Source: Arthrobacter sp. AZCC_0090 (GTDB lineage: Bacteria; Actinomycetota; Actinomycetes; Actinomycetales; Micrococcaceae). From it: DNA of 64,000 bases. The stretch covers positions 1 through 64,000 of the forward strand of contig NZ_JACHEE010000001.1 of NCBI RefSeq assembly GCF_014207375.1, written 5' to 3'. The notes beneath the pieces were generated by a model that worked only from the letters and a program-made list of their open reading frames with translations, had not been told where the DNA came from and searched no databases. Positions 1 through 64,000 of the stretch are shown in pieces (the first letter of the stretch is position 1; the number at the start of each line of letters is the position of its first letter). Made by a program: the position numbers and the translations under genes.

Positions 1-170
1 TAGAGGAACAGGGTCCCGGTGCCGATGTCGGCCTTGTCGGCGATCTGCTGCGTCGTGACATCCTCGACTCCGTGTTCAGCGAACAGCTCGCTGGCTGCGG
101 CAGTGATGCGATCGAGCTTCTGCTGCTTATTTCGCTCGCGCCGTCCGAGCGGCTGGGACGCGACAGACAT
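1..170 (-). CDS. TetR-family transcriptional repressor (N-terminal part, cut by window edge)
   Basis: About 56 codons are visible on the minus strand from an ATG at 170-168. They read as a basic N-terminal arm followed by a TetR-type helix-turn-helix (ASELFAEHGVEDVTTQQIADKADIGTGTLF in two pieces: helix 1 around residues 24-33, recognition helix region around 40-56). The ligand-binding half lies outside the window. A 14-bp sequence found 30 bp upstream of this start recurs in front of the oxidoreductase operon ending at 254, so I infer that this repressor controls both itself and that operon. Confidence 0.85.
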   Translation of the reverse strand, partial: MSVASQPLGRRERNKQQKLDRITAAASELFAEHGVEDVTTQQIADKADIGTGTLFL

Positions 171-192
171 GACGGTTCCTCCCGAAACAAAC

Positions 193-213
193 TGACTGGA
201 CTCAATTATGACT
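193..213. promoter_or_regulatory. Putative TetR operator in front of the tetR-like gene
   Basis: Positions 200-213 read ACTCAATTATGACT, identical to 3034-3047 upstream of the oxidoreductase gene. The preceding seven bases are TGACT plus a 2-bp gap here and TGAGT plus a 2-bp gap at the second site, which makes an imperfect TGAGT-NN-ACTCA inverted repeat. Only two promoter regions carry the motif, and both face genes likely to be controlled by the adjacent TetR protein. Confidence 0.6.
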
Positions 214-253
214 ATATCCCCGAGGCCAACCCGGAGTCCTTTACGCCACGTGC

Positions 254-1060
254 CTACTCTTCGTAATGGGGGAGGGCGTGTCCGTGCCTGACATAGGTGA
301 GGGCGGCGTCGACGTCGTAGGCGTGGATCGCAGAGGCCAGCGCAGTCAGCTGGCGGGAAAGGATCTCGACCGTGGTACTGGTGAAGAAGGCGTCGCGGGC
401 CGCGGTGTCGGCGAACCCCAGGATGACCGAGGCATGGAATCGTTGGTCATCGGGGTTGTCGTGGGCAACGTTAGGGGTGTCCCATAGTTTCTCGTTCCAC
501 GGCAGGAACGTCTGCGTGCGCAGTTCCTTCATCACGCTGGTATTCGAGAGGGCAGGACCGAGTTGATTGTTAACGAACTTGCGAAATTCGCCGGCGTGAA
601 CAACGTCGCGACGGCGGAGGTAGATGATGGAGCGTGAGCCCACTGTCTCTGCCCGGCTGGCGACGTCGTACCAGCGGGAAGAGTTCGGCGGGCCGGCGTA
701 GAGGAGCGTGCGGCGGAACACGTTGATCTCGTCCCTGTATGCCAGCGCGGTCTGCCTGCGCCCCTGCAGCGGGGAGAGCACGGATTGGAAGGTGACTTCC
801 GCGACGCCGTCGATCTTCCGATCCACGGGAATGATGGTCTCCACCCCGCTGGTTGCGGGCCACCGGCCGGGGTTGTGTTCGGCGAGGTGGATCTGCCGGT
901 ATTCCGCCAGGCCCGGGGTGGCTGCGATGATGCCGGAGTGCGGCCCCTTCCAGTAGTCCATGCCGGTTTGGCGGGGCTGGTCAGTGCGCACCCACAGCAG
1001 GATGGAGGAGCTGAAGTGCTTCTTCACGTCGGGTTGCGCGTTGGGCGGTGAGGTTCTCAT
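254..1060 (-). CDS. EthD/ferredoxin-like-fold (dimeric alpha-beta barrel) hypothetical protein
   Basis: 268 residues; soluble, no signal peptide. The protein has features of two repeated ferredoxin-like halves, as in EthD-type dimeric alpha/beta-barrel proteins (a central KGPHSGIIAATPGLAEYRQ stretch near residues 38-56 is typical). No catalytic residues can be assigned. It is the last gene of a minus-strand operon: its start lies 29 bp downstream of the hydrolase stop. No clear ribosome site precedes the ATG, so translation may be coupled. A role in breakdown or detoxification of the same organic substrate as its neighbours is inferred from context only. Confidence 0.6.
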   Translation of the reverse strand: MRTSPPNAQPDVKKHFSSSILLWVRTDQPRQTGMDYWKGPHSGIIAATPGLAEYRQIHLAEHNPGRWPATSGVETIIPVDRKIDGVAEVTFQSVLSPLQGRRQTALAYRDEINVFRRTLLYAGPPNSSRWYDVASRAETVGSRSIIYLRRRDVVHAGEFRKFVNNQLGPALSNTSVMKELRTQTFLPWNEKLWDTPNVAHDNPDDQRFHASVILGFADTAARDAFFTSTTVEILSRQLTALASAIHAYDVDAALTYVRHGHALPHYEE

Positions 1061-1089
1061 GGTGGCGTCGTTCTTGGTGTGTGTGCTGG

Positions 1090-1956
1090 TTAGTTGGTCA
1101 GGAACTCGACGGCCCTGGGAGCGAACTTGGCGTGGAATTGGAAGATGCCGCCGTGGCCGGAGTCGGGGTAGATGATCAGTTCAGACCCCTTGATGCGCCG
1201 ATGCAGGTCCTCGGAGAGGGTCGATGGCACCATGCGGTCGTTGTCGCCGTTGGCGATGAGTGTGGGGTGCGTGAGCGTGGACAGGTCCGATGGGGCGGAG
1301 CGGCCGAACTTCTGGATTGCCTTCAGTTGCGTCTGGAATGCACGGGTGCTGATCGGCTGGTCACGGTCGTCGGTTCGCTCCTGAAGGCGCCTGATGAACG
1401 CTTTCGCGGCGGGTTTGCCGGTGTTGTTGCGGTTGAAGAACAGGAATTCCTTGGGGTCCGACCGTGTCAGGGTTGTACGGAGGATGTCCCAGTAGGTGGT
1501 GCCGACGACCTTCTCGATGTCCTTGCCTCCTCGCGGGCCGGTTCCGGTCAGGACAAGCTTGCGGACAAGGGTGGGATGCTTGAGGGCAAGGTCCTGGGCG
1601 ATCATGCCGCCGAGTGAGAAGGAGAAGACGTCGATTTTGTCGAACCCGAGGGCCTTGATGAAGGTGTAGGCGTCGTCGGCCATTGTCTCGATACTGTCGG
1701 GGACCTGTCCGGTGGAAGCGCCGACGCCGGGCTGGTCGAAGGTGATGACGTGGCGGTTCTTCGCGACGGGGTCGATGATGCGGGGATCCCAGTTATCAAG
1801 GGTGGCTGCCAGGTGCACGAAGAACACGACGGGGATGCCGCCCTTGGGCCCCAGCTCCCGGTAGGCGTAGGTGACACCTTCGGCTGTGATGGCTTTGGTA
1901 GGTGCTATCGCGTACGAGGTAACGACAGAGTCGTGCGGGGTGCCGGTGTTGTCCAT
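1090..1956 (-). CDS. Alpha/beta-fold hydrolase
   Basis: 288 residues. The catalytic triad is visible: nucleophile Ser114 in FSFSLGGM, acid Asp240 in GDNDRMVP and His268 in DSGHGG. The nucleophile elbow is S-F-S-L-G, so the first Gly of the usual GxSxG is replaced by Ser; some haloperoxidase-like and esterase-like members tolerate this. A good ribosome site (AGGAGAAC) lies 8 bp before the ATG. It sits between a quinone oxidoreductase and an EthD-like protein in one operon, under the presumed TetR repressor. The substrate (ester, lactone or epoxide) cannot be told. Confidence 0.85.
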   Translation of the reverse strand: MDNTGTPHDSVVTSYAIAPTKAITAEGVTYAYRELGPKGGIPVVFFVHLAATLDNWDPRIIDPVAKNRHVITFDQPGVGASTGQVPDSIETMADDAYTFIKALGFDKIDVFSFSLGGMIAQDLALKHPTLVRKLVLTGTGPRGGKDIEKVVGTTYWDILRTTLTRSDPKEFLFFNRNNTGKPAAKAFIRRLQERTDDRDQPISTRAFQTQLKAIQKFGRSAPSDLSTLTHPTLIANGDNDRMVPSTLSEDLHRRIKGSELIIYPDSGHGGIFQFHAKFAPRAVEFLTN

Positions 1957-2002
1957 GACGGTTGTTCTCCTGCGTGGTTCGTGAAGTGGAAAAGGTGGCG
2001 GT

Positions 2003-3001
2003 TCAGTTGCTCAGGGCGACCACTGCTTTGCCGCGGATGCCGCCCTCGGTCAGGTACTGCAGCGCCTCTGGGGTCTGGTCGAAGCTGAAGACCTTCCCTA
2101 CGATGGGGCGCAGCACGCCGTCGTCGACCAGCGATGCGATCTGGCGCAGTTGGTCGCCGCTGGCGCGCATGAAGAGGAACTCATAGCTGACGCCGAGCTT
2201 CCTGGCGTGCCGGCGAATCTTAGTGCTGAGTACAGTGATTGCCAGGCGAAGCGCAGGATTCAGTCCGGCTTCGCGGGCGAACGCCGGATCCGGCGGTCCG
2301 GAGATACCGATGGTCTTGCCACCGGGTTTGAGGATGCGCAGTGACTTCTCAAGGTTCTCCCCGCCGAGGCTGTCGAGCACGAGGTCGTAGCCGCTGAGGA
2401 GTTGCTCGAAGTCCTGGGTGCGGTAGTCGATCACCACGTCCGCTCCGAGGTCGCGCACGAAGCCGGCGTTCGAGCCGCTCGCGGTGGTTGCAACGGTCGC
2501 GCCGAGGTGCTTGGCGAGCTGGACGGCGATAGAGCCGACCCCACCGGCTCCCGCATGAATGAGAACCTTCTGTCCGGGACGCACGTTGCCGTGCTCAACG
2601 AGGGCCTGCCATGCGGTCAGCGCCACCAGCGGCAGCGAGCCGGCCTCCTCCATGCTGGCCGATGCAGGCTTCAACGCAAGGTCATCCTCGGCGACGGCGA
2701 TGCGCTCGGCGAACGTGCCGATGCGGTCCTTATCGGGGCGGCCGTAAACCTCATCACCGGGCTTGAACCCGCGCACCTTAGACCCGACCTGCAGGACGGT
2801 GCCGGCCACGTCATTGCCGAGGATCAGCTGGAGCTTGTAGGGGAGGATTTGCTTGAACTCGCCCAGCCGGATCTTCTCGTCCAACTGGTTCAGGCCTGCC
2901 GCTTGAACCTGCACGAGCACGTCCCCTTCGCCGACGGTCGGCTCAGCAACCTCCGCTTCGCGCAGCGGCTCCTTGTACTTGGTGACGACGAACGCTCGCA
3001 T
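2003..3001 (-). CDS. Zinc-less NADPH:quinone oxidoreductase / MDR-family alcohol dehydrogenase
   Basis: 332 residues from the ATG at 3001, chosen because GGAAGGAA lies 8-10 bp upstream; a start at 3022 would place this ribosome site inside the coding region. The N-terminal GroES-like half carries GNDVAGTV, and the Rossmann motif HAGAGGVGSIAVQLAK is near residues 145-160. The structural and catalytic zinc ligands of true alcohol dehydrogenases are absent, as in quinone oxidoreductases. First gene of the three-gene operon; a TetR-type operator lies immediately upstream (3027-3047). Likely reduces a quinone or enone using NADPH. Confidence 0.9.
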   Translation of the reverse strand: MRAFVVTKYKEPLREAEVAEPTVGEGDVLVQVQAAGLNQLDEKIRLGEFKQILPYKLQLILGNDVAGTVLQVGSKVRGFKPGDEVYGRPDKDRIGTFAERIAVAEDDLALKPASASMEEAGSLPLVALTAWQALVEHGNVRPGQKVLIHAGAGGVGSIAVQLAKHLGATVATTASGSNAGFVRDLGADVVIDYRTQDFEQLLSGYDLVLDSLGGENLEKSLRILKPGGKTIGISGPPDPAFAREAGLNPALRLAITVLSTKIRRHARKLGVSYEFLFMRASGDQLRQIASLVDDGVLRPIVGKVFSFDQTPEALQYLTEGGIRGKAVVALSN

Positions 3002-3026
3002 GGCGTGGTGTTCCTTCCGCAATAAA

Positions 3027-3047
3027 TGAGTCTACTCAATTATGACT
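3027..3047. promoter_or_regulatory. Putative TetR operator/promoter of the oxidoreductase operon
   Basis: TGAGT-CT-ACTCA (3027-3038) is a perfect 5-bp inverted repeat followed by ATTATGACT. Fourteen bases (3034-3047) are identical to the site upstream of the TetR gene. A further ACTCAATTAATT half-site follows at about 3050. The site lies 26-46 bp before the start codon, where it would block RNA polymerase. Confidence 0.65.
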
Positions 3048-3061
3048 CAACTCAATTAATT

Positions 3062-3516
3062 GTCAACGGGTGGTTCGGCGATCGTTGCCGCTGTCACTGG
3101 TCGTGCCTATGCACCGCGGGACGAGAGGGGTTGACGACCCAGGGCAACGCGGTCACCCGGCAGCGGCCGTACCGCATGTCCATCTACGACGTCGCGCTCG
3201 CCGCCGCCCTACCGATACAGCGATCCCTGGGTTTGCCCGAAGGTCGAGTTCGGCCAGGCCGGGGGTGGCGGTGCGAGGATTCGCTCGTTTACGAGCAGAT
3301 CACCGGACCGATACACACTCCTCCGGGAGTCGGGAAGAGCATGCTGGCCGAGAAGGTCTCAGTACAGCTCTCTGCACGGGTTGTGCCAGGGGTGTCTTCT
3401 TGGCAGAAGGATTCCGCCCGGGAAATAGGCTCGGGCGATTGCTCGTCTCGATGTCTGTTGTGGGGCTCCAACGCGGGGCCAGGTTGAGGCGCGTTCTGGA
3501 AGGCTGGTCTGGGAAA
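3062..3516. other. Stretch with no recognisable gene
   Basis: High-GC sequence with overlapping open frames on both strands, none with a convincing ribosome site, known motif or consistent codon bias. It separates the oxidoreductase operon promoter from the 3' end of the decayed nucleotidyltransferase gene and may contain degraded coding sequence that I do not recognise. Confidence 0.4.
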
Positions 3517-4071
3517 CTATTCGTCGGGTTCAAGGGTGGTGGCTGCGTCGAGGGCGTCGTCGACGACGATGAGGTAGTTCTCCCGGCCTGCTGCTAGCGG
3601 GATGGAGTGGTCGCCGTATTTTTCGTAGGCGAGGTTGACGGCGTCGTCGGCTTGGTGATGTTGAGTTTGCGCAGGAGCCGGGCGATGTCGAGAGTATCTT
3701 TGTGCCGTTCGGCAGCGATTTTCATGGTCAGGAGAGTTTCGATGTCGGCGGCCCGGACGGTGAGCCAGTCGAGGTGTTCGAGGTCGACCCAAATGGCGTT
3801 CTCCGGGACGTAGGCTGAGGCGTTGGCGTTGAGCCAGTCCGGTGCGAGGTCGTACTCTGCTGCCATCTCGGTGACGACGGCGTTGACCGTGGCTGGGTCG
3901 GCGTAGCTGGCGTCGATGTCAGCGGTTGGGCGGTTGCCGATTCCTTGCAGGATGAGGGCGGCGCCCCCGGACGAGTTTGATGTCGCCGTGGACGCCGCGG
4001 TCTTTCAAGCGCCGGGCGAGTTCCTTGAGGAGGGCGCGGATTTGTTGGGCGGTGAGTTCTCCGCCGCTCAT
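3517..4071 (-). pseudogene. AbiEii/DUF6036-like nucleotidyltransferase, two frameshifts
   Basis: The ATG at 4071 overlaps the upstream regulator's stop (ATGA). The first frame reads MSGGELTAQQIRALLKELA and continues to a GGGGG run near 3967-3971. In the next frame the text continues as GGAALILQGIGNRPTADID, the nucleotidyltransferase core (GG then DxD) typical of AbiEii/MenT-type toxins, through to LRKLNIT near 3660. A second shift back is then needed to read ADDAVNLAYEKYGDHSIPL to the stop at 3517. Joined, the three pieces give about 184 residues with a continuous fold. Both shifts look like single-base indels in short G/C runs, so either an inactivated toxin gene or sequencing error is possible. 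Confidence 0.7.
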
Positions 4072-4688
4072 GCGGTGGCCAGGCTGCGTTCGCGGATGAA
4101 GACGTTCATCGCGGCCAGTTCCGGCGGTGTTTCGTTCATGGTGAGTTTCTTCATCGGTTCCCGGACGGTGCGGTATGACTCTGCCGGCAGCCATGCTTGG
4201 GGGAGGGGTTTGATGCGTCTGGTCCAGAGCGGGGTGGGTTGTCCTAGTCGGTGGGCGGTGTAGGCGGTGATGCCTGCCAGGGCGGCGGACCAGTGGGGTT
4301 CCTTGAGTCGGGGGCTGCGCTGAAGGAGGGGCCTTCCTGCTTTGAGGGATGCGGTGGCGTAGTCGGCGAGCATCTTGATGGCGAACTCGAAGTCCCGCGT
4401 TTCGATGAGTTGGGTGAAGGTTGCTCCGTAGTCCCGCCGTGCCGGATCATAGTCCGTGCCGCAGGGAATCGATTCGGCGGCTGCCAGGGACAGTCCCAGG
4501 GCATGGAGGACCGCGATGGTCTTTCCGAGTTCGGCGCGTTCGTGACCGGCCTCAAGGTCGACGACGAACTTGCGTGAGACCTTGGCCGCATCGGCCAGGG
4601 CCTGTTGCGAAAGTCCTTGTTCCTTTCGACGGGAACGGATGACGGCGCCGGCGGCCCCGGCGGTGTCGATGCTGTTTGCATCTGCCAA
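4068..4688 (-). CDS. XRE-family HTH protein, putative partner/antitoxin of the nucleotidyltransferase
   Basis: The N-terminal XRE helix-turn-helix reads SRRKEQGLSQQALADAAKVSRKFV followed by the conserved DLEAGHERAELGKTIAVLHALG; a C-terminal domain of about 100 residues (ending near TPPELAAMNVFIRERS) is unfamiliar in detail. I chose a TTG at 4688 because GGGAGG lies 4 bp upstream; in-frame alternatives are ATG 4700, ATG 4712 and GTG 4733. The 4-bp overlap with the downstream nucleotidyltransferase indicates a two-gene unit, matching known arrangements of HTH antitoxin plus AbiEii-like toxin. Since the toxin is frameshifted, this would be an orphan antitoxin. Confidence 0.75.
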   Translation of the reverse strand: MADANSIDTAGAAGAVIRSRRKEQGLSQQALADAAKVSRKFVVDLEAGHERAELGKTIAVLHALGLSLAAAESIPCGTDYDPARRDYGATFTQLIETRDFEFAIKMLADYATASLKAGRPLLQRSPRLKEPHWSAALAGITAYTAHRLGQPTPLWTRRIKPLPQAWLPAESYRTVREPMKKLTMNETPPELAAMNVFIRERSLATA

Positions 4689-4992
4689 GTGTCCTCCCAT
4701 GATTGATTCCATTATGTCACCGAACGGTATCACTCGCTGCTGCTGACTGTTCCTGCCGCCCCGGTTAGTGTGTGGTCATCCGGTTCCCGCCCGCCAGGCC
4801 ATGAGACGTTTGAGAGGAGGAAAGACCGCGCCATGGATCTATCGAATTCAAGGCCGTTCGTTTGGGCTGCTGCAGGCTCCCGCGCGCCGCCGCGATTGGC
4901 CACGCTCGAGCGTTGCCGCCTAGCCATCAGGACCAGATTCAGCCTGGGTGCGATGCAGAATTGCCGCGCCTCGGCAGGTGCCGCTACCGTTC

Positions 4993-5156
4993 GGATCGTG
5001 CAGCAAAGTGGGCACAAAAGAGGCGTGTACAACGTACACACCTTGGGGCGTCGGACGGGGCCGTACATCGGCCGGACTGGCTCGTATTGGGGATGCTTTC
5101 GGGAGAGCGGCGGATTTACGGGGACGGGAATGCGGTTCGAGTCCCACCTCGGGCAC
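4993..5156 (+). repeat. tRNA-ended structured repeat, copy A
   Basis: First of three similar elements (see also 9601-9747 and 13921-14091). Order: a hairpin GTGTAC-AAC-GTACAC (5025-5039); a second hairpin GGCCG-TACAT-CGGCC (5059-5073); a conserved stretch ACTGGCTCGTATTGGGG; a variable part; and a 3' tail (5136-5156) equal to a tRNA T-loop TTCGAGT, T-stem strand CCCAC and acceptor strand CTCGGGC plus discriminator A. The 5' strand of the T-stem is not present, so this is not a working tRNA. The tail looks like a leucine-type tRNA end, the usual landing site of tyrosine integrases. Confidence 0.65.
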
Positions 5157-5243
5157 GTTTTCGCAGCTTCGGGCCCTTTTTCATTGGTGTACGGCTGCCT
5201 CCTGGCTTGCTTCGCTGATCGACCGTTTGTTGTTCGTTACCTG

Positions 5244-5275
5244 TTCATGGATGTTTATGGCCTCAGCGACATGAC
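5244..5275 (+). repeat. 32-bp motif TTCATGG...GACATGAC, copy 1
   Basis: TTCATGG and GACATGAC are separated by 17 bp, exactly as at 9889-9920 and 10021-10052. The 45 bp after this copy (AAAGTTCGGTGG...CCTTGCC...GGGTG) also resembles the sequence after 10052. It may be an insertion-sequence end or a remnant of a shared flank; no transposase is nearby. Confidence 0.45.
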
Positions 5276-5519
5276 TTGGGGAAAGTTCGGTGGAGGTTTC
5301 CTTGCCGCATCGTTGGGTGTTCATGAGCTTCCTCCTGCTGCTCGGCTTCTGGTTGGCTGTTCTGCGTAATCATGGTTGGCCCTGCGGAAGGCGCCGTGAC
5401 TTGTGCCCAGTCGGTGGAAAACTGGTGCCGCCGAAGGTCCATAGACGGTCCCACCGTGCAGCCCATGATGCCCGCCGGCTTTCATCTCCGTACCCGGGAA
5501 TCGTTCTGTCTACAGCTGT

Positions 5520-5777
5520 TCATGGTTGCTCCACTTCCGCAGCGCCGGTGCCGGTGAACCGGTACCCGTTCAGCTTGAGCGCGGCCTTGTACGTGATGAA
5601 GAAAGAGTTGAGCGTTTCCGCCGATGCCAGATGGCCGGCACTTCGAATCTGGGCGAGCTCATCGGCCAACGCGAGCTTGTCGCAGTCCTGGTTCGTGGCC
5701 TTGAGCTGGTTCATGGAAGTGGAGAATGACGCCTGGACATCCGGCATCGATGAGGAATGATCATCTGTCTCGCTCAT
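5520..5777 (-). CDS. Small hypothetical protein
   Basis: 85 residues, acidic and polar at the N-terminus (MSETDDHSSSMPDVQ), with a helical middle (CDKLALADELAQIRSAGHLASAETLNSFF). No family is recognised and no strong ribosome site is seen, but the composition looks like a protein rather than a shadow frame. It stands alone between repeat A and the DNA ligase gene. Confidence 0.3.
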   Translation of the reverse strand: MSETDDHSSSMPDVQASFSTSMNQLKATNQDCDKLALADELAQIRSAGHLASAETLNSFFITYKAALKLNGYRFTGTGAAEVEQP

Positions 5778-5955
5778 TTCTGGCTAGCCGCAGCTCCGTT
5801 TGGCACGAGCCTGCCAAATTGTCAGATCTCCAAGTTGGGTCCGGTCAACTTTCATATGTACACCCTGTCGAAAGTGATTTCCCCGTCGCTCATCGAGACC
5901 TGGCCGCTGCTAGGATCTGAAGCTCGTGCAGGGTTGCACGGAAAACGCCAAACCA

Positions 5956-7551
5956 TCAATTTTGCGGGAGTGGGGCGTCTCTTCCGGAATCTGGCTCCGC
6001 CGGCGCGGGCGATACGTTTCTGCCCCCTGGTGTACGGAGCAGAGCGCGCAACGTCTGGATGGTGTCGGCCTCCGCGGCAGTCTTGTCGTCACGGTAGCGC
6101 TTGACGCGCGCGAACCGAAGGGCGATTCCACCCGGATAGCGGTGAGAGTGCTGGACGCCGTCGATGGCGATCTCGACCACGGTGACCGGCTCGGTCCACA
6201 CCGTGCCCGCCGTTCGCCGCACCTCCAACTCCTGGAACTTTTCAGTCTGCCACTGCAGCAGCGTGTCGGTGAGGCCCTTGAAAGTCTTACCCACCATCAC
6301 GTAACCGCCGGGTTCGCCGAACTCGCCAACAGGGTCCAGGGCTCCGAGGTGCAGGTTCGACAGCAGCCCGGCGCGCCGTCCTGACCCCCATTCGCAGGCG
6401 AGCACCACCAGATCGTAGGTGAGCACCGGCTTCACCTTGATCCAGTTCGAACCCCGCCGCCCTGCGGCGTAGGCCGAGCCCAGCGCCTTCACGACCACAC
6501 CCTCATGGCCGGCGGCCAGCGCATCGCGCGACACGCTCTCGGCGACCGCCGCATCCGCAGTGATTTTCCCCGGGATGCGGTGACCGGGGGCGATCCGCTC
6601 GAGCACGCCGATGCGTGTGGCCAGCGGCTCGTCGAGCAGGTCGCGCCCGTCGACGTGCAGCACGTCGAAAAACCACGGATGCAGCAGCGTGGTGCGCGCA
6701 GCGTTCGACCCGAACCGGGACATGGTCTCCTGGAACGGCCGGGGCCCGCCGTCCTCGTCGAGGGCTAGGGTCTCGCCGTCGAGGATCACATCGCGCACGG
6801 GCAGTCCGCGCACCACCTCCACCACCTCAGGCAGCCGATGGGTCACTTCGGCCAGGGTGCGGGTGTAGATGTGCACGTCGTCGCCGGCACGGTGCACCTG
6901 GATGCGTGCGCCGTCGAGCTTGTATTCCACCGACGCTTCCCCCGTCGCCTCCAGCGCCTCGCCGGCACTGGCCGCGGTTGCGGCGAGCATGGGCTGCACG
7001 GGACGCCCGACGACGAGGCCGACGGCGTCAAGCTGGGCCGCGGTGCCGGTGATCGCCAGCAGGGCGGTCCCGCCGAGATCTCCGGAGAGCATCGCTGCGC
7101 GGCGAACGGCCTCGACCGGCCGGCCGGCGGCGCGCGCAACCGCATCCGTCAGTACGCCTTCGAGTGCACCGGTACGAAGTTCTCCGAGCAGCACGCCGGC
7201 GATGAAGGCCTGCTCTCGTTCTGTGGCTTCCGCCATCAGAGTCCGAAGGGTGGCGGCGCGTTCCACGGTCGAGCCAGCGCCCGCGGCTGCCAGCAGCCGG
7301 TCCAACGCAACGTCGAGGTGGGCGATAGTGAGATTCGGCTCTGGAGCGGGCTCGCCTTTGGCCGCCCTCATGCCGCCCCAGCCGACCCCGACTCGGCCCT
7401 GGCGAGGCTTGGCGGTGAGCAAGCCGACCGCCGTCGGGATGTCCACGGGGTCGAGCCGGAGCAGCAGGCCTGCCAGTTCGTTGACCTTGGCGACCCGGGA
7501 GCGGGTGGCCGCGACGGCTTCCGAGGTCCTCGCGAGCTCATCGAGCAGCAT
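5956..7551 (-). CDS. ligB: ATP-dependent DNA ligase (LigB type)
   Basis: 531 residues, the usual length of actinobacterial LigB/archaeal-type ligases. An N-terminal DNA-binding domain (about 1-180) is followed by nucleotidyltransferase motif I EYKLDGAR with the adenylated Lys211, motif III-like FFDVLHVDG, motif IV EGVVVKAL and motif V WIKVKP, then an OB-fold domain. It would seal nicked DNA using ATP, accessory to the NAD-dependent LigA. The ATG at 7551 has no Shine-Dalgarno, so the mRNA may be leaderless. It stands alone between structured repeats A and B, so it may be part of mobile cargo, although LigB is also a common chromosomal gene. Confidence 0.93.
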   Translation of the reverse strand: MLLDELARTSEAVAATRSRVAKVNELAGLLLRLDPVDIPTAVGLLTAKPRQGRVGVGWGGMRAAKGEPAPEPNLTIAHLDVALDRLLAAAGAGSTVERAATLRTLMAEATEREQAFIAGVLLGELRTGALEGVLTDAVARAAGRPVEAVRRAAMLSGDLGGTALLAITGTAAQLDAVGLVVGRPVQPMLAATAASAGEALEATGEASVEYKLDGARIQVHRAGDDVHIYTRTLAEVTHRLPEVVEVVRGLPVRDVILDGETLALDEDGGPRPFQETMSRFGSNAARTTLLHPWFFDVLHVDGRDLLDEPLATRIGVLERIAPGHRIPGKITADAAVAESVSRDALAAGHEGVVVKALGSAYAAGRRGSNWIKVKPVLTYDLVVLACEWGSGRRAGLLSNLHLGALDPVGEFGEPGGYVMVGKTFKGLTDTLLQWQTEKFQELEVRRTAGTVWTEPVTVVEIAIDGVQHSHRYPGGIALRFARVKRYRDDKTAAEADTIQTLRALLRTPGGRNVSPAPAEPDSGRDAPLPQN

Positions 7552-7799
7552 GGCACCAGTCTGTCACGGTCGCTGTCTATGGACAGCCGCGACGCTGATC
7601 GCGGCCGCTGACCACGCAGGCGAATCGGGCCGCGCGCTGCAGATCACGGTGAACAGCTACCGCCAAGCCTCGAGCAGCAGCCAACGGCCTCACAGGGCAG
7701 CCGACGTCGAGCGACACCCAGACGGAACGGCATCAGTCGCCGACGGCCTCGCTGGGGCCAGGTGACTGTCAGTCCATCGTTGCCGGCCGCTTCGAGCAG

Positions 7800-7986
7800 A
7801 CATATGCTTCAACGCCGAAAAGGGCTACGGCTTTATCGCCAACGATGACGGTAGCGCAGACGTGTTCGCGCACTACTCCGCCATCACCCGCGGCGGATAC
7901 CGCGCCCTGGAGGAGGGCCAAAGGTTACCTTCGACATTGAACGGGGCCAAAAGGGACCGCAGGCGCAGAACTTTCGCGTTTCGTAA
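7800..7986 (+). pseudogene. Cold-shock protein (CspA family), N-terminus lost and frameshifted
   Basis: The frame reads [21 protein letters not shown] followed by AHYSAI, which is the cold-shock-domain core with RNP-1 (KGYGFI) and RNP-2-like (VFAHYSAI) motifs. The first strand (usual MxxGTVKW) is missing. A one-base deletion near 7923 shifts the frame; reading on in the next frame restores [20 protein letters not shown] and a TAA at 7984. Decayed copy; it cannot yield a full cold-shock protein. Confidence 0.8.
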
Positions 7987-7999
7987 GCTGACGCGTTTC

Positions 8000-8297
8000 G
8001 CGAGGTGGGGCAGATCGCCAATCCCCAGTTCTTTTCGCGGTCCTGCCGATTGTGTAGCGGGCGGGCTGGCTGGCAGCGCCTGGCGGCGAGGATTGCCCCA
8101 TTGGGCAGGGCTGTGGGGTTCCCTGCCGAGTCGCAGGTGTAGGTGCCGGCGTTGACGCCGGAGAGCCGGTCGTGGCCGGTGTAGGCGTAGGCCTCGTTCG
8201 GGCCGGTGATCCCGGGGCATGGTCGAGGCGGCGAGGCTGCCGACGTCGTTGCCGGTGTAGGAGAAGGAGGCCAGCGCGGCGCTGCCGGGCCTGTGTC
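8000..8297 (-). pseudogene. RHS/YD-repeat protein fragment
   Basis: On the minus strand one frame gives SAALASFSYTGNDVGSLAAS and another continues as [20 protein letters not shown] followed by [15 protein letters not shown]. The YTGxDRL and YxxDSAGNPT motifs are characteristic YD/RHS repeats of large polymorphic toxins or wall-associated proteins. At least one frameshift is present, and no start, upstream repeats or toxin domain can be seen. Only this roughly 250-bp scrap remains, jammed between the csp remnant and the end of the oxidoreductase gene. Confidence 0.65.
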
Positions 8298-8299
8298 GG

Positions 8300-9256
8300 T
8301 CAGCGCGAGGTGACAACGACCTTGCCGAGGGCGTGTCCTTCACCGACGTACGCGAGGGCTTGGGGCACCTCGTCAAGCCCGAAAGTGCGGTCGATGTGGA
8401 TGCTGACATTGCCGGCGACGCACATTTCGGTCAGCGGCTCGAAGTAGCGTGGACCCTCCTTGACGGCCAGCACACCGAGCCGTCGGCCCGTGACCAGCCC
8501 GGCGGCCGCGCCGATCGTGAGGACGCTCAGCAGTGCCGGAACAGACCCGCCCACGCACCGGTACCGGCCGCCCCGGGCGAGTGCTCGATGATAGGCGAAC
8601 ACGGACCGATGAGCGACGAGGTCCAAGATGAGGTCGTAGGGCGCGTGATCGCGGGTGAAGTCGTCGCGGCGGTAATCGATCACCTCGTCGGCGCCGAGCG
8701 ATCGCATGAACTCGAGCTTGCCACCGTTGTCGACACCGGTGACGTGCGCACCGAGTGCTTTGGCCAGCTGGATGGCGAATGAACCCGAGCCTCCGCCCCC
8801 ACCGTTGATCAGAACCCGATGACCGTTCGCGGCGCCCGCCGTGCCTTGCAGCGCGATCGCGCCGGCCTGCGGAATCGCCGATGCCTCGGCGAGCGTCAGC
8901 TCGGCGGGCTTGAGGCCGAGGGCAGACTCGTGTGCGACCGCGTACTGGGCGAAGCCGCCCTTGAGCCGGAGGTTGTCGCCGTAGACCTCGTCGCCTGGCT
9001 GGAATCGAGTCACCCCAGTGCCCACGGCCTCGACCCGGCCCGCGATGTCCGAGCCAAGCGTTGGGCGCGCCGGCGCGCGCAACCCACCCAGGCGCGCGTA
9101 GAAGGGCGAGCCACGAAGGCACTCCCAGTCGCTGAGGTTGATCGACGTTGCCGCGACCTCCACCAAGACTTGCCCGGCGGCGGGCGTCGGGGTCGGGACG
9201 TCCTCGACCCGCAATACGTCAGGGCGCCCATATCGCTCGTACACGACTGCCTTCAC
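8300..9256 (-). CDS. NAD(P)-dependent MDR-family alcohol dehydrogenase/quinone oxidoreductase
   Basis: 318 residues. The GTG at 9256 is supported by GGAGGAGAC directly upstream. The N-terminal GroES-like domain (MKAVVYERYGRPDVL...GSDIAGRVEAVGTG) is followed by the nucleotide-binding motif INGGGGGSGSFAIQLAK near residues 149-165. Zinc ligands are not evident. The family reduces enones, quinones or aldehydes with NADPH; the substrate is unknown. It stands alone between the RHS remnant and repeat B. Confidence 0.88.
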   Translation of the reverse strand: MKAVVYERYGRPDVLRVEDVPTPTPAAGQVLVEVAATSINLSDWECLRGSPFYARLGGLRAPARPTLGSDIAGRVEAVGTGVTRFQPGDEVYGDNLRLKGGFAQYAVAHESALGLKPAELTLAEASAIPQAGAIALQGTAGAANGHRVLINGGGGGSGSFAIQLAKALGAHVTGVDNGGKLEFMRSLGADEVIDYRRDDFTRDHAPYDLILDLVAHRSVFAYHRALARGGRYRCVGGSVPALLSVLTIGAAAGLVTGRRLGVLAVKEGPRYFEPLTEMCVAGNVSIHIDRTFGLDEVPQALAYVGEGHALGKVVVTSR

Positions 9257-9600
9257 GTCTCCTCCATCAGGTCTGGCTCGATCCTGTCGTCTCGGCGCAC
9301 CGGGCCCGCTCTCAATCGCAAGCGATTCCGGTCCCTCGGGTTAGTCCGTCGTTGGGACCCAGATTTTCAGTATCACGGATATCCCCTCACTTAGCTCACA
9401 TTCACTACGCCAGGCTCAACTGCATCGTCGACGACGATAATTCTGAGGGCACCCCAGCTCCTGGGAAAACGCGGGTTTACGGTAACGGGAGGTGCAGGGT
9501 ACGTGGATTCTGGATTCGTGCACGAGAATCACGCCCCGGCGAAGTCCGCACCCGCACCTGTCGCGATTGGTCTCGGACAGAGGCACTCGCTTGTCCCTGC

Positions 9601-9747
9601 AAGCAAAAAAGAGAGTGTGGACACTGTCCACACTTGGGCCCTCGGACTGGGCCGAACATCGGCCGGACTGAGCCGGATTGGCTATGTTTTCGGGGGAGTG
9701 GCGGGTTCTCGGGGTCTGGAAAGCAATTCGAGTCCCACCTTGGGCAC
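9601..9747 (+). repeat. tRNA-ended structured repeat, copy B
   Basis: Same order as copy A. Hairpin 1 here is a perfect 9-bp palindrome arm pair GTGTGGACA-C-TGTCCACAC (9615-9633), while copy A has a different sequence with the same symmetry. Hairpin 2 is GGCCG-AACAT-CGGCC (9650-9664). The tRNA 3' tail occupies 9727-9747 with one change (CTTGGGC for CTCGGGC). Hairpin 1 to tail end is 133 bp, within 2 bp of copies A and C. A GGGGCCC...GGGCC stem with a T-run follows at about 9762-9778. Confidence 0.65.
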
Positions 9748-9888
9748 GTTTTCCCAGCTCAGGGGCCCTTTTTGGGCCTCTGAGTGTGGGACGAATGGTA
9801 TTTTTTCGGTGTCCGCGCCGGGGCGTTCTACCTGTCTCCGGCTCTCTCCTTACTCTGTTGGGGATCTGGTTTTGTTGGCTCTTGGTCT

Positions 9889-9920
9889 TTCATGGCGGTA
9901 GACAGTCCGGGTGACATGAC
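9889..9920 (+). repeat. 32-bp motif TTCATGG...GACATGAC, copy 2
   Basis: Same ends and same 17-bp separation as 5244-5275 and 10021-10052. Located 142 bp after repeat B, in a roughly 940-bp stretch (9257-10200) with no credible gene. Confidence 0.45.
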
Positions 9921-10020
9921 TTGTGAGCAACGAGCGCCGGATTTTGTTTCTGCGGATCGTGTCTTACGCATTGCCGTGTCCTTCCCGTCTTTGTTGGCGG
10001 TGCTTCTGTGCCCGTACTTC

Positions 10021-10052
10021 TTCATGGGGATTGCGACGCCGGGCGACATGAC
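10021..10052 (+). repeat. 32-bp motif TTCATGG...GACATGAC, copy 3
   Basis: Third copy. The sequence that follows (AAAATCGGTGGCGACTTC and a CCCCGGTGGGTG) parallels that after copy 1, so about 80 bp are shared between 5244-5322 and 10021-10094. Confidence 0.45.
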
Positions 10053-10200
10053 CCGATGAAAATCGGTGGCGACTTCTTTGCCCCGGTGGGTGAGGAGAAT
10101 TCGAGGGGCTGATTTTCGGGAATCACAGGCCGCCAAAAGATGGGCTGATTGCGCCTTCGGCGCCGCCCGGAACTCGTGGCAGCCAAGCAGCTCTCGGCCT

Positions 10201-10244
10201 ACAACTCTTGAGTTGTATAACTTCTACGTTGTATTCTTGAGTTG
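10201..10244. promoter_or_regulatory. HigBA promoter/operator
   Basis: ACAACTCTTGAGTTGT (10201-10216) is an almost perfect palindrome, and its right half CTTGAGTTG recurs at 10236-10244, touching the toxin start codon. TATAAC at 10216-10221 could serve as the -10 box, leaving little or no leader, which agrees with the lack of a ribosome site. This fits autorepression by the downstream XRE antitoxin. Confidence 0.6.
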
Positions 10245-10598
10245 ATGTGGGATGTAGATGTGGACCTTGTGGAGTCATGGTTGTCCGCGTTGGATCAGGC
10301 CTCGTATGAACAGGTTGTTGCGGCTCTTGAGCTTTTGGCCGAGCGTGGTCCCCAGCTGGGGCGCCCGATTGTGGATACGGTAGCCGGTTCGCGGCATAAG
10401 AACATGAAGGAGTTGCGTCCCGGATCGAGTGGTCGGTCGGAGTTGCGGGTGTTGTTTGCTTTTGACCCGGTGCGTCGGGCGATTTTGCTGGTTGCGGGGG
10501 ACAAGGCAGGGAACTGGACCAAGTGGTACAAGACGAATATTCCCTTGGCGGATGACCTCTTCGATGACCATCTGAGGAAGCTGAAAGGAGAGCAGTGA
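10245..10598 (+). CDS. higB: Type II toxin, RelE/HigB-like mRNA interferase
   Basis: 117 residues from the ATG (a TTG directly before it is the alternative). Visible family features: LLAERGPQLGRPIVDTVAGS, HKNMKELRPG and ELRVLFAFDP, then DKAGNWTKWY, the conserved pattern of HigB/phage-derived Gp49-like RelE-fold toxins that cleave mRNA on the ribosome. The gene precedes and overlaps its antitoxin by the ATGA/TGATG junction at 10598, giving the toxin-first order typical of higBA. It lies between structured repeat B and the TOTE gene, so it may be stabilising an island. Confidence 0.9.
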   Translation: MWDVDVDLVESWLSALDQASYEQVVAALELLAERGPQLGRPIVDTVAGSRHKNMKELRPGSSGRSELRVLFAFDPVRRAILLVAGDKAGNWTKWYKTNIPLADDLFDDHLRKLKGEQ

Positions 10599-10903
10599 TG
10601 GCGATGAACCTTGAGGAGATGCTGGCCAAGCGTCCGGTCGACCGGGCAGCAGTGGAGGCGAACAAGAAGCGCATGCTCGATGAGGTCAGGGCGTACCGTC
10701 TTCGTGAACTCCGTGAAGCTTCCGACCTGACCCAGGTCGAGTTGGCCGGTCGGTTACATGTGAGTCAGAACAGGGTGTCCCGGATCGAGCATGGTGACAT
10801 CGACCGCGCCCAGGTCGATACGTTGCGGAAGTACGTCGAGGCAGTCGGTGGCCGGCTTCGGATCGAGGTTGAACTCGGCGACGAACGAATCCAAATCGCC
10901 TGA
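10598..10903 (+). CDS. higA: XRE-family antitoxin (HigA-like)
   Basis: 101 residues. AAAGGAGAGC precedes the ATG at 10598, whose first base is the last base of the toxin stop. The XRE helix-turn-helix is at about residues 38-75 (LREASDLTQVELAGRLHVSQ, then NRVSRIEHG), followed by a C-terminal strand-rich tail ending LRIEVELGDERIQIA. It should bind the toxin and repress the shared promoter at the 10201-10244 palindrome. A stray copy of the same C-terminal tail occurs at 33,960, so a second related locus once existed. Confidence 0.9.
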   Translation: MAMNLEEMLAKRPVDRAAVEANKKRMLDEVRAYRLRELREASDLTQVELAGRLHVSQNRVSRIEHGDIDRAQVDTLRKYVEAVGGRLRIEVELGDERIQIA

Positions 10904-10988
10904 CGCTGTCCAAGCCCAGATGCGTAGGCATCTCGGAGTGTGGTGACCTTTTGGGCTGAGTTTCGGTTGTGGTGCTTTCCCGATCACA

Positions 10989-13418
10989 ATGGAGGCTGTG
11001 AGCGAGGATACATTTGCGGGTACGGAACAGACGGCTCTGCCGGGTCTTTCAGGCGGAGTGAACCACGCTCTGACCCGCGAACTTGAAGAGCTTCGATTTG
11101 AGAACGCCCGGTTGCGGAAGCTGGTGGACCTCACCGAGTCCGAATCCAAAGCAGCTCGCCCGGACCAGCCTGTCATTTCGGCAGCCACTCCTGTTGGCCC
11201 GGTGACGATGGATTCGCCCCCGGAGGCGAAGGTTCGTCTGTTCCAGGAGTTGTTCCGCGCCCGGAGCGATGTCTATGCTCGCAGATGGGAAAACTCGAGA
11301 GATGGGCGTTCGGGTTGGGTCCCCGCCGTCGCCGGCGGGTGGCGCAAAACTACGAACTTGGCCGGGACCAACTTCCTGCCGCTCACGCCCATGGTCGTCG
11401 CCGACCACCTGCGCGGCCTGCAGCACATTGGCCTGTATCCCTTGACCCGGTCCGACACGTGTTGGTGGGTTGCAGCGGATTTCGACGGAAGTGCCGCGAT
11501 GCTGGACGCGTTGGCCTACGTCAAGGCTGCACGCTTTCGTGGCATTCCGGCAGCGCTTGAAGTGTCCCAGTCCGGTCGCGGCGCCCATGTATGGATCTTC
11601 TTCAGAACCGCCGTCTCGGCAAGGATCGCCCGCCAACTAGGCACCGGCCTCATCCAGGAAGCCATGGGCCTGCGAGGGAGCATGAGCTTGTCCAGCTATG
11701 ACAGGCTCTTCCCATCCCAAGATGCGCATTCCGGCAAAGGCTTGGGCAACCTGATCGCCGCGCCACTGAATGGGAAACGGCGGCAGGATGGAACCACGTT
11801 GTTTCTGGATACCACGACCCTTGAACCGTTTGAGGACCAGTGGGCATACCTGTCGTCCCTGGACCGGCTCTCGGAGCGCGAGACCGCTGACCTGGTCCGC
11901 AAATTGCCTCCCCTCAGATTGGGGCAAGACGTCCGCCGCCTCGAACTGCCTGCGTCGTCGAAGATTGTGCCGCGGCCCGCGCTCGTTGTAGGGGCCACCT
12001 TCGCCTCGCGCATGACCATCAAATCAGCGGACCTCGGCCCCGCCATGATCTCGGCGGTCAAGCATGCCGCCTCAATGCAGAACCCCGATTTCTATGAGCG
12101 TCAGCGCCAGCGTCGCTCGACGTGGAACATTCCGCGCTTTCTGCGCAGCTACGACGAGACACTGGAAGGCGACCTCATTTTGCGGCGCGGACTGTTCCCC
12201 CTGCTCCAGCAGCTTGTTCAATCGGCCGGCAGTGTCCTGCGCGTCGAAGACGAGCGCGTGGCCGGAACGAAGCATGATTTCAGGTTCACGGCCGGCCTTC
12301 GTCCGGAACAGCAGGCTGCTGTCGATGTGGTCGCTTCCTTGGAGCAGGGGATCTTGGTGGCTCCGCCCGGCACTGGTAAGACCGTCATTGCGTGTGCAGC
12401 GATAGCGCGTCGTGGCGTTTCCACGCTCATCTTGGTTGACCGCAAGGCCTTGGCTGATCAATGGCGGGCCCGTGTACGTGAATTCCTGGACGAGAAGTGT
12501 GGCCAGATAGGTGGTGGGCGCGCAAGGACAACGGGACGAATCGACGTCGTACTGTTGCCAACGCTGGCGCGGCGGGACAACGTGGCGGAGCTGACGGCCG
12601 GCTACGGACTTGTCATTGCTGACGAGTGCCACCACGTCGCCGCCGCAGCGTTCGGTCACGTGATGAATCAGATCCCCGCTAAGCATTGGTTAGGCCTGAC
12701 CGCGACACCATACCGGCGGGACAATTTACATGCCTTGATGTACCACCAGCTTGGCCAGGTCGTCCACACGGTCTCGCCGCCGGTTCCGCAACAACTGCCG
12801 CGACATGCAAGGGAAATTCCTGCTCCGCAGCTCGCCCTCGAGTTGCACCGCACCAAATACATCTACGACGGCGATGCGGACCCCAGGGAACCTGGAGGGA
12901 TCTCAGCGATCTACAAAAATTTGGTTGCCAACGAACACCGGCTCGTGCAGATTTGCGACGATGTCATCGCAGCCTATGAGCGCAACTCGCGGATCCTCTT
13001 GTTGACGACGTGGAAGGCTCATCTGGAGGCATTCAAGTCACGGTTCGAGTCGGCCGGACTGGAGCCAGTGGTCTTTTCCGGTGCGATGAAAGGAAAGGAG
13101 CGACAGGCCGCCGTCGAACGACTTGCCGCGATCGATGACAAGGAACCATTGCTGGTACTTGGCACCGGTTCCTACATAGGCGAGGGTTTTGACTGTCCCA
13201 AGCTCGACACATTGTTCCTCGCGGCGCCCATCTCCTTCAAGGGCCGGCTGGTCCAATACGCCGGCCGCATCACGAGACCATACCCTGACAAGGCGCTGGC
13301 AACAGTTCACGACTATCATGACGAGCTCACACCAGTGCTGGCGGCGTCGTTGCACAAGCGGGCCACCGGATATGTCTCTTTAGGGTTCCCTGATCCCCGC
13401 AAGATGTCGTCTCGCTAA
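10989..13418 (+). CDS. TOTE conflict-system protein: archaeo-eukaryotic primase domain plus superfamily-2 helicase
   Basis: 809 residues. A coiled-coil N-terminus (about 28-50, LTRELEELRFENARLRKLVD) is followed by the primase domain with the family signature VRLFQELFRARSDVYARRWE (82-101), metal-binding DFD (164-166), SGRGAH (195-200) and SSYDRLFPSQD (235-245). The helicase follows: Walker A APPGTGKT (458-465), DECH (545-548), TAT motif (571-573) and a C-terminal motif VI QYAGRITRPY. Most relatives have a cysteine cluster between WVPA and FLPLT; here that segment is short and Cys-free. TOTE proteins are proposed to act against invading nucleic acid; the biochemical role is not settled. It sits next to HigBA between repeats B and C. 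Confidence 0.9.
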   Translation: MEAVSEDTFAGTEQTALPGLSGGVNHALTRELEELRFENARLRKLVDLTESESKAARPDQPVISAATPVGPVTMDSPPEAKVRLFQELFRARSDVYARRWENSRDGRSGWVPAVAGGWRKTTNLAGTNFLPLTPMVVADHLRGLQHIGLYPLTRSDTCWWVAADFDGSAAMLDALAYVKAARFRGIPAALEVSQSGRGAHVWIFFRTAVSARIARQLGTGLIQEAMGLRGSMSLSSYDRLFPSQDAHSGKGLGNLIAAPLNGKRRQDGTTLFLDTTTLEPFEDQWAYLSSLDRLSERETADLVRKLPPLRLGQDVRRLELPASSKIVPRPALVVGATFASRMTIKSADLGPAMISAVKHAASMQNPDFYERQRQRRSTWNIPRFLRSYDETLEGDLILRRGLFPLLQQLVQSAGSVLRVEDERVAGTKHDFRFTAGLRPEQQAAVDVVASLEQGILVAPPGTGKTVIACAAIARRGVSTLILVDRKALADQWRARVREFLDEKCGQIGGGRARTTGRIDVVLLPTLARRDNVAELTAGYGLVIADECHHVAAAAFGHVMNQIPAKHWLGLTATPYRRDNLHALMYHQLGQVVHTVSPPVPQQLPRHAREIPAPQLALELHRTKYIYDGDADPREPGGISAIYKNLVANEHRLVQICDDVIAAYERNSRILLLTTWKAHLEAFKSRFESAGLEPVVFSGAMKGKERQAAVERLAAIDDKEPLLVLGTGSYIGEGFDCPKLDTLFLAAPISFKGRLVQYAGRITRPYPDKALATVHDYHDELTPVLAASLHKRATGYVSLGFPDPRKMSSR

Positions 13419-13920
13419 AGCACTCCTCGCGTGAAAGACACCGTCAGTACAAACAGTGCAGAGCAATGGCCGATAGCCGACCCTCCGAGCTGGCCAAGGC
13501 GTGGTGAGGACGGCTGGCCGCGCGGATGCACAAACCCGAACCCGACGGGCCAACGAGGCTTCCGTCCTGCCTACGACCGCAGGTGCTGTCACACATGGTG
13601 GCGCGCGCCTTTGCCGGACCCGAAACCTCGCCCAGTGCGTGGATCCAGATGCACCTGAACCGCATTTCTGAAACCTACTGGACTCCGCCATCGCCACCGA
13701 CCAAACCAGTATGAGACCCGAAAACCTGGTTTCAGGACCGGCATGTCTACCGCTTCGAGGTCGTTCCAAGCCAGAAAGAGCACCCGTCATGCGGTGGTTC
13801 GTTGTTGGAACCATTGATGCGTGAAGGAGGTGATCTACCGATGAAATGTGTCCGGACCGCCGCGCCCGCCGGGCTGCGTGGTGTTCCCGCGGAACTACCG
13901 GCAACTGCGTTGTGCCCCCG
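13419..13920. other. Stretch with no recognisable gene
   Basis: Several short open frames occur on both strands. The plus-strand frame at 13526-13714 has VARAFAGPETSPSAWIQM, faintly like the end of a HigA antitoxin, but too weak to call. AAGGAGGTGATCTACCG before an ATG at 13841 looks like a ribosome site, but the following frame runs into repeat C. Confidence 0.35.
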
Positions 13921-14091
13921 TTCGGCTCGGCAAAAAGCTGCGAGGGCACAAAAGGAAGGTGTGTTCAACGTACACACCTCGGGTGTCGGACTGGGCCGTA
14001 TATCGGCCGGACTGGCTCGTATTGGGTATGTTTTCGGGGGAGGGACGGAACATCAAGGAAAAGAATGCGGTTCGAGTCCCACCTCGGGCAC
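13921..14091 (+). repeat. tRNA-ended structured repeat, copy C
   Basis: Hairpin 1 is GGTGTGT-TCAACGT-ACACACC (13958-13978), hairpin 2 is GGCCG-TATAT-CGGCC (13994-14008), then the conserved ACTGGCTCGTATTGGGT and ATGTTTTCGGGGGAG, and the tRNA 3' tail at 14071-14091 identical to that of copy A. Upstream, CCGTTCGG...GGCACAAAAG also matches copy A. Unlike A and B, no 32-bp TTCATGG motif follows. Confidence 0.65.
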
Positions 14092-14633
14092 AGCATGACC
14101 AAGGAGCGCAGCCGGGCTGCTGTTTGTCGTGCCAAAGAGGCTGCTGACAGTGTCAACACTTACGTCTGCCTTATGGCGTTGCCGGGGCTGCCGCTTGACA
14201 CATGCAACTTCGACGACATACCCAGCCTGCCATCACACTCATCACATTGCGGCGATGACTGGACGGCATACTCGCATCCTCAATCAGCCTGACGACAAAC
14301 GTCCGCGGAATTCCTTGACGCGCACTGCCGCGGCCCCGCATGTCCGGATAGGGACGTAGAACTGCTTCGGGTTTGGGTGTGCCCTAGCCGGACGATCACC
14401 CATGTGTCCGGCGTCGCCCTTTGGAGGAGGTCTGGGGTGGCAGATCGGGCATACGCCGGCGTGATCGAAGAGGTTCCCCAACGCGACCAGGCGCAGAGCA
14501 CACGCCGAGCTTCCGTCATTTCCCGTCCCGGGCGACTAACCGCCACGAAGTTGACGGCAACAGCAAATCTGCGGCCGCCCGAAATCTTTCCACGACGTTC
14601 CCCTGTTTCAAAAGCTGGTTGCAGGCAGCAGTT
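14092..14633. other. Stretch with no supported gene
   Basis: A minus-strand frame at 14284-14481 contains CPICHPRPPP and could be the end of a small zinc-binding protein, but there is no ribosome site and a competing frame overlaps it. Nothing else is recognised up to the TDT transporter stop. Confidence 0.3.
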
Positions 14634-15665
14634 TCAGCTTCTGTTTTCCGTGCCCGGCTCGTCCCGCTGTTTCGGGGCGACGGGTGCTGATATGGTCCGA
14701 GCGGCGATGACCAGGGTGAAGGCTGTCGCGAGGCCGAGAATCGTCCAGGCGTAGATCTCCCGGCCGGGGAGATCGGTTGTCGCCAGCCAGCGGATGGCAT
14801 AGTTCGTGGTTGCACCCACGGGAAAAGTGAATACCCAAAACATTTGCGTGAAGGGAAGTTTGCGGTACTCGGGGAGGAGCATGATCTGCATCAGCACCAT
14901 GATAAAGAGTACGCCTGTCAGTCCGAGCTGGATTGTCCCCACAGGGCCTGGATGTGACACCATCCACGCGATATTGGCCGTTGCTGGCGCAGCCAGATAG
15001 GCGGACAGTCCGACCTTGGCGGCCGGCAGCACCTCGCCGCCGGTCATCAGGCGGACGGTGACGACAGTTCCTATAACCAGCCAGAAGAACACGCCAGCGC
15101 CAAACGCGGCCACGGCCGCATTATGGGCGTGGATGCTTGAGAACCCGATGCTGGCAACGAAGGCCCCGGCCGAGACGGGCAGCAGGTAGCCGGGATGGAC
15201 GGATTGCATGGATACCCCGCCGGTGACCCAGTGCGCGAGGAGCTGGGCAGCGACGACGGCAAGGCCTGCAATGAAAGCCATACACGGCCAGGCGCCCCAT
15301 GGCGGCAGATACTGGCTGTAGTGCGACGAAAGCAGGATCCCCGCTAGGGGGATGAAGGACGCAAAGGGCCCCGCCACTTCGTGTCTCAGGTCGGCCCGGA
15401 ATGTTCCTTTACGGCGAAGGCCCCGAAAAACGTAGACGGCGGTCAGAATCAGCCACAGAGCGCTGGCTGCCCCGTAAAAGATTTCCTCCGGCCACATCGG
15501 GGATCCGAGAGAGCTCCTCGCGGCGGACCAGCCGCCGCCAAGACCGGCAAGCCCCAAGGGAATGCCGAAGCGGCTCAACGCAGGCATTCCCGACAGGGTG
15601 GCCGAGGGCAAGGCGCGGACCTGAGGGGCCGGCGTCAGCGCAGCGGCGGTGCCAGTATCAGTCAT
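14634..15665 (-). CDS. TDT/SLAC1-family transporter (tellurite-resistance/dicarboxylate or anion channel type)
   Basis: 343 residues with about ten hydrophobic segments, starting LSRFGIPLGLAGLGGGW after a 30-residue cytoplasmic leader. The N-terminal motif and overall layout match TehA/SLAC1-like membrane proteins, which pass anions, sulfite or C4-dicarboxylates; the actual substrate is unknown. Third gene of a minus-strand operon: its ATG overlaps the thioesterase stop (15662-15665, ATGA). The operon is divergent from an HxlR regulator and is probably under its control. Confidence 0.88.
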   Translation of the reverse strand: MTDTGTAAALTPAPQVRALPSATLSGMPALSRFGIPLGLAGLGGGWSAARSSLGSPMWPEEIFYGAASALWLILTAVYVFRGLRRKGTFRADLRHEVAGPFASFIPLAGILLSSHYSQYLPPWGAWPCMAFIAGLAVVAAQLLAHWVTGGVSMQSVHPGYLLPVSAGAFVASIGFSSIHAHNAAVAAFGAGVFFWLVIGTVVTVRLMTGGEVLPAAKVGLSAYLAAPATANIAWMVSHPGPVGTIQLGLTGVLFIMVLMQIMLLPEYRKLPFTQMFWVFTFPVGATTNYAIRWLATTDLPGREIYAWTILGLATAFTLVIAARTISAPVAPKQRDEPGTENRS

Positions 15666-16186
15666 CTCGTCAGAGAGCTTGGTTGGTGCGTGAAGATGAG
15701 CAGCGTGCTCGTCGCGGTGGCGAGGAGTTCTCCGTCGGCGGTGCAGAGGCGGCCTTCGGTGAAAATCACGCGCGAGCCGGTTTTCACGACTGATCCCTCT
15801 GCGCGAAGTGCGCCCTTCTGGAGTGTGATGGGCCGCAGATACTTGACCGCCAGGTCGATGGAGGTGTATCCGATCCCGGCTTCCAAGGTGGTGTGGGCTG
15901 CGCAGCCGAGCACCGTGTCAAGGAGCGTGCAGGCCAGGCCGCCGTGCACCATTCCAAGGGGGTTGTAGTGCGCTTCGCCAGGCTGGCACTGGAACTCGAC
16001 GTGTCCGTGCCTCGCATCGACGAGATCGAAATTCATCAGGGAAGCGATCGGCGGCGGCGCGATGCTGCCTTCGCGGAGGCCGGAAAAGTAGTCCAGACCC
16101 GACAGCCGTGGCAGCTGCTCGAGCGCGATTGCCGGATCAATCCAGGTGAAGGTTTCCGAACGTTCCGCTGGGGCGTTGGTTGACAA
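15662..16186 (-). CDS. PaaI-type hotdog thioesterase
   Basis: 174 residues. The start is a TTG at 16186 behind AAGGAGGAAACCCCG; no better start is present. The hotdog-fold signature HYNPLGMVHGGLACTLLDTV (residues about 92-111) holds the catalytic-region Gly-Gly and His typical of PaaI/YbgC-like acyl-CoA thioesterases, followed by YTSIDLAVKYLRP. It would hydrolyse an aromatic or short acyl-CoA in the cytoplasm. Middle gene of the SDR, thioesterase, transporter operon. Confidence 0.88.
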   Translation of the reverse strand: MSTNAPAERSETFTWIDPAIALEQLPRLSGLDYFSGLREGSIAPPPIASLMNFDLVDARHGHVEFQCQPGEAHYNPLGMVHGGLACTLLDTVLGCAAHTTLEAGIGYTSIDLAVKYLRPITLQKGALRAEGSVVKTGSRVIFTEGRLCTADGELLATATSTLLIFTHQPSSLTR

Positions 16187-16234
16187 CGGGGTTTCCTCCT
16201 TGAGTTCTCTGCAGGTCTTCAGGGTTTGCCGCGG

Positions 16235-16951
16235 TCATGCCGGGGCATTGGCCGGCAAAGCCGGGTACAGATCGGAGATCGGGCCGGACAGGCCGAGCTT
16301 CACGCCGGCGCTGATCTCGTCCACGATGACCTCGTAATCACCCTGCTCGAGCCCATCGAAGGACTTCCATGCGACTTCCTCGGGGGAGGTCTTCGGGGCA
16401 TTCACGCCCTTGGCCATGGCTGTGTCCATGTAGCCGACGTGAACACCCGTCACCTGGGTGCCTTGAGGTGCCAGTTCCACGCGGAAGGAGTTGGTCGCCG
16501 ACCACAGGGCGGCTTTGGATGCGCTGTAGGCGCCGGTGAGTGCGATCCAGCTGAGCGGCGAGTGGATGTTGAGGACCGCTGACGTCGAGCTGGTGGCGAG
16601 TACCGGTGCGAATGCCCTCGTCAGGGCGACCGGTCCGAAGAAGTTGGTCTCCATAACGTCGCGGATCTCCTCGTCGGACAGTGCCATCAGAGTGTCCGAT
16701 GCGAGGCTCATGCCGGCGTTGTTGATTAGGACCGTGACGTCCTGGGCCTGGGCGACGGCGGCCCGGATCGAGTCAGCGTCGGTGACATCGAGTGTGAGAG
16801 GGACGACCCGGGGATCGTTCCACTCTCGCGGACGTCGGGCTGTCGCATACACCTTCGCAGCGCCGCGGGCGAGGGCCTGTTCCACGAGCTCGCGGCCCAG
16901 TCCTCCGTTCGCGCCGGTGACTAGGACGACGGAGCCAGATAGCACTGGCAT
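16235..16951 (-). CDS. Short-chain dehydrogenase/reductase
   Basis: 238 residues. The cofactor motif TGANGGLGRE is near residues 13-22, NNAGM near 89, and the catalytic pair YxxxK in YSASKAA near 158. The ribosome site AGGAGAAAACT precedes the ATG. First gene of a three-gene operon transcribed away from the HxlR regulator at 17079; the palindromes at 17024-17061 are in the shared promoter region. Likely oxidises or reduces a small carbonyl compound with NAD(P). Confidence 0.9.
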   Translation of the reverse strand: MPVLSGSVVLVTGANGGLGRELVEQALARGAAKVYATARRPREWNDPRVVPLTLDVTDADSIRAAVAQAQDVTVLINNAGMSLASDTLMALSDEEIRDVMETNFFGPVALTRAFAPVLATSSTSAVLNIHSPLSWIALTGAYSASKAALWSATNSFRVELAPQGTQVTGVHVGYMDTAMAKGVNAPKTSPEEVAWKSFDGLEQGDYEVIVDEISAGVKLGLSGPISDLYPALPANAPA

Positions 16952-17023
16952 AGTTTTCTCCTGATGTCGGATAGGGCGGCGACGCGGTTGTTGCGGCCTC
17001 AGAGTCTCAGGCTATCCGAGTCG

Positions 17024-17061
17024 GTTGGATTTTCCAACTAACTGTATACTTGGAAAAAGTA
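17024..17061. promoter_or_regulatory. Candidate HxlR operators in the divergent promoter
   Basis: Two inverted repeats lie back to back: GTTGGA-TTT-TCCAAC (17024-17038) and TACTT-GGAAA-AAGTA (17047-17061). They fall between the divergent SDR operon and the regulator gene, 18-55 bp before the regulator ATG. HxlR proteins commonly autoregulate through such GTA/TAC-edged palindromes, so autoregulation plus control of the operon is likely. Confidence 0.6.
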
Positions 17062-17078
17062 CCGAAAGGAGGTGAACG

Positions 17079-17561
17079 ATGAATCCGCCGACCGATGCGG
17101 CAGCAGATGGGCCGAGGGCGTGTTTCATCGCTGCAGGCCTTGACGTGTTGGGGGAGCGGTGGGCGCTGCTGGCGCTTCGCGAGATGTCCCTGGGCGTTCA
17201 CCGGTTCGACCAGATCGCCCGTAATACGGGCGCGTCCCGCGACATCCTGACCGGCCGGCTGCGCACACTCGAAAGCCGTGGCGTGATCGAGCGCGTCCAG
17301 TACTCTGAGCGCCCTCCGCGCTACGAGTACCACCTCACAAATTCCGGAGCCGAAGTCGCGCCCATCCTCATTTCACTCGCGGCGTGGAGCAGCACATGGA
17401 TGCGCGACGAGACACCCCGCGCCTCCTACAAGCACAGTTGCGGGGCCGACCTGAAGCCGTTGGTGTCGTGTGCGGAATGCGGTGAGGAATTCAAGCCAGG
17501 AAGCTTGATGCTGGGACCGCTTGTGTCAACGGCCGGTACGGACCTGACGTCGGGCCAATAA
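17079..17561 (+). CDS. HxlR-family winged-helix transcriptional regulator
   Basis: 160 residues, ATG behind AAAGGAGGTGAACG. The winged helix reads LGERWALLALREMSLGVHRF, DQIARNTGASRDILTGRLRT, LESRGVIERV, the standard HxlR pattern of small effector-sensing repressors or activators. The C-terminal tail is longer than usual and holds four cysteines (CGADLKPLVSCAECGEEF plus Cys in HSCG), which could be a metal or redox sensing ribbon. It is divergent from the SDR/thioesterase/transporter operon. Confidence 0.9.
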   Translation: MNPPTDAAADGPRACFIAAGLDVLGERWALLALREMSLGVHRFDQIARNTGASRDILTGRLRTLESRGVIERVQYSERPPRYEYHLTNSGAEVAPILISLAAWSSTWMRDETPRASYKHSCGADLKPLVSCAECGEEFKPGSLMLGPLVSTAGTDLTSGQ

Positions 17562-17578
17562 CCTCTGAAACCCGACAG

Positions 17579-17612
17579 GGGACGACGGCGGTACATCCCG
17601 CCGTCGTCCCCG
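17579..17612 (+). terminator. Strong hairpin terminator after the HxlR gene
   Basis: GGGGACGACGGCGG (17579-17592), a 6-base loop and CCGCCGTCGTCCCC (17599-17612) form a perfect 14-bp stem starting 17 bp after the stop codon. There is no T-run, as is common for actinobacterial terminators. Confidence 0.8.
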
Positions 17613-17664
17613 GGCCACCGTTGCGCCCGGCTTTCGCCGGTTTGATTCCTTGGAATCAAGCCTC

Positions 17665-17930
17665 AGGTATCTTCCCGAAGCAGACCGACGACGGTATCGC
17701 GGTGTCGTAGGGTGAATGGCCCGCTGTGTATCTCTAGCCGATCTACTCGTACAGGGCTTCTGCTTCCGGATTGTTGCCGCCGGTTTGAAGAATGACTGGG
17801 GCGCCAGCCGCAGCTGCGATCCGTTCCAGTTCCGCCACTAGCCGAGTCGCCGCGCGAGGCCACGCGCTGCCGGGTCCGTAATGACACGCTTGACCTCCCA
17901 CCCGCCGTCCAGCAGCGAAGTGCCCCATGC
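17665..17930 (-). pseudogene. GNAT acetyltransferase C-terminal remnant
   Basis: Minus-strand text RLVAELERIAAAAGAPVILQ then TGGNNPEAEALYE is the acetyl-CoA-binding and C-terminal part of a GNAT N-acetyltransferase. In-frame stops follow immediately (LYE-stop-IG-stop), after which the sequence still resembles the family tail ending VCFGKIPEA. The N-terminal half is absent. Decayed. Confidence 0.65.
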
Positions 17931-18180
17931 CCTATAGCCTCGCTGAAGGAGGTAACAACGAAGACATTCGATACAAAGTCTTCAGGTGCGTCCAGGATCA
18001 GTGCGACGAATGCTTTCTCTCGGGCGCCTTCTCGGGGGCGGGGCTGGAACTGAACGATCGCGAATCCGAGTCCGGAAGACGAAGCGAACATTTCGGAAAT
18101 GACCATCAAAATCAGGCCAATTGAAAGGCATTGCCGGACGCCTGCCATGACCTGCGGAAGGCCGGACCAACTGACGCACT
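17931..18180 (-). pseudogene. ABC transporter permease fragment (SsuC/TauC-like)
   Basis: The minus-strand frame gives LPQVMAGVRQCLSIGLILMV then ISEMFASSSGLGFAIVQFQ, the EAA-loop end and last membrane segments of a nitrate/sulfonate/taurine-type permease. Sequence before and after is unrelated or frameshifted, so only about 60 codons survive. No cognate ATPase or binding protein is nearby. Confidence 0.7.
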
Positions 18181-18599
18181 CGGGCCCAGTCTGAGAGGCC
18201 GTGGGTGCGGGCACTGTCAGACAGGACGCTGTCTCAAACGGCACGGGTCGCGCAAGAGCAGGGCACCCTCGACGACGTTGGCGAAGCAACATACTTTTGG
18301 GTCCGGATCGACGGGCAAAGCCGAACGCTAATCTTGACGGTGACGGATCAATTATTCGCACAATCCTCCGCTAGCCACCCACCGGCGAGGCGTCCGCTCA
18401 GCTATGTCCTAATAGCTCTCCCGGAACCCTAGGGATACAAGACGAAGGGATTAGGCCAGGCCCTCGCTCCGTGGCAACGGCGGGGGCAGGGCTATGCCTG
18501 GGTATGGCGTCGCGCGTGGTGAGCGCTGCGGAGGCGGGGCTGCCGCTGTTCCCGGGCGACGGCTACGTCACTTCCCGGGGTACCGATACAGGTCGGGCT
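18181..18599. other. Stretch without a supported gene
   Basis: Continuation of the decayed segment. A plus-strand frame near 18499-18600 (RVVSAAEAGLPLFPGDGYVTSRG) hints at another broken coding sequence, but I cannot assign it. No promoter or RNA gene recognised. Confidence 0.3.
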
Positions 18600-19391
18600 T
18601 CAAGATTTAGAGCTAGGTCGACCTGGAATATGGCTAAGAATGGACTTAGAGAAGCCACCATCGACACAGATGTCTTGCCCGGTGACATAGCCCGATAGCG
18701 GGCCTACAAGAAATTCGATTACGTTCGCAATGTCCATGGGGTCTCCAATTCTTGACAACGGAATAATATCTTCCCTCGCTTTCTTAATTTGGGGATCGGC
18801 ATACATTTTTTCAGTCATCCGTGTATGAGTCATACCCGGGGATACCACATTTACACGAATTCCGTCAGGTGCCCATTCCAGTGCGAGTGTCTGGGCTAGC
18901 ATCGTCAATGCAGCCTTGCTGGGGCTGTAAGCGCCTGATCCGGCATGTGGTAGCTGGCCAGACATTGAAGAGGTAAAACAAGCGGAACCGCGGCTATGCC
19001 TCAAATGTGCGTAGCTTGCTTTGGCAAGAAGCCACGCGCCGCGGAGGTTAACGGAGAACATGCCGTCCCAGTCCTCAATGGATAGGTCGCATATTGGACC
19101 AGGGCTGGCGATTCCGGCATTCGCCACCAACGCGTCCAGCCCACCGAACTCGGCTACCGCAGCTCCTATAAGCTGACTCGGCACTTCGGGATCACCGAGG
19201 TCGCCCGCCAATGCGATGGCGGTACCTCCCATTGACTGGATTGAACGAACAACTTGTTCCTGGCTAGCGTTCGATTCGTGTCCACACACCGCAATCATCG
19301 GGTGCACGCCCCGAGCGAGAGCCGCCTCTGCGAGTCTCAGGCATGTAGCTGCGCCTATGCCGCTACTTCCGCCACTGACCAAAGCTCTCAT
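18600..19391 (-). CDS. Short-chain dehydrogenase/reductase
   Basis: 263 residues from the ATG at 19391, which lies about 10 bp after AAGGAG; a GTG at 19400 is possible. Cofactor motif SGGSSGIGAATCLRLA, NAGIASPG, catalytic YSPSKAA and the C-terminal GQDICVDGG are all present, as in FabG-like and sugar dehydrogenases. The DNA is visibly less GC-rich than its neighbours (for example GGAATAATATC, ATTTGGGGATC). Together with the isomerase next door it looks imported relative to the rest of the locus. Confidence 0.88.
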   Translation of the reverse strand: MRALVSGGSSGIGAATCLRLAEAALARGVHPMIAVCGHESNASQEQVVRSIQSMGGTAIALAGDLGDPEVPSQLIGAAVAEFGGLDALVANAGIASPGPICDLSIEDWDGMFSVNLRGAWLLAKASYAHLRHSRGSACFTSSMSGQLPHAGSGAYSPSKAALTMLAQTLALEWAPDGIRVNVVSPGMTHTRMTEKMYADPQIKKAREDIIPLSRIGDPMDIANVIEFLVGPLSGYVTGQDICVDGGFSKSILSHIPGRPSSKS

Positions 19392-19572
19392 CGCACACAC
19401 TCCTTTTGACAGGGATTCACTTGGGAATCATTTTTGGCTACCAAAATATGACAGAAAATCATGGACTGCAGTCCTCTCAGGTCTCGCTTTGCGTTTCAAT
19501 TCGCAAATGTAAACCCGATTCCATTATTTTCTCAAAACCATCGGCTGATGTGCCGCGATCTCCACGCTTGAG

Positions 19573-20385
19573 TCAATTTCCGAGTTCCCAGCCTTGATTT
19601 TTGAGATCCTGCATTGCCTTCTTGAATTCTTGCACGGGGTTCTCTTCGCGAATTATCTCAAGAACAACGTTATTGACTCCACAGGTTGTTTTGACGGCCT
19701 TGCCTAACCCGTCCCAGTCGATCACTCCGGTGCCGATTGGATCATGACCCCAGGTTTCCCTGCCCGTATCAGAAATATGTACAAGTCCAATTGATTCGTG
19801 ATTCTCAAGCAAACTTGCTACGGCATCCTCCCCTATGTAGGCAGCATTGGCGACATCGTACACGATCTTAAGTGAATCGTCGCTGACGGTATGTACGATG
19901 CCTGCCAGGTCCTGGATCGTAGGAGTGAAGCAATATGGAGTGTTTTCCATAAGTAGTCGTGTGCCAGCCTGTTTGGCCACCGGAATCAGAATCTCCAGGC
20001 TCTCGTACATCCACCCATAGGTTTTTTCGAGCGATGGTGAAATCATGGGGCGTCTTGTGCCGGTGGATATTACAACCTCGGGGACATCCCAGGCTACTGC
20101 CAAGTCAATCACCGACTTTATGTGCTCAATACTTTTGCGACGCATATTAGCGCCGGGGCTAGCCAAATTGATGTCATATCCACCGGCATTCAGCGACCTG
20201 ATTTTGGCGCCGTATTCATTGAGTCTTGCATAAATTGCCGAGCGCTCCGAGCCGGATATTTCATCCGGCCAGCAATGTGGAGAGCTAATCGGAACTTCAA
20301 AAGTCTCATATCCATTGTCGGCGAGTTCCGCAATCGCATCAATTGCCGTAGCTGACCAAAGATAGGAAAATGTATTAATAATCAT
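19573..20385 (-). CDS. Sugar phosphate isomerase/epimerase-like TIM-barrel protein
   Basis: 270 residues from the ATG at 20385, preceded by GAGGATG; an upstream start at 20475 is less likely. AP-endonuclease-2/IolE-like TIM-barrel pattern: NTFSYLWSATAIDAIAELAD, metal-site residues in LLMENTPY, IVYDVANAAY, VHISDTG and VVLEIIREENP. It would isomerise or epimerise a keto-sugar or inositol-type compound. Lower GC and less biased codon use than the flanking genes. Same strand as the SDR at 18600, separated by 181 bp. Confidence 0.85.
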   Translation of the reverse strand: MIINTFSYLWSATAIDAIAELADNGYETFEVPISSPHCWPDEISGSERSAIYARLNEYGAKIRSLNAGGYDINLASPGANMRRKSIEHIKSVIDLAVAWDVPEVVISTGTRRPMISPSLEKTYGWMYESLEILIPVAKQAGTRLLMENTPYCFTPTIQDLAGIVHTVSDDSLKIVYDVANAAYIGEDAVASLLENHESIGLVHISDTGRETWGHDPIGTGVIDWDGLGKAVKTTCGVNNVVLEIIREENPVQEFKKAMQDLKNQGWELGN

Positions 20386-20567
20386 ACAGAACATCCTCGC
20401 AATACTGCGCGTGTGGAGAAAACTTGTTTCATTCATAACGCAATGTGAATTTCGATCCTGCGTAAAGGATCGCACCGTTGGAGAGCCAGACGGCTCGAAG
20501 AGACCCGGGGCAGACGCGCCCCTTCTTGCCTATTCGAGCCGCCACGGCTTCCTACGGACAAGCGTGC

Positions 20568-21986
20568 CTACTGGGAACGTTTCGCCTCGTCGCTGGCCGA
20601 CGAAATGCTCAAGAGCAGGTGCTCGCCTTCGAGTACTTCGGGGTCGGCGGGAGCTACGGTGGCACGTCCTGCCCGGCTGCCGGTCTCGGGCAAGGTGAGG
20701 TAGACGATGAGGCAGAGGGCAACAACAACTGTCATGTAGATCGCGACATACATGGGATGTCCGGCGCCGACGAACGCGGCGGCGATCAACGGCGCGGTAC
20801 CGCCGAAGACGGCGATCACGATTTGGTGTGCGAAGCCGATGCCGGATACACGGACTGAGGCGGGGAACAGTTCTGCCTGGATGGTCGGGTAGACGGCTTG
20901 CCAGATACCGAGAACCACCCACCCGGACGCCGATACCAGAACGTAGACGCCGAAGCCCGGCTGGTTCAGCAGCAGGAGCATGGGGTAAAAGAGAACGATC
21001 ATGCCGATGGCACCGATGATTGGGAAGATTTTGCGTCGGCCGAGTCGATCAGAGAGCGCGCCGCAGATCGGCACGATGACAACGAGCAGGGCTAGCCCGA
21101 TAACGTTTCCGGCCAAGGTGGAGGCCAGGTCCCGGCCGGTGGTCAGTTTGGCGTAGGTGGGAAGGAAAGTGGCCCAGGTGTAGTAGGCCACTGCAGGGGC
21201 GGACAGTGCTGCTGCCTGCAGCAGCGCCTTCGGGTGTTCGCGAAGCAGGTCCATCAGGCGGGCCGCGGCGGACTTTTGATCGACGAGGGCAGTTGCCTCA
21301 AACTCGGGGGTCTCTTCTGCCCGGGCCCTCAAGACAATGCCGACGACGCCGAGGATGCCCCCCACGACGAACGGGATGCGCCAACCCCAGGCGGCGAGGT
21401 CCGCTGGAGTAAAGGATGATGTCACCATTGCCGCGGCGCCGGTCGCTGCGAGGGTCGCCAGGCCGCTTGCCATGTTGGTGAACGAACCGAACAGGCCCCT
21501 CCGGTTCGCGGGAGCGTGTTCCACCATGAATGCGATGGCGCTCTGCCCTTCACTACCGGCCGAGATTCCCTGGAGGATGCGCGCAACCAGAAAGAGAACG
21601 GGCGCTGCATAGCCGATGGTCGCAAATGAAGGTGTGAGGCCGATGATCAGAGCACCGAGTGCCATCCCGGAGATGGATAGAGTCAGGATGCGCCTTCGGC
21701 CGAATCGGTCGGCCAGCGGAGAGATGATGATTCCGCTGAGCGGGCGTACAACAAACCCGAGCGCGTAGGTGAGCAGTGCTGCGATCAGGGAGGCGAACGG
21801 GGAATCGCTTGGAAATATCTGTGATGAGAACACCGCTGCCAGCAGCCCGTAGACGTACCAGTCGTACCACTCCACGAAGTGGCCGATCGTGCCTGCCACC
21901 ATGTTGACGGTGCGGCGAGGATGCTCAGACACGTCGGCTAGCTCCGAAGGGTCTGGACTGCCGACGGCTTCTTTTGAGGTCTTCAT
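20568..21986 (-). CDS. MFS transporter, metabolite:proton symporter (MHS/ProP-like) family
   Basis: 472 residues from the ATG at 21986, which has GGAGAG 5 bp upstream; longer starts up to 22235 would run through the operator region. Twelve membrane segments; signature GTIGHFVEWYDWYVYG, the loop DRFGRRR between segments 2 and 3, and the second DRLGRRK. MHS members import carboxylates, sugar acids or betaines with protons. Three LacI-type operators lie about 200 bp upstream (22181-22235), linking it to the catabolic genes of this locus. Confidence 0.9.
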   Translation of the reverse strand: MKTSKEAVGSPDPSELADVSEHPRRTVNMVAGTIGHFVEWYDWYVYGLLAAVFSSQIFPSDSPFASLIAALLTYALGFVVRPLSGIIISPLADRFGRRRILTLSISGMALGALIIGLTPSFATIGYAAPVLFLVARILQGISAGSEGQSAIAFMVEHAPANRRGLFGSFTNMASGLATLAATGAAAMVTSSFTPADLAAWGWRIPFVVGGILGVVGIVLRARAEETPEFEATALVDQKSAAARLMDLLREHPKALLQAAALSAPAVAYYTWATFLPTYAKLTTGRDLASTLAGNVIGLALLVVIVPICGALSDRLGRRKIFPIIGAIGMIVLFYPMLLLLNQPGFGVYVLVSASGWVVLGIWQAVYPTIQAELFPASVRVSGIGFAHQIVIAVFGGTAPLIAAAFVGAGHPMYVAIYMTVVVALCLIVYLTLPETGSRAGRATVAPADPEVLEGEHLLLSISSASDEAKRSQ

Positions 21987-22180
21987 TGAACTCTCCATAT
22001 TTTCACGTTTGCTGCGGAGGGGGTATTGGAATATTCCCGGACACCCGAAACGGTGTGCGGGTTTTGCCCGGCTGTAACTCGGCTCGACGGGACAGCCGAC
22101 TGCCAAGGCCAAGTGCCGGCGCAACGCATAGGCGCTGCCTGACTTGAGGTGGCAGAGAAGCTGATCCAGCCTCTCTCCCG

Positions 22181-22235
22181 TGAGATCGATTGCAACAGAT
22201 TCATGAATGAGATCGGTTGCTGAGATCGGTTGCAA
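22181..22235. promoter_or_regulatory. Cluster of three LacI-type operators upstream of the MFS transporter
   Basis: TGAGATCGATTGCA (22181-22194), TGAGATCGGTTGCT (22208-22221) and TGAGATCGGTTGCA (22221-22234) fit the LacI-family consensus TGnAAnCGnTTnCA at nearly all fixed positions. The last two are in direct tandem. Matching sites occur in the divergent promoter at 23659-23686. Confidence 0.75.
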
Positions 22236-22365
22236 GCAACGATACGTAGGCTAGTCAGCTCTGTCAACGGTCATTTTCGATTCAGCGAATGGAGGTCCAA
22301 ACCTTTTGCCAGCAGGTAGCCAAAGGACAAGCGGAAACCGATCCACACGAGCCGGCCGTAAAGAG

Positions 22366-22914
22366 TCATCCCTGAACTGGCAGGGACTTCTCATTGTTGA
22401 GATCAAGGAAACGGACTCCGGACCAGGTGCAGTCCAAGCTGCCGTACGATGCCCAGTACTCGTCCCAATGCGCAAGCTTCCAGCGATCCCTCTCCAGACC
22501 CCGCTGAATGAGTCGCCCCCGGAGAGTATCCTGGGGGACCTGCACCCGTACCACCGTGGTCTCCGAGGGAGGCCAGTGGAATTCTTCCGCGGCGCGCGTC
22601 AGGTAGTCCGGTACGGCGAAGTACGCACCGAAGGGTGCATCGAGTACGACCGATCGTCCCAGTCGCAGATTCGCTCCGGCTATATCCATGAGCGTCTCGT
22701 ACTCCAAGGGCAGAACATTCTCCCGGTAAAACCCATTGGATTCCCGATCACTGGGGTCGTGTCCGGCTGCCTTCAAAGCAAACTCGACAAGGCGGCCACA
22801 GATCCGGTCCTTGTCCAGATATGCAGCTCCATGCTCTTTTGCTGTTTGCTGGGCAATGGTCGTCTTTCCGGACCCTGCAGGGCCGATGACAATGAAGACT
22901 TTGGGGACCGTCAT
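22366..22914 (-). CDS. Gluconokinase/shikimate-kinase-like P-loop carbohydrate kinase
   Basis: 182 residues. The P-loop GPAGSGKTT is at about 12-20, followed by YLDKDRICGRLVE and VVLDAPFG, the layout of GntK-like small kinases. It probably phosphorylates the sugar acid or keto-sugar made by the dehydrogenases of the locus; the exact substrate is unknown. Its ATG overlaps the stop of the aldolase gene (22911-22914), so the two are translationally coupled. Confidence 0.8.
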   Translation of the reverse strand: MTVPKVFIVIGPAGSGKTTIAQQTAKEHGAAYLDKDRICGRLVEFALKAAGHDPSDRESNGFYRENVLPLEYETLMDIAGANLRLGRSVVLDAPFGAYFAVPDYLTRAAEEFHWPPSETTVVRVQVPQDTLRGRLIQRGLERDRWKLAHWDEYWASYGSLDCTWSGVRFLDLNNEKSLPVQG

Positions 22915-23558
22915 CGGCGGGCCTCTGCCACTGCCGACAGGAACTCGCTGGCGGCCTCAGTGACACGGGAGAGGTCGCCGTCGGGCTGCCATGCTTTGGT
23001 CACGGCACTGCCGACGCCAACGCAGGCGACGCCGGCGGCGAACCATTCCGCGACATTCCCGGGGGTGACGCCGCCTGCCGGCATGACCGGCAGGTGCGCC
23101 AGCGGGGCGAGGACCGATTTCACGTAGGGGATGCCGCCGGCTTCCGTGGGGAAGAGCTTGAGGATGTCAGCGCCGGCTTCGGCAGACTCGACTAGTTCCG
23201 TCGGCGTGTAAGCGCCGCTGATTGTCGGTACCTGGTACCGGTTGGCCGTACGGATCATTGCCGGGTTGAGCTGGGGACTGACCAGGAAGTCAGCGCCGGC
23301 GCGGATGCACTCATAGGCTGAGTGCTCGTCCAGAACTGTTCCCGCTCCGACCGCTACTCCACTGGGCCCGTGCTTGGCAGAGAGTCGTCTGATTACGTTC
23401 ACTGCACCCGGGATCGAGAGCGTGATTTCGAGGGCCCGAAAACCTCCGGCGATCGCCGCTTCGGCGACGCGTTCTGCTAGGTCTTCGTTCCCAAGGCGCA
23501 CGATGAGGACGGCGCCGGACCGGTCGATTGTCTTGAGGGTGCGAAGTTTCTTGTACAT
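22911..23558 (-). CDS. eda: KDPG/KHG-type 2-dehydro-3-deoxy-phosphogluconate aldolase
   Basis: 215 residues from the ATG at 23558 (AGAAAGG upstream). Class I aldolase features: RLGNEDLAERVAEAAIAGGF, ALEITLSIPGA, VGAGTVLDE, the Schiff-base Lys in ILKLFPTE and the phosphate loop MPAGGVTPGN. It cleaves a 2-keto-3-deoxy-6-phospho-sugar acid to pyruvate and a triose phosphate. Coupled to a kinase, it completes a sugar-acid catabolic branch. The operator pair at 23659-23686 lies about 100 bp upstream. Confidence 0.92.
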   Translation of the reverse strand: MYKKLRTLKTIDRSGAVLIVRLGNEDLAERVAEAAIAGGFRALEITLSIPGAVNVIRRLSAKHGPSGVAVGAGTVLDEHSAYECIRAGADFLVSPQLNPAMIRTANRYQVPTISGAYTPTELVESAEAGADILKLFPTEAGGIPYVKSVLAPLAHLPVMPAGGVTPGNVAEWFAAGVACVGVGSAVTKAWQPDGDLSRVTEAASEFLSAVAEARR

Positions 23559-23658
23559 TGCTGGCCTTTCTTCTGACCAAGGCAGGTCCTTATTCCGGAG
23601 CATCCCTGGGCCGCTCTTGAAGTGTCGTTGACAAACTCTCCCACCATCCATAGTGTTA

Positions 23659-23686
23659 TTGCAACCGATCTCAGCAATCGATCTCA
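23659..23686. promoter_or_regulatory. Tandem LacI-type operators in the divergent promoter
   Basis: On the plus strand TGCAACCGATCTCA (23660-23673) and AGCAATCGATCTCA (23673-23686) are the reverse complements of the sites at 22181-22235. They lie between the aldolase/kinase operon (minus) and the dehydrogenase/LacI/VOC/isomerase operon (plus), so one regulator can control both. I infer that it is the LacI protein encoded at 24679. Confidence 0.75.
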
Positions 23687-23708
23687 TACTTAGCAAAGGG
23701 GCTGGCAG

Positions 23709-24692
23709 ATGAGTGGACCACGCACGATCATCCTTGGTGCTTCGCACTGGCACATCCCGCTCTGCGCGCGGGCGATCGGCGAAGAACACCAGGTCGTCGG
23801 CATCAGTGACGAGGACGCATCGCTCGTCCGGGGTCTTGCGGAAGCGTGGAACGCTCCCGTGGAGGCTGACTGGCGGAACTTGGTGGATCTGCCGGATCTC
23901 GGGCTTGCCTATGTCTTCGGCCCGCACAGTGGCATGGCGGAAAAATGTCTTGCGCTGATCGAGCGCGGCATTCCGTTCGTGGTAGAGAAGCCTCTCGGAA
24001 CCTCCCTTGCGGAACTTTCCGGGGTGCGGAAGGCCGCGGAAGCGGCCGGTGTGCCAGCGACAGTCCCGTTGGTTCAGCGGGGCGGCCCCACCGACCGTTG
24101 GCTGGCCAAGGCTGGTCGTCCGACATACCAGAGAATCTCCTTCGTCGCCGGGCCGCCCTCGCGCTACCTGGATAACGGCAATCCTTGGATGCTGGACCCC
24201 GCTGCTGCAGGTGGTGGTTGCTTGGCGAATCTGGCACCGCATTTTGTCGATCTTTTCCTGCAGAGCTGTAACGAGTCAGCGGAGAACGTAGGTTCCCGGC
24301 TCTCTTCCGTTCTGCACGGTGCGGGTGTTGAGGACCATGCCAGCCTCATTATTACCACCCCGAGCGGACGTGAAGCCATCATCGAGGTGGGTTACGCATT
24401 CCCGGGTTCGCGGTTGAAGCGCTACTGCAGCTTCACGTCGGCGGGCGAGGCCGGATTCGCATCTGTCGACTCAGACGGTTCTGCCACGTTCACCACGCTG
24501 GACGGGGCGACGGAGTCCGCCGTGATCGACGTCGACAGTGACCCTCTCTATGATCTGTTCGTACGCCGTGTCGCGAAGACACTGGAAGACGGATTCCGAG
24601 GGCTGCCAACACTGGCCCAGCTTGAAGATGCGATGCGCCCGATTTGGCAGGCATATGACGACCACGAAGGAAGAGAAGATGGCAGACCTTAG
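23709..24692 (+). CDS. Gfo/Idh/MocA-family NAD(P)-dependent oxidoreductase
   Basis: 327 residues with an N-terminal Rossmann fold (TIILGASHWHIPLCARAIGE; the usual GxGxxG is altered) and the family motif VVEKPLG near residues 91-97. The C-terminal alpha/beta domain includes GGGCLANLAPHFVDLF. The family oxidises sugars, inositols or sugar acids. First gene of the plus-strand operon: overlapping or zero-gap junctions follow through five genes to 28138. Confidence 0.88.
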   Translation: MSGPRTIILGASHWHIPLCARAIGEEHQVVGISDEDASLVRGLAEAWNAPVEADWRNLVDLPDLGLAYVFGPHSGMAEKCLALIERGIPFVVEKPLGTSLAELSGVRKAAEAAGVPATVPLVQRGGPTDRWLAKAGRPTYQRISFVAGPPSRYLDNGNPWMLDPAAAGGGCLANLAPHFVDLFLQSCNESAENVGSRLSSVLHGAGVEDHASLIITTPSGREAIIEVGYAFPGSRLKRYCSFTSAGEAGFASVDSDGSATFTTLDGATESAVIDVDSDPLYDLFVRRVAKTLEDGFRGLPTLAQLEDAMRPIWQAYDDHEGREDGRP

Positions 24693-25674
24693 TATTGACG
24701 TTGTCGCGAAGGCGGCCGGTGTCCACCGCTCTACGGTTTCCCGGGCATTCTCCCGGCCGGAAGCGGTAAAAAGCGAAACCCGGGAGCACATTCTCCGCAT
24801 CGCCGAGGGGCTCGGCTACACGATGAGCCCGCTCGCCCAGGCGTTGCGTCGAAAGACCAGCACCTTCGTCCCTCTGATCGTGCCTGACATCACCAACCCG
24901 TTCTTTGCGGAACTTGCCAAGACCATGACGCAGGCCGCTGATGAGCGCGGCTACCAGCTGCTGCTGTGTGTCACGAACGGAGACCCTGCCAAGACCGAGG
25001 GGTACTTCACCGCGATGCAGGCCATGTACGCGCCCTTCGGAATCGTCGCACCCTCGACGAAAGTCGATACCGACGCCCTCAAGCGCTTCGATTTTGGCCA
25101 CCGGGTGGTGGTGATCGACCGCGTGGACGGCGACTCCTCGGTTCCAACCGTCACCGTTGACAGCCGCCGCGGAATAGTCCTGGCCCTAGAGCACCTGCGT
25201 TCCCTGGGGCACACCTCGATCGGCTACGTTTCCGGTATCTCCGGGACCCACACTGCGCAGGACCGGATGGACGCGTATCTGGAGCTGTCAGCGGAAGGCA
25301 GCAGCACGCCGCTTGTACTCGACAGCGGCTCCGATCCGGACGCAGGGGCACGCGCGGCAAAGCACTTTCTTGAGATGGAGAATCCCCCGACGGCGATTAT
25401 CGCCGCCAATGACATGGTCGCCTTCGCGGTGATCTCGGCCCTTGGCCAAAGCGGTATCCGCGTGCCGGAGGACGTATCGGTCATGGGCTTTGACGGCTTG
25501 GCATTGGGCGCCCGGTTCAACCCGCCTCTGACCACAGTGCGGCAGCCGATTGCTGACATGGGAAACATCGCGATTGAGCTGGCAGAGAAGCAGAACCTGA
25601 ACGGATCGGTAGACCACGTCGTTCTGGAACCTGAACTTCTGGTGCGCGCCTCCACCTCAGGGCCGCGCAAATGA
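24679..25674 (+). CDS. LacI-family transcriptional regulator of the catabolic locus
   Basis: 331 residues from the ATG at 24679 (AAGGAAGAGAAG upstream), overlapping the dehydrogenase end by 14 bp. The helix-turn-helix IDVVAKAAGVHRSTVSRAFS and hinge LAQALRRKTS are followed by a periplasmic-binding-like core ending VSVMGFDGLALGARFNPPLT and TVRQPIADMG. It sits inside the operon that carries its presumed operators, so it is likely an autoregulating repressor released by a pathway sugar or sugar acid. Confidence 0.92.
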   Translation: MADLSIDVVAKAAGVHRSTVSRAFSRPEAVKSETREHILRIAEGLGYTMSPLAQALRRKTSTFVPLIVPDITNPFFAELAKTMTQAADERGYQLLLCVTNGDPAKTEGYFTAMQAMYAPFGIVAPSTKVDTDALKRFDFGHRVVVIDRVDGDSSVPTVTVDSRRGIVLALEHLRSLGHTSIGYVSGISGTHTAQDRMDAYLELSAEGSSTPLVLDSGSDPDAGARAAKHFLEMENPPTAIIAANDMVAFAVISALGQSGIRVPEDVSVMGFDGLALGARFNPPLTTVRQPIADMGNIAIELAEKQNLNGSVDHVVLEPELLVRASTSGPRK

Positions 25675-26240
25675 CCGGAGCCAACGCCAGGACGCTGCGA
25701 CGGCTGCCCGGGCTGCGGCACACCGACCACGTCGGCCTGACGGTTCCGAACCTCGAGGACGCAATCAGGTTCTTCGTCGAGGTACTCGGTGCCGAGGAGT
25801 TGTACCGCTCCGACCGCGGACCCGACCCCGAGTTCATGCCCACGAACTTCGATGTCCCTGCTGATGCCCGGCTCACCCTCGCCATGCTGCGACTGCCTCC
25901 GAACCTGAACATCGAGCTTTTCGAATGGAGCAGCGCAGAACGGCGGGAAACCCCGCCACGGCATTGCGACGCAGGCGGCCACCACCTGTGCTTCGTTGTG
26001 GACGACGTGGACGAAGCGGTCGCCGTGCTGCAGGAAACCCCGGGAGTACGCGTGCTCGGGGAGCGCAAGGAAGTCGCCGGCGACAGTCCTCGCGTGGCGG
26101 GCAACCGCTGGACTTACTTCATCACCCCCTGGGGGCTGCTGATGGAGATCGTCGACCGATCCCGCGTCGCAGCCCCACCACGGCTGGTCGGTCCCGCGGA
26201 CTGGGCAGCAACTCAAGACACTTTCAGGAAGGACGCTTAA
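25671..26240 (+). CDS. VOC-superfamily (glyoxalase/dioxygenase-like) protein
   Basis: 189 residues. The ATG overlaps the LacI stop by 4 bp. Two beta-alpha-beta-beta-beta modules are visible: LRHTDHVGLTVPNLEDAIRF with first metal ligand His, NIELFEW with Glu, and GGHHLCFVVDDVDEAV through GLLMEIVD. Metal-dependent lyase, isomerase or dioxygenase chemistry is possible; the substrate is unknown. Position inside the sugar operon suggests action on a pathway intermediate, perhaps a dicarbonyl. Confidence 0.85.
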   Translation: MTGANARTLRRLPGLRHTDHVGLTVPNLEDAIRFFVEVLGAEELYRSDRGPDPEFMPTNFDVPADARLTLAMLRLPPNLNIELFEWSSAERRETPPRHCDAGGHHLCFVVDDVDEAVAVLQETPGVRVLGERKEVAGDSPRVAGNRWTYFITPWGLLMEIVDRSRVAAPPRLVGPADWAATQDTFRKDA

Positions 26241-27143
26241 ATGCGACTGGCAGGCCACACTCTAGGCACTCCGAACCATACGGTCCCCCAGGCAATCAGG
26301 CTTTTTCGAGCCGCAGGTCTCGATGCCGCAGAAGTCATTTACCAGGATGGCTACACTTCGGGTCTCCCTCAGGGGGACAGGCGCGCCGCCATGGAGGCAT
26401 TGAGGGCGGCGGAAGATGAGGGCCTGCCCATCATTGGACTTACGCCCTACACCACGGCAATCAACGCTCTGGAGGAGAGTGAATGGCGCGGCGGAGTAGA
26501 CGAATTCCGCGGCGCGATTGAGACCGCGCATCTGCTCGGGGCCGACCGGGTGCGCGTGTACGCGGGATCCTGGCATCCGGGGGACGCCGATCACGCCGGG
26601 CGATGGGCGAGACTGCGGGAGGCCCTGCAGACCCTGGCGCCTGAGGCTGGACAGGCCGGGGTGCGTCTGTGCGTGGAGAACCATTTCGGCACCATGACCC
26701 AGACTGCGGCCGAAACCGCGGCGCTCGTTCGGGAGGTTGCGCACCCGGCTGTTCGTGTTCTCTACGACCAGGCCAACCTGACCTTCACCCACGACGAGAC
26801 ATTCGAACAGGCCTTTGATGTTCAAGGCGAGCTGATCGGTCACGTACACGTCAAGGATCTCGTGTTCGCCGATCCCTCGGCGGCCTTCCGCGCAACGGAA
26901 ACGGCCCGCGTCAACGCGTCCGAGCGTTCCGTCCGGTCAAGAGTTATCGGGAGCGGTGTGCTTCCCTGGCCTGAGATTCTCGCTGCGCTGCTGCGCCACG
27001 GCTACGATGATCTGCTGAGCATCGAGTATGAGTACCGCTGGCACCCGCAAGATCTCCCGAGCCCGGAGGACGGGTTTCGGGAATCAGCGGCCGCCCTGCG
27101 CGGAATGCTTTCTGATCTGGCTGAAGTGCAGGAGGCACGATGA
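26241..27143 (+). CDS. Sugar phosphate isomerase/epimerase-like TIM-barrel protein
   Basis: 300 residues, beginning the base after the VOC stop; ribosome site GGAAGGACG is within the previous gene's end. AP-endonuclease-2 fold with metal-site motifs LCVENHFGTM, VLYDQANLTF, GHVHVKDL and LSIEYEYRW. Second isomerase of the locus; it and the one at 19573 may act on different epimers. It is followed by an overlapping Gfo/Idh/MocA gene (ATGA at 27140), a pairing often seen in inositol and rare-sugar pathways. Confidence 0.87.
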   Translation: MRLAGHTLGTPNHTVPQAIRLFRAAGLDAAEVIYQDGYTSGLPQGDRRAAMEALRAAEDEGLPIIGLTPYTTAINALEESEWRGGVDEFRGAIETAHLLGADRVRVYAGSWHPGDADHAGRWARLREALQTLAPEAGQAGVRLCVENHFGTMTQTAAETAALVREVAHPAVRVLYDQANLTFTHDETFEQAFDVQGELIGHVHVKDLVFADPSAAFRATETARVNASERSVRSRVIGSGVLPWPEILAALLRHGYDDLLSIEYEYRWHPQDLPSPEDGFRESAAALRGMLSDLAEVQEAR

Positions 27144-28138
27144 ACGCCCAGCGTCTGCGCGTCGGCGTCATCGGCGCGGGAAATATTGCCTCCATTGCCC
27201 AATTGCCCACACTCGTACAGCGCGACGATGTTGACTTGGCTGCCTTGGTGTCACGGCGGAAGGATCCGGGAAACCTGGTCCGGCGCTGGGGTTTCGGTGC
27301 CGCATACCGGTCAGTGGAGGACATGCTGGCCTCCCAGGACCTGGACGCCGTCTTCGTCCTCACTCCACGGTCCGAGCACGCGCACGCCGTCCAGCTGTGC
27401 CTAGACAATGACGTCGACGTGTTTTGCGAAAAGCCCCTGGCTCCGGCCACCGAGGAGGCAGGACGTTTGGCGGACCTCGCCGACGAGCGCAGCCGCATCC
27501 TGATGGTCGACTTCAACCGCCGCTACGCACCTGTGTACGTGGCAGGGCGCGAGGCATTTGGTGAGAAGGGCGCTACCTTCTGCGTCGCCCAAAAGAACCG
27601 CCCCGGTTCGGAATACCGCGCGACGTTCGAGAACGCCATTCACATGGTTGATCTGCTCCGCTGGTACTGCGGCGGCGAACCCGTGGACGTGGCCGCGCAT
27701 GCAGCCGGCGATGACCCTTGGGAAGAAGACGGCGTCGCAGCCATCATCCGCTTCAGTACCGGCAACACCGGAGTGCTGATGGCAGCTCGAACCGCAGGTG
27801 CCTGGAACGAAAAACTGGACGCCTACGGCGACGGAAAGACCGTGGAGGTACGTGCACCCGAAACAGTATCGACCACTGTCAGCGGCGTCACCACATCACG
27901 CGAGCTCAGCGCCGAGGCCTACGGTTGGGCCACAGCGACCGACACACTCGGATTCTCCGCCGCCGTCCACCATTTCCTGGACCGCGTCGCCGACAGGGCG
28001 CAGCCCCTCACCTCGGGTCGCGAGGCCGTCCACACCCAGCGGCTGCTCGACCGGGTTCTCGCAGCCTCCGGGCTGCCCACAGAAGAACAAGACGGCCGCC
28101 AATGGGCAAGCCACGCCACGAGCGGCCAAGGCCGCTGA
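27140..28138 (+). CDS. Gfo/Idh/MocA-family oxidoreductase
   Basis: 332 residues, ribosome site GCAGGAGGCACG. The Rossmann motif VGVIGAGNIASIAQ lies at 8-21, followed by FCEKPLAPA (the catalytic-region EKP) and YRATFENAIHMVDLLRWYCG. Second dehydrogenase of the locus and last in the unbroken coupled series begun at 23709. Likely oxidises a cyclic or keto sugar with NAD. Confidence 0.9.
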   Translation: MNAQRLRVGVIGAGNIASIAQLPTLVQRDDVDLAALVSRRKDPGNLVRRWGFGAAYRSVEDMLASQDLDAVFVLTPRSEHAHAVQLCLDNDVDVFCEKPLAPATEEAGRLADLADERSRILMVDFNRRYAPVYVAGREAFGEKGATFCVAQKNRPGSEYRATFENAIHMVDLLRWYCGGEPVDVAAHAAGDDPWEEDGVAAIIRFSTGNTGVLMAARTAGAWNEKLDAYGDGKTVEVRAPETVSTTVSGVTTSRELSAEAYGWATATDTLGFSAAVHHFLDRVADRAQPLTSGREAVHTQRLLDRVLAASGLPTEEQDGRQWASHATSGQGR

Positions 28139-28243
28139 GCAGCAAAAGGCAACAGGTTGAGCATCCACGTGGTTGGCTTTGCCGCAAAGTAGTGGCCCAC
28201 GAAGCAGTCAAGACCGAAACCACCGGACACGTCAGAAAACACA

Positions 28244-28255
28244 CCTTACGTAAGG
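28244..28255. promoter_or_regulatory. Perfect palindrome CCTTACGTAAGG covering a ribosome site
   Basis: A 12-bp perfect palindrome whose right half supplies the AAGGAT ribosome site of the small open frame at 28260. It could be an operator, or hide the ribosome site in a stem. Confidence 0.4.
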
Positions 28256-28259
28256 ATCA

Positions 28260-28340
28260 ATGAAGATGAATCGAGTAGCTGTCACACTGACCGCAGGGGA
28301 GAAGCGGGTCAGCCGCGCCATGAACGGCAGGACCAAATGA
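28260..28340 (+). CDS. 26-residue open frame translationally coupled to the next SDR
   Basis: Starts at ATG 28260 (second ATG 28266), reads MKMNRVAVTLTAGEKRVSRA and ends TGA at 28338-28340, overlapping the SDR start as ATGA. It is preceded by AAGGAT inside a perfect palindrome. The SDR has no good ribosome site of its own, so translation of this leader would control it. It could be a leader peptide or the surviving end of a deleted gene. Confidence 0.4.
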   Translation: MKMNRVAVTLTAGEKRVSRAMNGRTK

Positions 28341-29086
28341 GCCTCAAAGACCACGTTGTCCTGGTAACCGGATCAAGCGGCGGGATCGGTGACGCAGTTA
28401 TCGACGCACTCACAGCCGCGGGCGCCCGCATCATAGGCGCCGACCGCGCCCCCAAGGCAGGCCAGGCACTGGCGGACTTCTTCCCGCTCGACGTTACCTC
28501 CGAAGAGCAATGCTCCGGCGTCGTCCGCGACATCACGGCGAAGTACGGGCGCATCGATGTGCTCATTCATGCAGCGGGAGTACTAGGCACCACCCCGGAA
28601 ATAATGGAGACAACGACGGAAGAGTTTGAATCCATCATGCGGATCAACTCCTCCGGAACATTCTCGATGGTACGAGAGACGGCGCAGTCGATGCTTGGGT
28701 CCGGTACTGCAGGCGCGATCGTGATCCTCTCGTCCGTGGCAGCAAAAGAAGCGCGCCGCAACTACCTGCCCTATAACGCCAGCAAGCTTGCCGTGCTTCA
28801 CATCATGTGGTCATTCGCTGAGTTGCTCGGTCCCAACGGCATCTCCGTCAACGCCATCGCACCAGGCCCGGTGAACACTCCCATGTGGGCGCAATTCGCA
28901 AAGGACTCCGGTCCGGACGCCGCCGCCAACCGGGCCAAGCGGGCAGCCCAACTGCCGATGCGCCGATTCGCCGAGCCAAATGAAGTCGCCCGCGCCATCC
29001 TTTTTCTGGCGGATCCGGACAACCGATACATTACTGGCGTAACTCTCGATGTCGCAGGCGGAGCTCACCTTGGCATGGGAACCTGA
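28337..29086 (+). CDS. Short-chain dehydrogenase/reductase
   Basis: 249 residues. TGSSGGIGDAVIDAL cofactor loop at 11-25, catalytic YNASKLA near 152, C-terminal VTLDVAGGAHLG. The start overlaps the stop of a 26-residue frame. It is on the same strand, 198 bp after the Gfo/Idh/MocA gene, and is likely part of the same catabolic locus. The substrate is unknown. Confidence 0.9.
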   Translation: MSLKDHVVLVTGSSGGIGDAVIDALTAAGARIIGADRAPKAGQALADFFPLDVTSEEQCSGVVRDITAKYGRIDVLIHAAGVLGTTPEIMETTTEEFESIMRINSSGTFSMVRETAQSMLGSGTAGAIVILSSVAAKEARRNYLPYNASKLAVLHIMWSFAELLGPNGISVNAIAPGPVNTPMWAQFAKDSGPDAAANRAKRAAQLPMRRFAEPNEVARAILFLADPDNRYITGVTLDVAGGAHLGMGT

Positions 29087-29340
29087 TCCAGGAGCCTGCA
29101 GAACGCGCACAGACAAGACGAATCCAATCGAAAGCTACGGAAGAGCCAAAGTTGGAGAGCGTCGCCGGTGAACCCTGTGCCGCACAAGTCAGACATTCCA
29201 GCAAATGCCGACTGCGGCGTATCGTCCCTTTTCCGGGTCTGCCCTCGTAGCCAGTATGCGTCCCGGATTGCGCCGTTGTGCAGAAAGTTGTGCAGAAATA
29301 GGCCTCGCGTCCTGTTGCCAACGCCTTCGAAGGAGACGTC

Positions 29341-30146
29341 GTGAGTCCTGCAACGCGACCCATGATTCCCGAGCAGAGGCACCGGGAAATCCTCCGCCTC
29401 CTGCGGCGGGAGGGCGTCCTGAGTATCCGCGGTCTCACGGACTACATGAAGGTATCCCACATGACGGTTCGCCGGGACATCACTGCCCTGGAGGACCACG
29501 GCCACGTGACCTCGGTCCACGGTGGTGTGCGGCTCGCGGATTTGAACAGCCAGGAGCCGAAGCTGGAACCGGAATTCCGGGCGCGCCCGGAGCCTCCGCG
29601 CAAACATTTCATTGCCGAACTTGCCGCCCAGTCGGTGGAGGATGGGATGGTGGTGTACCTCGACGCCGGCACCGCTTGCCAGTCGGTGGTGCCGTACCTG
29701 GCCGGCCGCCAGCACCTCACCGTGGTGACCAACGACTTCTATGTGGTGACCAGCCTGTTTGCCTATCCGCACATCGAAACCATCCACACCGGCGGAGCTG
29801 TGGACGCCTCCAGCGCCTCGGTCGCATTGCGGTGGATGCAGTCAAGTCCATCAATATTGACCTGCTCTTTCTCAGTACCGGCGCTTGGAACATGTCCAGG
29901 GGTGTCACTGCGCCGTCCACGGACCAGGTCGAGGTAAAACGGGCAGCCCTTAAAGCGTCGTCATCGTGCTTCCTGCTGGCGGACAGCATCAAGTTCGGCA
30001 CAGTATCCCGTTTCAACGTTGCGCCTTTGGAAAGGCTGGATGCTGTCGTTACTGACGATCAACTACCTCCGGACAAGCGAGACAACATCCGGGAACTTGG
30101 CGTTAGCGTCCGCGTGGCTAGTCTCAGGAAAGCTGCTCTACCTTAG
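29341..30146 (+). pseudogene. DeoR-family regulator with one frameshift
   Basis: A GTG at 29341 follows AAGGAGACGTC. The first frame carries the DeoR helix-turn-helix (RHREILRLLRREGVLSIRGL, VSHMTVRRDI) and effector domain start (VVYLDAGTACQSVVPYLAG) to SSASV near 29825. The rest (VDAVKSINIDLLFLSTGAWN to ELGVSVRVASLRKAALP) is in another frame, so one base is lost at about 29822. Joined length, about 268 residues, is normal. Either the gene is inactivated or the base call is wrong. Its target could be the preceding sugar locus. Confidence 0.8.
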
Positions 30147-30169
30147 CTTGCGGCAACAAGCAAAGGCAG

Positions 30170-30195
30170 GGGCCGGTGCTCCTCCGGCCCATTTT
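30170..30195 (+). terminator. Rho-independent-like terminator after the DeoR gene
   Basis: GGGCCGG-TGCTCCT-CCGGCCC (30170-30190) followed by ATTTTC, 24 bp after the DeoR stop. Confidence 0.7.
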
Positions 30196-30350
30196 CAAAC
30201 GCCGATAGGGGTGATTCCGTCAACTGGTGCAGACGGTTTGGCCTTGGCAGGCCGCACGGTCGGTGGTTTGCAACGCCGGCTTCGGTTGAACTGCCGCTCG
30301 TTCTGGTCGGACCCTTGTTGTCCCCGGCCGGTGGGTCGGGAGGCCATGGG

Positions 30351-31379
30351 TCAGGATGACGGTGTGACGTCGATGAGCACCTTCCCGATAGTGCCCTGCT
30401 CCACGGCGTCGTGTGCCGCGGCGGTATCTTCGAGCGGGAAGCGCGTTAGCGGCAAGCCATGTTCTTCGCCAACGCGCAACGCACCGGCCTTCAGCGCCTC
30501 GGAGACCGCGGCCACGGCGTGCTGTTTCTGCTCGTCCGTGACGGTGTAGGTGAGGATGGACTGGTATCGGACGTTCTTCGTCATGCTTTCACGGATGGGA
30601 ACCGTCACTGATTCCCCGGGATTCGCCGCGTAGATGGCTATGGTTCCGTTTGGCTTGAGCACCTGCACGTCTGAGTCGATGTTGGCTGGAGCGTTTACGT
30701 CAACGATGGTGTCGACTCCGCCGGGGGCTGCCTTGCGGACGGCAGTCACGACGTCGTCGGTGCGGTAGTTGATGGCTGTATGGGCTCCGGCGAGGCGTGC
30801 GAGTTCGGCTTTCCGGTCTCCGCTGACGGTGGTGATGACGGTTGCTCCGGCCCAGTCTGCGAGCTGAATGGCAGCGTGTCCCACTGCGCCGGCGCCGCCG
30901 GTGACCAGTACCGTTCGTCCTGCCAGGGCTCCGGGGGAGAGCCTGGCAGGGCCGTCCTCGTTCGAGGTCAGCGCCCGGTGCGCTGTCAGGGCGGGGATGC
31001 CGATGGACGCGCCTGTGTCGAAGGATTCAGTATCCGGTAGTGCCACTGCTTTGGCCGCCGGTACAACCGCATACTCCTGTGCCGTGCCCTCATTGCCGCC
31101 CCAGGCGACGTTCCAGAGCCAGACGCGGTCTCCGATGCTACGTCCTCTCACTCCGGAGCCCACTTCGTCGATCACGCCGGCGCCGTCCTGGTTAGGAACC
31201 TTCGGTGCTTCCAGCGGGGTGCTTCCTCCGCCGCCTGCCCGGGACTTCCAGTCGGTGGGGTTCACCCCGGAGACTACCACGCGGACCCGGACCTCACCCG
31301 GGCCGGGATCAGCCAGCGGCTTGTCCTGAAGCTTCAGCACCGAGGACGAACCTGTCTCTTCGCACACAATCGCTTTCAC
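30351..31379 (-). CDS. NADPH:quinone oxidoreductase (MDR family, zinc-less)
   Basis: 342 residues from a GTG at 31379 behind GGAGAAGAC. The GroES-like half contains NPTDWKSRAG and NQDGAGVIDEVGSG; the cofactor motif VTGGAGAVGHAAIQLADWAG is near residues 154-173. Zinc ligands are absent. Third member of this family in the window; stand-alone gene. Its general role is reduction of quinones or reactive carbonyls. Confidence 0.9.
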   Translation of the reverse strand: MKAIVCEETGSSSVLKLQDKPLADPGPGEVRVRVVVSGVNPTDWKSRAGGGGSTPLEAPKVPNQDGAGVIDEVGSGVRGRSIGDRVWLWNVAWGGNEGTAQEYAVVPAAKAVALPDTESFDTGASIGIPALTAHRALTSNEDGPARLSPGALAGRTVLVTGGAGAVGHAAIQLADWAGATVITTVSGDRKAELARLAGAHTAINYRTDDVVTAVRKAAPGGVDTIVDVNAPANIDSDVQVLKPNGTIAIYAANPGESVTVPIRESMTKNVRYQSILTYTVTDEQKQHAVAAVSEALKAGALRVGEEHGLPLTRFPLEDTAAAHDAVEQGTIGKVLIDVTPSS

Positions 31380-31932
31380 GTCTTCTCCAATTCCGTCTAA
31401 CCCGTGCCGGCCTTACCGAACCAACCTACCGAAGGACGGCGGCCAACTTCCTGTGTAGATGGGCTGTTCAAGAGCTCGTCGAGATTGCGGTCGTCAATGA
31501 CGTGCCCTCGGAAAGCTGCTCACCAGTGACGTTCCCTGGAAACGGGAGCCCAGACGGGACGTGCCCCTGATCCTCTCGCCGCCTGTCACTCGGTTGAAGA
31601 GGAAATCGGGCGGGAACCTGTTGACCAGTCAGTGCTCACCCTTCAATCCGGACGGCCTGCACGACATCGTCGGCACGCAGTGCATGTACTGTTGCCTGGT
31701 CGACGGGCACGAATCCTCGGGGCAATTCAATCGGTGTGCCCGCTTCGATGTTGGCAGCTTCCTCCGCAGCGTTCGGCTTCTTCATTGCCTTTGGGGAAAG
31801 CAGGACGTCACGTGAGCCGGATAAGCAGCTCCGCCCAAGCCCTCCAACAAACTCCATGACGGTCGATAGGCCAACCGTGGGTCGTGCCGGTGGGTTTCGG
31901 CAGGACGTGGGTACTGCAGTGTCGTGCTGTCA
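31380..31932. other. Intergenic stretch with one unrecognised minus-strand fragment
   Basis: Within it, 31636-31857 (minus) is an open frame of 73 codons whose end LPRGFVPVDQATVHALRADD then VVQAVRIEG has protein-like composition, as if the C-terminus of a lost gene. No start or family recognised. The part nearest 31380 should hold the oxidoreductase promoter. Confidence 0.35.
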
Positions 31933-33471
31933 TTAGGACAAGGCTGTGACGGCTAGTTTCCGCACAATGGCCGTGCCGCCTTCTACGCTCACGTCGGTGC
32001 GCAGGTTCCCGGACAGCGGAAACACGAGATCCGTCAGGACGACCCTGCCGTCTTGGGCGAAGACCTCCACGGAGCACTGGTCGACGATTAGCCTTAGCCT
32101 TAGCACGCCGCCGTCGAGCTTCACGGGTGCCGACTCAGCCGATGCGAACTTGTCGTGGAAGGAGGTGTTTCCGGAGTTGCGGCGATCCAGGGTGAGCCGG
32201 CTCGTGATGGCGTCGAAGCTGAGAACCGTTGCGGCGCTCCCGCTCGATGCGCCGAGAAGCCTGAAGGCAACGGTCCGTGCCGTGCCGGGCAGGATTTCGG
32301 CGTCGATCAGTTGGGCTGATCCGGGCACCGCGTCGGGCAGTCTCACCAGTGAGTTGTGAATTTCCATGTTCTGGATGGTGCGGGTCGGCTCCCCACAGTC
32401 CAACGGCAGCGCCGGGCGCTGGATCAGGCGCACCAAACCCTCCACCGTCGCGAGCTCGACCTCGCGGGCAAGGGACATCGCGGAGCGCCACGGAGACGTG
32501 GGCAAGGAGTTGGCATAGTCCCAGTTGTTCATCCAGCCCATCATGATGCGGCGGTTCTCCGGGGCATTGCTGAAGGAGACGGCGGCGTAGTAGTCGCGTC
32601 CCCAGTCGAGCCAGAGACAGATTCTGAGATCCGTGGTCCCATCGGCATCCGCTGGAACCAGTGAATCAAAGTCGGCGGTGAACTGCACCCCATCGAAGTC
32701 CCCGACGAAGTACTGCCCTCCCGAGCCGCCGGCAACGGCACCCGGGTTGATATTTACCACCATGACCCACTTGACGTTGTCCGGGTCTCCGTCGACCGGG
32801 AGCGGGAACAGGTCGGGGCATTCCCATTCGCCTCCTGTGGCGTTTGCAGGGCCGAAGGTGCTCAGGTATTCCCAGTCTTTGAGGTTGGCCGAGCGGTACA
32901 GCACAACCTGCTGATGCTGTGCCTCCACCGCCACCATAACCCAGCAGGAACCGGCCGGTCCCTCATGGCGGAACACCTTGGGATCCCGAAAATGGGCCGA
33001 GCCGCGACCAAGCACCGGGTTGCCTGCGTATTTGCTCCACGTCATGCCGGCGTCCGTGGAGAACGCGAGAGACTGCGCTTGTGTCCCTTGGTGCGCCGAG
33101 CCTTCCTTGAAGGCGCTCGTGTAGATGGCCACCAAAGCCGGATTTTCCATTGTGCCAAATCCCGATGTATTGCCGTCGTCCACCACGATGCTGCCTGAAA
33201 AGACGTCTTCTTCCTCGTCGCAGGCGATGGCAACCGGGTGTTCGGTCCAGTGCAAAAGGTCGGTTGAGGTGGCATGTCCCCAGGACATGTTGCCCCAGAC
33301 GTTGTCGAAGGGGTTGTTTTGATAGAAGAGGTGGTAGACGCCCTGGTGCCACACGAGTCCGTTGGGATCGTTCAGCCACGTGTTCTTGGCTGTGTAGTGA
33401 AGTATCGGCCGGATGCTGGGGGCGTTATCTTCGGCGGGGCCCCCGGCAAAGTGCGTTGTCGTTTTAGTCAT
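31933..33471 (-). CDS. Glycoside hydrolase family 32 (sucrose/levan/inulin hydrolase)
   Basis: 512 residues. All three acidic GH32 sites are seen: nucleophile Asp35 in WLNDPNG, Asp163 in FRDPKVF, and the acid/base Glu217 in WECPDLF. A C-terminal beta-sandwich follows from about residue 360. No signal peptide, so it acts inside the cell on imported sucrose or fructo-oligosaccharides, releasing fructose. The start overlaps the stop of a truncated fructokinase gene by 8 bp, the normal operon arrangement for fructan use. Confidence 0.93.
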   Translation of the reverse strand: MTKTTTHFAGGPAEDNAPSIRPILHYTAKNTWLNDPNGLVWHQGVYHLFYQNNPFDNVWGNMSWGHATSTDLLHWTEHPVAIACDEEEDVFSGSIVVDDGNTSGFGTMENPALVAIYTSAFKEGSAHQGTQAQSLAFSTDAGMTWSKYAGNPVLGRGSAHFRDPKVFRHEGPAGSCWVMVAVEAQHQQVVLYRSANLKDWEYLSTFGPANATGGEWECPDLFPLPVDGDPDNVKWVMVVNINPGAVAGGSGGQYFVGDFDGVQFTADFDSLVPADADGTTDLRICLWLDWGRDYYAAVSFSNAPENRRIMMGWMNNWDYANSLPTSPWRSAMSLAREVELATVEGLVRLIQRPALPLDCGEPTRTIQNMEIHNSLVRLPDAVPGSAQLIDAEILPGTARTVAFRLLGASSGSAATVLSFDAITSRLTLDRRNSGNTSFHDKFASAESAPVKLDGGVLRLRLIVDQCSVEVFAQDGRVVLTDLVFPLSGNLRTDVSVEGGTAIVRKLAVTALS

Positions 33472-33890
33472 CGGAGTTCTTTCGGGAAGTTTGGGCCAGT
33501 TCCAGCGATCGGATAAGTTCTGCCCGTGTGGGCGGGTTCGCTCCGTGCCGCCCGACGGTTATGGCCGCAGCGAGCGAGGAGGCTGTTCCCAGGCGGCTGA
33601 GTTTGCCGTAGCCGAAATCGTCCTCGGGGTCCTCAATGAGGCCAGCGATGAGCGAGGACATGTAGGAGTCGCCTGCGCCGACGGTGTCTTTGACGAGTAC
33701 TGGCGGTGCCGGCACTTCGATCTCGGCGGCATTCGAACGCAGATAGGATGCATCCACGGGCTGATCCCCGGAGCCGGCCGGTCGAGCGGGCACTCCGCGG
33801 GACCTGGGCGGTGGACTCAAAGAACGAGGGCCTCTCGCACGCCGGTTCTGAGCCCCAGCGTCAACGCTCAGTACACGGCTGCCTTCGGTT
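33464..33890 (-). pseudogene. PfkB-family fructokinase, 5' end lost and frameshifted
   Basis: Good homology covers only the C-terminal third: NAAEIEVPAPPVLVKDTVGA followed by GDSYMSSLIAGLIED. GAGDSYM holds the catalytic Asp of PfkB kinases. The stop at 33464 overlaps the GH32 start. Upstream the open frame turns to low-complexity sequence, while another frame gives LTLGLRTGVREALVL like the family's preceding strand, interrupted by a stop. The N-terminal sugar-binding half is gone, so no active kinase is made. Confidence 0.75.
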
Positions 33891-33954
33891 CCTGACCCTT
33901 TCCCCCGGACCAAATTGAAGGGACCACCCAGCCGCTAATCCGGCAGGGCGGTAC

Positions 33955-33998
33955 CTTTTCTTGAACTCGGCGATGAACGCATCCAGATCGCCCGACCG
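33955..33998 (+). pseudogene. Stray HigA C-terminal tail
   Basis: The plus strand encodes LELGDERIQIA, nearly the same as the last residues of the HigA at 10598-10903 (VELGDERIQIA). No start, helix-turn-helix or stop in the right place. A scrap of a related antitoxin at the edge of the decayed fructokinase. Confidence 0.5.
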
Positions 33999-34231
33999 GC
34001 AACCCGGACCGGTGCGGGGGATCAACATGGTGAACTTGCTCAAGGTCCCCACCAAGGATTACGGACGGCCGGCTGGGCCTTGGCTACGACGACGTGGTGC
34101 AGCGGTGAATGATCGTCGTGCGGAACGGCGAAAAGTCCCTTGTCTGGGAACGCGGACGGCGTGGGCCACACGTGCTCACTCGTCCCTCGCCTAGACGCAC
34201 GCTTCCGGATGTCTGCCGCTTGGGGCACGGT
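33999..34231. other. Stretch with no recognised gene
   Basis: Open frames overlap on both strands without motifs or ribosome sites. It forms, with the two scraps before it, the junction between the fructan genes and the PLP enzyme. Confidence 0.3.
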
Positions 34232-35350
34232 TTAGAACACTGGTCGCCAGGTCTCGACGGCGTCGTCGCTGACTGCGACGACCTCGCGCCAGCGGTCGAA
34301 CAGCGAGCAGGGGTGGGAGATGCCCAGGTCCACGATGTCGCCGACCTGCAGGCCATCGGAGTCGTCCACGATGGCGTGGTGGTCGAAGAGTCGGGTCAGC
34401 GTGGCGCCTGCGCCGGCAGACAGGAGCGCCCCGTTACGGTACCTGGAAACGATCGCCGGCAGGCCGGCGTCGTACGCCAACTCGCGCTTGCCCGCGTTCA
34501 GGACCACGCGCCCGGCTTCCGGGGCAGAGATGACCAGCGCCCGCACCACGGCCGCCGCGGTGAGGCCGGGGACCGGGGAGACGCTCTGGTAGGTGCCGTG
34601 GTCGTGCACGACGTAGCAGCCTGAACGGAGCACGTTGACGGAGGCGTTGTGCGGCAGGAACGCGGCCGCGCGGTCCTGGAATGCAGAGCCGCCGTTGCTG
34701 AAGACCGGTAGCTCCACCTCGAAAGCGGGGTGCAGTTCATCGAAAATGTCGCGTGCCAGGCGGCAGTGTGAATCGATCCCGGCCAGGTTTTCATCCGTCC
34801 GGGTGTTCGGTGCCACGCCCTCGTAGGCGCTGACGCCGGCCAGCAGGAGGCCGCTGGCGGCATGGATTTCCGCGGCCAGGGGCCTGGCCTCGGCCGCGCT
34901 GCGGATCCCGGTGCGGCCGCCGGGGGTACCGACGTCGATCAGGACGTTCAGCGGCCGGGGCGAGTCCTCGAATACCTCGGCCATGGCCCGGATGCCCGCC
35001 GCCGAATCGGCCAGGCAGTAGATCTCCAGTTCCGGCGCGGCCGCCAGCCAGGCACGCAGCTGCTCGAGGTGGCCGCGGAACAGCATCTCGTTTGCGATGA
35101 GGATCTGGGTGGCACCCCACTCGATGGCGTGCGCGGCCTGCGCGGTGGTCGCCACGGTCACGCCCCAGGAGCCGGGCAACTGCCGGCGGACGATCTCGCC
35201 CGTCATGGTGGTCTTGATATGCGGGGCCAGCACCATGCCGTGCTCCCGTGTCCAGGCCTCTTTGATCCCGATATTGCGCTCGACGGCGGCAACGTCCAAG
35301 AGCATCTGCGGCAAGGTGTGGAGCGGGAGGGCGGGGTCAAGGTGCGGCAT
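34232..35350 (-). CDS. Alanine-racemase-fold PLP enzyme, D-threonine aldolase/D-serine dehydratase-like
   Basis: 372 residues. The N-terminal barrel has LDVAAVERNI and APHIKTTMTG; Lys in HIKT is the expected PLP Schiff-base residue (usually HxKTH). C-terminal metal motif GISHPCSLFDRW matches the zinc-binding end of D-serine dehydratases and D-threonine aldolases. It would cleave or deaminate a D-hydroxy amino acid. The ribosome site is weak. It stands alone. Confidence 0.85.
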   Translation of the reverse strand: MPHLDPALPLHTLPQMLLDVAAVERNIGIKEAWTREHGMVLAPHIKTTMTGEIVRRQLPGSWGVTVATTAQAAHAIEWGATQILIANEMLFRGHLEQLRAWLAAAPELEIYCLADSAAGIRAMAEVFEDSPRPLNVLIDVGTPGGRTGIRSAAEARPLAAEIHAASGLLLAGVSAYEGVAPNTRTDENLAGIDSHCRLARDIFDELHPAFEVELPVFSNGGSAFQDRAAAFLPHNASVNVLRSGCYVVHDHGTYQSVSPVPGLTAAAVVRALVISAPEAGRVVLNAGKRELAYDAGLPAIVSRYRNGALLSAGAGATLTRLFDHHAIVDDSDGLQVGDIVDLGISHPCSLFDRWREVVAVSDDAVETWRPVF

Positions 35351-35575
35351 GCGGTGCGATTCTTTCAGGGCCGTTCGGGAAGCTGGATACCCGGAAATCC
35401 TATCCGGGTTCAGTAACTAGAGAACCCTTGGACAGATCTCGGTGAATGACAAGTAGTGGCCACTCAGGCGGTAGCCGGGCGGAGTGAGTATGGTCTCTCA
35501 CGTGTCAGACCTTTCAGGCGCATCGTCGTGTGGCTGGCTGCCACGAGCTGAGTTCAGGCCATAGGAGGTCAAATC

Positions 35576-35881
35576 ATGTCCGTCATCATTGCGACCAAGC
35601 TTTCCGGTGACACGAGCGTTTTCGCCAAGTCGCTTGAGGAGCGCGCGGACGAATACCGACAGTGGGGCGAGCGCGGCCGGGCTGCGGGCGCGATCCACCA
35701 TCAGTTCGCGGTCGGGGACGGGTTTGTCCTCGTGGTCGACGAATGGGAATCGGCAGAGGCATTCCAGAAATTCTTCGGTGATCCCGAGATCCAGGCGTTC
35801 ATCGGCTCGGTCGGCGGCGATCCCAAGGTAGCCCCTGAAGTCACCATGGGGGAATCCGTCGACTCTGCGGACAAGTACTAG
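35576..35881 (+). CDS. Small dimeric alpha-beta-barrel (monooxygenase-like) hypothetical protein
   Basis: 101 residues, strong ribosome site AGGAGGTCAAATC. Ferredoxin-like layout: VIIATKLSGD, then a helix, HHQFAVGDGFVLVVDEWESA, then EAFQKFFGDPEIQAFIGSVG. It resembles antibiotic-biosynthesis-monooxygenase-like proteins, but no catalytic residues can be named. Acidic and soluble; monocistronic. Confidence 0.75.
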   Translation: MSVIIATKLSGDTSVFAKSLEERADEYRQWGERGRAAGAIHHQFAVGDGFVLVVDEWESAEAFQKFFGDPEIQAFIGSVGGDPKVAPEVTMGESVDSADKY

Positions 35882-35944
35882 CTGAAGATCCGGGCCGATC
35901 CCGGCATATCGGTCCCTGTCAACGTCCAGACTGTTCGTCCGCGC

Positions 35945-36175
35945 ATGCTGGCCGCCGTCCAGCGGGAGATCGCGCCGGACGAAGTTGGCTCGGCATGGGG
36001 GCCTGCGGTGGGCAAGGTCTGGGACTTCATTCGCAGTCAGCCGGATCTGTGGAGGGATGGACACACCATGGCGGCCGGGGGGAGCGGAAGGCTAGGGGCC
36101 TTCGGGGTCCACCAGAACGGCAGCGCCGGTCAGCGGGCAGCAGTTGCGGGGACGGCTGATAGCAACTCCCGATAG
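35945..36175 (+). pseudogene. GyrI-like effector-binding-domain fragment
   Basis: MLAAVQREIAPDEVGSAWGP followed by AVGKVWDFIRSQPDLWRDGH matches the start of GyrI-like small-molecule-binding proteins. The following residues lose all similarity and the frame ends after 76 codons instead of about 150. No ribosome site. Probably a deletion remnant. Confidence 0.55.
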
Positions 36176-36319
36176 CGGGGGCGCGGGTTCTGAGCGGGGT
36201 CCTCCGTGGGTTCGAGGAGCAATGACATGACCCCGTCATCCCAACGCGGCCCTCGCCGTCGCGCGCGAATCCTTACGGGTCCGGAAAGGGGGCGCTGGGA
36301 CAGGGCGGATCGGATTACT

Positions 36320-36667
36320 TTAGCCCTCGCGATCGATTTGCAGATAGCTGAGTCCGCTCACATCGAGCCAGTACCGCGCGGGCGTCTCCACGAGGCGCAG
36401 CAGCACGCCCTCGCAGGAAGCGCAGCGCACAACGACTCCCGGCGCGTCAACGTACACCATTGTCTCCGCGAAGACGCGGACGGCGCCGCAATGCCTGCAC
36501 TGTCCGATCGCGGCGACGATATCGAAGCGGAAGAGTTCCCATAGCGGTCCTGCCACCGCGTTTCCGTCCAGGTGGGCTATCGCATTGCCTGCAATTCCAG
36601 CGATGTCCTGATCCTCGAGGCCCGGATCCTTAGCGCCCGGAGAATCGGAGCCGTTGTTACCACTCAC
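36320..36667 (-). CDS. DUF6510-like zinc-ribbon protein
   Basis: 115 residues from a GTG at 36667 that overlaps the reductase stop (GTGA). Core reads AHLDGNAVAGPLWELFRFDI, then two Cys pairs, CRHCG and CASC, likely binding zinc, then LVETPARYWLDVSGLSYLQI. The family repeatedly travels with molybdopterin oxidases and their flavin reductases, as here. Its function is unknown; a metal- or electron-carrier role is only a guess. Confidence 0.82.
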   Translation of the reverse strand: MSGNNGSDSPGAKDPGLEDQDIAGIAGNAIAHLDGNAVAGPLWELFRFDIVAAIGQCRHCGAVRVFAETMVYVDAPGVVVRCASCEGVLLRLVETPARYWLDVSGLSYLQIDREG

Positions 36668-37401
36668 CGGGTTCCTCCTGTTCCGCCGAAGCGCTCGGTC
36701 TTGATCGACGCGGCGGGATATCCCGCCTGCACCAGCCATTCCGCGACCGTTTCCACAAATACCGTCTGGCCACAGATGAAGATGTCCGGGGCGGGGTCCT
36801 TCGGCAAGATGGTGGCCAGCAGGGGTTCTGCCGTGAGCCGTTGCGGGGCAGTCGGCCAACCCTTTGGCACCTTGCGAGTGTAGACGTAGTCGATGATGAG
36901 CTTGCGGGATTCCTGACCCAAGGTTTGGAGTTCTTCCCGATAGAACCCCGCCTCGGGTGACTTGAGCGAATAGAGCAGCCGGAACTGCGCCGGATTTTCC
37001 GATGCGTGGTGCGCGCGGATCATGGACATGAGCGGCACGATGCCGGATCCTCCGGCAATGAGCTGAACGGGGTTTGTGTCCGTCGGTTTCCAAACGAACC
37101 AGCCACCCACCGGCCCTCGGATCTCCAACTGGTCCCCGACCGCCAGTTCCCGGACCAAATAAGGGGAGACTTCTCCGTTGACCAATTCGTCAACGGTGAT
37201 CTCCAAGGTTTCGTCCATACCTGCCCTCGCCACGGAGTATGAGCGCACGGCCGTGTAACCGTCGTCGGCAGTGAGGCGGATGTCGATGTGCTGTCCGGCG
37301 AGCTTGCCGTTCTGCCCGTTCACCCGCAGCCCTATGGTTCTGGCGCTTTCCGTTTCGGGCATGCTGCTGACGACGTCGGCCACGCGCCATAGCGTGCTCA
37401 T
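36664..37401 (-). CDS. FAD/NAD(P)-binding ferredoxin-reductase-type oxidoreductase
   Basis: 245 residues from the ATG at 37401; an earlier in-frame start exists at 37488 within the upstream gene. Flavin site RSYSVAR, cofactor-binding GGSGIVPLMSMIRAH and C-terminal FICGQTVFVETVAEWL are the FNR-family signatures; no [2Fe-2S] domain follows. It probably passes electrons from NAD(P)H to the molybdopterin enzyme encoded upstream, or the reverse. Middle gene of a tight three-gene operon. Confidence 0.88.
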   Translation of the reverse strand: MSTLWRVADVVSSMPETESARTIGLRVNGQNGKLAGQHIDIRLTADDGYTAVRSYSVARAGMDETLEITVDELVNGEVSPYLVRELAVGDQLEIRGPVGGWFVWKPTDTNPVQLIAGGSGIVPLMSMIRAHHASENPAQFRLLYSLKSPEAGFYREELQTLGQESRKLIIDYVYTRKVPKGWPTAPQRLTAEPLLATILPKDPAPDIFICGQTVFVETVAEWLVQAGYPAASIKTERFGGTGGTR

Positions 37402-37411
37402 CCGGCGCGCC

Positions 37412-38008
37412 TCATGAGTAGCGCTCCTCCCGCCACGGGTCGCCGTGGGTGTGGTAGCCATTGGATTCCCAGAAACCGGGATCATCATCCTGCGTCAACT
37501 CGATGCCATTGATCCACTTTGCGCTCTTCCAAAAGTACAAATGCGGCACAAGGAGACGGGCAGGGCCGCCGTGTGCGCGCTCAAGCGGCTCACCGTCGAA
37601 CTCCCAAGCCACCCACGCCCGGCCGCCAAGAAGGTCCGGGAGGGGCAGGTTGGTGGTGTATCCGCCGTAGGAGTGAGCCATCGTGAACCCGCAGCTTGTT
37701 TCCACGTTCTCAAAAAGAGTGTCCAGGGACACTCCCCGCCACGAGGTGCCCAACTTGGACCAACTGGTCACGCAATGGATATCCGTATCGATATCCATCT
37801 GGGGCAACGCCATGAATGCATCCCAAGACCACGCATGACGCTGCCCGGCCTCAGTGGTGATGAAGAATTCCCAGTCTTCAATGGGGATCCGGGGCGCGGG
37901 GCCGGCCGTAAGGACCGGGAAGCCGCCGGTCTCGTATTGGCCCGGTGGCAACGCTGGATTACCGTTCTGCCGTCTTCCATGAAATCCAGACGAAATGATG
38001 CCCACCAT
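37412..38008 (-). CDS. Sulfite-oxidase-like molybdopterin-dependent oxidoreductase
   Basis: 198 residues from the ATG at 38008 (GGAGG upstream). The molybdenum ligand is Cys79 in DIHCVTSWSKLG; MAHSYGGYTTNLPLPDLLGG then LVPHLYFWKSAKWINGIEL complete the SUOX/YedY core. No Tat signal or membrane segment, so it is cytoplasmic, unlike YedY. Only the catalytic domain is present, with no haem or dimerisation domain. With the FNR-type reductase and DUF6510 it forms a self-contained redox operon; the substrate is unknown. Confidence 0.88.
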   Translation of the reverse strand: MVGIISSGFHGRRQNGNPALPPGQYETGGFPVLTAGPAPRIPIEDWEFFITTEAGQRHAWSWDAFMALPQMDIDTDIHCVTSWSKLGTSWRGVSLDTLFENVETSCGFTMAHSYGGYTTNLPLPDLLGGRAWVAWEFDGEPLERAHGGPARLLVPHLYFWKSAKWINGIELTQDDDPGFWESNGYHTHGDPWREERYS

Positions 38009-38191
38009 GTACCTCCGACGCGGAGACTCAAGCCGATTATGCTCAGTTCCCCCACGATAGGGCAACGGCCGGGCGGGGTCTAGACACCGACGAGACTCAT
38101 CTATAGTGCTCGCGAAACGGGGTGCGTGCCTCATTTGGGAAACGCTCGCGAAATCACCGGGCCGCCACGGGCACGGCGGTGACGATGAGGG

Positions 38192-38370
38192 ATGGACCTG
38201 TCGTTGCGAACGCGTAGGGATGTCTCGAAGAAGGACGCCACCGATTATGCGAAGTTGTCGAAGACGGCCAAGGGCCTGATTTTAGACGAACTCGTGGCTC
38301 TTGCCGTGTGTCCCGGGCCAACGCCCGGCGGGCGCTGTCGGAGAGAACGGGCGGGAACCCGGCATGATTC
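38192..38370 (+). pseudogene. 5' fragment of a DDE/integrase-core transposase
   Basis: TRRDVSKKDATDYAKLSKTA followed by KGLILDELVA is the typical N-terminal helix region of integrase-core transposases. After about 38300 the match moves to another frame (RVSRANARRALSERTG). The catalytic DDE core is missing: the sequence then enters the capA-like gene. No inverted repeats found. Confidence 0.65.
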
Positions 38371-38393
38371 AGGCGCTAGCAGCAATTCCACGG

Positions 38394-39374
38394 TCATGAG
38401 ACCGGGTCGATCGGTATTTCCAAGACTTTGTCACCCTCGATCCACGTGCTCCGGGTGCCGAACTGCCTGCTCAGCCGTTGCATCCGCTCAGCGATTCTCC
38501 CCGCGTTTCGGCTCGCCAGCCGGGTTTGTAGGCGGGCGATGTTCGTCGGATGCAGGCACAGCATGCGAGGTGCGTTTCCTTCTGTTTCCAGGAGGAAGAC
38601 GAATGACTGATCGTTGCGTTCATCCGGGTCAACGGCATAATCATCCACAAAGTCGCCGGCGCTGTAGACAATGGGCCGGCCCCTGTAGATTTCGATGCCG
38701 CGGAAGATGTGGGCCGAATGCCCGAACACGACGTCGGCCCCCGCGTCTATCAAAGCCCGGGCCAAACTCTGATGCGCGGGCGGGACCGTGGACCCCCAAT
38801 TGGCGCCCCAGTGTGCCGAAACGACCAGCAGTTGGTTGTAGTCTTTCGTCCGACGGACCATGTCCAGCAATTCCTTCACCCGGCCGTCACCGGTGTCCAC
38901 AGGGACATAGTGGATTCCCGGAGTTCGGGCGGTTGCCTCCCAGCCCGGTTCATTATCGGTGAAAGCAATAAAGCCGACCGCAGTTGCTCCCATCCACCGG
39001 ACCACCGGTCGGCGGGCAGATTCCAGGTCTATCCCTGCCCCGGCGTACAGGATCCCGTGCTCATCGAGTGTCGCCAGCATTTCCAATAGCGCATCGACTC
39101 CATAGTCGAACACATGGTTGTTGGCCAGCGAGACCACGTCGATCGCCGCGGAGCGAAGGCTCTCCACGTTCTTGGCATCCGAGCGGAAGTGATACATCTT
39201 CCCGGCCGCAGGCGTTCCGTCGTCCGCGAGAACGCATTCTAAATTGGCGAATCGGATGTCAGCCTGCCGGAGGACCGGGAGGGTATCGCCCCAGGGATAG
39301 TCCGGAGCTGCCACCTTGAGCTGGTCGTTAACCAACCGGCCGAGCATGACATCTCCGAGGAGGGCAATCTGCAT
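38394..39374 (-). CDS. CapA-family (PGA_cap/metallophosphatase-like) protein
   Basis: 326 residues, ATG behind GGAGGTGGAGA. Metal-site motifs of the CapA/calcineurin-like fold: LGDVMLGR (8-15 region), ANLECVL, SLANNHVFDYG, VSAHWGANWG and FGHSAHIFRG. No signal peptide or membrane anchor, unlike the capsule protein CapA, so it is probably a cytoplasmic hydrolase of this superfamily. Monocistronic; the far end abuts a transposase scrap. Confidence 0.87.
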   Translation of the reverse strand: MQIALLGDVMLGRLVNDQLKVAAPDYPWGDTLPVLRQADIRFANLECVLADDGTPAAGKMYHFRSDAKNVESLRSAAIDVVSLANNHVFDYGVDALLEMLATLDEHGILYAGAGIDLESARRPVVRWMGATAVGFIAFTDNEPGWEATARTPGIHYVPVDTGDGRVKELLDMVRRTKDYNQLLVVSAHWGANWGSTVPPAHQSLARALIDAGADVVFGHSAHIFRGIEIYRGRPIVYSAGDFVDDYAVDPDERNDQSFVFLLETEGNAPRMLCLHPTNIARLQTRLASRNAGRIAERMQRLSRQFGTRSTWIEGDKVLEIPIDPVS

Positions 39375-39628
39375 TCTCCACCTCCAACGTCGCAGGTCTT
39401 TGCTATCAGGATGGGCCGCTTCGCCGCCTGGTGCCAGTCAACCGACAGCCGCAATAGCCGCCGTCGAACCCCAAGGAGTCACGCTTCAGCGGTTGTTCGC
39501 GGAAAGGCCTCGCACGGTTTGGATTCGAGGGGGATAGTTGGATCAGGAGGCCGCCCTGCGTGTATTTTTCTTGCTACCTTCCAGTCAGGACGTGGGAGTG
39601 CGGCAGCTTTGATGGGAACGTCGCGGCG

Positions 39629-40318
39629 ATGGGGATTTTTCAGGACAGGGCTGACGCAGGGCGACAGTTGGGCCTGCGGCTGGTGTATCTGCGTGGCCAG
39701 GAAACAGTCATCCTAGGGGTGCCACGCGGCGGGGTTCCGGTCGCCTTTGAGGTTGCAGCGGCCCTGGACGCGCCACTGGATGTGATCGTTGTGCGGAAGC
39801 TGGGAGTTCCGTCCGAGCCTGAACTCGCGATGGGCGCCATCGGGGAGGATGGCACATATGCGCTCGAACGAAGCGTCCTCGCAGCCACAAGGGTCAAACA
39901 GGAAGAACTGCGGTCCGTTGAGCGGCGGGAGCGGGCTATCCTCGAGGACCGGGTGGCCCGATTTCGCGCTGGCCGGGGCCGCATCGATCTGAAAGACCGC
40001 ATCGCCGTCGTCGTCGATGACGGAATCGCTACGGGGTCAACCGCCAGGGTGGCATGCCGCATTGCACGGAACTTGGGGGCGGCGAAAGTGATCCTGGCCG
40101 TTCCTGTCGCTTCGGCCGACGTCCTCGCGAGATTGACGGAGCCTGACGAGGTGGTGTGCCTTGCTACGCCTCCGCGGCTTACGGCTGTCGGCCACCACTA
40201 CCGTGACTTCTCGCCGACGGGCGACGACGAGGTTGCGTCGCTGCTCGCCGCCGCTGCCGAGCGCTTGGAAAATGCCTCTTTAAGAGCAGGAGACCGTGGC
40301 CTAGATGAGGAAGTCTAG
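39629..40318 (+). CDS. Phosphoribosyltransferase-domain protein
   Basis: 229 residues from ATG 39629; a longer in-frame start at 39560 lacks a ribosome site. PRPP-binding loop VVVDDGIATGSTARVA, preceded by LGVPRGGVPVAFEVAAALDA and VRKLGVPSEPELAMGAIGED. Such proteins are often fused or coupled to a dienelactone-hydrolase-like domain, and a decayed one follows directly. The cellular role of the family is uncertain. Confidence 0.87.
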   Translation: MGIFQDRADAGRQLGLRLVYLRGQETVILGVPRGGVPVAFEVAAALDAPLDVIVVRKLGVPSEPELAMGAIGEDGTYALERSVLAATRVKQEELRSVERRERAILEDRVARFRAGRGRIDLKDRIAVVVDDGIATGSTARVACRIARNLGAAKVILAVPVASADVLARLTEPDEVVCLATPPRLTAVGHHYRDFSPTGDDEVASLLAAAAERLENASLRAGDRGLDEEV

Positions 40319-40356
40319 ATCCCTCTGACGGGTCGTGGCTTCAAGGACGCCTTCAC

Positions 40357-40762
40357 TTGCCCGGATCGATTGCGGAAATGGTGGTGTTTGCTCATGGCAG
40401 CGGTAGCGGCCGCCACAGCCCGCGAAATAGATTCGTCGCCACAACGCTTCAGCGGGCTGGCCTGGGGACCTTGCTACTCGACCTGCTCAACCCAGGGGAG
40501 GAGTTCAATCGTGCCAAGGGGAGGACGTCCGGATCTGGCGGGTGCTGGGCTTACCTTTGTCCGCGCGCCGACGCTCTAGATTGTCGGCAGCGCGGATCAC
40601 CGGGTGCTCGAACTTAACCGCAGGGCCCAAGACGTGATGGGCTGCCCCAACCGGTTGGAGCTTGTCCCGGGGGCCACGCACCTCTTCGAAGAACCCGGAA
40701 CATTGGAGGCGGCGGCGATTCTCGCCGTGGACTGGTTTGTTCAGTGCCTGCCGCACAGATAG
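40357..40762 (+). pseudogene. Dienelactone-hydrolase-like alpha/beta hydrolase, internal deletion and stop
   Basis: The start gives VVFAHGSGSGRHSPRNRFVA then TTLQRAGLGTLLLDLL, the N-terminal strand and oxyanion loop of the family. The end gives VGSADHRVLELNRRAQDVMG then GATHLFEEPGTLEAAA with the catalytic Asp and His. The middle, including the nucleophile elbow, is deleted, and a TAG replaces the expected codon just before IVGSADH (near 40577). It follows the phosphoribosyltransferase, its usual partner. Confidence 0.75.
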
Positions 40763-40765
40763 GGC

Positions 40766-40817
40766 GGCGCGAGGAACCGACAGGCTTGCATGGCGCGAGG
40801 AACCGACAGGCTTGCAT
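40766..40817 (+). repeat. Perfect 26-bp tandem duplication
   Basis: The 26-bp unit starting GGCGCGAGGAACCGACAGGC occurs twice without spacer (40766-40791 and 40792-40817), just after the pseudogene stop. No gene uses it. Confidence 0.8.
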
Positions 40818-41006
40818 GGGTCCCTGGGTCCTCGAACGTGATCAAGCGACTGCGATCTTCCGGGCGCCGGCGTTGACGTCGGAATGGGAAAGTCTATCCG
40901 GGTGGGGGTGCAGATCCGGCCCGCCGGGTACTAAGCCCACCACACCCGGACCGGCACAAGATCAGCGGCCGCCGGGACCTCAACCCAGGAGCCGCTCATC
41001 CAGGGC

Positions 41007-41855
41007 TCACAGATCACGCTCCGGACCTGACTCCGGGGTAATGACGCGCACGCCACTGTCCCGAAATGCTGCTTCAAGCTCTTTGGGAGGGTGAGAGTCG
41101 GTGACGAAATAGTCTGCGCTATCGAGCAAGCCGACCTGAGCGAAGAGCTGCTTGTCGAACTTCGACGAGTCTGCCAGCACGGCAACTTGGGTGGCGCGGG
41201 ACATCATCTCGCTCATCATGGCAGCTTCCCCGACATTGCTTGTGGTGTAGCCACCCTGCACTGACACCGCACCGATGGCGATGAGCGCCAAGTCGCAGCG
41301 AATGTCCAGATCGGCCCCGCCGGTTGCGATCCGCAGACTCGTCGGCCCCGTCGTTGCGAGAGTAGTCGCGCGGACGGAGCCGCCGAAGATGTACAGTTCT
41401 CGCCAGACTGCGGGGTCCAGCTCCGCTGGCACGAGTAGGTTGTTCGTGGCGATGGTCAGGTCCCGGTGGTTATGGAGTGCGCGCGCCACCGAAAGCATGG
41501 TTGTTCCGCCATTCATGATGATCCCGGTGCCGTCGCGAACGAGTTGAGCCGCAAGGGCGCCGATCCTTTCCTTCTCCGAAGCCTGCAGGCCAAGGCGCAG
41601 ATCTACGGCCTTCTCGACTCGAGAACTCATCGCCACGCTGACCGCGCCGCCATAGGTACGCACGAGAAGGCCCTCGCTGTCCAGCTGGTCGAGATCGCGG
41701 CGCACCGTGTCGATCGAGACACCGAAACGATCGGCCAGCGAACCTACGGTCACCTGGCCGACTTCGGTGACGTGTGCGACGAGCTGCGCCTTTCTACCCG
41801 CTGGGTGCCTGCGCGAACGCCCTTCGTCCATGGTCATGCTGTCTAACTCGCTCAC
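41007..41855 (-). CDS. DeoR/GlpR-family transcriptional regulator
   Basis: 282 residues. N-terminal helix-turn-helix QVTVGSLADRFGVSIDTVRR then DLDQLDSEGLLVRTYGGA; effector domain with IIMNGGTTMLSVARAL, IATNNLLVPAEL and VAVLADSSKF, which usually senses a sugar phosphate. Divergent from the ABC sugar operon starting at 42110 and the obvious regulator of it. Direct TTTGCR repeats at 42010-42045 in the shared region may be its sites. Confidence 0.92.
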   Translation of the reverse strand: MSELDSMTMDEGRSRRHPAGRKAQLVAHVTEVGQVTVGSLADRFGVSIDTVRRDLDQLDSEGLLVRTYGGAVSVAMSSRVEKAVDLRLGLQASEKERIGALAAQLVRDGTGIIMNGGTTMLSVARALHNHRDLTIATNNLLVPAELDPAVWRELYIFGGSVRATTLATTGPTSLRIATGGADLDIRCDLALIAIGAVSVQGGYTTSNVGEAAMMSEMMSRATQVAVLADSSKFDKQLFAQVGLLDSADYFVTDSHPPKELEAAFRDSGVRVITPESGPERDL

Positions 41856-42009
41856 GCTGCGATGCTAGCACCTGAACCGCCTCTCCCGAAGCAAGTGCAG
41901 CAAAGAACTGCAGAAGTGTTGCACAACGGGATGTTTGATCGTTCTTCAGGTCGCACCCGTCGATATGCGTAGGAGGAGTTTGCCGTTCTTATCATTTTTA
42001 GTTAGCTTC

Positions 42010-42046
42010 TTTGCACTTCTATGCTTGCGTTTGCGGCATTTGCAGG
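42010..42046. promoter_or_regulatory. TTTGC direct repeats in the DeoR/ABC divergent region
   Basis: TTTGCAC (42010), TTTGCGG (42030) and TTTGCAGG (42039) lie 60-100 bp before the binding-protein start. Near the regulator side, AAGTGCAGC, GAACTGCAG and AAGTGTTGCAC repeat around 41894-41924. DeoR/GlpR regulators often bind such repeats. Confidence 0.4.
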
Positions 42047-42109
42047 ACTAATGTGTCCTATATCACGCAGCGAATGCGCATGATTAAGCAATTACACGAA
42101 GGAGTGGAC

Positions 42110-43399
42110 ATGAGCACGAGGAGAGGCCGCCGCCCGCGGCTGCTCGCAGCGTTAGGCGTAACCGCCGTTGCTGCGCTCACAATGTCAGGTTGCAGTGGCT
42201 CGTCCTCCGGTGGTGCCAGTGCCACCGGCGATGTCACCCTCGAGTTCGCCCAGTGGTGGGAGCCAGAGCTCCCGCAGGGATCCCTGGCCAACCTGATTGA
42301 CCAATTCCAGAAGGCGAACCCACACATCAAGGTGAAGCTCCTCAGCTCACCCTTTTCCTCAGACCAACAGCAGATGGTTGCTGACGCAGCCTCCGGACAG
42401 CTACCCGACGTCCTCGGCCTCGACGGTGCCTGGGTGAGCGATTTCGCCAAGCAGGGCGCGATCGCCGACCTCTCTCCGCTTCTGAAAGCTGACAATTTCT
42501 CTGAAGACCAGCTGGCAAGCGAGGTCAAGGTCAATGGCAAGGCCTACATGATCCCTGCGGTCAATTTCGTCTACCCCTTGTTCGTGAACAACGACCTGCT
42601 CAAGCAGGCCGGCGTAAACAAGGCGCCGACCACCCGCACCGAGTTCCTCGACGCAGCCAAGAAGATCAGCGCCCTCGGCGGCAACGTCAAGGGTTGGGCC
42701 CTGCCACTCGACACCGCAGTCCCCAACGGCATCCAGAACGACGTCATGTCCTGGGTTTGGGCATCTGGTGGCAGCATGCTCAAGGACGGGGAACCTGACG
42801 TCACCAACGCCCAGGTCAAGAGCGGAGTCGACTACGTCAAGAGCCTCTACGACGCGAACGTTCTAGTCCCCGGCGCCCTGACCATGAAGGAACAGGACAA
42901 GGTCGAGAAGTTCACCAACGGCCAGGTCGGCATGGTGATCGACTCGCTCGCCCACATCAACCTCATCAAGAAGAACAACCCCAGCCTCAACTTCACGGTG
43001 GCAGCGCTGCCTTCCGAGGATGGCTACACCGGCAAGCGTGGCATCCCGTACGCATCGTGGGGTGTTGGCATCTCGAACAAGTCCGAGCACAAGGCGGAAG
43101 CGGCCAAGCTCGTTGAGTTCCTCATGAGCAAGGACACGAACGCTCAGCTGAGCAACCTTGCAAACGGCTTCCCGGGCAACAAGACGGCGACGCCCGACTT
43201 CAGCAAGAGCGATCCGCTGTTCAAGACGGCCTTCGACATCTACCAAGCCGGTTACCCGGCGAATGAGTTCACCGGCCTGCCGAACGCCGACCAGCTGCAG
43301 CGCACGTTCGACGAGCAACTGCAGCGGACCCTCACCGGAAGCCAGAGCGTCGATCAGACACTCAGCACCGTTCAATCCGCATGGAAATCCATCTTCTGA
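42110..43399 (+). CDS. ABC transporter sugar-binding lipoprotein
   Basis: 429 residues from ATG 42110 (GAAGGAG upstream). A twin-Arg-like basic start, hydrophobic segment and lipobox LTMSGC give a lipid-anchored extracellular protein. The family-1 solute-binding fold is clear: TLEFAQWWEPEL, DVLGLDGAWVSDFAKQG, VNGKAYMIPAVNFVYPLFVN, and ASWGVGISNKSEHKAEAAKL near the end. It captures the sugar for the two permeases that follow. No ATPase is in the operon, so a shared MsmK-type ATPase is likely. Confidence 0.93.
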   Translation: MSTRRGRRPRLLAALGVTAVAALTMSGCSGSSSGGASATGDVTLEFAQWWEPELPQGSLANLIDQFQKANPHIKVKLLSSPFSSDQQQMVADAASGQLPDVLGLDGAWVSDFAKQGAIADLSPLLKADNFSEDQLASEVKVNGKAYMIPAVNFVYPLFVNNDLLKQAGVNKAPTTRTEFLDAAKKISALGGNVKGWALPLDTAVPNGIQNDVMSWVWASGGSMLKDGEPDVTNAQVKSGVDYVKSLYDANVLVPGALTMKEQDKVEKFTNGQVGMVIDSLAHINLIKKNNPSLNFTVAALPSEDGYTGKRGIPYASWGVGISNKSEHKAEAAKLVEFLMSKDTNAQLSNLANGFPGNKTATPDFSKSDPLFKTAFDIYQAGYPANEFTGLPNADQLQRTFDEQLQRTLTGSQSVDQTLSTVQSAWKSIF

Positions 43400-43464
43400 C
43401 GTCGAAGATTCGACGGGGTCGTGCCGTCCAGCTTGCGGCACGACCCCACAAGGGAGTTTGAGAC

Positions 43465-44418
43465 ATGAATCTGTCTTCTACCAACGTCGAGGGACCCGGA
43501 AGGGTACGGCACGCCGTCGGCCCGCGGTCGACGAAGCGGGGCGCCTCCGGGGTGCGCGTCCACAAGCTCGTCCCGTTCGCCTTCGTCTCGCCGACCCTGG
43601 CCTTGATCACCTTGCTCACCGTGGTGCCGATCCTGATGGTTGCCGGCTACTCATTCATGGACAACGTGATCGTCGAACCGAACCCCGTGTTCGTTGGGTT
43701 CGCCAACTATGTGAAGGTGCTCACTGATCCTGCTTTCCTTGCGGCGCTCGGCAACACCTTCCTGTTCATCACGTTCAGCACGGTCGTGCACTTGGTACTG
43801 GGTCTCGTCTTTGCCTTGCTGCTCAACACAACGCTGCTCGGCAACGTCACCAAGGCAATTTTCCGGGTGGTCTACATCCTCCCGTGGTTGTTCACCATCG
43901 CGGTGATCGCCGTCGTCTGGCGTCTCATGCTCGACCCCTCTGGTGTGGTGAACTACGTTCTCGGCACGCTTGGAGTCCAGGGCGCGAACTGGCTGTCCAC
44001 ACCCGAAACGGCATTGGGCTCCGTGACCTTCATCAACATCTGGTCCGGGTACCCGTTCTTCATGATCAGCCTCCTGGCTGCCCTCCAAGGCGTGCCAACC
44101 GTGCTACACGAGGCTGCACGCGTCGACGGGGCGGGCTGGTGGCAACGGTTCCGGTACGTGACACTGCCCCATATCCGCCCGGTGATTATCAGCATGGCCG
44201 TGCTCGACCTCATCTGGACGTCACAGCAGTTCGCCTTGATCTGGATGACCACGGGCGGGGGCCCACTCAACGCCACGGAGGTGCTCAGCACCTACACATA
44301 CAAGCAGGCCTTCAGCAACTTCGATTTCTCGGCGGCCTCCGCGGCTGCGGTCGTCGTGCTGCTGCTCACTATGGTCCTTGCCTTCTTCTACGTACGGCAG
44401 CAAAGGGTGCGTGATTGA
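43465..44418 (+). CDS. ABC sugar permease, MalF/UgpA type
   Basis: 317 residues, AAGGGAG before the ATG. Six membrane segments, the first FAFVSPTLALITLLTVVPIL. The EAA loop reads EAARVDGAGWWQRFRYVTLP, the contact for the ATPase. It overlaps no gene but leaves only one base before the next permease start, showing tight coupling. Confidence 0.93.
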   Translation: MNLSSTNVEGPGRVRHAVGPRSTKRGASGVRVHKLVPFAFVSPTLALITLLTVVPILMVAGYSFMDNVIVEPNPVFVGFANYVKVLTDPAFLAALGNTFLFITFSTVVHLVLGLVFALLLNTTLLGNVTKAIFRVVYILPWLFTIAVIAVVWRLMLDPSGVVNYVLGTLGVQGANWLSTPETALGSVTFINIWSGYPFFMISLLAALQGVPTVLHEAARVDGAGWWQRFRYVTLPHIRPVIISMAVLDLIWTSQQFALIWMTTGGGPLNATEVLSTYTYKQAFSNFDFSAASAAAVVVLLLTMVLAFFYVRQQRVRD

Positions 44419-44419
44419 G

Positions 44420-45313
44420 ATGAGCAACTTGACTCTTCAGGGACGCAGGGACGAAAAGATCGACATCCCTCGCGGGCAGCGGGCCAGAAAGAAGACGCTG
44501 CTCAAGGTGGGAGCCTTCGCGGCCCTGGTCCTCGGGGCTCTGTATGCGGGGCTGCCCGTGCTGTGGATGCTTTCCACCTCGTTCAAAGCGAATGGAGAGG
44601 TCTTCGCACTCCCACCGAAACTGATCACCTCCGGCTTCTCGCTGGACGCCTACACAGCGATCCTCACCGATCCGGCCCGGTTGCGGTTCTTCCTGAACAG
44701 CTACATTGTGGCCATTGCGGTGACTATGCTCACCCTTCTGGTCGCGATCCTCGCCGCGTACGGCTTCAGCCGCTACGAGTTCCCTGGCAAGCGGCTGATC
44801 AATGTCGTGATCGTCTCCGTGCAAGCCGTTCCACCGATCACGCTGGTGATCCCGTATTTCGGCCTGATGGTCGCACTCGGCCTCTACAACACCTATCCCG
44901 GCCTGATCCTCACCCACATGGTGTTCACGCTCCCTTACGCGATCATCATGATGACTGCGTACTTCAACACCCTGCCTCGCGAACTCGATGAAGCAGCCAA
45001 GGTGGACGGCGCGAACGCTTGGACCGCCCTGTGGCGAGTGCTCGTGCCCATCTCGATACCGGGAATCGTCGCAGTCGGGGTGTACACATTCATGATCTCG
45101 TGGAATGAGTTCCTCTTTGCACTGACCTTGACCCGAACCGACGCCATGCGGACCGTGCCGATCGGCATTCAATTGCTGATGGGCCAGCATTCCTTTGAGT
45201 GGAACCAGATGATGGCGATGAGCATCCTGGGGTCGATCCCAGTGCTCCTGCTCTTCCTTCTGTTCCAGCGGAGCTTCATCGGCGGACTCACCTCTGGCGC
45301 CGTCAAAGACTGA
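44420..45313 (+). CDS. ABC sugar permease, MalG/UgpE type
   Basis: 297 residues from ATG 44420, one base after the previous stop; GTG 44411 (AAAGGG 4 bp upstream) is an alternative. Six membrane segments; EAA loop DEAAKVDGANAWTALWRVLV. Partner of the 43465 permease in a carbohydrate-uptake-1 importer. Confidence 0.93.
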   Translation: MSNLTLQGRRDEKIDIPRGQRARKKTLLKVGAFAALVLGALYAGLPVLWMLSTSFKANGEVFALPPKLITSGFSLDAYTAILTDPARLRFFLNSYIVAIAVTMLTLLVAILAAYGFSRYEFPGKRLINVVIVSVQAVPPITLVIPYFGLMVALGLYNTYPGLILTHMVFTLPYAIIMMTAYFNTLPRELDEAAKVDGANAWTALWRVLVPISIPGIVAVGVYTFMISWNEFLFALTLTRTDAMRTVPIGIQLLMGQHSFEWNQMMAMSILGSIPVLLLFLLFQRSFIGGLTSGAVKD

Positions 45314-45354
45314 CGTCTCGAAACACCTTTAACCAACACAAGGAGATATACACC

Positions 45355-46218
45355 ATGCTCGTCGACGGAAAAACCATCCTGGACGTCGCCAACACGCACA
45401 ACTTTGCCATCCCGGCCTTCAACATCAGCGACTGGGCGATGTTTCTTGGCGTGATGGACATCAGCGAGGAGAAGGAAGCCCCCGTCATCATCGCCATCCA
45501 CCCGGATGAGGTTGCGCATATAACGACCGACCTCATCGCCGCGATCCGTGAGCGCGCTCACCGGTCGAGCGTGCCGGTCGCGATCCACTGGGACCACGGC
45601 GGCACCTACGAGCAGATCATCACGGCGATCAAATCCGGTTTCACTTCGGTCATGATCGACGCGTCGCTGCTGCCGTTCGAGGAAAACGTTGCTCTCACCC
45701 GCAAGGTTGTGGAGGCGGCGCACGCCGTCGGCATTCAGGTCGAGGGCGAGCTCGGCACGATCGGCGCTAACGACAGCTACGGCGAGTCCGGGGCGGCTGA
45801 GATCATTTACACCAACGTCGACGACGCCCTGCGTTTTGTCGAGGAGACCGGTGTCGACAGCCTCGCGATCGCCATCGGGACGTCCCACGGCCTATACCCG
45901 GCAGAGAAGAAACCCGAGCTGCGCCACGACCTGCTCGAGCAGATCAAGGCGGCGGTGGGCATCCCGCTCGTGCTGCACGGCGGATCCGGCAACCCCGATG
46001 CGGAGTTGGCCCGTGCGGTCTCGCTCGGCATCAATAAGATCAACATCTCCAGCGACATCAAGGTCAGCTACCACAACCGCATGCGAGAGATCCTCGGTAC
46101 GGACGAGCGTCTGCGTGAACCGAACAGCATCCAGCCCCCGTGCATCGAGGCCATGAAGGTCACCGCCGCTGAGAAGATCGACCTGTTCAACGCTGCCGGA
46201 AAGGCAAAGCTCTACTGA
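45355..46218 (+). CDS. Class II ketose-bisphosphate aldolase (fructose/tagatose type)
   Basis: 287 residues, ribosome site AAGGAGATATACACC. Active-site motifs IHWDHGG (Asp80 general acid, His81 zinc), EGELGTIGAN, AIGTSHGLYP and VLHGGSGNP. The GatY/KbaY-like length and sequence allow tagatose- as well as fructose-1,6-bisphosphate. It would split the bisphosphate made by the ADP-dependent kinase encoded next. Confidence 0.93.
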   Translation: MLVDGKTILDVANTHNFAIPAFNISDWAMFLGVMDISEEKEAPVIIAIHPDEVAHITTDLIAAIRERAHRSSVPVAIHWDHGGTYEQIITAIKSGFTSVMIDASLLPFEENVALTRKVVEAAHAVGIQVEGELGTIGANDSYGESGAAEIIYTNVDDALRFVEETGVDSLAIAIGTSHGLYPAEKKPELRHDLLEQIKAAVGIPLVLHGGSGNPDAELARAVSLGINKINISSDIKVSYHNRMREILGTDERLREPNSIQPPCIEAMKVTAAEKIDLFNAAGKAKLY

Positions 46219-46219
46219 A

Positions 46220-47416
46220 ATGAAAACATCGATCGTGCTCGGGCTCGGCAGCAGCGTGGACTACGAAATCGCCTGGTCGTCCCACGTGATCGAGGATCTC
46301 GTCACGAGCTATGGCATCAGTGCCGAGGAGATCGGGAACACAATGCCTATCGTCGACGAGCGGAGTCTGGTGCTGTCCGTGCTCAGGTACTTCCGGCGGG
46401 GCACTGGGGGAGAGCGGCACGTTGCCTCCCCCAACGCCTTGGAAACGTTCGCCTCGCGGTTTCCACGCAAGGTGACGCTGGGAGGAACCGGTGTGCGGGC
46501 CGGGCTCGCCCTTGCGCGTCTCGGCCTGCCGTCGACACTCCATCTGGTCAGCGTGAACGAACACTTCAGGCGACTGCTTCCTGCGGAGTGTTCGTGGATC
46601 ACCAGCGCTGGGCACGACTCGATCGAGCCGCACGTGATCGTGCAGTGGGAGGAGGGGGCGCGAGTCCGGGTCGGTGACACCCAGCTCGTCGCACCCTTCC
46701 CCAACCGCCTCATCTATGTCAACGACCCGCCGAACGCCGACATGCGCCTCAGCCCGGACCTGCCACGGATGCTCGCCGAAGCGCACATCGTCCTGCTGTC
46801 CGGCTTGAACGCCATGCAGGACGAGGCGGTGCTGGCTGACAGGCTCACGGAACTGCGATCAGCGCTGGACGCGTTGCCCCAGAGCGCCTTCGTGTACTAC
46901 GAGGATGCGGGGTTCCACAGACCTGCCTTGAGCGCTCTCGTGCGCGCCGCGTTGCTCGACCGGATCGACGTCTACGGAATGAACGAGGACGAGATGCAAG
47001 CGCACCTCGGGCGCGGGGTCGACCTACTGGATCCGCTCGCGGTGCTGAAAGCATTGGAGGACCTCGCCGTCGTCATTCCGGCCCGGACGCTCGTGGTGCA
47101 CACGAAGTACTGGGCACTGGCCGCCGGAAAACACGCCGAGCGGTGCGCCCCTGCGCTCGCTGGAGGCATAGCCATGGCAAGCACGCGTTACCGCTACGGC
47201 GACGACTTCACCGTGGAGCAGTACGCAGGAACCGCAGACCTGCCGCTCAACGAAGTGGGGGCGGCTCTGGCTGCCGCGATCTCCGGTCCAGGCCTTCGCG
47301 CCGTTGCGGCTCGGGCTATCTCGGTCCCTACACCTACCACCGTCGGTCTCGGGGACTCGTTTGTCGGTGGATTCCTTGGCGCCCTCGCCACAGAAGGAGC
47401 ATCAGCGTGGACTTGA
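46220..47416 (+). CDS. ADP-dependent glucokinase/phosphofructokinase family protein
   Basis: 398 residues, starting one base after the aldolase stop. It belongs to the ADP-dependent sugar kinase family: VLGLGSSVDYEIAW at the start, TLGGTGVRAGLALARLGLPS in the substrate domain, YGMNEDEMQAHLG, VVHTKYW and the catalytic-base motif TVGLGDSFVGG (Asp379). The family, best known from archaeal glycolysis, uses ADP rather than ATP. Placement between an aldolase and a mannose-6-phosphate isomerase suggests 6-phosphofructokinase or a hexokinase step in the pathway. Confidence 0.88.
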   Translation: MKTSIVLGLGSSVDYEIAWSSHVIEDLVTSYGISAEEIGNTMPIVDERSLVLSVLRYFRRGTGGERHVASPNALETFASRFPRKVTLGGTGVRAGLALARLGLPSTLHLVSVNEHFRRLLPAECSWITSAGHDSIEPHVIVQWEEGARVRVGDTQLVAPFPNRLIYVNDPPNADMRLSPDLPRMLAEAHIVLLSGLNAMQDEAVLADRLTELRSALDALPQSAFVYYEDAGFHRPALSALVRAALLDRIDVYGMNEDEMQAHLGRGVDLLDPLAVLKALEDLAVVIPARTLVVHTKYWALAAGKHAERCAPALAGGIAMASTRYRYGDDFTVEQYAGTADLPLNEVGAALAAAISGPGLRAVAARAISVPTPTTVGLGDSFVGGFLGALATEGASAWT

Positions 47417-48396
47417 TCGTTCTGCCATCCAATCGCCCGCCAGACCGCTTCTACCGAGGAGGCCGCCAGATCACCGACTTCCGTGGAGAACCGCCAGCCG
47501 CCAGCCACGAGCCCGAGGACTGGATCGCGTCCACAACCTCGGTGTTCGGCGAGCCGGGTGTCGGCATCACCACGCTTCCGAACGGCGTTCCGATGCCCAC
47601 AGCGATCGAAAATGATCCGCAGGGATGGCTGGGGGCCGAGCACCTGGCCGTCTTCGGGCCGGATACCCGATTGCTTGTTAAGCTGCTCGACGCCGGCCAA
47701 CGCCTGCCCGTTCACGCCCACCCCGACGGGAACTTCGCCGCCAAGCACCTAGGCCACGCTCACGGCAAGGCCGAGGCGTGGTACATCCTCCGAGGAGGCA
47801 CGGTGCACCTTGGCCTTCACGGAGAAATGGAAGGCGCGGAACTGCGCGATCTAGTGGAGCGGCAGGACTCCGCGAGCCTACTGAGCCTCCTGAACCCCAT
47901 CGACGTCGCACCCGGTGACGCCGTATTCGTCCCACCAGGCCAGCTGCACGCCATCGGCGATGGCATATTCCTCCTCGAAGTGCAGGAACCCGAAGACCTT
48001 TCGATCGTGCTCGAATGGAGAGACTTCGATCTCGACGGTTCCGCAAAGGGGCATCTCGGGCTCGGCTTCGATCTGGCGCTCAATGCGGTGTCGCACCGGC
48101 ACCTTGAGAAGGAGGATCTCGACAAATTGGTTGTCCGGGGCCCAAGGGCAGGATCAGTGCTGCCCCAAGCGGCGGATCCATACTTCCGCATCGAGCGAAT
48201 AGTCGTAGACGGGCGGCAAGAGATCGCCCCGGGCTTCACGGTTCTGGTTGCAGTGCAGGGGGACCTCGCCGCCGCCGGGGAGGCGATGCCTGCCGGACGC
48301 ACAGCTATCGCGCCCCACTCCATCGGACCGATCGCGGTCAGCGGCCACGGCGAGCTGCTGGTGTGCCGACCCCCGACGCCAGAGCATCGAGCGTAA
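47407..48396 (+). CDS. manA: Class I mannose-6-phosphate isomerase-like protein
   Basis: 329 residues from a GTG at 47407 (GAAGGAG upstream), overlapping the kinase end by 10 bp. Cupin metal site: LPVHAHPDGNFAAKHLGHAH, KAEAWYIL and VPPGQLHAIGDG. It should interconvert an aldose- and ketose-6-phosphate. Last gene of the ABC sugar operon; its product would feed fructose-6-phosphate to the ADP-dependent kinase. Confidence 0.87.
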   Translation: MDLIVLPSNRPPDRFYRGGRQITDFRGEPPAASHEPEDWIASTTSVFGEPGVGITTLPNGVPMPTAIENDPQGWLGAEHLAVFGPDTRLLVKLLDAGQRLPVHAHPDGNFAAKHLGHAHGKAEAWYILRGGTVHLGLHGEMEGAELRDLVERQDSASLLSLLNPIDVAPGDAVFVPPGQLHAIGDGIFLLEVQEPEDLSIVLEWRDFDLDGSAKGHLGLGFDLALNAVSHRHLEKEDLDKLVVRGPRAGSVLPQAADPYFRIERIVVDGRQEIAPGFTVLVAVQGDLAAAGEAMPAGRTAIAPHSIGPIAVSGHGELLVCRPPTPEHRA

Positions 48397-48424
48397 CGCT
48401 CGTTGCCGGAGTTGGCGGCTCCGC

Positions 48425-48486
48425 CAGGCCACGCCAGGCCCGGCGCGGCCCGGCGCGGCCCGGCCCGGCGCGGCCTGGGCTGGGCC
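48425..48486. repeat. GC-only low-complexity GGCCCGGCGC repeats between convergent genes
   Basis: Repeated GCCACGCCAGGCC and GGCCCGGCGCGGCCCGGCGC units follow the isomerase stop by about 30 bp. Several alternative stems can form, so the block may work as a bidirectional terminator between the isomerase and the glutamate dehydrogenase gene. Confidence 0.55.
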
Positions 48487-48532
48487 AGAATGCCATCTCC
48501 GTCGGGCGTCGCGTGTGCCGAGCACCGCGAGT

Positions 48533-51500
48533 TCAGTTGCGCACAAGGTTCCTCAGCAGCTTGAGTGCGACGGAGATCGAATGGATGTCCACCGGACCGG
48601 GCTGGGTGACTTCGGCGAAGGTGTCCTTGATCCGCGCGAGCTGTTCTTGGTGCCCGCGTTCCCACTCCGCGATCCGTTCCGTGGAGTCGGCGCGCATGGG
48701 ACCGCTGCTACGTGTTGTCTTGAGAACCGAGATGGTCATGTCGGCCACGGCGGAATAGACATCGTCCCGCAGGGCAGCCCTGGCGAGGGTCTCCCATCGG
48801 TTCTGCACTGGAAGGTCGGTGATCCTCAGAAGCAACTTCAGGGCCCCGATGCGCTGGAATGCGGTGGAATAGAGGTCGGCAATTCGCTCCATGGGCTCAT
48901 TGATCTGTTCCGCAATGAGTGAGATATCCAACAAAGTGAAGCTCAGGACGACCTCAAACGCGCGTCCCGCAATGTCCGGCGGGATACCTATCGCCTCCCA
49001 GTGGGCCAGCAGGTCCTGCCCGAGGTCGATGTCGTCGCCGCGCAAATAGACCGCGGTTCGGTTCTGCCGGAGGTTCATGACCGGCATGATCCTGCCGAGT
49101 GCCTGTTCCACTGGCTGGTCCCGGTGGTCATGGGTCATGTACCACCGCGTCCCGCGGTCCAACATCCTGCGAACATACAAGGCCAGTTCTGCCGCGTGCT
49201 CGGCCTGCACGTCGGGCGGTGGTCCGCCCATCCAATCGGCGATCCAGTGAAGATCAAAGGCCTCGCGCACTGCCACGAAGGCCCTTGCGAGAGCGGCCGC
49301 GCTCCCGGTGGTTTCCTCGATGGCCCGGAAGGCGAAGGTGATTCCTCCGAGGTCGATGATGTCGTTGGCGAGCACGGTGCAGATGATCTGCCGGCGCAAG
49401 GGGTGCGTTTGGAGTTCGGTTCCGAAGCGGTCCACGATCTGCGGAGGGAAGTAGCTGCGAAGGACACGGTCGAACCACGGGTCGTCGGCGACGTCGCTTT
49501 CGTTCAGTTCCTTGGCGAGTGCGATCTTGGCGTAGGCGGCCAGTATGCACAGTTCGGGACAAGTGAGCCCCTTGACGGCCTGAAGCCGGGCACGGAGTTG
49601 CTCCGTGGTGGGTAATGCCTCGCGAACCCGGTCCAGGTCGGTGGCTCTTTCCAGCCAGTCCATGGTGCGTTCGAAGCCCGGGCTCCAGTTGAGGTCGAAA
49701 CCCGGGCTCCAGTTCTGTACCAGGGCGCGGTCGTTCACGAGCAGGACGTTCTGGTCGCGGTTGTTCTGCAGCACCAGGCGTCCGACGTCGTCGCTGAGCG
49801 AGTGCAGGAAGCCGGCGCGTTCGCCGGCGGCCATTGTGCCTGCCGCGATCATGCGGTCGATGAAGATCTTGATGTTGACCTCGTGGTCGGAGCAGTCCAC
49901 GCCGGCGGAGTTGTCAGTGGCGTCGGTGTTCAGCAGGACTCCGTTCAGGGCAGCCTCCACCCGTCCCCGTTGGGTCATCCCGAGGTTGCCGCCTTCGACC
50001 ACAGTCCTTGCCCGGAGTTCGTTGCCGTTGATCCGGATCGGATCGTTGGCTTTGTCGCCCACCTCCGTGTTGGTTTCGGCGGAGGCCTTGACGTAGGTTC
50101 CGATCCCGCCGTTGTACATGAGGTCCACCGGTGCCCGCAGGATCGCCTGGATCAGCTCGGGCGGAGTCATCGCCGTCGTCGGCGTCAGCCCCAGGGCCGA
50201 ACGCACCTGGGGGCTGATGCCGATTGATTTGGCGGCGCGCGGGTGCACTCCGCCGCCGGTGCTGATCAGACCGGGGTTGTAGTCGGACCAGGAGGAGCGG
50301 GGCAGATTGAAGAGCCGGCGTCGTTCCTCGAGGGAGGACGCCGCGTCAGGGGCGGGGTCCAGGAAGATGTGCCGGTGGTCGAAGGCGGCCACGAGCCGGA
50401 TATGGTCCGAGAGGAGCATGCCGTTGCCGAACACGTCCCCGCTCATGTCGCCGATGCCAACTACGGTGAAGTCTTCGCGCTTGGAGTCGATCCCGAGTTC
50501 GCTGAGGTGCTGTTTCGCCGACTCCCAGGCGCCCCGGGCGGTGATGCCCATCTGCTTGTGGTCGTAGCCCACGGAGCCGCCTGCCGCGAACGCGTCGCCG
50601 AGCCAGAAGCCGTACTCCTTGGCCACCTCGTTGGCGATGTCGGAGAACGCCGCGGTGCCTTTATCGGCAGCCACCACGAGGTAGTAGTCGTCGTCATCGT
50701 GCCGTACCACGTTCGGCGGCGGGACGACGCGCCCCACCTGGCCACCTGCGCCGCGGGCGGCAGGGGAGACGGCGACGTCGGGCGGGGCCAGGTTGTCTGT
50801 GACATCGAGGAGCCCGCGGAGGAAGTCCTTGTAGCTCTGTACGCCTTCCTCGAGCCACGCTGCGCGGTCCGCTATGGGATCAGGCAGATGCTTCGCGTAG
50901 AAGCCGCCTTTTGCGCCGGTCGGAACGATTACCGAGTTCTTGACGATCTGGACCTTGGCGAGCCCGAGGACTTCGGTGCGGAAATCTTCGCGCCGGTCCG
51001 ACCATCTCAGGCCCCCGCGGGCCACCGGCCCGAAGCGAAGGTGCACGCCTTCGACCCGGGGCGAGTAGACCCAGATTTCGAACTTCGGACGTGGGTACGG
51101 GGCCCCGGGAAGGCGGGCGGGCTGGAGCTTGAAGCTCAAGTACGGCCGGTTGCGGTAGAAGTTTGTCCGTGTTGTTGCTTCGATGAGGTTCAGGAAGGTC
51201 CGCAGCAGGCGGTCAGCGTCCAGGGACGCGACTGCGTCGATCGCCTCGGCCACCGCTGTGCGGGCGGCCCTCGTGTCCCGGAGCCGCTGTGTGATGCCCA
51301 GCCCTGGATGGAAGCGGGCTCGGAAGAGGCTCAGCAGCGCGTCGGTCGCCGTCGCGTTGGCCAGGAGCGAGTCCGCGATGAAGTCGTACGAGTTGGTGGT
51401 TCCCAGCTGTTGGAGGTATTTGACGTAGCCGCGGAGGATCGCGACCTGCCGCCATTCCGTGCCTTCCTGCAGGACCAAGGCCTCGAAGCGGTCTGATTCG

Positions 51501-53392
51501 GTGTCCCCGCGCATGGCCGCTCCGAACGCATCCGCGAGCAGGGAGCTTGTTTGAGTAGGATCCACGCCCGACGGGTACGTGACGCCCAGATCGTAGAGAA
51601 ACAGCGGCAGAGTCTTGCCGCGCATGATCTCGAAGGGGCGCTGGTTGAGTACCTGGAGGCCGAGGTTGTGCAGGAACGGCAGGATCTGCGTCAGGCTTCG
51701 GGCACGGGTGAGGTAGAGGCGAATCCGGGTGTCCTCGGCGTGCATGGTATCGGTACGGGCACGGACAGCCAGTACGGGGTCGTTCAGGGGTCGTCCGCCG
51801 GTGCCATCCAGATCGTATTGTTCAAACCTCTCGATGTCTTCAACGGCATCTTCGACCTCGAAATCTGCCCGGTAGCTTGCAGGGAAGGCATCGCTCCAGA
51901 GCACGGACAGCCTTGTGGCTTGTTCGGCGGGCATGCGTTCGCGCAGGGCTTCGTCGAGTCCTTCGGCCCATGTCCGCGTGGCATTGATGAGTGTCCGCTC
52001 CAGTGCAGCGGGGTCGATGGACTCTGGTTTTGCGCCGGCGGGCAGAAGGACGCGGAAGAAGATGCGCGCCATGTGGGATTCGGTGAGTCGGATCTCGGAC
52101 TCAAGCGATGAGCCCTTCGAGGCATCTTTGAGCTCCTGTTCAATCCTGAGCCGCACGGCGGTGTTGTAGCGGCGGCGCGGAAGTAACATCAGCGCGGTCA
52201 TGAAAGGGGCGTGGTTGTCGACGCGCACGAGCAGCTTTGTCTCATGGCTTTCGTGGACCCGCAGGATGTCGGCCGCCAGCCGAGTCAATTCGTCTTCCTC
52301 GATGTCGAACAATTCCGCGAGAGGGAAAGACTCAAGCGCGGCCAGCAGTTTCTTCTCGTCGCTTGACCCAGGAGCGAAGCCGAGCCGGTCACGCACGCTG
52401 GAAGCCTTGTCTCGGATCACCGGAATGCGGCCTACCGACTGATCCGCCGTTCCACGGGCGAAAACGCCCACAAACCTCCGCTCCCCGCCGACGACCCCGG
52501 TAGTACTGAACATCGGGAGACGGATTTCGTCCAGGTAGCAGGGTTCTGGAACCGAGGACCGAAGACCGGACGTGTAGAGCGCGAGTACCTGTGGTCCCCT
52601 CATCGCATACTCGTCTGAGTTGAGCGGGGGATCTTGCCTGCGCAGAAGGCCAAGGGCAGTGCCTGGACGGAGGCGAAGGGCCCGCTCATCCTTCCCTGCT
52701 GTCAACCCATATTCGGAGTATCCCAAGAAGATGAAGTTTCCCCGGTTGAGCCACTCCAGAAGCTCCTTGAGTTGTTCGGGTGACGGCACGCAACCGGGCG
52801 GGAAGGCAGTCAAGGAGTCGCGTGCAGCGGCCATCTGTTCCTGCAACGCAGGGGAGTCCTCGGTGACTGCACGGACATCGGCAAGAACCCCCTGGATATT
52901 CGCGATCACGTCCGCGCCGTTCGAGGATCTCGGCAGCCGGCCAATTTCAACCGCAACCCAGGTCTCCCTGGCGCCGGAATCGGGCAACTCGGAGCCAAGT
53001 CCCGCGCGCTGAGGTGCCTGGCGGAGCTCGAGCAGCTCATGGGTTGCAGGATCCCGAAGGACCTGGAACGAGGGATGGACGAGCAGCCGGACCGTCGCTC
53101 CTTCGCGGGCGAGCTCCGCGGTCACGGCGTGAACCACCTGCAGTGCGCCTTCGGCCACCACGAACACCACGCTGGCATGTGGTTCGTTGAGGACATCCAC
53201 CCGTGACGTCCCCGGAGGCAGCGCCGAGGCGAGCACAAGATGGTGCCGTGCCCGACGCTCCAAAGTTTCACCGGCGTAGGCGAGGAGCTCCTCAGGATCC
53301 ACATTCTCGTAATAGTCCGCGAGGAAACGATCGTCCGCCTGGCCGGGCCCACTCGGTGCCGAGTGCTCCGCTGGCTCAGATTTTCCGGACAT
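48533..53392 (-). CDS. gdh: NAD-specific glutamate dehydrogenase, large (about 180 kDa) type
   Basis: 1,619 residues, the normal size of this family. An N-terminal ACT-like regulatory half is followed by the catalytic core: GPVARGGLRWSDRREDFRTE around residue 794 and VPTGAKGGFYAKHLPDP around 824 with the catalytic Lys, VGIGDMSGDVFGNGMLLSDH near 980, then the NAD-binding domain and a long C-terminal extension. It oxidises glutamate to 2-oxoglutarate and ammonia in amino-acid catabolism. GGAGG lies 8 bp before the ATG. A 24-nt in-frame duplication (NWSPGFDL/NWSPGFER) is visible at 49671-49714. Confidence 0.96.
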   Translation of the reverse strand: MSGKSEPAEHSAPSGPGQADDRFLADYYENVDPEELLAYAGETLERRARHHLVLASALPPGTSRVDVLNEPHASVVFVVAEGALQVVHAVTAELAREGATVRLLVHPSFQVLRDPATHELLELRQAPQRAGLGSELPDSGARETWVAVEIGRLPRSSNGADVIANIQGVLADVRAVTEDSPALQEQMAAARDSLTAFPPGCVPSPEQLKELLEWLNRGNFIFLGYSEYGLTAGKDERALRLRPGTALGLLRRQDPPLNSDEYAMRGPQVLALYTSGLRSSVPEPCYLDEIRLPMFSTTGVVGGERRFVGVFARGTADQSVGRIPVIRDKASSVRDRLGFAPGSSDEKKLLAALESFPLAELFDIEEDELTRLAADILRVHESHETKLLVRVDNHAPFMTALMLLPRRRYNTAVRLRIEQELKDASKGSSLESEIRLTESHMARIFFRVLLPAGAKPESIDPAALERTLINATRTWAEGLDEALRERMPAEQATRLSVLWSDAFPASYRADFEVEDAVEDIERFEQYDLDGTGGRPLNDPVLAVRARTDTMHAEDTRIRLYLTRARSLTQILPFLHNLGLQVLNQRPFEIMRGKTLPLFLYDLGVTYPSGVDPTQTSSLLADAFGAAMRGDTESDRFEALVLQEGTEWRQVAILRGYVKYLQQLGTTNSYDFIADSLLANATATDALLSLFRARFHPGLGITQRLRDTRAARTAVAEAIDAVASLDADRLLRTFLNLIEATTRTNFYRNRPYLSFKLQPARLPGAPYPRPKFEIWVYSPRVEGVHLRFGPVARGGLRWSDRREDFRTEVLGLAKVQIVKNSVIVPTGAKGGFYAKHLPDPIADRAAWLEEGVQSYKDFLRGLLDVTDNLAPPDVAVSPAARGAGGQVGRVVPPPNVVRHDDDDYYLVVAADKGTAAFSDIANEVAKEYGFWLGDAFAAGGSVGYDHKQMGITARGAWESAKQHLSELGIDSKREDFTVVGIGDMSGDVFGNGMLLSDHIRLVAAFDHRHIFLDPAPDAASSLEERRRLFNLPRSSWSDYNPGLISTGGGVHPRAAKSIGISPQVRSALGLTPTTAMTPPELIQAILRAPVDLMYNGGIGTYVKASAETNTEVGDKANDPIRINGNELRARTVVEGGNLGMTQRGRVEAALNGVLLNTDATDNSAGVDCSDHEVNIKIFIDRMIAAGTMAAGERAGFLHSLSDDVGRLVLQNNRDQNVLLVNDRALVQNWSPGFDLNWSPGFERTMDWLERATDLDRVREALPTTEQLRARLQAVKGLTCPELCILAAYAKIALAKELNESDVADDPWFDRVLRSYFPPQIVDRFGTELQTHPLRRQIICTVLANDIIDLGGITFAFRAIEETTGSAAALARAFVAVREAFDLHWIADWMGGPPPDVQAEHAAELALYVRRMLDRGTRWYMTHDHRDQPVEQALGRIMPVMNLRQNRTAVYLRGDDIDLGQDLLAHWEAIGIPPDIAGRAFEVVLSFTLLDISLIAEQINEPMERIADLYSTAFQRIGALKLLLRITDLPVQNRWETLARAALRDDVYSAVADMTISVLKTTRSSGPMRADSTERIAEWERGHQEQLARIKDTFAEVTQPGPVDIHSISVALKLLRNLVRN

Positions 53393-53610
53393 GCCTTACG
53401 CCTCCAACACGCGGGACCGCCTCCATTTACGCCTCAGAAAATGGAATCCTCACGCCTGATTTCATGATGTCTCGCTCTTCTCGCCCCGTCCATAGGGGTG
53501 GAACAAACGCCCGGTAGGGCAGGGCCCACGCCGGCTGTGCGACCGTGTACTTGCAGGATCCTGGATGATGACAATGGACAGGTCTGGGTGTGTGGATGTA
53601 AGGATCGGTT

Positions 53611-54543
53611 ATGCGCCTGATGCTCCTCGATACGGCCTCGCTCTACTTTCGCGCCTTCTTCGGCGTACCCGATTCGATCCGCCGCGCCGATGGCACCCCG
53701 GTGAACGCCGTTCGCGGCCTGCTGGACATGATCGCGCGGCTCACCACGGACTATGGGGCGACGCATCTGGTGGCGTGCTGGGACGAGGACTGGCGTCCGC
53801 AGTGGCGGGCGGATCTCATCCCGACGTACAAGTCGCATCGGGTCGCGGAGGCGGTACCGGGTGCCCCCGACGTCGAAGTGGTGCCGGACGGCCTGAAGGT
53901 GCAGGTTCCCATGATCCGTCGTGTGCTCGGCCTCGCGGGCATCGCCGTCGTCGGGGCTGCCGCGTATGAAGCGGACGACGTCATCGGCACCTACGCGAGC
54001 CACGCGGAGCTTCCTGTCGACGTCGTGACGGGTGACCGCGATCTGTTCCAGGTGGTCGACGACGCCCGCGAGGTGCGGGTCATCTACACGGCGAGAGGCA
54101 TGAGGAACCTCGAGACCGTGACCGATGCCGTCGTCGTGGGCAAGTATCGTGTGCTGCCGGAGCAGTACGCCGATTTCGCGACGCTGCGCGGCGACGCCTC
54201 CGACGGGCTGCCGGGCGTCGCCGGTATCGGCGAAAAGACGGCGGCGTCGTTGCTCGCGGCGTACGGCACGCTCGACGGGTTGCTCGCGGCCGCCGTGGAT
54301 CCAAGCAGCGGGTTGTCCGCGCCCGTGAGATCTAAACTCGCCGCCTCCGCCGATTACCTGGCGGTTGCGCCCGTTGTTGTGAACGTCGTGCGCGACCTCG
54401 CGCTGCCCACTCTCGATGAGGCCGGAGCGCTGTTGCATCCCGTCGTCGGGGACTCACGCGTTGAACTAGAACGTCTGGCTACCGACTGGAACCTCGGCGG
54501 CTCGGTGAAACGATTGCTCGACGCTTTCGAACTCAGTCAGTGA
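53611..54543 (+). CDS. 5'-3' exonuclease (Pol I N-terminal/flap-nuclease family)
   Basis: 310 residues; AAGGAT 6 bp before the ATG. Metal-site residues in MLLDTASLYFRAFFG, EADDVIGT, VTGDRDLFQ and LRGDASDGLPGVAGIGEKTA (H3TH motif) match stand-alone 5'-nucleases. Role: removal of RNA primers or flaps, parallel to DNA polymerase I. Single gene, divergent from the glutamate dehydrogenase. Confidence 0.92.
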   Translation: MRLMLLDTASLYFRAFFGVPDSIRRADGTPVNAVRGLLDMIARLTTDYGATHLVACWDEDWRPQWRADLIPTYKSHRVAEAVPGAPDVEVVPDGLKVQVPMIRRVLGLAGIAVVGAAAYEADDVIGTYASHAELPVDVVTGDRDLFQVVDDAREVRVIYTARGMRNLETVTDAVVVGKYRVLPEQYADFATLRGDASDGLPGVAGIGEKTAASLLAAYGTLDGLLAAAVDPSSGLSAPVRSKLAASADYLAVAPVVVNVVRDLALPTLDEAGALLHPVVGDSRVELERLATDWNLGGSVKRLLDAFELSQ

Positions 54544-54585
54544 GAGGGACACCAGCCCTGTGACATGATCGCCGCTGTCCACAAG

Positions 54586-55440
54586 TCAGTGGGCTGGTGG
54601 AACTGTGATGGTGCGTTCTGTGGCTCGCAGGTTGAGCGTGAGCGCGGCCAGCGCGAGCATTTCGAGCCCGGTCCATGCGAGCGTCCCGCCCCAAATTTCA
54701 GGGGAGAAGCTGAGCGCCCGGTCGTGGAGTGCCACGCCAGCAAAGTACGGGGCCCAGAACACGACCGGGGAGAGGCCTATCGCGGTCATGAGCCTTGCCT
54801 GACGGTCCGGAGTCGGTCGCACCATGGCCCACACCACACCAACGAGGACGGCACCGACGAGCGCCACCGGCACGAGCCAGGCGTCCCGCAGCGCGACCAT
54901 GGTCTGCAGGGCTACGGAGGGGAGCAGCGCCATGGCCACGGGCACCGCGGCGTGCAGGCGCCAACGCAGCGACAGCAAGAGGACTGGCATGAAGAGCGTG
55001 GCCGTTGAGACGAAGAACGATGCCAAAGAGACCACGATGCTCGACGACGTCGGAATTGTCACCGCGGGCTGCGCCCCGGCGGCGCCGCTGTATGTCTGGA
55101 TGAGCCCATGGCGCGCGAAGACCGCGAACTCTTGCAGGATGAACGCCGCAACCATGCCAGAGAGCATGGCGCTCACGACGGCGGGCATCAGCCGTTGCCA
55201 TGAGGGCTCGGGTGAGTGCCATGCTGCGGAGAACGGCGCGCCGAGGATGAGGAAGCCGCCGGTTGCGAGTCCCAGATGGGACGGGCTGAATAGCGCCTTG
55301 AGGCCTTGCTCAATGCCGAACACCGAATGCCAGGCGAAGTCGGCCGCCCCGGAGACGAGGAAGCGGAGGACCCCGGCTGCCGCGGCCCCGTAGCCGGCGG
55401 GGATCGCTTCCGTCCACCGTGTGCCGGGGGCGTGCTCCAC
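54586..55440 (-). CDS. Polytopic membrane protein of unknown function
   Basis: 284 residues from a GTG at 55440; an in-frame stop lies five codons upstream, so it cannot start earlier. About seven hydrophobic segments, for example LGLATGGFLILGAPF, VVSAMLSGMVAAFIL and PVALVGAVLVGVVWAMV. The first ordered part (GTRWTEAIPAGYGAAAAGVL) may itself be a membrane segment, and an N-terminal helix may have been lost. No family recognised. Convergent with the exonuclease gene. Confidence 0.7.
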   Translation of the reverse strand: MEHAPGTRWTEAIPAGYGAAAAGVLRFLVSGAADFAWHSVFGIEQGLKALFSPSHLGLATGGFLILGAPFSAAWHSPEPSWQRLMPAVVSAMLSGMVAAFILQEFAVFARHGLIQTYSGAAGAQPAVTIPTSSSIVVSLASFFVSTATLFMPVLLLSLRWRLHAAVPVAMALLPSVALQTMVALRDAWLVPVALVGAVLVGVVWAMVRPTPDRQARLMTAIGLSPVVFWAPYFAGVALHDRALSFSPEIWGGTLAWTGLEMLALAALTLNLRATERTITVPPAH

Positions 55441-55447
55441 AGTAGGT

Positions 55448-55468
55448 CTCGCCGCCTAACGCGGCGAG
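55448..55468 (-). terminator. Hairpin after the 124-residue gene
   Basis: CTCGCCGC-CTAAC-GCGGCGAG is a perfect 8-bp stem 35 bp downstream of the minus-strand stop at 55503. It probably ends the heat-shock operon. Confidence 0.6.
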
Positions 55469-55502
55469 AGGTTGGCACTTCCGCTTGGTCAGGGCACAGA
55501 TC

Positions 55503-55877
55503 TTAGGGCTTGGTTCCGTAGATGAATTCCTTGGCGTGCGCGACGGCTTTCCGGAACGCGTCGTTGCGGAGGGTGGCTTGCTCGGGGTTCTTGGGGTCGG
55601 TTTCGAGGTAGTTGGTGTAGCCGGGCCGGAGGATCCAGATATCGCCGGCCGGGGGCAGGTAGAACACCCCGAAGGATCGGTGCCGGGGGTCCTCGGTCCA
55701 GATGGGGACGACTGCGACCGCGGCTCCGGTGTCGGTGTTGATCCATTGGGCCCGCGGCATGGGTTGTTCGTGGGTTTCGGGGTCCAGGAACGGTGCTGTT
55801 CCTTTGCCCCACCGTTTTTCGAATCGTTCGTAGAACGCGGGCATCAACTGGCTATCGTAAGGGCGCCAGGTGCTCAT
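55503..55877 (-). CDS. Hypothetical protein of the heat-shock operon
   Basis: 124 residues, AAGGAGCCTCC before the ATG, starting 13 bp after the J-domain gene stop. Tryptophan- and proline-rich (WILRPGYTNYLETDPKNPEQ at the C-terminal half). No family recognised. Constant position behind a J-domain gene and hsp20 suggests a stress role, by context only. Confidence 0.7.
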   Translation of the reverse strand: MSTWRPYDSQLMPAFYERFEKRWGKGTAPFLDPETHEQPMPRAQWINTDTGAAVAVVPIWTEDPRHRSFGVFYLPPAGDIWILRPGYTNYLETDPKNPEQATLRNDAFRKAVAHAKEFIYGTKP

Positions 55878-55890
55878 GGAGGCTCCTTGG

Positions 55891-56358
55891 TTATTTGTGG
55901 TTTCGGGGGGCAGCCGGCCAGTGCGGGATCTGCCGGATCAACGTGTAGCCGGGCGGGGCAGACGCGCCCGGCAGCCACGCCTGCGTGGGGCGGGACTGTC
56001 CGGTGGGTTCCCAGTGCACCGGTCCGATCAGCAGCGAGGCGGCGGGAAACAGCGGGCCTTGCGGCCGTGCCAAGGCTTCCCGGGGCTGCGGTGGGGTTGG
56101 AGCGGGCCGTGGGTGGTCCCTTTCGTAGGCTGCCCGCTTTTCCGCGTTGCCGAGGATGGCGTAGGCATTCATGACGTCCTGCAGCTCCTTCTGCGATTCG
56201 GGCGCAGTCGGGCCGGGTCCGGTGCCGTGTTCGCGGGCCGGCCGGGTGTCGGGGTGCCGGCCGCGCATGAGCGTGCGGTAGGCGCGGCCCACCTCACGCG
56301 CCGTGGCGGCGGGGCTGATGTGCAGGATCTGGTACGGGTCCGGGCCGTTGGTCTTCAT
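55891..56358 (-). CDS. J-domain (DnaJ-like) protein
   Basis: 155 residues from ATG 56358; a GTG at 56382 is possible. The J-domain spans about residues 1-75: DPYQILHISPAATAREVGRA, then the invariant HPD in RGRHPDTRP, then NAYAILGNAEKRAAYERDHP. The rest is proline-rich without zinc-finger or substrate domains, so it is a type III J-protein that could recruit DnaK. Follows hsp20 in the operon. Confidence 0.87.
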   Translation of the reverse strand: MKTNGPDPYQILHISPAATAREVGRAYRTLMRGRHPDTRPAREHGTGPGPTAPESQKELQDVMNAYAILGNAEKRAAYERDHPRPAPTPPQPREALARPQGPLFPAASLLIGPVHWEPTGQSRPTQAWLPGASAPPGYTLIRQIPHWPAAPRNHK

Positions 56359-56560
56359 CGTTGGCGGTGCCTTTGTGTTCACATGGGCGGGGGCGGGGAT
56401 GGTCCCCGGTCCGTTCGGCCGGGGACCATCGGTGCGGGAGTCATCCTTCGGGCCTCATATCGGTGCGCTACCCGCGCGGTGGCGTGGTCTGTGGATCCAT
56501 CGCCCTCATTCCACAACGAGCCCCTCCGGAGCTCCCGGTCCGGTAGGCTCCAGGCCGGTC

Positions 56561-56986
56561 TCAGGCACTGATCTCCTGGCGCTGGTTCGCCGCAGTTTCG
56601 ATCTCGATGCGGCGCGGCTTTGCCTTTTCCGCCACCGGGATCCGTAGGGTCAGGACCCCGCCGTCGTAGCTTGCCTTGACGCCGTTGGTGTCCAGCGCGT
56701 CGCCGAGGATGAGCTGGCGGCTGAAGACGCCGCGGGGGCGTTCGGAGGCGATAAGTTCCGTATCCTCGCCGACGGGGTCCGGGCGTTCGGCTTTGACGGT
56801 CAGCACGTTTTGTTCGACGTCGATGTCCACCGAGTCAACGGTGACCCCGGGAAGGTCGAAGGCGACCACGAAGTCGTCCCCTTCCCGCCAGGCGTCCATC
56901 GGCATTACCGCGGGCCGTGCCGTGGTGCCGAGTACCTGCTGGGCCAGTCGGTCGAATTCGCGGAACGGATCCGTTCGCATCAGCAT
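56561..56986 (-). CDS. Hsp20/alpha-crystallin small heat-shock protein
   Basis: 141 residues, AAGGAGTGACACACC before the ATG. Alpha-crystallin domain from about residue 33 ([20 protein letters not shown], then [17 protein letters not shown]) to the [11 protein letters not shown] signature. Binds unfolding proteins without ATP. First gene of the small heat-shock operon; the palindrome at 57031-57050 lies 45 bp upstream and the HspR-like gene is divergent. Confidence 0.94.
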
Positions 56987-57030
56987 GGTGTGTCACTCCT
57001 TGCAGATCGCAGCTTACTTCCTTGTAAACC

Positions 57031-57050
57031 CAGCCGATCTATATCGGCTG
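57031..57050. promoter_or_regulatory. Palindromic operator between hsp20 and the MerR-type gene
   Basis: CAGCCGATCTATATCGGCTG is a perfect 8-bp inverted repeat with a 4-bp centre. It is unlike the classical HAIR element (CTTGAGT-N7-ACTCAAG) bound by HspR, so the regulator here may read a different site. It overlaps a TATAT -10-like sequence. Confidence 0.65.
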
Positions 57051-57121
57051 ATGTATATTTTTTATAGCACTGGGCACGAAGCAGGGCAAGCGGAAATTGG
57101 CGTAGATTTTGGAGGTACCCG

Positions 57122-57487
57122 ATGGGGCTGGCCGAGGATCGGGGGCGGGGTGTCTACGCGATTTCCGTCGCGGCCGAGTTGGTGGGCATGGGGCAGCAGA
57201 ATCTGCGTCTCTACGAACGCAAAGGCTTGCTGGAACCGGGCCGGACCCTGGGGGGGACCCGCCAGTACAGCGAGGACGATCTCGTGACATTGCGGCGGAT
57301 CGGTGAGCTGCTGGATCTGGGCTTGAACCTGGCAGGTATACGGATGGTCCTGGTTCTGGAAGCCGATAACCGGCGCCTAGAGAAGGATCTCACGGAGGCC
57401 CGGTCCACGACCCCGATCTGGGGCGACGAGCCCGAACACTCGGGGATTCCGATGAGATGGCCAACGCCGCCGCAACCGGCCTCATGA
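57122..57487 (+). CDS. MerR-family regulator, HspR-like
   Basis: 121 residues. Winged HTH: YAISVAAELVGMGQQNLRLY, ERKGLLEPGRTLGGTRQYSE and DDLVTLRRIGELLDLGLNLA, then a short coiled coil (LEADNRRLEKDL). The YAISVAAEL/QQNLRLYERKGLL wording is that of HspR repressors. Divergent from the hsp20 operon with a palindrome between them, so it likely represses hsp20. The tail lacks the usual HspR lysine/arginine end. Confidence 0.85.
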   Translation: MGLAEDRGRGVYAISVAAELVGMGQQNLRLYERKGLLEPGRTLGGTRQYSEDDLVTLRRIGELLDLGLNLAGIRMVLVLEADNRRLEKDLTEARSTTPIWGDEPEHSGIPMRWPTPPQPAS

Positions 57488-57519
57488 GGAGATCTCCAAT
57501 CGCGGGGCGGGGGTCACCC

Positions 57520-58282
57520 GCCGGGGTTGACTGCGAAGCCGGCGGTCAGAGCGGCCAACCCGAGCTCGAACTCCTTCTCACCGGCGACCGCGAACGGGCT
57601 CCTGAAAGAGTTGATGTTCCGTGGGGTTCGTACCAGGTCCGTCGCGGTCACGCCTGTTTCCGCCGCCGTGCCTGCGCCGTGAGTTCGTGGGCTCCGTAGC
57701 TGTTGTCGTCCGGGTTTCTTCGATGCCGCGGACCAGGATCGAATACGGCGGCTGCTCGGTGACGAACCGTTCCAGGTTCCGTTCCCGGGATGCCCATTGG
57801 GCTTCCACGATCTGGGATCCGGAGTAGGACGAGGAACCGATGTAGCGGACCTTGCCTTGGCGGACGAGGTCGGTGAGGGCGCCGAGGGTCTCCTCGACGT
57901 CGGTGTCGGGGCTGGGCCGGTGCACCTGGTAGAGGTCGATGTAGTCGGTGTTGAGGCGGCGGAGGGAGTTCTCGACTTCGCGGATGATCCAGCGGCGGGA
58001 GCCGCCGCGCTGGTTGGGGTCCTCGCTCATGGGCATGAAGAACTTCGTGGCAAGGAACAACTCGTCACGCCGCCCGTCCAGTGCCTGCCCGACGATTTCC
58101 TCGGATACGCCGCCGGAGTAGACGTCGGCGGTGTCGATGAAGTTGATACCGGCGTCGAGGGCGCGGTGGATGATGCGGGTGGAGTCGGCGGTGTCGCTGT
58201 TGCCCCAGGGACCGAACATCATCGCGCCCAGGCATAAGGGGCTGACTTCCACGCCGGTGCGGCCGAGGGGACGGTATTCCAT
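57520..58282 (-). pseudogene. Aldo/keto reductase, truncated and joined to unrelated sequence
   Basis: The first about 188 codons (58282-57718) are a good [23 protein letters not shown], tetrad Asp50/Tyr55/Lys80/His121 in [15 protein letters not shown] and QVHRPS. After VRGIE the sequence changes abruptly; the cofactor-binding C-terminal third is missing and the frame ends at 57578. In another frame the joined sequence reads [13 protein letters not shown] then KEFELGLAALTAGFAV and stops near 57524, which looks like the end of a TetR-type ligand domain. A deletion seems to have fused two genes. Confidence 0.7.
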
Positions 58283-58316
58283 GGTGTTCCTTCTCTCTGT
58301 CTTAGGTCTTGGGGTT

Positions 58317-59201
58317 TTAGGCTTCAGGGATGACCATGGCGAAGCGCTCCGGCCGGGCTTGGTCCGGGTCCGGACCGTTGCGGTTGCCGGTGTCGAGCGC
58401 GTCGATGGCGGCTAGTTCAGCGGCACCGAGTTCGAAATCGAAGACGTCGAAGTTCTCGGCGATGCGTGCCGGGTTCGTCGATTTCGGGATGGCCGAGCGG
58501 CCCTGCTGCAGGTGCCAGCGGAGCATGACCTGGGCTGGGCTCTTGCTATGGGTCCGTGCGATGGCGGTGATGGTCTGGTCTTCCATGACGTTCCGGCGGT
58601 CCTCGCCGCCCCACCCGGGGTAGAAAGTGATCCCTCCGATCGGTGACCAGGCCTGGGTGAGGATCCCGTGCCCGGCGTCGGTGGCCTGGACGTCCGGCTG
58701 GGTGAAGTAGGGGTGCAGTTCGATCTGGTTCACGGCCGGCACGATGTTGGTCGAGGCCAGCAGCCGCTCGAGGTGGTGGGGCATGAAGTTGCTGACGCCG
58801 ATCGCCCGCACGCGCCCGTCGGCGAGCAGGGTTTCCAGCGCCTTGTATGCGGCAATGGTTTTCTCGAAGCGGTCGGGTGCGGGCTGGTGCAGGATGAGCA
58901 GGTCAAGGTAGTCGACGCGGAGCTTGCCCGTCGCCTTGTCCCAGGCGTGCAGGGTGTGGTCGTAGCCGTAGTCGCTGACCCAGACCTTGGTCTCGATGAA
59001 CACCTCGGAACGGTCCAGGCTCGAGCTGCGGATGCCGTCGCCGACTTCCCGCTCGTTGCCGTACGCGGCGGCGGTGTCGATGTGCCGATAGCCGGTCGTC
59101 AGCGCGGCCTCGACGGCCGCCGTCGTCTGCTCCGGGGCACTTTGGAAGACGCCCAGGCCAAGGGCGGGCATTGTGACGCCGTTATTGAGAGTAAGTTCCA
59201 T
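58317..59201 (-). CDS. Aldo/keto reductase (2,5-diketo-D-gluconate reductase-like)
   Basis: 294 residues from ATG 59201, placed by GAAAGG 7 bp upstream; starts at 59207 and 59303 are possible. [18 protein letters not shown] start, [12 protein letters not shown] (Asp, Tyr), ETKVW (Lys), LLILHQP (His), then [10 protein letters not shown] and the cofactor site [15 protein letters not shown]-dependent reduction of aldehydes or keto-sugars. It stands directly upstream of the broken AKR gene on the same strand and is divergent from an XRE regulator that may control it. Confidence 0.92.
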
Positions 59202-59426
59202 GTCCATGCCTTTCACGGTATTCAGATGTTCGGGGTTCTGGGAGGGCACGTCAGTACCCCCTTGACGTGGAAGCGTTGCTGGTTCAGCGGACTTCTTGGA
59301 CATGCGGCGCAGGTTCAGGTTTCATGCGTCAACGCAACCGTGATTCCTTAGGGGCCGGGAGTCAGGGGCTTTCCGGGTAACGCCAGTGCCTCCCTCGTCC
59401 CATCGACCGCGCGTAGCGTGGATGCC

Positions 59427-60308
59427 ATGACACACAGCGACGACGTGCGGAAGTTCCTGACCTCCCGCCGAGCTAGGATCACCCCCGATGAGGCCGGGCT
59501 GCCGGTCTACGGCGGCAACCGGCGGGTTAGCGGGCTGCGCCGCGAGGAAGTCGCGATGCTCGCCGGGATGAGCATCGACTACTACATACGCCTGGAGCGG
59601 GGAAACCTCTCCGGCGCCTCGGACAGCGTCCTTGAAGCACTCGGGCGGGCATTGAAGCTCGACGACGCCGAGACGGCCCACCTGTTTGACCTGGCCCGCG
59701 CCGCCACCGCCTCCCCCCGAGTGCGGCGCAAGCGCAGCCCCCAAACGGTGCGGCCGAGCGTGCAACGCGTCATCGATGCGATCGCGGCCGCACCGGCCTG
59801 GGTCCGCAACGACCGAGGGGACGTCCTCGCCGCCAACGAACTGGGCCGCGCACTTTATCTGGACATGATGGCAGAGGGCCCCACTCCACCGAACAGCGCA
59901 CGGTTTACCTTCCTGAACCCCAAAGCGCGGGAATTTTTCGCCGATTGGGAACGCAGCGCGGACGATATCGTCGCTGTTCTGAGGTCCACAGCCGGGAAAA
60001 ACCCCTACGACAAGGACCTCACGGACCTGATCGGCGAACTCTCAACCCGAAGCGAGGAGTTCCGCAGCCGGTGGGCCAGGCACGACGTGAAGTACCACCG
60101 CACCGGCCGCAAACGGCTCCACCACCCGATCGTCGGGGACCTGGATCTTAGCTTCGAAGCGCTCGAGCTCCCGGCTGATTCGGGGCTGCGGATCAACGTG
60201 TACACCGCCGAGCCCGGGACCCCCTCCGAGGACGCCCTGAAAGTACTCGCCAGCTGGGCCGCCACCCAACTCGAAATCACAGCGGCCGCAGTCAAGGAGA
60301 AAAAATGA
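59427..60308 (+). CDS. XRE-family regulator with MmyB-like ligand-binding domain
   Basis: 293 residues from ATG 59427 (GTG 59418 is the alternative; no ribosome site). HTH region FLTSRRARITPDEAGLPVYG, RVSGLRREEVAMLAGMSIDY, YIRLERGNLSGASDSVLEAL is the standard MmyB form. C-terminal PAS-like domain from about residue 110 (VIDAIAAAPAWVRNDRGDVL). These regulators usually neighbour the SDR or AKR they control. Both kinds flank it here: the AKR at 58317 and the SDR stub overlapping its stop. Confidence 0.92.
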   Translation: MTHSDDVRKFLTSRRARITPDEAGLPVYGGNRRVSGLRREEVAMLAGMSIDYYIRLERGNLSGASDSVLEALGRALKLDDAETAHLFDLARAATASPRVRRKRSPQTVRPSVQRVIDAIAAAPAWVRNDRGDVLAANELGRALYLDMMAEGPTPPNSARFTFLNPKAREFFADWERSADDIVAVLRSTAGKNPYDKDLTDLIGELSTRSEEFRSRWARHDVKYHRTGRKRLHHPIVGDLDLSFEALELPADSGLRINVYTAEPGTPSEDALKVLASWAATQLEITAAAVKEKK

Positions 60309-60440
60309 ACAACCGTCCCTCCACTGTCCTGATCGTCGGCGCCATAGGCAGCATCGGCCGCCATGCCGTGGCAGAGGCGTTAAGCCAGGGTTAGCCCGTG
60401 CGCTCGTGCGCGACCAGGCTCGCGACGCCCGCCTCCTTCC
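60305..60440 (+). pseudogene. 5' stub of an SDR/NmrA-like NAD(P)-binding protein
   Basis: ATG overlaps the XRE stop (ATGA). MNNRPSTVLIVGAIGSIGRH followed by AVAEALSQG is a clean Rossmann start, but TAG ends it at 60392. In the next frame ALVRDQARDARLLPRE resembles the normal continuation (ALVRDPAKA...), after which similarity is lost. Confidence 0.7.
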
Positions 60441-60611
60441 GAGGGAGTCGAGGGGCCCATTTGTCCCCTGACGTGCGGACAAGAATTCCAAAACGGTCGA
60501 CCCGAGCGCGGCATTGTTGCCGAAGTGATTCAAGAGCACCTCGACCTCTTAATCCGCCCGTCTACTGGAATCGCTCGGACTGACCAAACGATGTTGGACC
60601 TCGTCGGGTAG

Positions 60612-60670
60612 TTGACATGAAAAACCGTTTTAGCTAATGTGACTTGCACAACAAAGTGAAAAAACGTTTT
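60612..60670 (+). promoter_or_regulatory. Promoter with two LacI-type operators
   Basis: TTGACA (60612-60617), 17-18 bp, then CTAATG/TAATGT is a good -35/-10 pair. AAAAACCGTTTT (60620-60631) sits in its spacer and AAAACGTTTT (60661-60670) just before the ribosome site. The shared AAAACGTTTT core is a LacI-family operator, so the following regulator likely represses itself. Confidence 0.7.
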
Positions 60671-60686
60671 GCAAAGGGGCAGGGCC

Positions 60687-61712
60687 GTGGGAAGAGTGGG
60701 CATCCGCGACGTAGCGAAAGCCGCACAGGTTTCAGTAACGACTGTGTCGCACGCTCTCAATGACCGGCGAGGCTCTCGCATCAGCGCCGCGACAAAGGAA
60801 CACGTTCGCGCGGTCGCCGAAGACCTTGGGTACGCGCCGAACCGGCTGGCGAGCGGGCTGCGGAACAACCGCTCCTACTTGATCGGGTTGGTCAGTGACG
60901 AGATTGCGACGACTCCTTTTGCAGGCGACATGATTCTGGGGGCCCAGGATGCCGCCTATGAGCGGGGGTGCCTGCTCATGATGCTTGACGCCGGTGGCGA
61001 CGGCGAGCTGGAAAAGCGCCAGGTCAGCACGCTGCTCCAACATCAGGTTGATGGCATCGTCTACGCGAGGATGTACCACCAGCGGATCGGGCTCCCGGTT
61101 GAACTGGCCGGCGTGCCGACCGTCCTCCTCGACGCCGTTTCAGCGGACGAGAAGGTGTCCTCGGTGATTCCGGATGAAGTGGAAGCCGCGCGACTCGCCG
61201 TACGTTCCCTGGTTGCCGCCGGGCACCGGCACATCGGGTTCATCAACAATCTCGATGACATTCCTGCCACCCACGGCCGCCTCCTGGGCTACCAAGAGGC
61301 TTTGAAAGAGAGCGGGATCGAATTTGATCCGGCACTGGTTGTCGCTGGAGTGCCCGAGACCAACGGGGGCAGGGCGGCCGCAATGGACGTCCTGTCCGGG
61401 CCTTCGAGGCCCACGGCCTTGTTTTGCTTCAATGACCAGATGGCCATGGGCGCATACCAAGCCGCAGGTTCCCTGGGCCTGGAGATCCCTCGGGATCTAT
61501 CAGTCATTGGAATTGACAATCTCGAATTAATCGCTGCAGCCCTGTGGCCTGGCCTAACAACCATGGCACTGCCTCACTATGACATGGGGCGCTGGGCCGT
61601 GAAACAGCTCCTGAACGAGATCGAAAAGCCGGACGACGTCGAACCTGTCCAGATGATGTTCGACTGCCCGCTGGTCCAGCGCGGGTCAGTCGCACCGCCA
61701 CTGCAGATCTGA
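60687..61712 (+). CDS. LacI-family transcriptional regulator
   Basis: 341 residues from GTG 60687 (AAAGGGG upstream). HTH GIRDVAKAAQVSVTTVSHAL, NDRRGSRISAATKEHV, hinge APNRLASGLRNNRS; effector core with SVIGIDNLELIAAALWPGLT near the end. It precedes and probably controls the ABC sugar genes at 61837 and 63202. AAAACGTTTT sites overlap its own promoter. Confidence 0.93.
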   Translation: MGRVGIRDVAKAAQVSVTTVSHALNDRRGSRISAATKEHVRAVAEDLGYAPNRLASGLRNNRSYLIGLVSDEIATTPFAGDMILGAQDAAYERGCLLMMLDAGGDGELEKRQVSTLLQHQVDGIVYARMYHQRIGLPVELAGVPTVLLDAVSADEKVSSVIPDEVEAARLAVRSLVAAGHRHIGFINNLDDIPATHGRLLGYQEALKESGIEFDPALVVAGVPETNGGRAAAMDVLSGPSRPTALFCFNDQMAMGAYQAAGSLGLEIPRDLSVIGIDNLELIAAALWPGLTTMALPHYDMGRWAVKQLLNEIEKPDDVEPVQMMFDCPLVQRGSVAPPLQI

Positions 61713-61836
61713 AGCAGCGGCACACGCAAGTAACCTCCCTCCGCACGAAAAGGGGAGCATGGCCGCTGCAACGGCCACGCTCCCTGGGCGGAACCAAACC
61801 ATCAACGCACGAATCCAACAGAAAGATTCACGGGTA

Positions 61837-63129
61837 ATGAACACTCATTTCAAGCGGTTCCTGACCGCAAGTCTAACCGCGGCCGCCCTTGTTGGCAGCA
61901 TGGCAGCCTGCGGCACAGGCGGTGGAAACTCAAAGGACGGGGCCAATGGCGAACTCACTCTCTGGACCCACAACGCCGGAAACCCGGACGAACTGGCATC
62001 CATCCAGTCGGTTGTAGACGCCTACAACCAGAGCCAGAGCAAGGTGAAGGTCAAGGTTCAGGCTTTCCCGCAGGACTCCTACAACGACTCTGTCGTCGCT
62101 GCTGCCTCCGCGAACAAACTGCCCTGCATCGTCGACATTGACGGACCGAACGTCCCCAACTGGGCATGGTCGAAATACCTTACCCCACTGAAACTCTCGG
62201 CAGATCTGTCCCAGAATTTGCCCAGCACCTTGGGTAAATGGAACGGCCAGACGTACTCGTTCGGATACTACGACGTCGCTTTGGCCATGCTGGCCCGCGC
62301 ATCGGACCTGAAAGCTGCCGGCATCCGTGTGGCTACCGTGGACAAGCCTTGGACCAAAGACGAATTTGAATCCGCCCTGGCTGCGCTGAAGAGGCTGGGC
62401 AAATGGGACAACCCGCTGGACCTCGGGACGTCAGGCACAGGTGAATGGCTCCCCTATGCCTACTCACCTTTCCTGCAGTCCTTCGGCGGGGACCTGATCA
62501 ACCGTAAGGACTTCCAGAGCGCAGACGGCGCGCTTAACGGTGACAAGGCAGTCGAGTGGGCAAACTGGTTCCATGGCCTCATCGCCAAGGGCTACGCCGC
62601 GCAGAAGAGCGGCAAGGATTCCACGGCAGATTTCCTGAACAACAAGAGCGCTATCGTCTACACAGGCAGCTGGGCCGCCGATAAGGCCCGTACGGCGCTG
62701 GGCGACGACCTGGTCGTCATGCCCTCAGTCGACCTGGGCAACGGACCGAAGATCGGCGGCGGATCCTGGCAGTGGGGTGTGACCACAGGCTGCAAGAACC
62801 CGGACGCAGCGATGGACTACCTCTCCTTCTCCCTCAAGCCGGAGAACATCGCCAAGGTTGCCAAGGCCACCGGCACGATTCCCGCTACCGATGCCGCCGC
62901 GGCCCTGGTACCAGGTTACGAGCCGACGGGCAAGAACCGAGTCTTCCTTGACTTCTCCAAGAAGTCTGCGGTGCTACGACCCGAAACGCCTGCCTATCCG
63001 TTCATTGCTACCGAGTTCGGCAAGGCCGCCCAAGACATCATTTCCGGTGCCGACCCGAAGCAGGTCCTTGACAAAGCCGTCAAGAACATCGATTCAAATA
63101 TCAAGTCCAACAACGGCTACAAGAGCTAG
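61837..63129 (+). CDS. ABC transporter sugar-binding lipoprotein
   Basis: 430 residues from ATG 61837; an upstream in-frame start at 61759 would bury the signal peptide. Basic start, hydrophobic segment and lipobox VGSMAAC. Family-1 binding-protein core: GELTLWTHNAGNPDELASIQ, IVDIDGPNVPNWAWSKYLTP, GSWQWGVTTGCKNPDAAMDY. Secreted and lipid-anchored; binds a sugar for the permease encoded at 63202. Confidence 0.92.
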   Translation: MNTHFKRFLTASLTAAALVGSMAACGTGGGNSKDGANGELTLWTHNAGNPDELASIQSVVDAYNQSQSKVKVKVQAFPQDSYNDSVVAAASANKLPCIVDIDGPNVPNWAWSKYLTPLKLSADLSQNLPSTLGKWNGQTYSFGYYDVALAMLARASDLKAAGIRVATVDKPWTKDEFESALAALKRLGKWDNPLDLGTSGTGEWLPYAYSPFLQSFGGDLINRKDFQSADGALNGDKAVEWANWFHGLIAKGYAAQKSGKDSTADFLNNKSAIVYTGSWAADKARTALGDDLVVMPSVDLGNGPKIGGGSWQWGVTTGCKNPDAAMDYLSFSLKPENIAKVAKATGTIPATDAAAALVPGYEPTGKNRVFLDFSKKSAVLRPETPAYPFIATEFGKAAQDIISGADPKQVLDKAVKNIDSNIKSNNGYKS

Positions 63130-63136
63130 CCAGCCT

Positions 63137-63176
63137 CCGGGGTGCCGCGTTGCTAGCTAGCAGCGCGGCACCCCGG
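63137..63176 (+). terminator. Long hairpin between binding-protein and permease genes
   Basis: CCGGGGTGCCGCG and CGCGGCACCCCGG form a perfect 13-bp stem (63137-63149/63164-63176); the loop holds a further TGCTA/TAGCA pairing. It starts 7 bp after the stop. No T-run. In such operons this would let more binding protein than permease be made, by partial termination or by protecting the upstream mRNA. Confidence 0.7.
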
Positions 63177-63201
63177 ACCGGACCACTCAGGACCACTCAC
63201 G

Positions 63202-64000
63202 ATGAACTCCTCTTCAGCTCCGGCAGCCTTGCCGGCAACCACCCCTGCCGTCCCTTCAAAGCCCTCGGCCCAGAAGCCACGCCAGCTCAGAAAATACCAT
63301 CGGCGCGAACAACGCGCCGGATGGGCCATGCTCGGCCCGGCGCTGCTCCTGTTGCTACTTTTCGTCTTCGTACCAGCAATGCTCGCCTTTGGCCTGGCCT
63401 TCACCAATGCACGTCTGATTTCACCGAACCCGCCGACATTCGCCGGATTGGATAACTTCGTCCGCCTCTTCGCAGATGAAGGGTTCTACCGGTCCCTCCT
63501 GAACGTGGCGTACTTCGCAGTCATCGTGGTGCCGCTGCAGGCCGGTGTTGCGCTGATCATGGCACTGCTGGTCAATGCAAAGGTCCGCGGAGTCAACTTC
63601 TTCCGCACCGTGTATTTCCTACCCGTAGTCACCTCCATGGTGGTCGTATCGCTCTTGTGGCTGTTCATCTACCGTCAGGACGGCCTGCTCAACGAAATCA
63701 TCACCAAGCTGACCTTCGGAGCAGTTCATGGCCCGGACTGGTTGAACAACACCGCCACGGCAATGCCGGCCATCATCCTGATGTCGGTGTGGCAGGGCGC
63801 AGGGTTCCACATGATCATCTGGCTTTCAGGGCTCCAGACCATTTCAGCCGAGCTCTACGAAGCCGCCGACATTGACGGCGTTGGCCGGTGGCAGCGGTTC
63901 CGGTACATCACCTGGCCAGGCCTGTCTTCCACCCGGAGCCTGATCCTGATCACCATCACGATCCAGGCGCTCAGCCTGTTCACACAAATCAACGTGATGA
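63202..64000 (+). CDS. ABC sugar permease, MalF type (3' end beyond the window)
   Basis: 266 codons visible from ATG 63202; no stop before the window edge. A proline-rich cytoplasmic start (PATTPAVPSKPSAQKPRQL), then the first membrane segment MLGPALLLLLLFVFVPAMLA and further segments, and the EAA loop EAADIDGVGRWQRFRYITWP near residue 218. Pairs with the binding protein upstream; the second permease should follow outside the window. Confidence 0.92.
   Translation, partial: MNSSSAPAALPATTPAVPSKPSAQKPRQLRKYHRREQRAGWAMLGPALLLLLLFVFVPAMLAFGLAFTNARLISPNPPTFAGLDNFVRLFADEGFYRSLLNVAYFAVIVVPLQAGVALIMALLVNAKVRGVNFFRTVYFLPVVTSMVVVSLLWLFIYRQDGLLNEIITKLTFGAVHGPDWLNNTATAMPAIILMSVWQGAGFHMIIWLSGLQTISAELYEAADIDGVGRWQRFRYITWPGLSSTRSLILITITIQALSLFTQINVM

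Follow-up and report, generated by a model that had tools for sequence, protein, structure and literature searches.

A LacI-regulated cluster of Arthrobacter sp. AZCC_0090 that probably converts a polyhydroxy compound to pyruvate via a 2-keto-3-deoxy sugar acid, an unusual kinase and an aldolase

The locus occupies positions 18600-29086 of the 64,000-nucleotide stretch of Arthrobacter sp. AZCC_0090 DNA that was analysed (the window), and the ten genes listed for it in the original prediction are all open frames of the families given there (Table 1). Profile matches bore out two short-chain dehydrogenases (SDRs), two AP_endonuc_2 proteins, an MHS-type MFS importer, a P-loop kinase, a KDPG aldolase, two Gfo/Idh/MocA proteins and one VOC protein; the list was right in its families and incomplete in its membership, since it left out a LacI-family regulator gene lying inside the cluster, whose start codon position was picked by eye. 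The absence of a clear dehydratase was confirmed as well, i.e. no known sugar-acid dehydratase family occurred among the matches listed for the cluster proteins (the best 25 for the SDRs). Just downstream of the cluster, a DeoR gene (29341-30125) is split over two reading frames.

Table 1. Genes and operator sites of the cluster, with positions in the window and supporting profile matches
Feature	Position	Strand	Evidence
SDR1, short-chain dehydrogenase	18600..19391	-	PF13561, 185.6 bits; 21 of 33 loci
AP1, AP_endonuc_2 TIM-barrel protein, epimerase/isomerase-like	19573..20385	-	PF01261, 124 bits (cut-off 31.1); 22 of 33 loci
MHS-type MFS importer	20568..21998	-	TIGR00883, 338.6 bits, under cut-off 443.45
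LacI-type operators ahead of MHS, three sites (22181, 22208, 22221)	22181..22234	.	perfect TGAGATCGRTTGCW
KIN, P-loop kinase of the AAA_33 family, candidate for phosphorylating 2-keto-3-deoxy sugar acids	22366..22914	-	PF13671, 61 bits (cut-off 27)
ALD, KDPG-type aldolase	22911..23558	-	PF01081, 131.9 bits (27.8); TIGR01182, 157.2 bits (156.05)
Tandem pair of LacI-type operators, ALD-GFO1 intergenic region	23660..23686	.	perfect sites, 13 bp apart
GFO1, Gfo/Idh/MocA protein	23709..24692	+	PF22725, 51.5 bits; PF01408, 39 bits
LacI-family regulator	24679..25674	+	RbsR/CytR-type models, 167-174 bits, below cut-off
VOC metalloprotein	25671..26240	+	PF13669, 53.6 bits
AP2, TIM-barrel protein of the AP_endonuc_2 family, putative dehydratase or isomerase acting next to a ketone	26241..27143	+	PF01261, 146.9 bits (cut-off 31.1)
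GFO2, Gfo/Idh/MocA dehydrogenase	27140..28138	+	PF01408, 82.4 bits
SDR2, short-chain dehydrogenase, proposed ketone reductase	28337..29086	+	PF13561, 182.9 bits

Across the 4.9-Mb genome, the 14-bp LacI-type operator TGAGATCGRTTGCW occurs without mismatch five times, always inside the cluster, and ten further sites differ from it by one mismatch. With its central CG and its position close to the regulator's own genes, this operator is predicted to be bound by the local LacI protein. Perfect copies were found at 32 of 33 relative loci, the tandem block ahead of GFO1 is conserved across 32 aligned rows, and in relatives the operator also precedes the CUT1 transporter genes and GFO3. Because this private operator is common to the cluster genes and the gene set is conserved, the cluster appears to behave as a single LacI-controlled regulon, and on these two grounds the earlier view of one catabolic unit stands. 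A GH32 gene (31933-33471) lies 2.8 kb downstream of SDR2, with homologs in the fetched stretch of three of the 33 loci (65% in L050, 59% in L040 and 29% in L036); a link of the cluster to fructan through this gene is possible, and we take it as a mere neighbour because it falls outside the conserved set and has no perfect operator nearby.

The 33 relative loci were drawn from 30 genomes (two each from P2b, GA104 and ISL-85) and scored for gene presence with hand-set thresholds; as they were retrieved with VOC, its presence at all 33 is by construction. KIN, ALD, GFO1, LacI, VOC, AP2 and GFO2 were present at 33/33, and the same seven genes also occur in two plasmid clusters. Three Sphingomonadales loci (L060-L062; VOC 39-41%, other cluster genes absent) were left out of the set, and L080 (VOC 49%) carries no other core gene. 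SDR2 is full length at 28 loci, an AroE-like gene occurs at the four loci where only a fragment of SDR2 is left, and SDR2 was not found in the 36 kb at L098 (rows L098 and L100). The importer type differs among loci, namely MHS (30/33, some cases being cut by contig ends), CUT1 ABC (17/33) or sulfonate-type ABC, so that importers appear from the sequences to be interchangeable around a conserved core. MHS proteins frequently carry acids; a search with the CUT1 binding protein returned numerous sugar-binding relatives and no close ones.

The end of the pathway has some support through KIN and ALD. ALD belongs to the KDPG/KHG aldolase (Eda) family by score, both PF01081 and TIGR01182 lying over their curated cut-offs, and its Glu43, Thr73 and Lys133 are conserved in 11/11 aligned sequences, lysine being the Schiff-base residue of this family; at a position with Thr in the compared chain, Ala stands in ten of the 11 and Ser in one, a change compatible with more than one configuration of the sugar acid. 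The assignment of KIN as a kinase held, while the label 'GntK-like' proved weak: the gluconate kinase model TIGR01313 reached only 23.7 bits against a cut-off of 113.75, over residues 7-38 only, and with a kinase score far too low the gluconate pathway was dropped. Profile searches found no PfkB fold in KIN and matched P-loop families alone, and a PHROGs search likewise gave weak P-loop matches only. KIN was matched in 12 further genomes: the core is present in five of them, another four carry ALD, an MFS transporter and KIN in a row without the core, and three have neither; two of the MFS proteins in the core-less modules were typed nearest to galactonate-type anion transporters. KIN accompanied only by a KDPG aldolase and an acid transporter was hence found in four of the 12, from which the substrate of KIN is most likely a 2-keto-3-deoxy sugar acid. 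The remaining three (L083-L085, KIN 39-41%) lack ALD and were scored as misses, which implies that the KIN fold has other uses as well. Cleavage of a 2-keto-3-deoxy-phosphate by ALD, the ending put forward in the original prediction, is accordingly retained as likely on the strength of these four genomes.

The proteins of the presumed upper part lie far from characterised models. The best NCBIfam models for AP1 scored 38-42 bits, all far under cut-off, including the IolO-type epimerase (41.3 bits versus 300), and the best-scoring model for AP2 was IolE (44.9 bits, cut-off 290). AP2-family TIM barrels include inosose dehydratase and glycal hydratase, making elimination on AP2 plausible, and its predicted structure (pLDDT 86.9) resembles a 2-hydroxy-3-keto-glucal hydratase, among others. 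VOC (predicted structure, pLDDT 75.9) keeps H20, E82, H104 and E159 in 14/14 sequences and looks like a glyoxalase/epimerase-type VOC protein, whose ligand set points towards proton transfer and away from hydrolysis of a ring; the fold searches of AP2 and VOC returned family-level neighbours and no substrate hint. GFO2 scored best with IolG (91.4 bits, far under the cut-off of 355). By alignment, GFO1 carries GASHWH where the glycine motif of Gfo/Idh/MocA proteins normally sits, and Asn at a position where Asp is usual, and so it may be no dehydrogenase.

The original prediction had matched the gene set to no standard pathway, and literature searches, covering open-licence papers only, found no characterised cluster of the same composition; several known systems share parts of it. 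Catabolism of 2-keto-3-deoxygluconate (KDG) uses KdgT, KdgK and KdgA, and the stand-alone KIN-ALD modules likewise combine an anion transporter, a kinase and a KDPG aldolase, but KdgK is of the PfkB type whereas KIN is an AAA_33 P-loop protein. The myo-inositol (Iol) pathway also places an AP_endonuc_2 dehydratase after a Gfo/Idh dehydrogenase, but IolB, IolC and IolD are absent here and the cluster ends with a KDPG-type aldolase. The sole KduI/IolB-family match of the genome lies outside the cluster on contig 4 (IolB, 277.4 bits, over the cut-off of 205); with an Iol-type locus elsewhere and AP2 and GFO2 far below the IolE and IolG cut-offs, the ordinary inositol pathway was dropped. The levoglucosan system (LgdA, LgdB1, LgdB2/B3 and LgdC) shares two Gfo/Idh and AP_endonuc_2 proteins and, in many relatives, a CUT1 ABC transporter, but the cluster has no LgdA by the curated model NF052479 (25 bits for GFO1 and 39.5 for GFO2, cut-off 650) and has a kinase, an aldolase, VOC and SDRs in addition; considered since L046 belongs to the levoglucosan-grown Paenarthrobacter strain LG01, this pathway was set aside on the LgdA score, though levoglucosan may yet induce L046 in that strain. 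The L-glucose and L-galactose pathways of Paracoccus 43P and Luteolibacter LG18 comprise, according to PMC12632266, oxidations, an epimerase or reductase, a 2-keto-3-deoxy acid kinase and an aldolase, all of which have counterparts here; they have a dehydratase, while the cluster has none that was recognised and adds VOC and AP2.

We somewhat favour, at little better than even confidence, the reading that one regulon under LacI control imports and breaks down a small polyhydroxy compound (a sugar acid, keto sugar or cyclitol). The gene content, private operator, conserved core, exchangeable importers and core-less KIN-ALD modules are read directly from the DNA, and every reaction is one that we infer. 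The Gfo/Idh dehydrogenases would put ketone groups on the substrate; AP2, possibly with VOC, would remove water or isomerise next to a ketone, standing in for a conventional dehydratase; an SDR would reduce a ketone that is left, and the resulting 2-keto-3-deoxy sugar acid would be phosphorylated by KIN and then split by ALD into pyruvate and a triose phosphate. In a specific and speculative version, which we hold improbable, a cyclitol would reach 2-keto-3-deoxyhexonate without a dehydratase: GFO2 would form an inosose, AP2 would dehydrate it by an IolE-like elimination, GFO1 (or GFO3 in relatives) would introduce a second ketone, VOC would open the resulting 1,3-diketone ring, and SDR2 would reduce the 2,5-diketo-3-deoxy acid before KIN, as a new non-PfkB kinase family, and ALD complete the route. 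This scheme employs every core gene once.

Three other readings were weighed against the regulon. A rare hexose or hexonate could be oxidised by a dehydrogenase to a 5-keto acid, epimerised by AP1, reduced by SDR1 and dehydrated by an enzyme encoded elsewhere before KIN and ALD act, which the acid cargo of MHS proteins and the AP1-IolO match, weak as it is, would suit. The same logic with an IolO-like 4-epimerase operates in the Luteolibacter L-glucose pathway (PMC12632266). We nevertheless consider this route unlikely, as no dehydratase appears among the matches listed for the cluster or the recurring neighbour genes, AP1 is absent at 11 of the 33 loci (some owing to contig ends), and VOC and AP2 are left without a role. 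Oxidation of a glycoside or anhydrosugar at C3 by the Gfo/Idh proteins, followed by elimination or hydration on AP2 and release of the sugar, with KIN and ALD handling an acid part, would agree with the hydratase-like AP2 model, the CUT1 transporters, the origin of L046 and the two families shared with levoglucosan catabolism (PMC7676230, PMC10066097). Its product would be a free sugar rather than a 2-keto-3-deoxy acid, the LgdA scores are far too low, and no glycosidase was recognised in the regulon or among 75 ORF groups common to at least four loci (judged by eye from the first 70 residues), and we rate it as rather doubtful. That KIN-ALD and the oxidoreductase core are unrelated pathways and chance neighbours, as their separation in four genomes and the placement of KIN-ALD at the opposite cluster end in Cellulomonas (L058) might suggest, is very improbable, given that both parts occur together at 33/33 loci and in both plasmid clusters and that the same operators stand ahead of ALD.

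If the proposed tail of the regulon is true, a P-loop kinase would catalyse a reaction normally assigned to PfkB-type enzymes and would escape pathway tools seeking KdgK. The proposed upper part, if true, would have a TIM-barrel protein carry out an elimination directed by a ketone in place of the usual sugar-acid dehydratase. As the locus is compact, is equipped with an operator of its own and turns up again in cultivated strains from soil, its substrate should be findable by a growth screen and one deletion.

Family model searches recovered at 18600-29086 every gene of the original prediction, each in the family named there, and that gene list was incomplete only in omitting the LacI gene that lies inside the cluster (see the table). 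The label 'GntK-like' is weak for the kinase KIN, as KIN matched the GntK model with 23.7 bits (cut-off 113.75) over residues 7-38 only, versus 61 bits for AAA_33. The claimed lack of a clear dehydratase held up, i.e. no known sugar-acid dehydratase family was found among the matches listed for the cluster proteins. Gene overlaps of 14 bases for GFO1-LacI (the LacI start being a choice) and of 4 bases each for LacI-VOC, AP2-GFO2 and ALD-KIN were determined, and the VOC and AP2 genes directly abut.

Genes of the cluster, predicted operators and neighbouring features
Feature	Source	Position	Strand
SDR1	window	18600-19391	minus
AP1 (AP_endonuc_2 TIM-barrel protein)	window	19573-20385	minus
MHS importer	window	20568-21998	minus
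KIN (AAA_33 P-loop kinase)	window	22366-22914	minus
ALD (KDPG-type aldolase)	window	22911-23558	minus
GFO1 (Gfo/Idh/MocA protein)	window	23709-24692	plus
LacI	window	24679-25674	plus
VOC	window	25671-26240	plus
AP2 (AP_endonuc_2 TIM-barrel protein)	window	26241-27143	plus
GFO2 (Gfo/Idh/MocA protein)	window	27140-28138	plus
SDR2	window	28337-29086	plus
Perfect operator copies upstream of MHS	window	22181, 22208, 22221	
Perfect operator copies between ALD and GFO1	window	23660, 23673	
Operators ahead of CUT1 binding-protein gene	L037	19932-19988	
Operators ahead of GFO3	L040	13959-13985	
DeoR-family gene, split over two reading frames	window	29341-30125	
GH32 family gene	window	31933-33471	
CUT1 ABC transporter, DeoR-family gene, aldolase-like gene	window	42011-46218	
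Second catabolic set: gluconokinase, SMP-30 lactonase, cellulase-like protein, ABC transporter, mandelate-racemase-type enzyme	L063	18525-27495	

A VOC scan yielded 36 loci, and removal of three sharing VOC alone left 33 loci from 30 genomes. KIN, ALD, GFO1, LacI, VOC, AP2 and GFO2 were present in 33/33 of these VOC-recruited loci, and SDR2 was full length in 28, fragmentary in four and at a contig end in one, while MHS (30/33), AP1 (22/33), SDR1 (21/33), the third Gfo/Idh/MocA gene of relatives, GFO3 (18/33), and the binding protein of the sugar ABC importer CUT1 (17/33) were variable, some absences being contig ends. The distribution of the cluster is sporadic: VOC at ≥76% identity was found in 4/149 genomes of the family sample, VOC at E ≤ 1e-40 in 2/394 of the class sample (the other match having 49% identity and no further core genes), and AP2 at E ≤ 1e-40 in 1/296, each count including the window genome, which was the sole AP2 match. 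The core is also plasmid-borne in Herbiconiux (L063), where a second catabolic set adjoins it, and in Rhodococcus (L079), where two MHS copies, separated by about 26 kb, stand next to the cluster. GC contents in 1-kb windows were 52.5-57.5% at 18 to 21 kb versus about 62-65% at 23 to 28 kb. SDR1 and AP1 lie in this low-GC stretch (18600-20400), and their GC, clearly below that of the rest of the cluster, suggests that they arrived later; as they are also absent from about one third of the loci, SDR1 and AP1 with MHS look like an added feeder branch.

The ALD-GFO1 intergenic region contains a block that is nearly invariant in an alignment of the window and 31 relatives, and this block carries, as tandem copies spaced by 13 bp, the 14-bp pseudo-palindrome TGAGATCGRTTGCW, which has CG at its centre; a central-CG pseudo-palindrome is the typical form of LacI operators. 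By pattern search across the whole window genome, all five perfect copies fell in the window and none outside the cluster, and allowing one mismatch gave 15 genomic sites versus 2 for a reversed control pattern. Perfect copies were present in 32 of the 33 loci, Paractinoplanes L057 being the sole exception, and in relatives such copies also precede the CUT1 binding-protein gene (e.g. in L037) and GFO3 (in L040). The predicted LacI operators thus point to the cluster being one regulon.

KIN searches covered samples of the family (149 genomes), the order (396) and the phylum (296), with differing E limits, and matched twelve genomes, the window genome counted. Five carry the core (the window genome G000, G063, G084, G143 and G932); in four, ALD, an MFS gene and KIN are consecutive, a DeoR gene lies close by and the stretch read holds no core (L082, L096, L097 and L099, the last with low identities of 34% for KIN and 39% for ALD); and three (L083-L085) lack ALD, their KIN identities being 39-41%. 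Of the MFS proteins, those of L082 and L097 scored 297.6 and 298.8 bits against the galactonate-type TIGR00893, under its cut-off of 395. Use of 2-keto-3-deoxygluconate or a stereoisomer needs no more than a transporter, a kinase and a KDPG-type aldolase, and since the coreless modules hold just these, we infer from gene context that such an acid is most likely the KIN substrate; a dehydratase may be encoded elsewhere in these four genomes. The open-licence literature searched contained no description of a P-loop KDG kinase. In ALD, Glu43, Thr73 and Lys133 were kept in 11/11 sequences, and the PTGG Thr of the compared PDB chain, a designed relative of a KDPG aldolase, is Ala in 10/11 and Ser in L082. 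This position presumably bears on C4 stereochemistry, so with a differing residue there the ALD sequence does not fix the configuration of the 2-keto-3-deoxy acid. In total, four PF01081 genes were counted in the window genome. The split DeoR gene of the window, either frameshifted or an assembly error, shares 68% identity with that beside the stand-alone module of L082.

For the upper pathway, the best NCBIfam models were IolE for AP2 (44.9 bits, cut-off 290) and IolG for GFO2 (91.4 bits, cut-off 355). The AP2 family assignment is clear, and its predicted structure (pLDDT 86.9; top-rank TM-scores 0.64-0.84) resembles D-allulose/L-ribulose 3-epimerases, Art22 and 2-hydroxy-3-keto-glucal hydratase, resemblances that would hold at the family rather than the reaction level. 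We had the impression that 29 AP_endonuc_2 (PF01261) genes in the 4.9-Mb window genome are an unusually rich set. VOC keeps H20, E82, H104 and E159 in 14/14 sequences, presumably a glyoxalase-I-like ligand set, and its lower-confidence model (pLDDT 75.9) resembles glyoxalase-type proteins in the fold search, which together favour proton transfer no less than ring hydrolysis. In GFO1, GASHWH replaces the usual glycine motif and EKP is retained. Four residues before the conserved His, where Asp is usual, GFO1 has Asn (11/11) and GFO2 has Glu (10/10); because of this Asn, GFO1 may be atypical, or may not be a dehydrogenase. Alone among the compared loci, L033, L034, L035 and L038 carry an AroE-like gene behind GFO2 (TIGR00507, 125.5 bits, cut-off 200.2). 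Of SDR2, these four retain just some 50 N-terminal residues, followed in L033 and L034 by a C-terminal fragment from a relative of KIN. As AroE family substrates are ring ketones of cyclohexane acids, an AroE-like gene where SDR2 is reduced gives a hint, and no more, of a carbocyclic ketone in the pathway.

The importer is MHS in Arthrobacter-type loci and Rhodococcus, often plus CUT1, and CUT1 without MHS in Cellulomonas, Paractinoplanes and Herbiconiux; the best match to the CUT1 binding protein in the window genome, at 30%, is not a close relative. A variant locus from the same order, L098 (6-16 kb), keeps KIN, ALD, GFO1, LacI, VOC, AP2 and GFO2 alongside an ABC importer of the sulfonate type, an LLM oxidoreductase of the F420 type and a second gene resembling GFO2; the 36 kb covered there (L098 and L100) yielded no SDR2. 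No glycosidase was recognised by eye in the regulon or in ORF groups common to at least four loci. The substrate is probably small and imported as such, and could be acidic or a neutral polyol. The GH32 gene, 2.8 kb downstream of the cluster, has homologs in 3/33 loci (L036, L040 and L050), and the gene adjoining that of L050, with no Pfam match, presumably resembles inulin fructotransferase. The genes at 42011-46218, the aldolase-like one labelled by eye, apparently form a second sugar locus.

No cluster of the same composition was described in the open-licence literature searched. The window organism has a separate Iol-type locus on contig 4, where IolB (277.4 bits, cut-off 205) and a methylmalonate-semialdehyde-dehydrogenase-like protein (717 bits, cut-off 448.5) were recognised and IolG-like proteins stayed below the IolG cut-offs. 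Levoglucosan catabolism, in the portions of PMC7676230 and PMC10066097 consulted, uses the same enzyme families, but neither GFO1 nor GFO2 comes anywhere near the LgdA model. The closest end-to-end logic found was that of the Luteolibacter L-glucose pathway, which, in the part of PMC12632266 consulted, includes a dehydratase and an IolO-like epimerase. In a cyclitol scheme using each core gene once, GFO2 would oxidise an inositol-like ring to a ketone, AP2 would eliminate water to give a CH2-containing 1,2-dione, GFO1 or GFO3 would introduce a further ketone in 1,3 relation, VOC would hydrolyse the 1,3-diketone to 2,5-diketo-3-deoxyhexonate, SDR2 would reduce C5 to 2-keto-3-deoxyhexonate, and KIN and then ALD would complete the route. 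The SDR2 step has a counterpart in pectin breakdown, where KduD makes a comparable reduction. The scheme in full is improbable; somewhat better than even, on sequence grounds, is the general explanation that the cluster would be one LacI-controlled catabolic regulon for a small polyhydroxy compound, ending through KIN and ALD.
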